This document shows positions 1 through 30,464 of a stretch of 30,464 nt of DNA, piece by piece. How positions within the stretch are numbered: position 1 is the first letter of the stretch; each line of letters opens with the position of its first letter. The DNA is from a virus. The stretch covers positions 1-30,464 of IMG/VR virus record IMGVR_UViG_3300025138_000208; one strand, given 5' to 3'. The position numbers were made by a program, and so were the translations under genes. A model generated the notes under the pieces. The model was not told the DNA's origin. It ran no database searches and worked only from the letters and a program-made list of their open reading frames with translations.

Positions 1-1
1 A

Positions 2-3000
2 ATATGGGCCAAATTAAAACCCATGTCAGAAAGACCCCATGATAGCTGGGCAAGAGGAGGAGAATCTTTAGAGTTTCAAACTATGACGGCTGAACACTCG
101 CTGGCTAAGTTTGATGAGTTTACTAATAAACTCGCAGTGCTACGCGCTACCGACCCTGACATATACCAAGAGACTTATGCATACCTACCGCTTCAAGACA
201 AGTTGCGATATTTAAATGACCTACAAAGTAAAGGGTCTTTAACAGAAGAAGAGTACGAAGGGTTGTACATACAAGAGGTTAACGCTCTGTATGACCCAGA
301 AAAAACTCCTAACAACTATAGATTTGTAGAGTTAGAAGGGAAAGTGTACTTAGACACGTCTGGGTCACGAGAGTTAAATGTACAAAGAGATTTGTTTGAA
401 CATGACTTTTACCCCGACACGTCCGACCCACTTACTAAATATAACAGCTATACGTCTATGGGGCCAAGCGTCCGAGGAAAACAAACAGAAGATTTTGATA
501 GTGATGCATGGGACTTTTTTGACCCTATTATGAACATAGTTACTATGTTTGTCCCCGTAGCGGGGCTTGCATACACAGCCGCTAAAGGACTGTCAGGCGA
601 GACCTTACACACGTCTGATTGGCTACGTGCTGCCCCCGGAATGATTGAGGGTATAAATTATAGTCTTGACCTAATGAATTTAGACTTAGCTATACCTACA
701 GATTTAGCAGGAGCAACGGGAATTCGCGCAGCAAATTTACCCGTTAACCCTACTTTTTCAATAGGTAGTGGTGGTCTCGCTGAACTAACACGAGAAGATG
801 GCGGGCCTCTAGATATTTCTGATCTTATTGAGATTGGAACTGTTTTATCTGCTCCTAATCCTTCGACTATATATAACCCTGATGGTACAGAAAGAACAGG
901 TGCATACGGACAAAAGTTATCTAGACGAGATAAAGAACTGTTAGAGCAGGGCGTTATTTTAAACATGACGCAACAGATGACCGAAGCTGGTGTACCTATA
1001 CCGGAGGGTGCATTTGATGTAGACCCTAGTACGGGGATGTTTATAAACATAAACGGCGAGCCTGTAGGATTTCAAGAGGTATATAAAGCCGCACTAGATT
1101 TATTTAGAGAAGAAAAACCTGAAGAGTTTGCTGTATCAGTTGTTGAAGCTAGTGAAAATGAAACTACAGCACAGTCTTTAAGTCAAATTTTAGGAGCGAC
1201 TACTTATAATTTAGCTAAAACTTTAGTAGACGACTCTAAAATAGAAAAAATGTTTGGGGGAGAGGACAGCCGCGCTCAACAAGTTATAGCTACAGTATTA
1301 GCAGGGGGAGGAGCAGTAGCTTACAATTTAAACGGGGCTATAATGTATGCCGATGAATACCCTGACAATACTGAAATAGCAAAGTTTGCACGTAATGTTT
1401 TAGCTCTATCAGATGCTAATAATGTAACTTCTGTAAAAGACCAACTAGACGATTTAGAAAAACTTAATAAAGATTTTGAATCTGAAGTATATATGGAGGT
1501 TCCTACTAAAGCGCAGTTGCGGGATTCCGCTAAATACAAAGTAGAACTAGAGACAAACGGGCTTGAAGCCGCAGAAAAATACGTTCTTGACAGAATTAGT
1601 AATGTTGAAGGGTTAAACGGCGCGATTAACGGAACTCGTAAATTTTTTAAAGGGTTTGCAACAGCCCCTTATGCTGTAACAACAGAAATAGGTAGCGAGT
1701 TAGTAGAAGAAATACCAAGCATAGCGGCATCACTTCTTGGAAAAACAGTTATAGGGGCAGCGTTAAAGAAAGGAGCAGCGTTTGCTAAGAATGTAGATGT
1801 TAAAGACCTTAAAAATGACGTTTTAGAAGCTATAAACAAATCTGAAAATCTTTCAGCGTTGTCTATTAACTTTGTAAATGACATTGTAGAAGCTGTAGGA
1901 GGCTCTTCAGCAGAGGGGTTTGATTCTGCTATGGCTACTCTAAGAAAAGTGCAAACTGAGGAGATAGTTGAGTCTGACGAATTTAAAAATTACGCAGAAG
2001 ATTTAAGCGGTAAAGTTAGAGCGGGGGTGCTTACAGAAGCTCAATACAGTACTGGAGTACAAGATTATATAAAGGGTGTACTTTTAGAAAATGACCCTGT
2101 AAATAGAGAGATAGCAGCAAAAATTGGCGCTGATACAGGTATGGCTGGCGGGGCTTTGATGTTAATTGGGCAAGCAGTATTGGGGAATGCTGTAGATGTA
2201 CAAATACTTACAAAGGCTTTTGGTAAAAATGCTGATGTTGTAAAAAATATGGGCCAAAACTTTGTAGATCAAGCTAAAAAATGGGCAAAAGAAACCGGAA
2301 AAAATATTTCTGGAGGGGCAAACGCCGTATATAAAGAATTTCTTGGTGAGTTTGGTGAAGAAGGTGGCACATCTGCAATTAAAAATTCAAGGTTGCAGCA
2401 AATAGATCCTACTATAAACGTAACTGAAGAATCTGTAGGTGATGGGTGGTGGGGAGGTATTACAGGTTTAGGCGTATCTACAACGCTACTAACTCAAAAT
2501 TATATTTCAGACACACTAAAAAACGCAGGGCTTAGTACAACTGGGAGTGCTAGAAATGGCACCAGTTTTCTTCTTGGTGCGGGAACAACAGGCGCAAAGA
2601 ACTTAGCAGAAGGTGTAAAAAATTATGCTCCTGTAGTAGGAGACTTTGCTGCAAGGGTATTAGCCAATAGCAATCCGCAATTTAATAGTGCATTAGCTCT
2701 TAATCCTGACGGCACTTCAAAATTATCTGAACAAGGCATTAAAGACGTATTTGCTTCAGCAGGGTTAACACCCGAAAACTCTCCTAGTTCTTACGCTACA
2801 TTAATGAACTATGCTTACGATGGTAATTACGTATCTCCTACAGAAGCTAGCCAAGCATTCTACGAATCTGGTTACGCTCCAAGTCAAGAAGAGATAGACA
2901 ACTACATAGGCAGTACTGAAGGTAGAGACTTTACTGATGAAAGCCTTGGAAGTGTTATAGATGCATATGTAGACCCACGACAGTTAACCTCTAATGAAGT

Positions 3001-5062
3001 AATAGAATGGGCTACATCTACTGGAATTGAGTTAACAGATGACCAAGTTGCAGAATTAGCCATACAGTACCCTGACTATTTTGACACCAGCAGCCAAAGG
3101 TTACTTAATTTATTGGGAGATGGCAGAACAGTAACAGATGTTAACGGGAATAGTATACCTGACAAATTTGAAGTTGATCTTGATGATACTGATGATGTAG
3201 CTCCTTTAGATACTGATGGTGATGGGATTGTTGATGATGTCGATGCGTTTCCCAATGATGCCTCAGAAAGTGTAGATACAGACGGTGATGGGCTTGGTGA
3301 TAACAGCGATGCGTTCCCTAATAATGCTCAAGGAGATGATGGGTTAACTAGTATTGTTCAAGATGGGGTAACTAACGTATATAACATTACTGGAACACTT
3401 GTTTCTAGTGTAGATGGTGAAGGTAATACTACTACGTATAACGATAACGGCTCTTCAGAAATTAAAAATTCAAACGGTCAAATTACTAGTACTACAGATA
3501 CAGAAGGTACTACAACCACTTACCAATACGGCGATGACGGTTCTTACTCAACCACAAACTCTAGCACTGGAGTAGAGACTAACTACGACTCAGACGGAAA
3601 TGTAATTCTTCCTAATAATAATAATAATGAAACTAATTCATCAACAGTTACTGGGGATGACGGTAGTACTGTTACTACAACTACTGGGGATGACGGTAGT
3701 ACAACTGTAGTTACTGACGATGGTAAAGGCACTGTAACCACTGTTGTAACTGATACTGATGGAGTAGTAACTACTAATAGCACAACTACTAACACTGGCG
3801 ATGGCAATACAACTACCACCAATAACATAGACAACAGCAGTACCACCAATAACATAGACAACAGCAGTACCACCAATAACATAGATAACAGTGTCAATAC
3901 TGTAATTAATAATTATGGTTTAAGTGCAGACAGCCTAGCAGACGTAGAGCAAGGAATTGAAGACTTAATAGCAGCAGGGCTAACCCGCGACCAAGCTATA
4001 AAAGGCATTGCTACACAATTAGGTACTACAGAAAGTAATATTCTTGAGGCTATAGATACCCAAACAAGTACTATTACCGATGCTATTGATACCTCGCAAG
4101 AGGTTGTTACTGATGCTATTGATACCTCACAAGACGTTGTTACTGGTGCTATTGGCGACCAAACAACTACGCTTCAGACAGATATAGGTAATTCTACTAA
4201 TGCTATTCTAGAACGGTCTAATGAAATTGAGGCTGCTGGTATAGCGCGAGATCAAGCTCTTAATACAGCTATTAACGAAGTATCTACACAGCTAGGCACT
4301 ACTAGAACAGAACTGTTAAATCGTATTGGGGAAACAGAACAAACCTTGCTTACTAGGCTTGGAGAAGTAGAAAGCGCTGTTATTCAGGGACAGGAGCAAC
4401 TAAGCCAAGAAATACAAACTGTTGCTGACTATGTAGGTAAAGATGTAGGACAGGTAACACAAGCAGACGTAGACTTTGTTGCTGACATATTAGCTCAACA
4501 AGAGCTACTTACTGAACCTACAACTTTTGTTCCAACTGATCAACAACTACAGTATGATGTAAATAACGATGGTGTGATTGACATAAACGATCAGACCATG
4601 TTAGAACAAGCGCAAGCTGGACAGGATATAGAGTTTGCACGTATGTTTAACCCAACAGGGTTATACGAAGTAAACCAACAGACGCAACAAGACATACAAA
4701 CAGCGCAAGATTTAAATACGCAACAGAATTTAAATATACAACAACAAATAGAATCTACTAGGCAACGAAATAACGAAGAAGAGTTACTTAGAGATATCTT
4801 AGGGTCTTCAGATTTAACTGGGGGTAAAGCTAGTACTCAACAAATGGGTACAGCAAATATAAACTACTTGTATGACATTGGTGGAGATAGCGTATTTGCC
4901 CCTAATGCGAGAACAAATTTATTTAGCCCTTATGGGGCTAGCAATGTAGTGCCAGCTATACAACCACAAGCACGGCAAATAAGACAACAACCAAGAGCCG
5001 CAGCGCAGGGTGGACTATTAAGTAGGAATAACGAATTGCTAAGACTATTAGGAGAAGACTGA
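2..5062 (+). CDS. Giant fibre-like/virion structural protein, 5'-partial
   Basis: The frame is open to the left edge. The first Met is at 23, but no ribosome site precedes it and there is no in-frame stop upstream, so the N-terminus probably lies outside the window. Counting from that Met the visible protein is 1679 aa. Residues 1-1000 are an unrecognised helical/mixed region with small hydrophobic patches. About 1062-1105 carries thrombospondin-3-like calcium loops (DTDGDGIVDD, DTDGDGLGDN). About 1115-1195 has RHS/YD-like repeats (Gly-x-Thr-Thr-Thr-Tyr style). About 1200-1295 is Thr/Asn/Asp-rich with three 9-residue repeats. About 1330-1480 is a predicted coiled coil. About 1511-1528 is a dockerin/EF-like loop (DVNNDGVIDIND). 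The tail is Gln/Asn-rich and ends near AAAQGGLL. This architecture suggests an elongated, calcium-stabilised surface or tail-associated virion protein. The role is inferred. It heads a four-gene late cluster and overlaps the next start (TGATG). Confidence 0.8.
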   Translation: MWAKLKPMSERPHDSWARGGESLEFQTMTAEHSLAKFDEFTNKLAVLRATDPDIYQETYAYLPLQDKLRYLNDLQSKGSLTEEEYEGLYIQEVNALYDPEKTPNNYRFVELEGKVYLDTSGSRELNVQRDLFEHDFYPDTSDPLTKYNSYTSMGPSVRGKQTEDFDSDAWDFFDPIMNIVTMFVPVAGLAYTAAKGLSGETLHTSDWLRAAPGMIEGINYSLDLMNLDLAIPTDLAGATGIRAANLPVNPTFSIGSGGLAELTREDGGPLDISDLIEIGTVLSAPNPSTIYNPDGTERTGAYGQKLSRRDKELLEQGVILNMTQQMTEAGVPIPEGAFDVDPSTGMFININGEPVGFQEVYKAALDLFREEKPEEFAVSVVEASENETTAQSLSQILGATTYNLAKTLVDDSKIEKMFGGEDSRAQQVIATVLAGGGAVAYNLNGAIMYADEYPDNTEIAKFARNVLALSDANNVTSVKDQLDDLEKLNKDFESEVYMEVPTKAQLRDSAKYKVELETNGLEAAEKYVLDRISNVEGLNGAINGTRKFFKGFATAPYAVTTEIGSELVEEIPSIAASLLGKTVIGAALKKGAAFAKNVDVKDLKNDVLEAINKSENLSALSINFVNDIVEAVGGSSAEGFDSAMATLRKVQTEEIVESDEFKNYAEDLSGKVRAGVLTEAQYSTGVQDYIKGVLLENDPVNREIAAKIGADTGMAGGALMLIGQAVLGNAVDVQILTKAFGKNADVVKNMGQNFVDQAKKWAKETGKNISGGANAVYKEFLGEFGEEGGTSAIKNSRLQQIDPTINVTEESVGDGWWGGITGLGVSTTLLTQNYISDTLKNAGLSTTGSARNGTSFLLGAGTTGAKNLAEGVKNYAPVVGDFAARVLANSNPQFNSALALNPDGTSKLSEQGIKDVFASAGLTPENSPSSYATLMNYAYDGNYVSPTEASQAFYESGYAPSQEEIDNYIGSTEGRDFTDESLGSVIDAYVDPRQLTSNEVIEWATSTGIELTDDQVAELAIQYPDYFDTSSQRLLNLLGDGRTVTDVNGNSIPDKFEVDLDDTDDVAPLDTDGDGIVDDVDAFPNDASESVDTDGDGLGDNSDAFPNNAQGDDGLTSIVQDGVTNVYNITGTLVSSVDGEGNTTTYNDNGSSEIKNSNGQITSTTDTEGTTTTYQYGDDGSYSTTNSSTGVETNYDSDGNVILPNNNNNETNSSTVTGDDGSTVTTTTGDDGSTTVVTDDGKGTVTTVVTDTDGVVTTNSTTTNTGDGNTTTTNNIDNSSTTNNIDNSSTTNNIDNSVNTVINNYGLSADSLADVEQGIEDLIAAGLTRDQAIKGIATQLGTTESNILEAIDTQTSTITDAIDTSQEVVTDAIDTSQDVVTGAIGDQTTTLQTDIGNSTNAILERSNEIEAAGIARDQALNTAINEVSTQLGTTRTELLNRIGETEQTLLTRLGEVESAVIQGQEQLSQEIQTVADYVGKDVGQVTQADVDFVADILAQQELLTEPTTFVPTDQQLQYDVNNDGVIDINDQTMLEQAQAGQDIEFARMFNPTGLYEVNQQTQQDIQTAQDLNTQQNLNIQQQIESTRQRNNEEELLRDILGSSDLTGGKASTQQMGTANINYLYDIGGDSVFAPNARTNLFSPYGASNVVPAIQPQARQIRQQPRAAAQGGLLSRNNELLRLLGED
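3815..3895 (+). repeat. Three tandem 27-bp units (9-aa repeat NNIDNSSTT)
   Basis: The unit starts accaccaataacatagac. Copies lie at 3815-3841, 3842-3868 and 3869-3895. The first two are identical and the third diverges at its 3' end. Each copy keeps the reading frame of the fibre-like gene, encoding a Thr-Thr-Asn-Asn-Ile-Asp-Asn-Ser-Ser module that leads into the coiled-coil part. Confidence 0.9.
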
Positions 5063-6681
5063 TGGGATGGTGGGAAGGTTTTAAAAATGCCGGTACTCAG
5101 GCTTATAATACTGTTACCAGCACTCAAGGAGGCCAAGCAATTGGAGATGCTCTTATAGGAGTGGGGTCGGGATTGATAGCAAAAGAGTTAGGACTATCTC
5201 AACCTAATATACCTAATGTAGGCTATCAAGGAGGTATACCGTCTTACGAAGTTGTGCGAGATCGTGTACCTACTGACCCTAATCGGCGTAGAGGTGGAGA
5301 GAATCAAAGGTACTTTACCGATACTCAGTATGCAGAAAAACCGGGGGGTTTTAAAGAAACAACGCCTCCTAGCATTGCAGAAGCACAAGCAAGGGCTGCT
5401 ACACAACGCGCTCAACTACAACAGCGTAATATGGTTCCTCAAGCTATGGCTATGGGTGGTATTGCTAATGTTAATCAAGCCTATTATTTAGGTGGTTCTA
5501 CTGATGGTATGGCTGATCTAGTACCTGCAACTATTGACGGTACACAAGAAGCACGTTTAAGTGATGGCGAGTTTGTTATACCCGCTGATGTAGTAAGCCA
5601 TCTTGGTAACGGTAACTCTGATGCTGGAGCAAAACAATTACATGGCATGATGGATACTGTACGTAAAGCACGTACTGGTAGAGAAGAACAAGGTATACAG
5701 ATTGACCCTAACAAGTTTATGCCTAAGATGGCACAGGGTGGCATTATGAACCTGCAAGGTGGTGGGTCTGTCTACCAAAATGCTGTACCTAAAACTAATT
5801 TTAACGTTGCTGGTCAAGTAGTAGCAACGGACACAGATATTAACAGTACTGCTACAACTGCTAATATGGGCAACACAGGAGCGAATAATCCTGAAAATCA
5901 AATCGCCGGTTCAGAGTCTTCGCTATCTAATTACGTAGGGCCATACGTAACAGACATGCTAGGCAAGGGGGCTGCTTTAGCGGAGACACCCTACCAAGAG
6001 TTTCAAGGGCCACTTACTGCTGGAATATCTGACTTACAACAACAGTCGTTTACAGGTATTGGTAATTTACAAACTCCTACAAACATGGGTGTTAATAGGT
6101 TTGATGCCACCGCTGCTCAACAGTACATGAACCCCTATTTGATGGCTTCTATTAATCCGCAGATAGATCAAGCTCGTCGCCAAGCAGAAATACAACGTGT
6201 CGCTGATGCAGGTAGGTTAACTAAAGCAGGTGCTTTTGGAGGCTCACGACAAGCGGTTATGGAAGCAGAAGGTAATCGTGCATTGGGGGATCGTATAGCT
6301 GGTATAACTGGACAAGGTTACGCTTCTGCATACGACAGGGGGTTAGCGCAATTTAATCAAGAACAAGCCGCTCGTAATAAGTTTGGGTTTGAAGTTCTTG
6401 GTGGACAAGCTACGGCAGGTGACAGGCAACGTACTATAGAACAACAAGGCATTAGTGCCGACATATCTCAGTTTGAAGAAGAAAGAGATTTTCCTTACAA
6501 GCAAGTGCAATACCAACAATCATTGCTACAAGGATTACCGCTAGAAGCTCAGTCAGTGTCTTACTCTACTCCTAGCACGTTGTCTCAATTAGCTAGTGGA
6601 GATAACGCGATTAGTACTCTATTTAACAGGTATGGACTTGGTAGTTTATTTGGTGGTAGTAGTGATGGAGAGGAATCGTAA
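5062..6681 (+). CDS. Virion-associated protein of marine phage type (539 aa)
   Basis: The start is ATG at 5062, overlapping the previous TGA (TGATG), with GGAG eight bases upstream. No enzyme motif is seen. Residues about 150-225 form a compact module with LSDGEFVIPADVVSHLGNG followed by an Arg/Lys-rich MMDTVRKARTG stretch. I recall this module from uncharacterised structural proteins of marine phages (from memory, not searched). The C-terminal half (about 295-510) is helical and Gln/Ala-rich, with MNPYL, GAFGGSRQ and FPYKQ segments, also typical of these virion proteins. AMGGIAN and AQGGIMN motifs occur around 130 and 230 and recur in the neighbouring proteins. The position between a fibre-like and an internal-virion-like gene suggests a tail or ejection component. 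The exact role is unknown. Confidence 0.75.
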   Translation: MGWWEGFKNAGTQAYNTVTSTQGGQAIGDALIGVGSGLIAKELGLSQPNIPNVGYQGGIPSYEVVRDRVPTDPNRRRGGENQRYFTDTQYAEKPGGFKETTPPSIAEAQARAATQRAQLQQRNMVPQAMAMGGIANVNQAYYLGGSTDGMADLVPATIDGTQEARLSDGEFVIPADVVSHLGNGNSDAGAKQLHGMMDTVRKARTGREEQGIQIDPNKFMPKMAQGGIMNLQGGGSVYQNAVPKTNFNVAGQVVATDTDINSTATTANMGNTGANNPENQIAGSESSLSNYVGPYVTDMLGKGAALAETPYQEFQGPLTAGISDLQQQSFTGIGNLQTPTNMGVNRFDATAAQQYMNPYLMASINPQIDQARRQAEIQRVADAGRLTKAGAFGGSRQAVMEAEGNRALGDRIAGITGQGYASAYDRGLAQFNQEQAARNKFGFEVLGGQATAGDRQRTIEQQGISADISQFEEERDFPYKQVQYQQSLLQGLPLEAQSVSYSTPSTLSQLASGDNAISTLFNRYGLGSLFGGSSDGEES

Positions 6682-8606
6682 TGGCTTTTGAACAGAATGG
6701 GATAGGTAGTATTGTAGAAAAAAAAGTTAATGCTTATCGTAATAACCCACAGGCGTTAGAAAAACGATATCAACAAAACGAACAGTTGATAGACCTGCTT
6801 GCCCTACAAAAACTTAAAAATGAAAAGGTTGCTACGGCCAACCAGATAGCGTTATCACTAGAGAATAACCCCAACACCCGTAAAGAGCAGCTTGAACAAG
6901 AAGTCTTGGCTTTGACTAAGAATGAGATGGCGCAACAGGCTACTGGTATCTTAGGTCAACAACAAAAACAACAACAAAAAAATATACAACGTGTTGCTAA
7001 AGGGCAAGGTATACCTGCGGCCCAACCCCCTCAAAGGGCTGCTCAAGGCGGTATTATGGGATACGCGCATGGTGGCGAGCATGACAGTGAAGATGTTGAC
7101 GAAGGAGGAATGATAGACTTTGTTACAGAAAATGCGGCTGAACTAGTTGCTGCGGGAATCTTTGGCGCAGATCAATTAAACGAAGCAAGAAAAAAAGGGG
7201 GTTTAGGTAATCTTGCAATATCAGCAATAGATAAACTTAAAAAACTTCCCGGCAGAGCCGGTAAAATAGGAGACATTGCGGCAAAAGCAGCGCAAATGTT
7301 TACTAGGAAAAAGCCACCTATACGAGGGCCAAGTACCTCATTAACAACGCAAGCAGATGCAGGTAAGCAAGGTATTCTTAGTATGCCGGGTAAACTAATA
7401 TCGGGTGGAAGGGAAGTTAGTCCTTCAAGGGTAGCAGCGGGAGCAGGAGTAGGGTTAGCGGGTGCAGCGGCAGTAAACGCTTTAACAGACGACGAAGGTA
7501 CATTGACAGACCCTATAAAGGTAAAGAGTGCAGATCCAGTTAAGGATAAAAAGCCCTCTCCTGTTGATCCTTTAGAAGAACGAAGACTAGAGATCCAAAG
7601 ACAAAAACAAGAACTTATTAAGCAAGGCGAGACTTTTGATCCTACCGAAGGTATAACTGGTACTGCAATTTCTGATAGAAACGAAGCGTCTGGGATAAAT
7701 GCAATTTTAAAAAATCAAATAAATCAAGATCCTATGGCTTTAGCTAATCAAGAACGAGATGACTTCTACAAAGATTCAGATCGTACAGGTATAGCTAGCA
7801 CTCTACAACGCAGGATAGATGATATAGAGGCATACGATGCTAAGAGATATGACCCTGCTAGGGTAGAGAAAGAAGCTGCAAAAAGAGCTTATGAAGCTAT
7901 GGGTGTAGCTGGTGCGGGTTCAGCCGGAATAAATGCGGCTAGAAATAGCTATATGGATAGCGCAGAAAATGCTCAACGTAACAGTCTTGTTCAATACTTT
8001 AACTTGGAGCAAGCTAAGATAGGTAGAGACTTAGAGATTGTAAACAAGGGCAATGAACTTAAAGCTAAGATATGGGGAACTCTTGCTACTGAACGATCAA
8101 ACGCTATGAGTATAGTATCTAGTGTTAATGTAGCAGATGTGCAAAATGCAACAGCACAAGCTAGTGAAGCTCGGCAAGCTAATGACGCTAAAATAGATAG
8201 GCAGTTAACTTCTCTTAGAGATGATAGTGCTGATAGACGCGCTGAAATAATGGCTAGTATTGAGAATAGAAAGATAGATGTAAATTTATACAGAGATTTA
8301 ATGGCATTAGAAGCAGAAGTAAAAGCCGCTTTACGTACGGATGCGAGATTTTTGAGGGGGCAAGCGGCAATGGATAAACGTGCGGCAGATCCAGATGCAA
8401 AGTTAACTCCGGAAGAACAAAATGACGCTATGTATTCCGTAGTTCAACTTGAAGAAGCCAAAGTCAAAGCTATGCTTACTAAGGTTGAAGATGCGTTAAG
8501 TGGAGGGATTTTGAGAGAAGCTGAAGAAAATCAAGATGAAGTTACGGATGATGATGGAGATATAGCAACGGCAGTTGCAGCCATGCAAGCAGCGGCAGGT
8601 AGTTAA
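6681..8606 (+). CDS. Putative virion/internal protein (641 aa), helical
   Basis: ATG at 6681 overlaps the previous TAA (TAATG), behind GGAGAGGA. The N-terminal ~110 residues are highly charged and Gln-rich, including a KQQQKQQQ-like tract, and are likely helical. An AQGGIMGYAHGGEH segment sits near residue 125, matching motifs in the upstream protein. A small-residue hydrophobic stretch (about 250-275: VAAGAGVGLAGAAAV) could be membrane-interacting. The C-terminal 350 residues look like long helices with an acidic end (DEVTDDDGD). No catalytic motif is recognised. Size, composition and place before the 2247-aa protein fit an ejectosome/internal virion component, by analogy with the T7 gp14-gp15-gp16 order. 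This is an inference from position, not homology. Confidence 0.7.
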   Translation: MAFEQNGIGSIVEKKVNAYRNNPQALEKRYQQNEQLIDLLALQKLKNEKVATANQIALSLENNPNTRKEQLEQEVLALTKNEMAQQATGILGQQQKQQQKNIQRVAKGQGIPAAQPPQRAAQGGIMGYAHGGEHDSEDVDEGGMIDFVTENAAELVAAGIFGADQLNEARKKGGLGNLAISAIDKLKKLPGRAGKIGDIAAKAAQMFTRKKPPIRGPSTSLTTQADAGKQGILSMPGKLISGGREVSPSRVAAGAGVGLAGAAAVNALTDDEGTLTDPIKVKSADPVKDKKPSPVDPLEERRLEIQRQKQELIKQGETFDPTEGITGTAISDRNEASGINAILKNQINQDPMALANQERDDFYKDSDRTGIASTLQRRIDDIEAYDAKRYDPARVEKEAAKRAYEAMGVAGAGSAGINAARNSYMDSAENAQRNSLVQYFNLEQAKIGRDLEIVNKGNELKAKIWGTLATERSNAMSIVSSVNVADVQNATAQASEARQANDAKIDRQLTSLRDDSADRRAEIMASIENRKIDVNLYRDLMALEAEVKAALRTDARFLRGQAAMDKRAADPDAKLTPEEQNDAMYSVVQLEEAKVKAMLTKVEDALSGGILREAEENQDEVTDDDGDIATAVAAMQAAAGS

Positions 8607-8613
8607 ATAATAT

Positions 8614-11600
8614 ATGGCTACAGTAGCGGAATTAAAAAAAGCTATTTCTTTTTACGCTCGTTCTGGAGAAACAGATAAAGCGTATAAGCTACAAGAGAAA
8701 CTTATTGCCCACCAAAGAGCGCAAGCCATTAGTATGTTTGGAGAACCTGCTTCAGATGCGGGTATACTTGAAAACATAGGTAAGGGTCTTGGTAGCGGCG
8801 TTACAGGGTTTCTTGAAACTAGTGCGCTTGGTGCAGCTACTCTTCTTGAAGAAGAAAACGAACTTGTAGCCCGTAAAAAAATTAAAGACTTTTTTGATAT
8901 AGAAGCCCTAAAGGGGGCCGATGAGGAATCTTTAGCGTTTCAAATCCCTTCTGCTATTGGATCTATAGCAGCTCTTGCCCCCACTGCTCTTGTTGGTGGA
9001 GTTCCTCTTGCCGGTGTTTTAGCTGCTAGCGCTGGTGCTGGCGAGGCAAGTGAACGCGCTCGTGGTTTTGGGGCAAGTGAAGAAGATCGCGGTATTGCTT
9101 CTTTAAAAGGTATTGCTGTAGGTGCTACAGAAATATTACCTCTTGGTAGGTTATTTAAGAACTTACAGATTCCCGCAGTACAAAAAGTACTAGACAAACT
9201 TGGCCCTAAATCTATAGAAGGTATAAAAAGTAGAATACAAAGCGCAGCGGGGACAACAGCAGTAGAAGGCGCACAGGAAGGTGCAGCCGCTATACTTCAG
9301 AATCTTGTAGAACAGGGGTACAACCCAGAAAGAGAACTTGTAGATGCTGGGGTATTTGAAGAAGCAGCTATAGGCGGTACTGCTGGTGGTATATTCCAAG
9401 CACTTGTAGACGTGCTTTCTGGTAAGCGTAAGCCTAGAACTACTGACACCGAAAGCTCCGAACCTAGTGAAGTAGTTACCACAGAAGGACTCGGTGCTAC
9501 TGGTGTAGTTACAGAGGAAGAACTCGGTGCTACTGATGTGGTTACAGAGAAAGGACTTGGTGCTACTGGTGTAGTTACAGAGGAAGAAGCTAGTAAAGTA
9601 GACAAAGCAGCCGTTGACGAAATAGCAGGGGAAGCAGAAGCAGACGAAGTAGCGGGGGAAACAGAAGTAACTGAAGCAGACGTTGGCGAAGTAGTAGACG
9701 AAGTAGCGGGGGAAGCAGAAGTAACTGAAGCAGACGTTGACGAAGTAGTCGCTGCAACGAGTCAATACCAAGAACAACAAGAAAAAATAGAAAGTCTTCA
9801 AAATAATGTAGATGAAGTAGGGTTTTCTTTAAATATTGCAGAAGAAATAAAAACAAGAATTGGTGAAGGAGCAACTTTTGATACTGCTTTTAACGAGGTA
9901 GAATCTGAAGTAGGGATGAGGGTTGATTTATTTTACGGCGATCAAGAAAAGCTCGATGCTACTAAGAATAAGGAAAGGGTAAATAGGGATGCTATATCAT
10001 CTGAATCAGGAGGAACTGGAGATGGCTTTTCAGCTACTGGAGAAGAAGTCACTCCAGAGAGCAATACCCCAGAATCTGCTAGAGTTAACACAGGAGGAGT
10101 GGACGAGTTTGGGCAAAGTTCTGAACGTATTGTTGGAGGAGAAGGGGGAGGGGAGCGTGCATTAAACCCAGAACAACAGCGACAAGCAGCCGCCGACGCA
10201 AGAACACAGAAAAATAGAAATGATGTAGCGGCCTACAGCCAAACTTTTTCAAATCAAATAAAAGGGTTAGAATCGAAGATAAAAGCGAATATAGCCCAAT
10301 ATGCAGAGAAGAACGCAGAGGGGTTTGACGTTGAAGCCCTGCGTGGGAAATATGTCTCTGTAAACCCTACAACAAAGAAATTTAGATTTAGAAAAGGGTC
10401 TACCCCAGAATTTATAGAGGCTTTGCTTGGTAGAAACGTACTTGAGTCTGATATAGCTAGATTAGATAGGTTAAATACACTAAAACCTATGTCAGACCAA
10501 ACAGTGTCAAAGATTATTGGTACAGAGAAAGAATATTTAGAGAATAACCCTAATAGCACAAAAGAGGACTACCAACAACTGTCTGCCGAATTAATAAACC
10601 AAAAAAAGGTAGATGCATATGTAGGTAAATTCGATACCCCTACTGACGCTATATACAATGCGGTTTATGAAGTTGCTGACAAGCAGGAAAAAACTACCGT
10701 CGCTGACGCAGAGAAAGGAGAAGAGAATATTGGTTCAGACGTAGACGTAGTAAAAGAACTGTACCAAGGTTTGGGCGGCGAAAATGCTCAAGCTGTACTA
10801 GATTGGGCGAGTGTTAATCTCTCAGCACCCGTAGAAAAACGTCTAAATAGTTTTGTAAAAGAAACAGAAAGAAGTATTAACTCCGCAAGAGACGCGGTTA
10901 GACGAGGTTCTGACATAGATGAACTACGTAAGGCTCTAAGGTTAGAAGGTATAGACGGGTTAGGAAATAGGAAGATTACAACTAACCTAGGAAGAGTAGG
11001 AGGGTTGAATGAAGACCAAAATAAAGGTTTTTTTGACCCAGAAGCTGATTCTAAAAATAGGACAAGACCCTACATACTTGATGGACAGTTAAAAGAATTA
11101 TTGAATAAAAGAAATAGTGTGCCTAAAGAAGATGCGGGTGCTGTTGAAACTTTAGAGGTAATAGACAGTAAGATAGAGGAAATACGGGAGGAACTAGCTG
11201 ATATAGCAAGAAAAGAAGAATTAAAAGGCTCACAAGTTAAAAGCGCCGATAGTTTAAATAAAATTTTAAAGAGGACAGATTCTAAAACTTATAGGGATGC
11301 AGACGGCAATATAATTACTAGCCCTCGTAGAGAGGAAGAGGAAACCAAAATTATAGCCGCTAAGATAGAAAATCTTACCCCTAAAGAGAAAAATGCCCTA
11401 AAAGAAGCTGGAGGTGCCAAAGATATTAGCGATAACCTAAGAATAAGTCTCAAAGCTATTATTGATGCTAGTAGGGATTACGGAGACTCTTATTTAGAAG
11501 CCCTACAGGTCTTTGAAGACCTGCCTATAGGGAACATAATTACCCAACTTAAAAGAGTCAAGGTTAGTAACACTTTTAGTAATAAACTTCCTTTAAAGTA

Positions 11601-14600
11601 TATAAATAAGTTAGACGGTAGGGTAGACGATTCGGTAGCTACTTTAATAGTAGAAGGCAACTTGAGCGGTGCGCTACTAGAACTTAGCAACACCTCTACA
11701 GACAAGAGAGTAAAGCAGGTTGCCCGCGTTCTTTCTGAGGCTGTAGGGGATGCTAGAGTTGAGGTTATGGAGTCAGGAGACAATTATGCCAGCGACAATA
11801 TAGCTTACATAAACCAGAACGAAGGCACTAACGGTGGGTTGTACGTACACACCCTATTACACGAAGGGGCGCACATTGTAGTAAACAATATAACGGGCAA
11901 CAAACCTTCTCACCCCCTTACTAAACAACTAAACAAATTGTTTGAGCAGGTAAAGGGTAATTTAGATGGGGAATACGGCACACAAGACCTGCAAGAATTT
12001 ATATCCGAAGCGTTAAGTAACTCTAGGTTTCAAGCCAGACTAGCTGCTATGTATCCTGATGGCAGTCCTATGACTGCTTTAAATAGTTTCTTTAGGAGTG
12101 TTACTAATTTCTTGCGTAGGCTAGCGGGAATGGACACTAAGCCTTTAGATTCTGCGTTAGACCTTGTTGATAGAGAGCTAATAGCTTTCCTATCTACTTC
12201 TCCCGGTACTAGAGATAGTGGATCTATGCATGGTTATGCATCACGGGAAGGCGTGCAAAAACTGGCTAGGGAAATAGGAGACATACAAAAAGGTTTTGCC
12301 CGCCCCACAGCTAAAGAAGCAGACAAGTTTAATAGGGAAGTCCTAGATATATCCGACAAAATAGTTAATGGTGCCTCTAAGCTAGGTATATTTGGTACTT
12401 TTGATAGCCTTCTTATGGGGGACGTAGCTAAAGCAAGAGGGTTCGGGGATCTAGGCATAGAGCTTCATAAAACAATACAGTCAGTTCGCGGTAAGAAAGC
12501 AGAGTCTGATAGGTTAGTACAGCAAGAGATAACTAAAGTATCAAAATGGGCAGCTAAAAACCCCAACGAAATGGACATGCTTAACGATCTAATATACAGC
12601 CGTGAATATGGTGCAACTATATACCAAGTAGATCCCACGTTAACACGTCAACAGGCTAAAGATAGATACGTAACTATAAACAAAAAAGGGGAATCTAAGT
12701 ACGCGGTCGATAAAGACAGCGGTAAAGAACTGTTTGAGGTATGGGAAGAGCAGCAAAAGATATGGGGTAAGTTAGGAAAAAGTGGTGGGCGCAAGATATA
12801 TACTGATATACGAGACATGTATAAACGGCAGTACAAGAGGCTAGAACAAGTAATTAGGTCTCGTATGGATGAAGTAGTAGGGGACGATAAAGAATCTGCC
12901 GCCAAGCTAAAGAAGTCTGTGTACGATAAACTTTTTGACTCTAAATCCTTAGATGTATATTTTCCTTTGGCACGTAGGGGTAAGTATAAGTTGACCTATT
13001 CTACTCCTGTAGAAGAAGGAGCAGACGGGCAAGCCAATCGAGATTCTTTTGTTGTGCTTATGTTTGAGAGTCAGGCTGAAAGAGATGCTCAAGCACAAAA
13101 AGCTATTAGCGACGATATGTTAAATGTAACTCTTAGCGATGGAGAAGTAGATTTTAACAGTTATAAAAACAATCCAGATGGTTCTTTTGTCAACCAAGTA
13201 TTGTCTACTTTAGATAAAGCTAAAGCCTCCCCCGAAGTAAAACAAGAGATAATGGATTTATTTGTAAAAGCCTTACCTGAGACTTCTTTTGCTAAGGCGT
13301 TAGTTCGTAGGGAGGGTTTTGAAGGGTATGAGAAAGATGCTGTTTTTGCTATGCGTTCAAAAGCATACGATCTTGGGGCGCAAATAGAACGCCTTGATGT
13401 TATGAGTAAGCTGTATAAATTAGAAGACGGGATAATCGAAAAGGCTAAAGATCTAAACAAAGACCTCAGAACAACAAACCAAAAAAGCACTACGGACGCT
13501 ATCGCTAAAGATTTACTGGAACGTGTTAAGTTTACTAAATTTGGCGCACCAAACAAAACGGTTGACGCTATTGCTAGAAACCTTAATCAAGGAGCGTTTA
13601 TTTACACTATAGGGTTTGGTGCTTCTTCTGCGATAGTTAATACTAGTCAGTTACCTATGGTTGTATACCCCATGTTAGCTGCTCGCTATGGCAATAAAGC
13701 AACTATGCAAGCGATGACAGAAGCGGCGGGTATAACCACAAGTAGCGGCAATGCTATAGACGCTTATTTTGACGTAGCCCCTATTACTAAGAGAGATAAA
13801 GACGGTAACGATGTACCTACAGGAGAGGTTAGCTACACACTTAAAAAAGACCTACCCAAAAATCTTGAGAAAGTTTATGGCCCTCTAGACGTACTGGTTA
13901 AAAGAGCCTCGCAGAGATCCTATCTAACACAATCTTTCTTGGCTGATGCTTTAGGGCTAGACGAATCGGCACAAACTTTTGAATTCTTACAAGAAAAACT
14001 AGGTTTAGAACGCGCTAAAAAGCTGCCTTCGTCGGAGTCAAATGTTCTTACAAGAACGCTAAACTCTGTATCGGCAATATCAGCAATTATGTTTAATGCT
14101 GGCGAGAAGTTTAACCGTCAAACTACTTTGGTGGCATCCTATAACCTAGCTTTAGGAGATATAACTAAGGGCAACCCAAAAGATAAGGATGGTAACCCTA
14201 CGAACGTAACTAAAGCTCAAAAAGAAAAAGCCGCAGATCAGGCTATGGACATGAGCACTCAGTACAACGGTGGGGCAGTACTAGAGACAGGCTCAAGGTT
14301 GTCTCAGAATAGCTACGGACGTGTTGCCTTTATGTACAAAAACTTTGGTTTGCGTATGTACTCTACTATGTTGCAGTCGGGTAAAAGAGCCATAGAATAC
14401 CAATTTTACCCCCCTCCAAATGAAACAGCAGTTGAAAAAGAACAGCGTTTACTGGAGCGAAACATAGCTGTAAAACAATTACTGGGACTACAAGTAACCT
14501 CGGTGCTATTAGCAGGTGTTCAAGCAGCCCCCCTGTACGGGGCATACGAGATAGTACGAGAGATTATAGATTTCTTTGACGAGGATGAGTTAGACGATCC

Positions 14601-15357
14601 TGATACTATTGCACGTCAATACCTAACAGAAGGTTGGTATAAAGGCCCGTTGGTTCAGTTACTAGGTATAGACTTCTCAGAAAGGATTAGGCTAAACAAT
14701 TTACTATTTGAAGAAAACAGGTTTAATTACGACCCATCCCTAGAGGAAAACCTTTTCTACTACTTTGGTGGCCCCGCATTTAGTACAGGTAAAAGATTTG
14801 CAAGAGGATTTAACGATTTACTTGAAGGGGAAGTCGCAAGAGGTATAGAAAATCTTGTTCCTCCTGCACTCGCTAACATTCATAGAAATACATTTGGTCG
14901 GTATGCTGAAGAGAGGAGCATATTAACAAGAAGGGGAGACCCTATAGTTACCGATCTAACACTAGGAGATTTGTTTGCGGGTGCTATAGGTTTTCCACCC
15001 GTAGAGTATACTCAAGAGCAAGCCTTTAAAAATACTGAGCAGCGTATAAAAAATAAAGTTAATGAAGAGAGAACAAAAATCCTACGTAAGCGTAACATGG
15101 CTATAGAGCAAGGTAATTTTCTAGAGATACGAGAGGCAGATAGAGAAGCGGTTGAGTTCAATAAAAGGTACAGGAGGGTGACCACTAACCCTATAACCTT
15201 TGAATCTAAGGAAAAGTCGCTAGCTTCTTTTAGAAGGTTTACCACTGATATGTATAATACTTCTTCTAATATGGCGGGAGGGTATGCGCCGTATTTCCTA
15301 GCTAAGAGAGATGCTTACGATAACTCTTCTATACTATCTCAGCTAGTAGGAGAGTAA
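8614..15357 (+). CDS. Large polyvalent internal virion protein with HExxH metallopeptidase motif (2247 aa)
   Basis: The start is ATG at 8614, seven bases after the previous stop, with only weak Shine-Dalgarno complementarity. The protein is multi-domain. The N-terminus is helical, followed by an Ala/Gly hydrophobic stretch (about 112-145). An acidic low-complexity linker with tandem repeats occupies about 285-385. A zinc-peptidase-like segment has HEGAH at 1083-1087, with E1128 or E1132 (QEFISEAL) as a plausible third ligand. Long charged helical regions follow. A C-terminal region (about 1880-2050) has FMYKNFG and a second hydrophobic segment (about 1955-1985), resembling the large-polyvalent-protein LPD38-type region. 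Polyvalent proteins of this kind are thought to be packaged and delivered with the DNA. The peptidase could act on peptidoglycan-associated proteins, host targets or virion proteins; the substrate is unknown. It is the last gene of the + cluster. Confidence 0.82.
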   Translation: MATVAELKKAISFYARSGETDKAYKLQEKLIAHQRAQAISMFGEPASDAGILENIGKGLGSGVTGFLETSALGAATLLEEENELVARKKIKDFFDIEALKGADEESLAFQIPSAIGSIAALAPTALVGGVPLAGVLAASAGAGEASERARGFGASEEDRGIASLKGIAVGATEILPLGRLFKNLQIPAVQKVLDKLGPKSIEGIKSRIQSAAGTTAVEGAQEGAAAILQNLVEQGYNPERELVDAGVFEEAAIGGTAGGIFQALVDVLSGKRKPRTTDTESSEPSEVVTTEGLGATGVVTEEELGATDVVTEKGLGATGVVTEEEASKVDKAAVDEIAGEAEADEVAGETEVTEADVGEVVDEVAGEAEVTEADVDEVVAATSQYQEQQEKIESLQNNVDEVGFSLNIAEEIKTRIGEGATFDTAFNEVESEVGMRVDLFYGDQEKLDATKNKERVNRDAISSESGGTGDGFSATGEEVTPESNTPESARVNTGGVDEFGQSSERIVGGEGGGERALNPEQQRQAAADARTQKNRNDVAAYSQTFSNQIKGLESKIKANIAQYAEKNAEGFDVEALRGKYVSVNPTTKKFRFRKGSTPEFIEALLGRNVLESDIARLDRLNTLKPMSDQTVSKIIGTEKEYLENNPNSTKEDYQQLSAELINQKKVDAYVGKFDTPTDAIYNAVYEVADKQEKTTVADAEKGEENIGSDVDVVKELYQGLGGENAQAVLDWASVNLSAPVEKRLNSFVKETERSINSARDAVRRGSDIDELRKALRLEGIDGLGNRKITTNLGRVGGLNEDQNKGFFDPEADSKNRTRPYILDGQLKELLNKRNSVPKEDAGAVETLEVIDSKIEEIREELADIARKEELKGSQVKSADSLNKILKRTDSKTYRDADGNIITSPRREEEETKIIAAKIENLTPKEKNALKEAGGAKDISDNLRISLKAIIDASRDYGDSYLEALQVFEDLPIGNIITQLKRVKVSNTFSNKLPLKYINKLDGRVDDSVATLIVEGNLSGALLELSNTSTDKRVKQVARVLSEAVGDARVEVMESGDNYASDNIAYINQNEGTNGGLYVHTLLHEGAHIVVNNITGNKPSHPLTKQLNKLFEQVKGNLDGEYGTQDLQEFISEALSNSRFQARLAAMYPDGSPMTALNSFFRSVTNFLRRLAGMDTKPLDSALDLVDRELIAFLSTSPGTRDSGSMHGYASREGVQKLAREIGDIQKGFARPTAKEADKFNREVLDISDKIVNGASKLGIFGTFDSLLMGDVAKARGFGDLGIELHKTIQSVRGKKAESDRLVQQEITKVSKWAAKNPNEMDMLNDLIYSREYGATIYQVDPTLTRQQAKDRYVTINKKGESKYAVDKDSGKELFEVWEEQQKIWGKLGKSGGRKIYTDIRDMYKRQYKRLEQVIRSRMDEVVGDDKESAAKLKKSVYDKLFDSKSLDVYFPLARRGKYKLTYSTPVEEGADGQANRDSFVVLMFESQAERDAQAQKAISDDMLNVTLSDGEVDFNSYKNNPDGSFVNQVLSTLDKAKASPEVKQEIMDLFVKALPETSFAKALVRREGFEGYEKDAVFAMRSKAYDLGAQIERLDVMSKLYKLEDGIIEKAKDLNKDLRTTNQKSTTDAIAKDLLERVKFTKFGAPNKTVDAIARNLNQGAFIYTIGFGASSAIVNTSQLPMVVYPMLAARYGNKATMQAMTEAAGITTSSGNAIDAYFDVAPITKRDKDGNDVPTGEVSYTLKKDLPKNLEKVYGPLDVLVKRASQRSYLTQSFLADALGLDESAQTFEFLQEKLGLERAKKLPSSESNVLTRTLNSVSAISAIMFNAGEKFNRQTTLVASYNLALGDITKGNPKDKDGNPTNVTKAQKEKAADQAMDMSTQYNGGAVLETGSRLSQNSYGRVAFMYKNFGLRMYSTMLQSGKRAIEYQFYPPPNETAVEKEQRLLERNIAVKQLLGLQVTSVLLAGVQAAPLYGAYEIVREIIDFFDEDELDDPDTIARQYLTEGWYKGPLVQLLGIDFSERIRLNNLLFEENRFNYDPSLEENLFYYFGGPAFSTGKRFARGFNDLLEGEVARGIENLVPPALANIHRNTFGRYAEERSILTRRGDPIVTDLTLGDLFAGAIGFPPVEYTQEQAFKNTEQRIKNKVNEERTKILRKRNMAIEQGNFLEIREADREAVEFNKRYRRVTTNPITFESKEKSLASFRRFTTDMYNTSSNMAGGYAPYFLAKRDAYDNSSILSQLVGE
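9475..9588 (+). repeat. ~33-bp in-frame tandem repeat (about three units, LGATGVVTE type)
   Basis: The core tcggtgctactg-tgt-gtt recurs three times with spacing of about 33 bases, encoding LGATGVVTEEE, LGATDVVTEKG and LGATGVVTEEE. It lies in the acidic linker of the 2247-aa protein. Confidence 0.8.
9643..9750 (+). repeat. 54-bp tandem duplication (18-aa units)
   Basis: Two adjacent 54-bp copies, 9643-9696 and 9697-9750, start gacgaagtagcgggggaa and differ at only three positions. They encode the acidic 18-mer DEVAGE(T/A)EVTEADV(G/D)EVV. The high identity of a multiple-of-three duplication suggests recent slippage or unequal exchange. Confidence 0.88.
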
Positions 15358-15398
15358 GTTAGGGTTAATACGTTCTCCATATACGAACGCCTAACTTA
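15355..15398. terminator. Hairpin at the convergent gene junction (possible bidirectional terminator)
   Basis: TAAGTTAGG (15355-15363) is perfectly complementary to CCTAACTTA (15390-15398). An inner GTTC/GAAC pairing continues the stem across a bulge. It includes the stop codon of the + gene and spans that of the - gene. There is no clear U-tract on either side, so intrinsic termination is plausible but unproven; the position suggests a two-way block. Confidence 0.5.
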
Positions 15399-15580
15399 GT
15401 GTCTTCAACCAATACCCTAATCTCTATCCCCCACTCTTTTAGTTTAAATATGCGTCTACACTCCGCAATGGTTTTCTTTGTGTTTATACAAGGGATAAAA
15501 ACAGAAGCATTCACAACCATACTGTCCCAATCGACTATTATCTTTACCCCATCTGGGTCTAAATCATACAGGGTCAGCAC
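15365..15580 (-). CDS. Small conserved-looking phage protein (71 aa), unknown function
   Basis: The protein contains DPDGVKIIVDWDSMVVNASVFIPC and ends GVRIWRTY. It looks like a small compact alpha/beta protein with a cysteine in the conserved-looking SVFIPC segment. The start is GTG at 15580, overlapping the end of the primase gene by 17 bases. The only in-frame ATG (15520) would remove the DPDG...WD part, which reads as authentic protein, so GTG is preferred. The ribosome site is poor and translation may depend on coupling to the primase gene. It is the last gene of the - strand unit. No function is recognised. Confidence 0.65.
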   Translation of the reverse strand: MLTLYDLDPDGVKIIVDWDSMVVNASVFIPCINTKKTIAECRRIFKLKEWGIEIRVLVEDTKLGVRIWRTY

Positions 15581-18296
15581 TGGGAGGCTCTATAAAATTC
15601 ATACTAGTGCAGTCTATACGTATAACCCTTGATACACCTAAATCTAGGGATACGCCTTTACTTAATCTGATAGAAGCCGGTCTAGCTTTTAGGTGCTTAC
15701 CACTATAGAGGTCTGCCTTAAAAGAAGGCCAAGGTATGGCTTGCTTCAGACAAAAAGTTTTAAGGTATTTTGGTAATAGGTATAGCGCCTCAGTATCTGG
15801 TTCGTACCTACCCACCACTCTAATTCTAGGATCTGTTTCTGGTATGCTCATATCATCGCTAGCCCGTAGATCAGCGGTGCTTTTTATCCTAAGTATGTTA
15901 CCCCAATTCTCGTATATATAACTGTTGATAACATCTGCTATATCTACGTCCATGTCTTGTACACCCCTCTTATTCTCTTCCAAAAGTCTCAAAGCAAACC
16001 CACCAAGACCCTTGCTAGAATAAGCTATTAGCCCTAACTTTACGGCTATGTAAGCGCCCGTTAAAGTGCAAGCTACTTTCCAAGACCAGAATCTATTTTC
16101 AGCTTTAAGATTTGCTTTCTTATCTATCTTCTGTTGTATGGTAGTTAGTATGTGGTTTGTCTGGTCTATGTTATTAATAACCCACTGTATGTAGATTGGC
16201 CCTGCGTGACCATAAGAACTTACCGCGTTGGCTTGATGCTTGTCAGTGAGATGCTTGCTAGCACTATCGTCAAAAAGTTTAACGGGTCTAGATTCCATCA
16301 TCCTCTGTGCTTCTGCTTTAGGAGCGTTCTTCACTTGCGATATAATATCTAACACACTTCTATTACCTGATGTAACAGAAATGAGACTCCACGGCTCTCC
16401 CCTACTTCTTTCTACGTTTGCACCGCCCGCCATACGGTTTCTCTGCCTACCACTGGATAGTTGGTACACAAAGTTAGATAGCTCAGTAGGGTCTGCATTA
16501 GTAAGTTCGTCGATGTAAAACGGCAGGTTATGGTACACCTCTCCACGTAACATTAGGCTAGAGTTGGTGTCTACTTTATCTAACACTAATTCATCTGGTT
16601 TACCCCATACCCCCATAGCTACATACTTGGCAGTTGTTTTACCTAGTCCAGATTCTTGGCTGTAGAGGTGCATACCTGTACAAGCCACTGGGGTAAGGGC
16701 CATCAATGGAGACCCAAAAGATGTAGCCACTATGTACTGGTGCAACTCAAATTCTTTACGGTTATAGAAGTTGGCGGTATCTTTCCATTGCTCTAAAGTA
16801 CCCTTGGGTTTAAAGGCATAGAACAAATTCTTGGTAGCTTTTGAAGGAGGGTTGTCTTCGATTCTATCGCCAAATATTTGTTTGTCCCCCAGTACGAACG
16901 ACTCAAACTTACCACCTACCCACCCAAATTGTGTATGGGCATTCTGTGTTTCTGTAGTGGCTTGTAGTTCGTTTATCCATTTAATCGTGTAGTGCATTAT
17001 ATCGTCCATCCTTGCTACGGCGACACCGTGGCTAGTCATCTCTTTACGGAATTCTTGTGGTGAAGTTACAACGGTTAGTGGCACTGTAAACTCACGCATT
17101 GGGTCTTTAGGTAAGTGTAGCCTCATAACTACACCTTCTCCCTCATCTGGGTCTTCTATACGTTTAACTACGTACAGATCGTAAGGGTATATCTGCCTCT
17201 CTTCTGTCTCTCCATCTTTGTCTTTTCTTCTTATGTAAACACCCCCATCTGCCCCCCTAAAGTATGGGGCGGGGAACTTGGGTATGTCGGGTGCTCTACC
17301 TTCTTTCACCCTCGCACCTAGCGTTATAGGTGAGGATTTCTTATCCCAGTGTGGACACTCCTCACATACCCCCGCACGGTGTTCATTTATAGTTGAGCAT
17401 TTGTGTACGTGCTTAGTTGTGTCATATTTATTATCTGTTTCCTCTGGATCGTACCCAGAGTACTTACTAGATAGTTTATGGACACCTTTTCTGCCCCCAT
17501 CAACACAGTGTTTGACAATAGATATTGCATCAAACCACAGAGGTTCGCTTACATCTTCGGGGTTCTCCCAAACATACCGCATCTGAGCGCACTTCTTCAA
17601 AACATCTTTGAAGTAGCTTTCCCTGTTATTCACAAGACGTTGGGCAAGTACACCAAAGTCTTCTATCTTAGATGGTTCTCCTATCGGATCGTCCCCTACC
17701 AATAGTGCAAAAGCCTCAAAATCTATAGACCCTTTACCCCCTAAACAACTTACTTTGGCGGGGGGATTTGTTTTATAGTTATGGGTGTTAGGTAGACGTA
17801 AGACTCTAGCGCCATCAGAAGTGACGGCGGCATCCGCTTTAAGATCGTGAACGGCGCAGAGTTTCTTTAGTCTCTCGGCTATAGGGAACCAATCAGCGTA
17901 TATAACATGTTCAGACAGGGGCCAATACGCATGTATGCCGCGTCCTGAGTTAACTACTAAAGGTAGAGGAAAGTCACAAACCCTGCAAAACCTTTTTAAG
18001 TCATCCAGTGCTTCTGTCTGGTTGGGGTAGTCCTTGCCATCGCCGCAATCTAAGTCCAAGAAAAAAGACTTTAGTTTGTGGGTATTAGTAACTTTACGCG
18101 AGTCTTTTTCTTTAAACGTGCTAAGAGCGAAGTAAGAATCATACCCTTTGCTGTCTAAGTCCTGCGCTGTTTCTATAAGTTCCTCAAGCGTTGAATGAAA
18201 CTTCTGTACCCTTTTCCTACTCTGCATGTTGTAAGCAAACGTGCAGTATAACCCTTCATCTGATACGACCTTTTCTAAAAATTCTTTTGCGTCCAT
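15564..18296 (-). CDS. Bifunctional AEP-type primase / SF3-like helicase (DUF927/DUF5906-type)
   Basis: The N-terminal primase-polymerase domain has FFLDLD (D81, D83), a GRGIHAYW segment (H122) and DGARVLRLPNTHNYK (D161-K175), the usual metal and nucleotide-binding motifs of phage AEP primases. A zinc-type cluster follows (H296, H298, C300, C311, C314; CEECP). The C-terminal ATPase has Walker A SGLGKTT (K553), Walker B FYIDEL (D596, E597) and a sensor-like SVTSGNRS. It should prime and unwind DNA at the phage fork. ATG 18296 (MDAKEF) is chosen, giving 910 aa. An upstream GTG at 18338 is possible but lies inside a strong hairpin. The neighbours are the SSB gene upstream and a 71-aa gene overlapping downstream, in the same replication cluster. 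Confidence 0.88.
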   Translation of the reverse strand: MDAKEFLEKVVSDEGLYCTFAYNMQSRKRVQKFHSTLEELIETAQDLDSKGYDSYFALSTFKEKDSRKVTNTHKLKSFFLDLDCGDGKDYPNQTEALDDLKRFCRVCDFPLPLVVNSGRGIHAYWPLSEHVIYADWFPIAERLKKLCAVHDLKADAAVTSDGARVLRLPNTHNYKTNPPAKVSCLGGKGSIDFEAFALLVGDDPIGEPSKIEDFGVLAQRLVNNRESYFKDVLKKCAQMRYVWENPEDVSEPLWFDAISIVKHCVDGGRKGVHKLSSKYSGYDPEETDNKYDTTKHVHKCSTINEHRAGVCEECPHWDKKSSPITLGARVKEGRAPDIPKFPAPYFRGADGGVYIRRKDKDGETEERQIYPYDLYVVKRIEDPDEGEGVVMRLHLPKDPMREFTVPLTVVTSPQEFRKEMTSHGVAVARMDDIMHYTIKWINELQATTETQNAHTQFGWVGGKFESFVLGDKQIFGDRIEDNPPSKATKNLFYAFKPKGTLEQWKDTANFYNRKEFELHQYIVATSFGSPLMALTPVACTGMHLYSQESGLGKTTAKYVAMGVWGKPDELVLDKVDTNSSLMLRGEVYHNLPFYIDELTNADPTELSNFVYQLSSGRQRNRMAGGANVERSRGEPWSLISVTSGNRSVLDIISQVKNAPKAEAQRMMESRPVKLFDDSASKHLTDKHQANAVSSYGHAGPIYIQWVINNIDQTNHILTTIQQKIDKKANLKAENRFWSWKVACTLTGAYIAVKLGLIAYSSKGLGGFALRLLEENKRGVQDMDVDIADVINSYIYENWGNILRIKSTADLRASDDMSIPETDPRIRVVGRYEPDTEALYLLPKYLKTFCLKQAIPWPSFKADLYSGKHLKARPASIRLSKGVSLDLGVSRVIRIDCTSMNFIEPPSADPV

Positions 18297-18324
18297 TCTT
18301 ATTATTCCCAAGGCAGGGTAGCAG

Positions 18325-18340
18325 GGGTGCGTAAGCACCC
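18325..18340 (-). promoter_or_regulatory. Perfect hairpin between SSB and primase genes
   Basis: GGGTGC (18325-18330) and GCACCC (18335-18340) flank a four-base loop. In the transcript the stem is GGGTGC-TTAC-GCACCC, followed by C-rich sequence rather than U, so it is not a standard terminator. It sits in the 80-base gap upstream of the primase ATG and may affect mRNA stability, processing or expression ratio. Confidence 0.5.
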
Positions 18341-18376
18341 TTTTCGGTATTCCTAGCTACTTGGTTTATTTGGCTG

Positions 18377-19072
18377 TCAGTCATCCCACGTTGCAACGAT
18401 ATCTGCTATATCTGCATCGTTTTCCGTGGGTGCGCTAGCCTTCTTTTTTACTGCCTTTGTGGGTTCTGGAGTTGGTTCCTCTACTTCCGCTTCGGTCTCC
18501 TTCACCTCTTCAGTAGCCGACCCAAAAATATCTGCCGTTACTACCTCTTCTTCCCCATCCAAAGTAAACCCTTCGGTAGCTTCAAATGGTGATCTTATTT
18601 CGGGAGTTTTAAGTTCTAAGACTTGAATAGCAACTGGTCTCAGTCTCACACCGCCTGTCATTCCGTGGGGGTGAAAGGTTACCGCCACGTTAGCTACACT
18701 GCCAGACCCCAACTTAAATCCTTCGGGAAACTCTTTATTCTTAGCGTCAAATATTTTAGGCAGGGGTACTGGGTTGCCATCATAAGAAGCTGCTTGCCTA
18801 CATTTACCGACAAACTTATCGTCCTCTCCCTTCTCAGGTTGGGGTACTTTTGCGGGCCAACCTTTTTGCTTCTTTTCCTGATAGGCTTTCGACATCTCCG
18901 TCCATAAATCTTTTGCCTGATCTTTGTTCATCATAAACTGAACTTCGTAGCAAGCACCGTCATCAGTGGGGTCACAGGGTACACTCCTACCACGTTCACC
19001 AGCACTTGAATCAAACCTATAGGGACGATCAACTTTCGGGTACAACACTTCTACTGCTTTTAATATATACAT
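18377..19072 (-). CDS. Single-stranded DNA-binding protein, T7 gp2.5-like
   Basis: The protein is 231 aa, almost the same length as T7 gp2.5 (232 aa). The core (about 1-165) has YEVQFMMNKDQAKDLWTEM followed by an aromatic/basic strand-rich part ending FKLGSGSVANVAVTFHPHG and VRLRPVAIQVLEL. This matches the OB-fold order of gp2.5, where the strand near the glycine-rich turn precedes a final strand pair. From about 170 the tail is strongly acidic, Glu/Pro-rich and ends in TWDD. Such tails bind replication partners and regulate DNA binding in phage SSBs. Start ATG 19072 follows AAGGA. It lies directly upstream of the primase-helicase and downstream of a CxxC protein. The match is from pattern recognition; a profile search would confirm it. 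Confidence 0.75.
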   Translation of the reverse strand: MYILKAVEVLYPKVDRPYRFDSSAGERGRSVPCDPTDDGACYEVQFMMNKDQAKDLWTEMSKAYQEKKQKGWPAKVPQPEKGEDDKFVGKCRQAASYDGNPVPLPKIFDAKNKEFPEGFKLGSGSVANVAVTFHPHGMTGGVRLRPVAIQVLELKTPEIRSPFEATEGFTLDGEEEVVTADIFGSATEEVKETEAEVEEPTPEPTKAVKKKASAPTENDADIADIVATWDD

Positions 19073-19082
19073 GCATTTTTCC

Positions 19083-19718
19083 TTACGTTGCGTTTAGTTC
19101 ATAACCTTCAGCAATGTCAAAAGGTGAGTTGGGTGCAACGACAAAACCTGTTGCCGTGTGAGTGTCTACACTGTCTTGCAATTGTTTCACCGCAGACAAC
19201 TCCTCATCTCTCAATGATCGCATTGGCTTGAAGAAAAGTTTGGGTACATTACTACTTGAGTCAAAGTACATTCTTGTTAGAACGGACGATATCTCGCTAC
19301 CTCTGCTTACTAAAAACTTAATATACTCTTGCATCGGTAGATGACCTCCCTTGGCTTTCCCATATATGGATGTAGCGGGGAGTTTTAGTTTATACATAGT
19401 ATCTAACTGCCCTTCAAAAGCAACCGCTATATTCTGTATAAACTTGCAAGCTCTACCACGGTTATGCCCTGACCCACGAATATTGTGTGTGCAGTCTAAA
19501 CAGCGGTTCGCTTGTTTGCTAACTTCTGGTACACCCTTGTCAGGGCGTTGACTATCCAAAGACCAACACGTAGGTGCTTTATGAACATTCGGTTCATACT
19601 CCCCTTCGTAGTAGACTCTTGATACATCAGCCATACCCACCACAATAATGTCTTTGAAGTCTGCATCTGCCGTGGTCTTGTAGCCGTGACCGACAACAGA
19701 GAATTTTTTACCCTGCAT
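19083..19718 (-). CDS. CxxC-containing phage protein of unknown function (211 aa)
   Basis: The protein is mixed alpha/beta. A central metal-site-like pattern consists of C (TCWSLDS), then CLDC, then a Gly/Arg/His turn and ACKF, giving four Cys spaced like a zinc ribbon. The C-terminal part contains PMQEYIKFL and PMRSLRDEEL helices. Similar CxxCxxN...GACK patterns occur in phage proteins encoded near SSB and recombination genes (recollection only). The start is uncertain: ATG 19718 (MQGKKF) or GTG 19733 (MRRIS), and neither has a strong ribosome site. It lies between an excisionase-like HTH gene and the gp2.5-like SSB, so a role in DNA replication or recombination is likely but unproven. Confidence 0.7.
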   Translation of the reverse strand: MQGKKFSVVGHGYKTTADADFKDIIVVGMADVSRVYYEGEYEPNVHKAPTCWSLDSQRPDKGVPEVSKQANRCLDCTHNIRGSGHNRGRACKFIQNIAVAFEGQLDTMYKLKLPATSIYGKAKGGHLPMQEYIKFLVSRGSEISSVLTRMYFDSSSNVPKLFFKPMRSLRDEELSAVKQLQDSVDTHTATGFVVAPNSPFDIAEGYELNAT

Positions 19719-19735
19719 ACTGATTCGGCGCACAT

Positions 19736-19966
19736 TTAAAAGTCCATATCCGCCATATCGTTGGTATATTCGATAGGCACCTCCTTATCCAATTTTTCTT
19801 TCTTCAAAGCCGATTCGACTTCAGATATTTTAAACCTGTATGTCCTAGCTACCTTCAAGCAACAATCACTAGGCAGTATTCCATTACCTATCCAAAGACG
19901 TATGGTAGGTATAGACACCGACAAGTGCTCTGCCAACTCTGATATAGAAACATATTTCTCTGTCAT
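19736..19966 (-). CDS. Small HTH DNA-binding protein, excisionase/MerR-like
   Basis: The protein is 76 aa. Residues about 5-50 contain SISELAEHLSVSIPTIRLWIGNGILP followed by a wing-like ARTYRFKISEV segment, the winged-helix layout of HTH_17/excisionase-family proteins. The C-terminal tail is acidic (TNDMADMDF). Its ATG overlaps the upstream stop by four bases (ATGA), so the two genes are translationally coupled. No integrase is in the window, so it may be a transcription regulator rather than a true excisionase. Confidence 0.75.
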   Translation of the reverse strand: MTEKYVSISELAEHLSVSIPTIRLWIGNGILPSDCCLKVARTYRFKISEVESALKKEKLDKEVPIEYTNDMADMDF

Positions 19967-20352
19967 TTTTTCCTCACTGCGATAGCATACTCGCTGTCTA
20001 CGTTAAGACCTTTGGGTACTAGGTCAGGGTTTTCATCCAAAAACTGTTTTACGTTGTTCTGGTTAAGGCGTTTATCAAAAAACTCTGGTACTTGGTTCTC
20101 CATGATGAACTCGTACATAGACGACCAATCGGATGTCCAATACCTAGTCTTAACTGATCTATAGAACAAACCCTCTGAAGTCCTAACACTCTCTATATTC
20201 TGCTCGGCACAGTAATCTAACAACGCCTGTTTAACCATATCAAGCTGATCTGATAAAGAAGAGTCTTCTTCCTTGTATTTAGCGGCTATGTCAGACCTAC
20301 GTTCCTTTATTTTGAGGTAGGTTTGGACTAACTTCTCAGGCTTTAATGTCAC
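19963..20352 (-). CDS. Small coiled-coil protein, Gam/Gp157-like (129 aa)
   Basis: The N-terminal half (about 5-55) is a long, charged helix pair (KLVQTYLKIKERRSDIAAKY and DQLDMVKQALLDYC). It is followed by a strand-type segment with SVRTSEGLFYRSVKTRYW and a C-terminal helical part with NQNNVKQFLDENPDLVPKGL. The layout of a long helical hairpin and a small beta tail resembles Gam/Gp157-type phage proteins that protect or handle DNA ends; this is an analogy. The start is GTG at 20352 with CGGAGAG eight bases upstream. A possible promoter lies just before it. It is followed without a gap by the HTH gene. Confidence 0.65.
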   Translation of the reverse strand: MTLKPEKLVQTYLKIKERRSDIAAKYKEEDSSLSDQLDMVKQALLDYCAEQNIESVRTSEGLFYRSVKTRYWTSDWSSMYEFIMENQVPEFFDKRLNQNNVKQFLDENPDLVPKGLNVDSEYAIAVRKK

Positions 20353-20377
20353 AGATACTCTCCGTTTAGTGCTAAAG

Positions 20378-20407
20378 AGTATAGAATAGTGATATTTAGT
20401 TAGTTAA
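20378..20407 (-). promoter_or_regulatory. Candidate sigma-70-like promoter
   Basis: In the 51-base gap after the helicase gene, the - strand reads TTAACT, 18 bases, TATACT (rightmost base 20407, leftmost 20378). It would start a transcript just before the 129-aa gene. It is judged only by match to consensus. Confidence 0.3.
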
Positions 20408-21933
20408 TCAAGTATTTCTTCATATAAAGTTATAATTTGTGAATGGACATCTATCCTACTATCTAGCAGCCTGTACACACGACGCTCTATATCAGAACCT
20501 TGCAGTTGGACGACTGTACATTTATGGTTTTGCCCTGACCTATGCACGCGGGCATTAGCTTGAAGGTATGTTTCTAGAGAACTTGTCGGCCCCCACCATA
20601 CAACTGTGTTAGCTGCTGTTAAAGTTACACCATGTGCTGCTGCTTGTGGCTGTATTACCAGTACACGTATATCATCTTGCGTTTGGAAACTCTTAAATAC
20701 CTCCGTTCTTTTTGGGGCCGGTACATCACCTCTAATATATGTAGTGGGTATACCATCTTTGTTAAGTTTATCTGTAATAAGGTCTATAGCATGTTTAAAC
20801 GGCACGAAGACAAGCACCTTCTTGCTTGACTCATCTATAACCTCGCGTAGTACCTTGTAGCGGTGCGATATGTCAAACTCTAGGGCATCTCCATCGTCTG
20901 TGTATACAGCACCGGCAGATATCTGTAGTAGTTTGTTCATGTTGACTGCGGCGTTAACTGAGGTTATCTGCTCCCCTGCGGCTTGCATTACCATCTTATC
21001 TTTTAATTCTTTATAGTATTTTTTCTGCTGTCTTGTAAGCTCTACCTCTCGCGTTGTATACACCATAGGAGGTAAATCTAGGCACTCGTCTTTAGTAAAA
21101 CGTATAGCCGGTTGTAAGGCGTTGTACACGATGGTCGAGGAATCTGGTTTGGGCATCCACTTGAATTGACTAACCCTTAACATAACTTGATCTCTAAACG
21201 AACCGTAGAACCTCGGTACACTAGTAGGGTTAACTATTTTAGCTAGGCCGTAAGCATCTAAAGGACTCTGTGCGGCAGGTGTGCCTGTCATCATCCACAC
21301 CCATGTGTGAGGTTTAACCATGCGGTTGAGTACTTTCCACCGATCTGTCCGTGCGTTCTTATAGTGTGTAGCTTCATCTACAATTATTAAATCTCTACTG
21401 CTTAAATCTTTTTCGAGAATAGCTAACCCATCGTAGTTTGTTACTATGTACTCAGCATCATTAGCTACAATCTCTTTGCGTTTTTTAGCAGAGCCATACG
21501 CTATGTCTACAGTTCTATGCATGGCGAACTTAAACAAGTCATCGCGCCAAGCAGAATCCATAATAGATAGTGGGCATACAATAAGCACTCGATTAATTAC
21601 ACCTTGCGATAGTAAGTAATCAGACGCCCATATTGCAGAAGCAGTCTTGCCAGTACCTTGTTCGTTAAAGCAGAACGCTCTTTTACGTAACGTGAGAAAC
21701 GCAGATGTGGTCTTTTGGTGGTCGAAAGGAGCGTACTGCCCCGTCCATTTATACTTCTTCTCTATGGGTGAGGGTGCCTTTATATCCATACTTCTCAAAA
21801 TCTGGCATTCGTCTATACCCCATTTAACCAATACCTTGTTGTCTGTTAATATTTTACTATGTTTTATCGCCCCCCTAATTTTGTTAGGGTCTTTTACTCT
21901 CAGGACAAGCGCCCTGTCATCTACTATTTGCAT
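20404..21933 (-). CDS. SNF2-family DEAD/H-box helicase/translocase (509 aa)
   Basis: All superfamily-2 motifs are present: FDHQKT (motif Q-like, about 70-75), Walker A EQGTGKT (91-97, K96), DEATH box (186-190), TGTPAA (216-221), RGDV in the second lobe (401-404), and motifs V/VI with HGVTLTAANTVVWW and QANARVHRSGQ (R462, R465). The order and the HRSGQ arginine finger fit Snf2-type translocases, which move on duplex DNA. In phages they are associated with replication and recombination, often near polA. The start is ATG 21933 (MQIVDD), with GGAG five bases upstream. A longer GTG start at 22005 exists, but its N-terminal extension lacks a ribosome site and resembles leader sequence. Confidence 0.92.
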   Translation of the reverse strand: MQIVDDRALVLRVKDPNKIRGAIKHSKILTDNKVLVKWGIDECQILRSMDIKAPSPIEKKYKWTGQYAPFDHQKTTSAFLTLRKRAFCFNEQGTGKTASAIWASDYLLSQGVINRVLIVCPLSIMDSAWRDDLFKFAMHRTVDIAYGSAKKRKEIVANDAEYIVTNYDGLAILEKDLSSRDLIIVDEATHYKNARTDRWKVLNRMVKPHTWVWMMTGTPAAQSPLDAYGLAKIVNPTSVPRFYGSFRDQVMLRVSQFKWMPKPDSSTIVYNALQPAIRFTKDECLDLPPMVYTTREVELTRQQKKYYKELKDKMVMQAAGEQITSVNAAVNMNKLLQISAGAVYTDDGDALEFDISHRYKVLREVIDESSKKVLVFVPFKHAIDLITDKLNKDGIPTTYIRGDVPAPKRTEVFKSFQTQDDIRVLVIQPQAAAHGVTLTAANTVVWWGPTSSLETYLQANARVHRSGQNHKCTVVQLQGSDIERRVYRLLDSRIDVHSQIITLYEEILD

Positions 21934-22055
21934 ACAAACTCCAAAATAGGTACGTCTTACCCCCAAATATAGGTTGTTACAGTTTGTGTTTACATCACGT
22001 AACACTACATATAAGTTACCGGGTAATACTTATTGGGAAGATAACTCTTGTGGTA

Positions 22056-22082
22056 AACCCCGCTTCGCCTCCCGATGGGGTT
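22056..22082 (-). promoter_or_regulatory. Inverted repeat in helicase leader
   Basis: AACCCC (22056-22061) pairs with GGGGTT (22077-22082) across a 15-base G/C-rich loop. It lies in the 258-base untranslated stretch between the 48-aa gene and the helicase start. It may be a leader RNA structure; the function is unknown. The rest of this stretch (21934-22055) shows no gene or clear promoter. Confidence 0.35.
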
Positions 22083-22104
22083 AGGTCGAGATTATGGGAC
22101 AAAG

Positions 22105-22131
22105 AAAAACAAAAAACCCTAGGCTTCCTAG
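22105..22131 (-). terminator. Probable intrinsic terminator of the polymerase cluster
   Basis: On the - strand CTAGG-AAG-CCTAG is followed by GG and a TTTTTTGTTTTT run. The stem is only 5 bp, but the U-tract is strong. It lies after the last small gene of the polymerase cluster and before the helicase leader, separating two transcription units. Confidence 0.5.
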
Positions 22132-22136
22132 ATTTT

Positions 22137-22176
22137 ATGCAGTGTAATTACACTCAATAGGAGAGAGATACTGCAT
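22137..22176. repeat. 14-bp perfect palindrome nested in a 7-bp inverted repeat
   Basis: AGTGTAATTACACT (22141-22154) is its own reverse complement. ATGCAGT (22137-22143) and ACTGCAT (22170-22176) form an additional inverted repeat sharing its left arm. The symmetrical sequence in non-coding DNA is operator-like; alternatively it forms competing RNA hairpins before the terminator. Confidence 0.7.
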
Positions 22177-22191
22177 CATTTAAAGACGGAT

Positions 22192-22338
22192 CTAAGCACC
22201 GTCTACCACACCCAATTTTGTACGTAACCACTTATCGTTAAGCTGTTGCACCATATTCTTTTTTGACAGCTTGGATTTGACTTGTCGTTTGTTAGCCGCC
22301 GACTTTGCGTTTATGGGTGCGGTTCTATAATTTGTCAT
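22192..22338 (-). CDS. Small basic protein (48 aa), unknown
   Basis: ATG at 22338 overlaps the end of the 75-aa gene by 14 bases. The frame reads MTNYRTAPINAKSAANKRQV and ends LGVVDGA. It is rich in Lys/Arg/Asn/Gln, and GAGAGTGA precedes the start. It fills what would otherwise be an unusually long gap, and the overlap style matches the operon. It may bind nucleic acid. Its small size makes this a tentative call. Confidence 0.5.
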   Translation of the reverse strand: MTNYRTAPINAKSAANKRQVKSKLSKKNMVQQLNDKWLRTKLGVVDGA

Positions 22339-22552
22339 AGCGGTCACTCTCATCGTTAAAGTCTAATTCGTATGCATCGTTATCCTCAAGGGAAACGGTT
22401 TGTCCTGCATACACAACGCGATCAATACCGTCTTCGCAGTAAACCTTTATAGGTTGTTTCCTAGGCAATCTTCTAAACCTGTTGGTATTATCTGCACCTT
22501 GACTACGTTCCTCCGTAACTAAACTATCCTCCCGATCTCTATATGAAAACAT
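22325..22552 (-). CDS. Small acidic/charged protein (75 aa), unknown
   Basis: The N-terminal half is Arg/Asp-rich and probably disordered (RDREDSLVTEERSQGADN). The C-terminal half has a short beta-rich part (PIKVYCEDGIDRVVYAGQTV) and an acidic end. No family is recognised. It starts at ATG 22552, ten bases after the previous stop, and its tail overlaps the 48-aa gene. Confidence 0.6.
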   Translation of the reverse strand: MFSYRDREDSLVTEERSQGADNTNRFRRLPRKQPIKVYCEDGIDRVVYAGQTVSLEDNDAYELDFNDESDRYDKL

Positions 22553-22562
22553 AGCTATGCCC

Positions 22563-22781
22563 CTATATATTTAGGTTCTCTACCTTAGCCGTAGAGGTTA
22601 GTGTTATATCGCCATCACCATAGACACTGTATGCTGTGCGGAGTGCCTCTATTACTGCTTGGCAGTCAGCGTTAAACTTATCTGTGTCGTGGTGGTAGTC
22701 CATCATCTTGATTCGCGCTAACACTTCGGGCTTGGGTTCCCCTAACGTGTTACGTTCCACTCTTACTATGACTTCTTCCAT
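22563..22781 (-). CDS. Small phage protein (72 aa), unknown
   Basis: It begins MEEVIVRVERNTLGEPKPEV and contains a HHDTDKFNADCQAVIEALRT helix. It looks like a small alpha/beta protein with no recognised family. ATG 22781 is chosen because GGAG is six bases upstream and it overlaps the previous TGA (TGATG). A GTG one codon earlier would be too close to the ribosome site. Confidence 0.65.
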   Translation of the reverse strand: MEEVIVRVERNTLGEPKPEVLARIKMMDYHHDTDKFNADCQAVIEALRTAYSVYGDGDITLTSTAKVENLNI

Positions 22782-23050
22782 CACTTTCTCCTTTTATAGT
22801 TTCTACTTCTATTAGCTGATTTACTTTCCACACGCACACCGTCTGCGTTACTACCGCCCTTGCTCAGTGCCTTGTTGTGGCTAACGTCTTTACCTTCGCG
22901 CTTGTCAGCACGACCATCTTTGTTAGCGTCCTTACCCTTCTTATCCATTGCGCGTCTGGCTCTCTGCCTCTCCATCCGTGCCTTATGTGCGGCACTACCC
23001 ACAGGTGGATTATTTTGTTTCTTGCGGTCTTTCTTGTTCTTATACGGCAT
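22781..23050 (-). CDS. Highly basic small HNH-like protein (89 aa)
   Basis: The N-terminal half is extremely Lys/Arg-rich. Residues 41-52 (DANKDGRADKRE) fit an EF-hand-type calcium loop apart from Ala at the usual aliphatic position. The C-terminal half, with GKDVSH (H58), KGGSN (N68) and SANRSR (N80), resembles small phage HNH-type proteins whose motif reads DVDH...GGSN...NRSR. Here the Asp before the His is replaced by Ser, so catalytic activity is doubtful. A nucleic-acid-binding role is likely. ATG 23050 overlaps the nuclease stop (TAATG) behind GGGAGA; an upstream Met at 23089 is not needed. Confidence 0.65.
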   Translation of the reverse strand: MPYKNKKDRKKQNNPPVGSAAHKARMERQRARRAMDKKGKDANKDGRADKREGKDVSHNKALSKGGSNADGVRVESKSANRSRNYKRRK

Positions 23051-23721
23051 TAGTTTCTCCCGTTGTATATACACTCGGTAACGACACAATGTTGTTTACA
23101 CAAACCACTAGGTTTGGCATTCCATACGTCAGTTTCATATGCTTTCTTCATCGTGTCAAACCCTGTGTACCATTTAGGCCATAGGCTAGATGCAGTAGAG
23201 TACTCGTAGTTCTCTTTCACAAGTGCCTTACATACAACAAACAATAGTCCTGCCCGCACTGTCTCTACAGCAGGGAAATGTTTAAACACCGCTAGAGCCA
23301 TTAGCTCTAACTGATACTTGTCTGCATATCTAGTGTTCTTGCTAGTTTTGTAATCAACAACCCACGCTAGCTTGTCTTCTTCGTTGAGTATGATTAGGTC
23401 GCATATACCCCTGTACCAAGCATCTCTGTCGCTGAATCTACAAGGCTCTAGGTTCTCTGTAAGGCCCATCCTGTACTCACATAGTTTGTCCCCTTTCTTT
23501 GCTATCAGGGAATCTAGTACGGGTTTGCTATACATAAACTTTTTGGGTAGCGGCTCTCCATCTTTGACGTAGTGTTCTGCCGCCCTATGAAATTGGTTAC
23601 CGTAGAACATTGCACTTGACTGTTTTTCCTTGTAGTCCTTTGCAACCTTCAAGTGGTAAAACTGTTTAGGGCATTGGTTGAATGATTTAAGTTTAGAGAA
23701 AGACCACGGAGCGACGTTCAT
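23050..23721 (-). CDS. PD-(D/E)XK exonuclease, Cas4/RecB-like with Fe-S cysteines
   Basis: The protein is 223 aa and begins WSFSKLKSFNQCPKQFYHLK, the typical start of PDDEXK_1/Cas4-like nucleases. Motifs are H45 (GNQFHRAAEH), D108 (ICDLII), D123-Y-K125 (VVDYKTSK) and Q137 (YQLEL). Four Cys (C17 and C208, C212, C217) fit the Fe-S cluster that closes Cas4/AddB-type nucleases. It probably degrades or processes DNA ends during phage recombination or host DNA breakdown. Its ATG overlaps the polymerase stop (ATGA). No CRISPR or other Cas gene is nearby, so the name refers only to fold family. Confidence 0.88.
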   Translation of the reverse strand: MNVAPWSFSKLKSFNQCPKQFYHLKVAKDYKEKQSSAMFYGNQFHRAAEHYVKDGEPLPKKFMYSKPVLDSLIAKKGDKLCEYRMGLTENLEPCRFSDRDAWYRGICDLIILNEEDKLAWVVDYKTSKNTRYADKYQLELMALAVFKHFPAVETVRAGLLFVVCKALVKENYEYSTASSLWPKWYTGFDTMKKAYETDVWNAKPSGLCKQHCVVTECIYNGRN

Positions 23722-25541
23722 TCTTCGCAGTCTCCATATGACTTACCTGTAAATGCCTCACAGTCTAGTGGTAACCCTTCTGCCCACTCAGGTGTTTCGC
23801 GCATACACTGCTCCACAAACAACTTAGCCTCCGTGACTTGATCATCCTTAACACATACTACCAACGAGTCATGTACAGTCAGCACGACCTTATACTCCTT
23901 ACTAATTTTTAACATCTGGTCTGCGATTATGCATCGGGCAAAGGCTTGGCAGACATTCTCTACCACCTTCCCACCATACAAATTGATTCGGCCTTTGCGG
24001 GATTTATAGCTAAACTGTAACCCCTTCTCCTCTCGCTTAGATTTTATATCGTCGTACCGCATCATAATCCCAGAGGGTAATAGAATCCCATCCTCCTTAT
24101 ACTTTATAATGCCCCCAATACCATATCGTCCTTTATCTTTGTTAACTAAGTCCGTTAGCATTTTCTGAGCTTTGGCCCACAAATCGACTATACTGTTGTT
24201 GGCTTCGCGGTAGACTTGGACAATCCTACGACTCTCTTCTATAGTTATATCTACACCAAAATTTCCTAACTGATCTTGAAACCTATAAGACCCCATCCCA
24301 TAGCCACATCCTAGTATGGTGGTCTTACCAACAAACCGTTGTTCTTTTGTAACCTCACTTTCGGGTATGCCATAAATACTCGATGCCATCTTTATATACA
24401 CATCTTCCTTGTTAGCAAAAGCCTTCACTAGATCGTTCTGCTCTGACAACCATGCCAACACACGAGCTTCGATCTGAGATGAGTCACAATCTATAAGTGT
24501 GTATCCATCAGGTGGCACTATGCATTTCTTGAGAACTTTTCCATTGTCCCCACGGCTAGGTAGGTTTTGTATATTTATCTTATCGTCTCCACCCCAACGT
24601 CCTGTGTGTGCCGCGTAATATCTTATAGGCACAGGGAGCAACCCCCGCTTTGCGATGGATATAAATCTTTCAGTGCGAGTTTCTTCAAGGGTGCTTTTCA
24701 CACCAAGGCGTGTGGTTACTAGTGTTTGCACCATAAAGTTTTCATGGTCAAGCAAGTCAGTAAATTTCTCGTCCGTTTTGGCAAAAGCAAATGTCATCTT
24801 ACCGTTGGCGGGGCTTTTCTTCATCGGTGGCTTTACGCCATGATCTTTTAATATCTCCGCAAACTTAGGGTTACTCATCAAATCCTTCTTAGTAAACCCC
24901 GCGAATTTAAGCATCTGTTCTTTCTTGTGGCGAGTGGAGTCCAGATGAGTTTCTAACTTACTCAAGTCAAGATCGAGCATAGGTTGTGTAAACATCCTGA
25001 GTGTGCTGTCTATAACGCGCATCTCTTTCTTTGGGAACTTTGGTGCCATTTGTTTAAACAGTCCATAAGTCAACTCCACGTCGTTTATGCAGTAGTCCCC
25101 AAATTTATCTAACTCGGTGCTATTAAAGTCACTGCGTCCCTTACCCTTAGTATTTTGTATCTCTCCACCCTTAACACCAAGGTTATAAAGTTCGGCTAGT
25201 GAAGCCAAGCTAACACTAGTCTCTACACCATGTATGGCGCGACCCATACACATAGTATCTGCATATGCGCGAGGGTTTATACCGTATATCCAACTAAGTA
25301 TTGCCCCATCAAACATAGTGTTATGGGCTAGGGCGAAGCTATCATCCCAGTTAAAACTTTTAAGGTAGGCTTTAAGCTCTCCATGCGTACCACTTGCCCA
25401 CTCTGTCTCTCCATTATTTACCTTTACCCCTACACCGATCACCTCAAAACGAGGATCTCGGATATAGGATTCCAACGTCATCTTACGTAACGAGAAGTCC
25501 TTGTCATAGTAAGTCTCAAAATCTAACGTAATCAAGTCCAC
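23718..25541 (-). CDS. polA: Family A DNA polymerase with 3'-5' exonuclease (607 aa)
   Basis: The proofreading domain has ExoI DFETY (D7, E9), ExoII NTMFD (D78) and ExoIII YCIND (Y150, D154). The polymerase domain has motif A DSSQIEAR (D353), motif B RFVGKTTILGCGYG (R402, K406, Y414) and motif C VHDS (H557, D558). The residue aligned to E. coli Pol I Phe762 is Leu410. The protein is a compact exo-plus-pol enzyme with no 5' nuclease, as in T7-like phages, and replicates the phage genome. The start is GTG 25541 with GAGAGG eight bases upstream, overlapping the previous gene by 10 bases. It is translationally coupled to the Cas4-like nuclease gene downstream. Confidence 0.95.
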   Translation of the reverse strand: MDLITLDFETYYDKDFSLRKMTLESYIRDPRFEVIGVGVKVNNGETEWASGTHGELKAYLKSFNWDDSFALAHNTMFDGAILSWIYGINPRAYADTMCMGRAIHGVETSVSLASLAELYNLGVKGGEIQNTKGKGRSDFNSTELDKFGDYCINDVELTYGLFKQMAPKFPKKEMRVIDSTLRMFTQPMLDLDLSKLETHLDSTRHKKEQMLKFAGFTKKDLMSNPKFAEILKDHGVKPPMKKSPANGKMTFAFAKTDEKFTDLLDHENFMVQTLVTTRLGVKSTLEETRTERFISIAKRGLLPVPIRYYAAHTGRWGGDDKINIQNLPSRGDNGKVLKKCIVPPDGYTLIDCDSSQIEARVLAWLSEQNDLVKAFANKEDVYIKMASSIYGIPESEVTKEQRFVGKTTILGCGYGMGSYRFQDQLGNFGVDITIEESRRIVQVYREANNSIVDLWAKAQKMLTDLVNKDKGRYGIGGIIKYKEDGILLPSGIMMRYDDIKSKREEKGLQFSYKSRKGRINLYGGKVVENVCQAFARCIIADQMLKISKEYKVVLTVHDSLVVCVKDDQVTEAKLFVEQCMRETPEWAEGLPLDCEAFTGKSYGDCEE

Positions 25542-25717
25542 GGCTTAAACCTCTCCAGTACTTCCATATTTTTGTATGCTATTTTGTTAAGTTGCTTGGC
25601 GCTGATAACCCACAGGCACTCAGCGTCTTCATTGGATACCACAACTACCTCACTCCCATCCTTGTTAGCGAGATAGTCAGCTTCTTCAACAGCGGCACCG
25701 TGGTCAGTGAACATCAT
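25532..25717 (-). CDS. Small protein (61 aa), unknown
   Basis: The sequence has a DHGAAVEEADYLANKDGSEV helix-strand start, then VVVSNEDAECLWVIS and KNMEVLERFKPWT. It looks like a small folded alpha/beta protein but is not recognised. Its start overlaps the 203-aa gene (ATGA) and its end overlaps the polymerase GTG by 10 bases, so it is embedded in a coupled operon. Confidence 0.65.
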   Translation of the reverse strand: MMFTDHGAAVEEADYLANKDGSEVVVVSNEDAECLWVISAKQLNKIAYKNMEVLERFKPWT

Positions 25718-26325
25718 GCCCCTAACCGCGCAATCTCCGCGTCGATGTAGAACTTGATCTTCTTGGCATCACGTAGCTTGGTACTGTGCGAGGACTCGCC
25801 ATAACGGTAGCAACTGCGGAATATCTCACCAATCTGCGCGTTCATATCCTTATGACTTATCAGGTTTTGTAACTCTGTACAACCTGTGGGTAACTCGTAG
25901 TAAGATGCTGTACTCCCATCACTCACAGCTTCTCCTATGGGTGGTAACTTACCTATAAGAGTGGAGTCTGAACTAACCGTGGTAAAGGTACTCCACGGGG
26001 CTGTCAGCGTTCCCCTATCCAAATCTAGTTTACCCGCACTCGATTGTTGAACTTGGTCTTGCTCTTCCAACTTTCTAACTTGTTCGCGTACAGCATTCAT
26101 GTCTTTTCTACGCTCGTAAATCTCCCCTGCTTGAGCGGCAACACTAGGCGTTGCCATGTCTGAAGCCATACGTGCGTGGGCTTCGGTTTCTTTGAGAGCT
26201 TTGTTTATCTTATACACGTAGTTATACGACGCTCCCGTAGCCTTAGATACTGACTTGAGGGTCGCTTGTGGGTTTACTGCCATGTGCCGCTCTACCGACT
26301 GTCTTTTGCTTTGTTTCTTGCCCAT
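25714..26325 (-). CDS. HTH plus DUF3310-like (SaV-like) protein (203 aa)
   Basis: Residues 21-45 form an HTH-like segment (ATLKSVSKATGASYNYVYKI). Residues 50-95 are helical and charged, followed by a Ser/Thr-rich linker. The C-terminal part (about 140-203) reads YYELPTGCTELQNLI, then FRSCYRYGE and KKIKFYIDAEIAR, which matches the short helical DUF3310/nucleotide-kinase-like pattern found in many phages near replication genes. Start ATG 26325 has TGGAG upstream. The combination suggests a DNA-binding regulator or replication accessory; the biochemical role is unknown. Confidence 0.65.
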   Translation of the reverse strand: MGKKQSKRQSVERHMAVNPQATLKSVSKATGASYNYVYKINKALKETEAHARMASDMATPSVAAQAGEIYERRKDMNAVREQVRKLEEQDQVQQSSAGKLDLDRGTLTAPWSTFTTVSSDSTLIGKLPPIGEAVSDGSTASYYELPTGCTELQNLISHKDMNAQIGEIFRSCYRYGESSHSTKLRDAKKIKFYIDAEIARLGA

Positions 26326-26367
26326 ATTTTTTCTCCAGTAGTTTAGGTTGTTAACGCTCGGTGCGGC

Positions 26368-26694
26368 TCATTGTGAAGCCAGTTCCTTGCGGCGGCTCGT
26401 AGGCGAGTCACCCCACACCAGTGCCGTTGTGTCGTGCATGTTGGCTTCGTTGATTACTAGTGCTATGCCCCCTGCGGAGCTTATGTCATGTAAATTCTTA
26501 TCCTGTAAAGGAGTAGGTTTATTCTTGCCCGCCTTACATTCAATGCCAAAGAACTTACCCTTGTGACACCCCACTATGTCAGGAACACCACTGCCACCGT
26601 AACCGCCGGTAACAGGATAAAAGTAATAAGCACCCATATCTTTAAGGTGCTTAATCACTACCTTCTTTACCTTTACTTCCGGCGTTGATGCCAT
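26368..26694 (-). CDS. VRR-NUC family endonuclease (108 aa)
   Basis: The single small domain has the PD-(D/E)XK motifs of phage VRR-NUC enzymes: GVPDIVG (D39), FFGIECKAG (E52, K54) and a Gln (TPLQ, Q64), after an aromatic YYFYPVTGGYGGSG stretch. Stand-alone phage VRR-NUC proteins act as structure-specific nucleases, possibly Holliday junction resolvases. Start ATG 26694 has GAGGAG eight bases upstream and lies within the end of the 56-aa gene (44-base overlap). Confidence 0.88.
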   Translation of the reverse strand: MASTPEVKVKKVVIKHLKDMGAYYFYPVTGGYGGSGVPDIVGCHKGKFFGIECKAGKNKPTPLQDKNLHDISSAGGIALVINEANMHDTTALVWGDSPTSRRKELASQ

Positions 26695-26821
26695 CAGCTA
26701 TCTCCTCAAGTACGTACAGGATCTCTCTAGCTAGATCCACTAGGTCGTCGTTGTCTACATCTATCTCTATTTTTATCTTCACTGTATCCTCATACTGTAT
26801 GACCAAGCTCTCGTCATACAT
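26651..26821 (-). CDS. Small acidic protein (56 aa), unknown
   Basis: The protein is MYDESLVIQYEDTVKIKIEI then DVDNDDLVDLAREILYVLEE, followed by a Gly/Lys/Ser tail: one beta hairpin and one helix. ATG 26821 is chosen, since an upstream start would have to read through the terminator hairpin. The ribosome site is weak. It is the first gene after the terminator, and its tail overlaps the nuclease gene. Confidence 0.55.
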   Translation of the reverse strand: MYDESLVIQYEDTVKIKIEIDVDNDDLVDLAREILYVLEEIADGINAGSKGKEGSD

Positions 26822-26831
26822 TTTCCAGACC

Positions 26832-26854
26832 AAAAAAAGGGAGCCGAAGCTCCC
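26832..26854 (-). terminator. Strong intrinsic terminator with UUCG tetraloop
   Basis: On the - strand GGGAGC-TTCG-GCTCCC is followed immediately by seven T residues. The six-base-pair GC-rich stem, UUCG loop and U-tract form a textbook rho-independent terminator. A second, weaker stem (GCTGAAT 26862-26868 with ATTCAGC 26887-26893) precedes it and covers the stop of the 87-aa gene. Confidence 0.93.
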
Positions 26855-26884
26855 GTAAAATGCTGAATGTAAATGGATAAACAT

Positions 26885-27148
26885 CTATTCAGCTTGGTCG
26901 TAAACCAAATATTCGTTTGAACGTAGTCGTTTACCTACACCTTCCACCGCTTTAACCCAATCGGCTTCTTTGTTACTTAATATGTATAGTACTGCTAAAC
27001 GACCTTGCATCCACTTGGGGAGGTTATCTATACAATCATACTCCCCCACAATATCTGAGTCAACACATTCCATACCAATACATGATATTCTAACCAGTTT
27101 AGTATTATTATCTATTACTACGTGATAAGCACTATTACCTTTGCTCAC
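26885..27148 (-). CDS. Small protein (87 aa), related to C-terminus of the 367-aa protein
   Basis: It reads YHVVIDNNTKLVRISCIGME, then MQGRLAVLYIL, then VEGVGKRL, ending YLVYDQAE. The LAVL...EGVG...Y pattern also occurs at the C-terminus of the upstream 367-aa protein. The start is GTG 27148, overlapping the previous TAG (TAGTG), with AGGTG upstream. It is the last gene before the strong terminator. The function is not recognised. Cys and acidic residues are scattered without an obvious motif. Confidence 0.7.
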   Translation of the reverse strand: MSKGNSAYHVVIDNNTKLVRISCIGMECVDSDIVGEYDCIDNLPKWMQGRLAVLYILSNKEADWVKAVEGVGKRLRSNEYLVYDQAE

Positions 27149-28251
27149 TATGTATCACCTTTGCAATATGCGAAGTACATGTCCTCACTGTCCCTGTACC
27201 CAACACCTTCTACGTGATCGCCAATATCTACCATAGATAGTACAGCCAGACTACCCTGCAACTCATCGTCCAAGGTATCGTTAGTAAACACAATAGGTCG
27301 TTGGTACTCGTCTACTGATTCATGTATTGACATGCGGTGAAAATTTGGGGAGATATTGTCTATGCGAATCACACTGTACGTCTGCACACCATGTCTGTCT
27401 TGAAACACCCGTACACAATACATGTTGTACTTCTTTTGTCTTAGCTCCTCGGCTTCTTTTTGTGCGGCGCGTAAGTTCTTTATGTCATGTTCTACTTCTA
27501 CCGACATAAACTTATGCCCTATGTCGAGTAGCCGGTACAGTTCCTGATGTAACGCGGAATTATCTCTATACAAGTTCCTAGTAAGTGAATCGCGTCTGCT
27601 ACATAGCGCACTTTCTGCATTTGTACTTATCCCATCCACTTTTCTAGACGCGGCACGTACATTCTGAGCCACGTTCTCCACCTCTGTGTAAGGTACAATC
27701 GTTGCCGATGCCCTTTTGACTGCTAGCTTAACCGTAGAGTACCGCGCTACATGATACTGCATCTTGTTGGAGGCGCACTTGTTGTTTTTTATACGTCTTG
27801 AGTACACAGTAAATTTTCTTACCCCAGTATCGGATACCGTCCAATCCCCATACCCGACCCAACCCATAGCGTATAAGTCTTGCTTGCGGTACACATGAAT
27901 CTTGGTTGCCTTAGCCGCTTTGCCGTAAAATAAGTACGCGCCACGAAAGTAATCGTTTAGTTCTTTAAGGTATCGTACTACCCTGTTGTTTACCCTCGCG
28001 GTTTCAAACGCTTGTTCTCGTCTACGTATTGCGCGTTTAGCGTCCCAACTATCTAATGTTTCGTACTGTTCTTGTTTCCATTGCTCAGATACTTCCATTT
28101 CTCCTAGGCTTACCTCCTGTAGGTTAGGTACATCTATGACACCTAAATCTGTTGGGTACTTGGGTGCTGTCCAATCTTCAACAAGTTTAGGCGAATGTTC
28201 TCCCACTAGCTCGTAGCCTACATCCGCTGATGGTACTGGTCTGAAATTCAT
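27148..28251 (-). CDS. Uncharacterised phage protein (367 aa)
   Basis: The N-terminal ~70 residues are Pro/Glu-rich. A central part has YFRGAYLFYGKAAKATKIHV and a Tyr/Lys/Arg-rich segment. Residues about 185-270 are long helices (VENVAQNVRAASRKVDGIS, YRLLDIGHKFMSVEVEHDIK). The C-terminal 90 residues are strand-rich, with LQGSLAVL and EGVGYRD, and are shared in pattern with the next gene. No signal peptide, membrane helix or catalytic motif is seen. ATG overlaps the previous TGA (ATGA). The protein probably works with the adjacent 323-aa protein, since they are coupled, but nothing identifies its task. Confidence 0.7.
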   Translation of the reverse strand: MNFRPVPSADVGYELVGEHSPKLVEDWTAPKYPTDLGVIDVPNLQEVSLGEMEVSEQWKQEQYETLDSWDAKRAIRRREQAFETARVNNRVVRYLKELNDYFRGAYLFYGKAAKATKIHVYRKQDLYAMGWVGYGDWTVSDTGVRKFTVYSRRIKNNKCASNKMQYHVARYSTVKLAVKRASATIVPYTEVENVAQNVRAASRKVDGISTNAESALCSRRDSLTRNLYRDNSALHQELYRLLDIGHKFMSVEVEHDIKNLRAAQKEAEELRQKKYNMYCVRVFQDRHGVQTYSVIRIDNISPNFHRMSIHESVDEYQRPIVFTNDTLDDELQGSLAVLSMVDIGDHVEGVGYRDSEDMYFAYCKGDT

Positions 28252-29219
28252 AATTGTATCTCCTGTCTAATAGGTTGATGGTTATAGAAATCACCGTATT
28301 GGTTTACTAGTTTGTTGATCTGCGATTTGAATTTCTTCCTGTCGTAAAACTGATCCTTGGCTACAAACCTCTGAAGGGTTCTGTCCCACTGCATAGAACC
28401 GCCGTTCTCTACAATCAAATGCATAAAGCTAGTCAATAGATCAACACGTTGTGGGGAGTCAAGGTGTAATGCCGCACGTACTTCTCCGGGGTTTGATATC
28501 AATGCCCCACATACGCTATCTTTTACTTCCCCTTTTAGTAGTGGGGCCATGATGCAAGCCCAATCAGAGAAGTCTTGTATATCCTTGACGTACTGCTCCT
28601 TGGCCTCCTTGTCCACAATCTTTTTAGCGGGTAACCACTTAGGGCTTACAAGGTTCCATTGATCGGGTTTCGCGGATGCCCTGCGATCATAGCGCCGTTC
28701 AAAAACTAGTTCGCGTCTATAGGTAGACCTGATCACCCATTCCCTCCCGCTATTTTCAACGGCACCCCAACTGCCCTCGCTTTCGGGGAGAAAGTATGTC
28801 TGGATAGTCTTGCTTCTCAGACCGCTCCAAGCTCTTTGGTCAGGCACGTATTCATTGTGCTTTATGGTCTGCTTCTCGTATCTCCAACCAACAGGTAGAA
28901 ATTCACGGAAGAAGTCACGGGCAGTACCAGAGTACTTGCTGATGCCACCACATAACGTAATACGATCACGCATGTCAGCACCATTAGGGTCTAGAAGATC
29001 CCAAGTGATCATAGGGAATATAAAGTCATTGGACAGGTGTGTGCCTCCATGACCTACCACTCCTAGGATATACCTGTGATCGTGGACTTTGACTATCCTC
29101 TCGTGTTTACGTTTTCGATTACCTAGTGGGCGTACATCATCTACCACTTGATGGTTCTTGCTTTTCATGGGTTTGATATTCTTGTATCGCACTTCAACAT
29201 CTTGAAATGTAGATAACAT
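28248..29219 (-). CDS. Uncharacterised phage protein (323 aa)
   Basis: Basic and aromatic-rich, with KSKNHQVVDDVRPLGNRKRK near the start, then ILGVVGHGGTHLSNDFIFPM, TLCGGISKYSGTARDFFREF, a long Arg/Glu/Trp-rich middle and a helical C-terminus. His and Gly residues in VVGHGGTHL might form a site, but no family is recognised. It starts with ATG 29219, overlapping the preceding TAA (TAATG). It belongs to the VWA operon, so a role in a MoxR/VWA-type assembly or host-interaction pathway is possible. This is inference. Confidence 0.7.
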   Translation of the reverse strand: MLSTFQDVEVRYKNIKPMKSKNHQVVDDVRPLGNRKRKHERIVKVHDHRYILGVVGHGGTHLSNDFIFPMITWDLLDPNGADMRDRITLCGGISKYSGTARDFFREFLPVGWRYEKQTIKHNEYVPDQRAWSGLRSKTIQTYFLPESEGSWGAVENSGREWVIRSTYRRELVFERRYDRRASAKPDQWNLVSPKWLPAKKIVDKEAKEQYVKDIQDFSDWACIMAPLLKGEVKDSVCGALISNPGEVRAALHLDSPQRVDLLTSFMHLIVENGGSMQWDRTLQRFVAKDQFYDRKKFKSQINKLVNQYGDFYNHQPIRQEIQL

Positions 29220-29554
29220 TACACTTCCTCCTCTCTGTAAACATTAAAGTTTCTGTGCGTCTTTTCGCTCGGTCGTGGTGCCACAACCTTGTCAGGGAAT
29301 AGCTCGACGCATTGGTTGCGGCTTATGTGGAATTTGTTCCCCCGACCGTCGAGAAAGTAGCACTGCACTATTTCTTTTTCGCTCTTGCTGTTGCCTGTCA
29401 TGTGTTTGCTCACGACGGTAGATGTCACTGTACCCTTGTCATAGATAGTTGGGTGTATGCTCTGCAAATACATACTGCGTTCTAGTTCCTTAGCCAGCTC
29501 CGCTTGACGTTGTAACTTAGCCGATAGGCTCCGTATTACCTTGAGTTTAGTCAT
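29219..29554 (-). CDS. Small basic protein (111 aa), unknown
   Basis: The N-terminal helix is basic and amphipathic (KLKVIRSLSAKLQRQAELAK), followed by TSTVVSKHMTGNSKSEK and a strand-rich part VQCYFLDGRGNKFHISRN. ATG 29554 is chosen: GAGGAGATA lies just upstream and it overlaps the previous gene by 8 bases. An earlier Met at 29596 would lie inside the 50-aa gene. No family is recognised. Confidence 0.65.
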   Translation of the reverse strand: MTKLKVIRSLSAKLQRQAELAKELERSMYLQSIHPTIYDKGTVTSTVVSKHMTGNSKSEKEIVQCYFLDGRGNKFHISRNQCVELFPDKVVAPRPSEKTHRNFNVYREEEV

Positions 29555-29699
29555 TACATATCTCCTCTTCATTAAGGTACTTCTGTACGGCATCATCAGC
29601 CAACGTATCCAATAGCTCGTAGAACTCCTCTGAAAAACCTACATAGTCCACTTCCTTTTGGATCTGTAGTGTGAGCCTTTCCCAAATATCTTCTTTCAT
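29547..29699 (-). CDS. Small acidic protein (50 aa), unknown
   Basis: MKEDIWERLTLQIQKEVDYV then a helical, acidic rest ending NEEEICND. ATG 29699 overlaps the VWA stop codon by one base (TAATG), preceded by GGGAGA. A longer frame opening at 29801 runs inside the VWA gene and is not needed. It probably folds as two helices. Function unknown. Confidence 0.6.
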   Translation of the reverse strand: MKEDIWERLTLQIQKEVDYVGFSEEFYELLDTLADDAVQKYLNEEEICND

Positions 29700-30464
29700 T
29701 ACATATCTCCCGATTTTATATGTGCAACCTTGCCTAGAGGGGGCTTGGCCTTGGGATTGTTGAGTACTGCCCAGAGTATCGGGCATGTCCATACACCCCA
29801 ACCACCGTACAGGTCACCGTCAGTCAACACGATAGTCGCTTGGGGTGTGATATTGTTGTCGCGCATATAGTCAACAACACACTCCACGTCTGTACCTCCA
29901 CCACCAATTGGTTTGGTGGAATTGATCAGGTTACCTAGCTCATCGGGTGAGTAGGACTCATCACCAACCACTTTGTGTCCCCAGTACAGTAGCCGAACCT
30001 TAGAGGGTTTTACTGTGTCGCAAATAGACTTGACCTCACTGAGAAATACTGTGAGAGCGCGTTGCCCGATAGAACCGGACGTGTCGATTGCCAATACTAG
30101 CTCGCCCACCGTCTCACTGATGCCGCTTGGTAGGTATACACCCTGTGCTATGTACCTGCGGTTGGGCCTCTTCCATGTAGAGAAGTCTTTACCGGCACAG
30201 GTGGTTTGTAAGAACTCACGCAGTAACTCACGCCAATCAACCTGCGGCTTCAATAGCTCGCCGATATCTCGGTCAACTTCTTGGCCCATCTTCCCTGCGG
30301 CAAGTGCGCCTTGGCGTATGGCCTCGTCGATATCACGCTCCAACTCACGCAACTCATCTGATGTAAGTCCCTTAGCACCCTCCCAATCATGCTCATCTAG
30401 ACCGCCACCGTCTTCACCGCCTCCACCGTCTCCACCGTCTCCACCGTCTCCACCGTCTTCACCA
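29699..30464 (-). CDS. VWA-like domain protein (DUF2201/CoxE-type), 5'-partial
   Basis: The frame is open to the right edge, so the N-terminus is outside; 254 residues are visible. The visible part starts with Gly/Asp repeats (GGD), then a helical region (LREFLQTTC). The VWA domain has a complete MIDAS: DTSGSIG (30065-30085), GGGGTDVE and VLTDGDLYGG, the D-x-S-x-S, Thr and Asp positions that hold the divalent metal. Such proteins usually pair with a MoxR-type AAA+ ATPase, forming a chaperone-like complex. The partner could lie just outside this window. It heads an operon of five unknown genes, and its stop overlaps the next ATG. Confidence 0.88.
   Translation of the reverse strand, partial: GEDGGDGGDGGDGGGGEDGGGLDEHDWEGAKGLTSDELRELERDIDEAIRQGALAAGKMGQEVDRDIGELLKPQVDWRELLREFLQTTCAGKDFSTWKRPNRRYIAQGVYLPSGISETVGELVLAIDTSGSIGQRALTVFLSEVKSICDTVKPSKVRLLYWGHKVVGDESYSPDELGNLINSTKPIGGGGTDVECVVDYMRDNNITPQATIVLTDGDLYGGWGVWTCPILWAVLNNPKAKPPLGKVAHIKSGDM
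30407..30464. repeat. 9-bp tandem repeat encoding Gly-Gly-Asp
   Basis: On the - strand ggagacggt recurs four times in succession with variants on both sides, encoding a GGD/GGE linker of the VWA protein that continues past the window edge. Confidence 0.8.

Follow-up and report, generated by a model that had tools for sequence, protein, structure and literature searches.

A phage-borne MoxR–VWA cassette with fast-evolving candidate partners and phage-specific palindromes that co-vary with an upstream gene

The window analysed here is a whole virus record of 30464 bp, which ends inside the gene of a VWA-like protein. The open reading frames and the sequence place the VWA gene, the five genes downstream of it, and the following terminator all on the minus strand. 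The features are as follows:

29699..30464, minus strand: VWA-like / DUF2201 protein, C-terminal 254 aa, start past the contig end (PF09967, PF13203, phrog_1314)
29547..29699, minus strand: 50-aa ORF, TAATG-coupled to VWA, not conserved (sequence; 0 relatives in 80 loci)
29219..29554, minus strand: 111-aa ORF, not conserved (sequence; 0 relatives in 80 loci)
28248..29219, minus strand: p323, conserved, fast-evolving cassette protein (55 loci, alignment, AF2, Foldseek)
27148..28251, minus strand: p367, conserved, fastest-evolving cassette protein (57/58 loci, alignment, AF2)
26885..27148, minus strand: p87, a separate protein paralogous to the p367 C-terminal domain (hhalign E 2.8e-13)
26839..26854, minus strand: UUCG-loop intrinsic terminator, cassette end (GGGAGC-TTCG-GCTCCC-T7)
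26796..26820, no strand: putative 25-bp palindromic operator, TGTATGACgAGAGcTTGGTCATACA (type shared with six copies in locus L001)
26368..26694, minus strand: VRR-NUC / Hjc-like nuclease (phrog_93 E 1e-15; 71 loci)
23718..25541, minus strand: family A DNA polymerase in the adjoining replication block, used as a reference gene (PF00476)

Since the record terminates within the VWA gene, the protein is incomplete in the window. Its frame runs open off the contig end (30463), with the stop codon at 29701-29699; the full protein has about 400 aa. An earlier note had described a VWA protein with an intact MIDAS and five following genes (50, 111, 323, 367, and 87 aa), each overlapping or abutting the next, and these junctions were confirmed. 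VWA is joined to the 50-aa ORF by TAATG, the 50-aa ORF to the 111-aa ORF by an 8-nt overlap (ATGACTAA), the 111-aa ORF to p323 by TAATG, p323 to p367 by ATGA, and p367 to p87 by TAGTG, the p87 start being GTG. The overlaps are partly local; L001 has a palindrome-bearing spacer separating VWA from p323. The UUCG-loop terminator proposed after the run was found at 26854-26839. A strict scan identified a TTCG terminator 3' of p87 in 11/58 relatives, and L001, L032, and L044 have terminators of the same kind; this seal after p87 is recurrent, not universal. The nuclease is the first conserved gene past the putative operator, and the replication genes begin there.

Relatives were reached through the VWA protein as an anchor, and 80 IMG/VR loci were kept. 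They share the order DUF3150–MoxR–VWA–p323–p367–p87–nuclease–polymerase. Conservation of the gene order in related phages had been proposed as a check, and the order was intact in 79/79 testable loci. The MoxR partner that had been predicted lies directly 5' of VWA in all 55 relatives with sufficient upstream sequence. The outcome that the earlier note named as refuting a functional system, no MoxR-like gene upstream and homologues scattered elsewhere, was thus not observed. DUF3150 is linked in 41/41 loci (Pfam recognises it in 16/24 members), p323 was counted in 55 loci, and p367 was present in 57/58 loci having at least 3.5 kb downstream. The view of the five unrecognised proteins as one system reaches too far: p323, p367, and p87 are conserved, but the 50- and 111-aa ORFs had no relatives among the 80 loci, and p87 is a paralogue of the p367 C-terminus. 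Direct searches of named phages and single-sequence IMG/VR scans with p323 and p367 gave no match; relatives emerged only through the VWA anchor. A genome-contig scan found no bacterial home for the cassette; three MAG contigs (7-18 kb) are probably phage. As judged from sequence and gene order, phages of this group share a conserved cassette, DUF3150–MoxR–VWA(DUF2201)–p323–p367–p87, and the end of the window carries its downstream half. The window itself lacks DUF3150, MoxR, and the gene R described below, which are known from the relatives.

The window VWA matched PF09967 (E 2e-18; 67 bits against a curated cut-off of 26.4) and phrog_1314, and its C-terminal part matched PF13203 (E 3e-13). 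Its MIDAS is intact (DTSGS at residues 127-131, T191, and D215 in open-frame numbering); these residues are invariant in the alignment, and the MIDAS motifs are kept in most of the 81 VWA sequences. An HExxH motif, as in zincin-type metallopeptidases, occurs in 55/73 full-length relatives, and the remaining 18 have HExxxH, mostly as HEDEGH; this region lies outside the window. In sequenced phages, the VWA member of the MoxR–VWA pair is often annotated 'HNH endonuclease'. The putative MoxR proteins of the relatives matched phrog_1297 (E 3e-43); the closest PDB sequence was midasin, and Pfam AAA_5 scored below its cut-off. Among the full-length MoxR proteins, Walker A and B are conserved in 57/57, the TTN sensor 1 in 53/57, and ARNR in 41/57. 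PADLOC gave one weak match to MoxR (E 0.006) and no other defence match.

The p323 model is a confident alpha/beta structure (AF2 pLDDT 87), and the p367 model consists of long helices and a C-terminal domain common to p87 (AF2 pLDDT 80). Sequence and fold searches of the PDB (Foldseek for p323) returned nothing significant for either protein, and neither matched Pfam or PADLOC. In BFVD, p323 matched only two uncharacterised proteins of uncultured phages; comparison ruled it out as a homologue of p367 or DUF3150. The relationship of p87 to the p367 C-terminal domain (hhalign E 2.8e-13) recurs, in that the p367 profile gives a second match, p87, in most records searched. Divergence was compared among pairs at a VWA identity of 0.60-0.65. 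At this distance the identity is 0.35 for p323 and 0.30 for p367; it is 0.65 for moxR, 0.69 for the polymerase, 0.75 for the helicase, and 0.81 for terL. The position and fast divergence of p323 and p367 fit the suggestion of the earlier note that they may be partners of the VWA protein. Relaxed constraint could also account for the rapid divergence.

The nearest named pair is gp24/gp25 of N4 (Schitoviridae), a MoxR-like ATPase and a VWA-like protein (phrog_1297 / phrog_1314), whose adjoining MoxR and VWA/DUF2201 genes also lie 5' of replication genes. However, the VWA identity is about 38% at best, and searches of N4, Presley, and Vibrio phage D505 yielded no DUF3150, p323, or p367. With regard to a giant virion RNA polymerase, another trait of N4-like phages, the protein p2247 has an LPD39 polyvalent-protein domain. 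The cassette also resembles NorQ/NorD and RavA/ViaA, in which a MoxR AAA+ protein works with a MIDAS VWA partner as a chaperone that remodels a target (PMC13036017, PMC10585395); it differs in being phage-borne, in its DUF2201 N-terminal domain, and in the additional DUF3150, p323, and p367. The machine might be an internal phage chaperone: like NorQD, which serves nitric oxide reductase, MoxR–VWA and partners would remodel or metallate proteins that the phage itself makes for replication or the virion. MoxR/VWA pairs are known to remodel targets and to insert metal (PMC13036017), the cassette directly precedes the replication genes in every relative, and a MoxR–VWA pair is near the polymerase also in N4-like and Rhizobium phages. 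We consider this reading rather unlikely: an internal client would be expected to track the replication genes, whereas p323 and p367 diverge far faster, and the cassette, with a terminator and operators to itself, is set apart from most replication genes.

Phage-carried conflict or counter-defence is an unlikely role in our estimate. The vWA–MoxR ternary systems (PMC7159879) would be akin in principle, as their loci likewise bring together MoxR, vWA, and additional components, some of them fast-evolving. The phage cassette has no VMAP or iSTAND third component, however, and p323, p367, and VWA contain no recognised effector domain; PADLOC gave only the weak MoxR match. Moreover, the effectors of ternary systems get swapped, whereas the parts of the cassette keep a fixed order throughout the group.

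Palindrome copies of 16–25 bp precede the cassette genes, just 5' of the ribosome sites, and their sequence differs by phage type. The earlier note had mentioned neither DUF3150 nor the phage-specific palindrome beside the terminator. In near-complete records the palindromes are almost confined to the terS-nuclease region. Palindrome scores of 52-218 were obtained for 43/57 loci, whereas none of 114 random sequences exceeded 39, and new loci repeated the pattern. The window contains a single copy (26796–26820) adjoining the terminator, with two mismatches to the consensus of L001, which carries six copies of the type; 100 shuffles gave no match. A palindrome-family scan of the window by itself gave no signal, because the window holds one copy. 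The DNA of loci L045 and L047 is about 97–99% identical, yet every shared palindrome site is replaced in place between near-identical flanks; the L047 type was also found in two further contigs.

Since 17/23 palindrome types are symmetric up to the centre, they fit a dimer bound on DNA. They might instead be RNA hairpins for processing or translation control, or phage promoters. They do lie in 5' leaders just before the ribosome site and fold as RNA, and the distance from terminator to start codon is only about 50 nt in places, so that a promoter is expected nearby. Symmetry that reaches the centre is unlike a loop, however, and the palindrome sequence co-varies with a protein; a search for a single-subunit RNA polymerase (PF00940), run with no positive control, gave nothing. 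We regard hairpins or promoters as fairly improbable, and prefer operators.

The co-varying protein is encoded by gene R, located 5' of the cassette between terS and DUF3150. Among 64 close pairs, R-body identity was 44–100% where the palindrome is the same and 15–38% where it is different, and the ranges are disjoint (23 versus 41 pairs, Mann-Whitney p 2e-11, pairs not independent). VWA identity does not separate the two classes (p 0.11). Over all pairs, a partial Mantel test of the R N-terminus against the palindrome was not significant (p 0.098), a probable cause being saturation among distant R proteins. Also over all pairs, moxR correlates with the palindrome better than R does; moxR is 100% identical in L045 and L047 despite their different palindromes. 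With 96-100% identity between these two loci, DUF3150, MoxR, VWA, terL, and p367 cannot be the specificity factor. Another candidate regulator, p203 (weak HTH-like match), was dropped; L001 shares the window palindrome but keeps only the C-terminal part of p203. The R proteins have no clear domain match, and 1/23 matches an HTH DNA-binding PHROG (E 2e-4). From the observed co-variation we presume that R binds the operators and regulates what would be a machine for early takeover.

Partition or replication sites (parS- or iteron-like), bound by R as part of plasmid-like maintenance, would also combine many identical dyads with one dedicated gene, and no tyrosine integrase was found. We hold this very unlikely. 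The sites are placed exactly before the start codons of cassette genes, and no ParA or replication-initiator family appeared among the scanned proteins, in a scan that was not directed at ParA.

The explanation that we favour, and consider probable on comparative grounds, is a MoxR–VWA remodelling cassette with p323 and p367 in substrate recognition and palindromic operators read by R. MoxR, presumably a hexameric AAA+ ATPase, and VWA would form an ATP-driven remodelling machine, and DUF3150, being strictly linked to them, may be the third core subunit. The fast-evolving p323 and p367 probably recognise the substrate, likely a host protein encountered early in infection, and p87 may compete with or regulate p367. 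The operators before the ribosome-binding sites and beside the closing terminator would control the cassette, each type being read by a phage-specific dimeric R, most likely a repressor or transcription roadblock. A resident phage could then use its R to silence the cassette of any same-type phage that enters the cell, which would favour novel R/operator pairs.

This last step suggests, tentatively and at less than even likelihood, a heteroimmunity in phages with no recognised integrase: a type-specific R and matching dyad operators would act on the MoxR–VWA takeover cassette, and the operators would switch jointly with R because a resident blocks same-type newcomers. No tyrosine integrase was present in 11 records, which may be incomplete; classical lysogenic immunity is therefore not supported. 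The R–operator pairs resemble immunity types, and the phages that carry them do not appear temperate. Repression of the cassette by R, if real, would mean that the cassette is important in the early phase of infection and that R by itself would serve as a type-specific phage-resistance gene. The MoxR–VWA pair is present in hundreds of sequenced phages, for which we found no assigned role; the cassette offers candidate partners and a clear way into experiments. How regulatory specificity evolves can be tested directly on near-identical genomes whose operator sets differ entirely, seven sites having changed jointly. We found no published account of phage control sites switching jointly with one regulator gene in such a cassette.

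The stoperators of Cluster A mycobacteriophages are 13-bp, asymmetric, genome-wide sites of temperate phages (PMC6550527, PMC9283540). They are similar in that one regulator has many phage-specific sites, of types that differ among related phages. The present sites differ in that they are near-perfect dyads, nearly confined to one cassette; R lacks a clear counterpart in the databases, the search for a tyrosine integrase gave nothing, and complete site sets are swapped between near-identical genomes. DUF3150, p323, and p367 were not found in the Rhizobium phages RHph_TM3_14A and relatives, which are isolates and have an ATPase, a metallopeptidase-type VWA, a related polymerase, a RecB-like nuclease, and a helicase. 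These phages carry their own repeated palindrome, genome-wide and often overlapping the ribosome site.

The window is the whole of a 30464-base virus record; the assembly ends there, with nothing to the right of the window. On the minus strand, the VWA frame is open at the contig end; after it come ORFs of 50, 111, 323, 367, and 87 aa, with overlaps of 1-8 nt at the junctions, and then a terminator:

26854-26839, minus strand: GGGAGC-TTCG-GCTCCC-TTTTTTT, after the 87-aa ORF

Matches to PF09967 (E 2e-18) and to the end of PF13203 identify the VWA frame as the C-terminal portion of a DUF2201 protein; the MIDAS residues of this frame are all present. The VWA gene, overlapping gene run, and terminator described in the earlier note were thus borne out. 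The phrog_1314 match of this frame carries the label 'HNH endonuclease', with which the DUF2201/PF13203 domains disagree; no HNH family appeared in domain scans of the VWA/DUF2201 family. The same annotation is found in many named-phage records of DUF2201 VWA-like proteins (phrog_1314/N4 gp25 and homologues).

VWA relatives are encoded in 318 IMG/VR stretches, and the best 80 were taken with their flanks (loci numbered L001 onwards). No relatives of the 50- and 111-aa ORFs were found among these best 80. In L001, the closest relative of the window, a 302-aa protein is followed by a 365-aa AAA+ ATPase and then by a VWA protein of 397 aa whose N-terminal domain is DUF2201. The ATPase contains the catalytic motifs Walker A (GHMGTGKSS) and Walker B, and the nearest solved structure to its family by sequence is midasin. 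The 302-aa family was assigned to DUF3150 on matches from 16 of 24 members (best E 7e-9). All 79 loci that carry four or more of the genes keep the order DUF3150–MoxR–VWA–p323–p367–p87–nuclease–polymerase–exonuclease–helicase. MoxR was present in 55/55 loci having 1.3 kb upstream of VWA; where there was room, DUF3150 was present in 41/41 loci, p367 in 57/58, and p323 in 45/58. The outcome that the earlier note named as refuting a functional system, a missing MoxR gene and scattered homologues, was therefore not seen in the relatives. Of 73 full-length relatives, 55 have HExxH in the DUF2201 N-terminal domain and the other 18 have HExxxH, which makes peptidase activity doubtful.

The p323 and p367 proteins diverge far faster than the neighbouring genes. 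At a VWA identity of 0.60-0.65, the median identities are 0.35 for p323 and 0.30 for p367, compared with 0.50 for DUF3150, 0.65 for MoxR, 0.69 for the polymerase, 0.75 for the helicase, and 0.81 for terL. Between the window and L001, the values are 0.86 (polymerase), 0.76 (p87), 0.71 (VWA), 0.48 (p323), and 0.38 (p367). AlphaFold2 models built from the relatives' alignments were confident (pLDDT 87 for p323 and 80 for p367). Neither model matched a solved structure; p323 matched two uncharacterised uncultured-phage proteins in BFVD. By hhalign (E 2.8e-13), p87 is a paralogue of the p367 C-terminal domain; most records searched have a second, smaller p367-type match just downstream of p367. Beyond this group, p323 and p367 co-occur only in one MAG contig (L084), and a weak p367-type match was found in L083.

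A repeat search identified six copies of a palindrome in L001. Four lie 19-34 nt before the start codons of DUF3150, MoxR, p323, and R, a gene between terS and DUF3150; the remaining two lie in the R-DUF3150 spacer and after the p87 terminator, ahead of the next operon. Nearly all relatives with enough upstream sequence contain a repeated palindrome, whose sequence varies by phage type, as in these examples:

L001: TGTATGACCAAAGTTTGGTCATACA
Window, 26796-26820: copy directly behind the terminator, two mismatches to the L001 type (none in 100 shuffles)
L044: AGTTAGGGAATTCCCTAACT
L006: TTGTATACATATGTATACAA
L067: AAGTTCTACAGTGTAGAACTT

Palindrome scores were 52-218 in 43/57 loci, and none of 114 Markov-random controls exceeded 39; the majority of the failing loci are contigs starting inside the cassette. 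The pattern recurs in new loci. In near-complete records (49-66 kb), nearly all well-matching copies fall within the stretch from terS to the nuclease gene; G012 has one more before its primase. In 17 of 23 types, the symmetry of the operator-like palindromes runs through to the centre, which suggests DNA binding by a dimeric protein more than a loop in RNA. In L085 (Rhizobium phage RHph_TM3_14A), the palindrome TTACCTCGCAAGGTAA has 23 sites, scattered in coding and non-coding DNA alike; the ribosome-binding site is often part of its right arm, so this palindrome may act in RNA.

The R gene (175-225 aa, with its own terminator) co-varies with the palindrome. Among 64 non-independent pairs whose VWA identity is 0.68 or higher, R-body identity was 0.44-1.00 in 23 same-palindrome pairs and 0.15-0.38 in 41 different-palindrome pairs, with zero overlap (Mann-Whitney p 2e-11); VWA identity itself did not distinguish the two groups (p 0.11). 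For the first set, a permutation test gave p 0.0002. The partial Mantel test of the R N-terminus over all pairs, where distant R proteins are saturated, was not significant (p 0.098). In L008, L009, and L013, the R C-terminus is common (87%), and the N-terminal part and palindrome differ; in L148/L151, the R body is 96% and the C-terminus 25% identical, and the palindrome is the same. By these comparisons, palindrome specificity resides in the R body. L040 and L151 have a common R and palindrome despite a VWA identity of just 69%. One R protein matched a HTH DNA-binding PHROG (E 2e-4); the others gave no clear match.

The palindromes are also switched in place, all sites together. L045 and L047 have ~97-99% DNA identity through much of terL, DUF3150, MoxR, and VWA, with near-100% identical proteins. 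However, their palindromes are wholly different at the same positions, and most flanks match right up to the palindrome. Two further contigs, one of 60 kb, also carry the L047 type, which makes an assembly error unlikely. Apart from the palindromes, the shared region differs mainly in R, whose N-terminal part is 18% identical between the two. In a second case (L148/L151 vs L152/L157), VWA identity is 0.91-0.97, R-body identity is 0.19-0.24, and the palindromes differ. L008 has a single L009-type palindrome before p323 (9960-9979) among copies of its own type, possibly as a recombinant or an unfinished switch.

MoxR, VWA, and DUF3150 probably form a remodelling machine. The p323 and p367 proteins would guide it to its target; because they diverge fastest, a host protein is the likeliest candidate. 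An R dimer would bind the operators. Repression or a transcription roadblock is favoured because the sites lie just upstream of ribosome-binding sites, in some phages within coding sequence; the stoperators of Cluster A mycobacteriophages offer a parallel (PMC6550527). A resident phage could then silence same-type newcomers. No tyrosine integrase was found among 11 records, so such immunity would lie outside classical lysogeny.

The nearest named MoxR–VWA pair is N4 gp24/gp25 with its Schitoviridae relatives (VWA identity ~38% at best); profile searches of the region in N4, Presley, and Vibrio phage D505 found no DUF3150, p323, or p367. NorQD and RavA–ViaA exemplify what MoxR–VWA pairs can do. 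The vWA–MoxR ternary conflict systems share their logic with the cassette, but not the third component. In the part of the open literature that was searched, DUF3150 was unmentioned and 'N4-like' was never joined with 'MoxR'.

Other repeats were observed in the relatives. A second element, GAAACCAGTTC...GCGTTGAGC, lies in non-coding DNA upstream of DUF3150 in many relatives, often beside the palindrome, and in several phages the first palindrome following terS is immediately preceded by a G-rich stretch (GGGGGTCGGGGGG type), a possible G-quadruplex, upstream of R. Examples are:

L001:6809-6946, L048:2600-2800, L066:6780-6930: GAAACCAGTTC...GCGTTGAGC element, terS-to-DUF3150 spacers
L040 ~4050-4090, L076 ~5085-5125, L006 ~4790-4835: GGGGGTCGGGGGG-type stretch

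In L001, an IS110/IS116-family transposase-like gene (12915-13856; phrog_4285, E 1e-34) is inserted between p367 and p87. Between it and p87, inside the cassette, is an array (13842-14737) in which a 36-nt unit, AGAAAACCA-N9-AGCGAGTCA-N9, recurs about 25 times, so that conserved and variable 9-mers alternate; it looks like an expansion of the GAAACCAGTTC...GCGTTGAGC element. Two very long reading frames also stood out. Positions 8614-15357 of the window encode a protein of 2247 aa that contains an LPD39 ('large polyvalent protein') domain and is conserved in 14/16 related records, and a 66-kb relative (G011 contig, 9561-25469; L102/L103) has a single 5302-aa ORF in its late-gene set.
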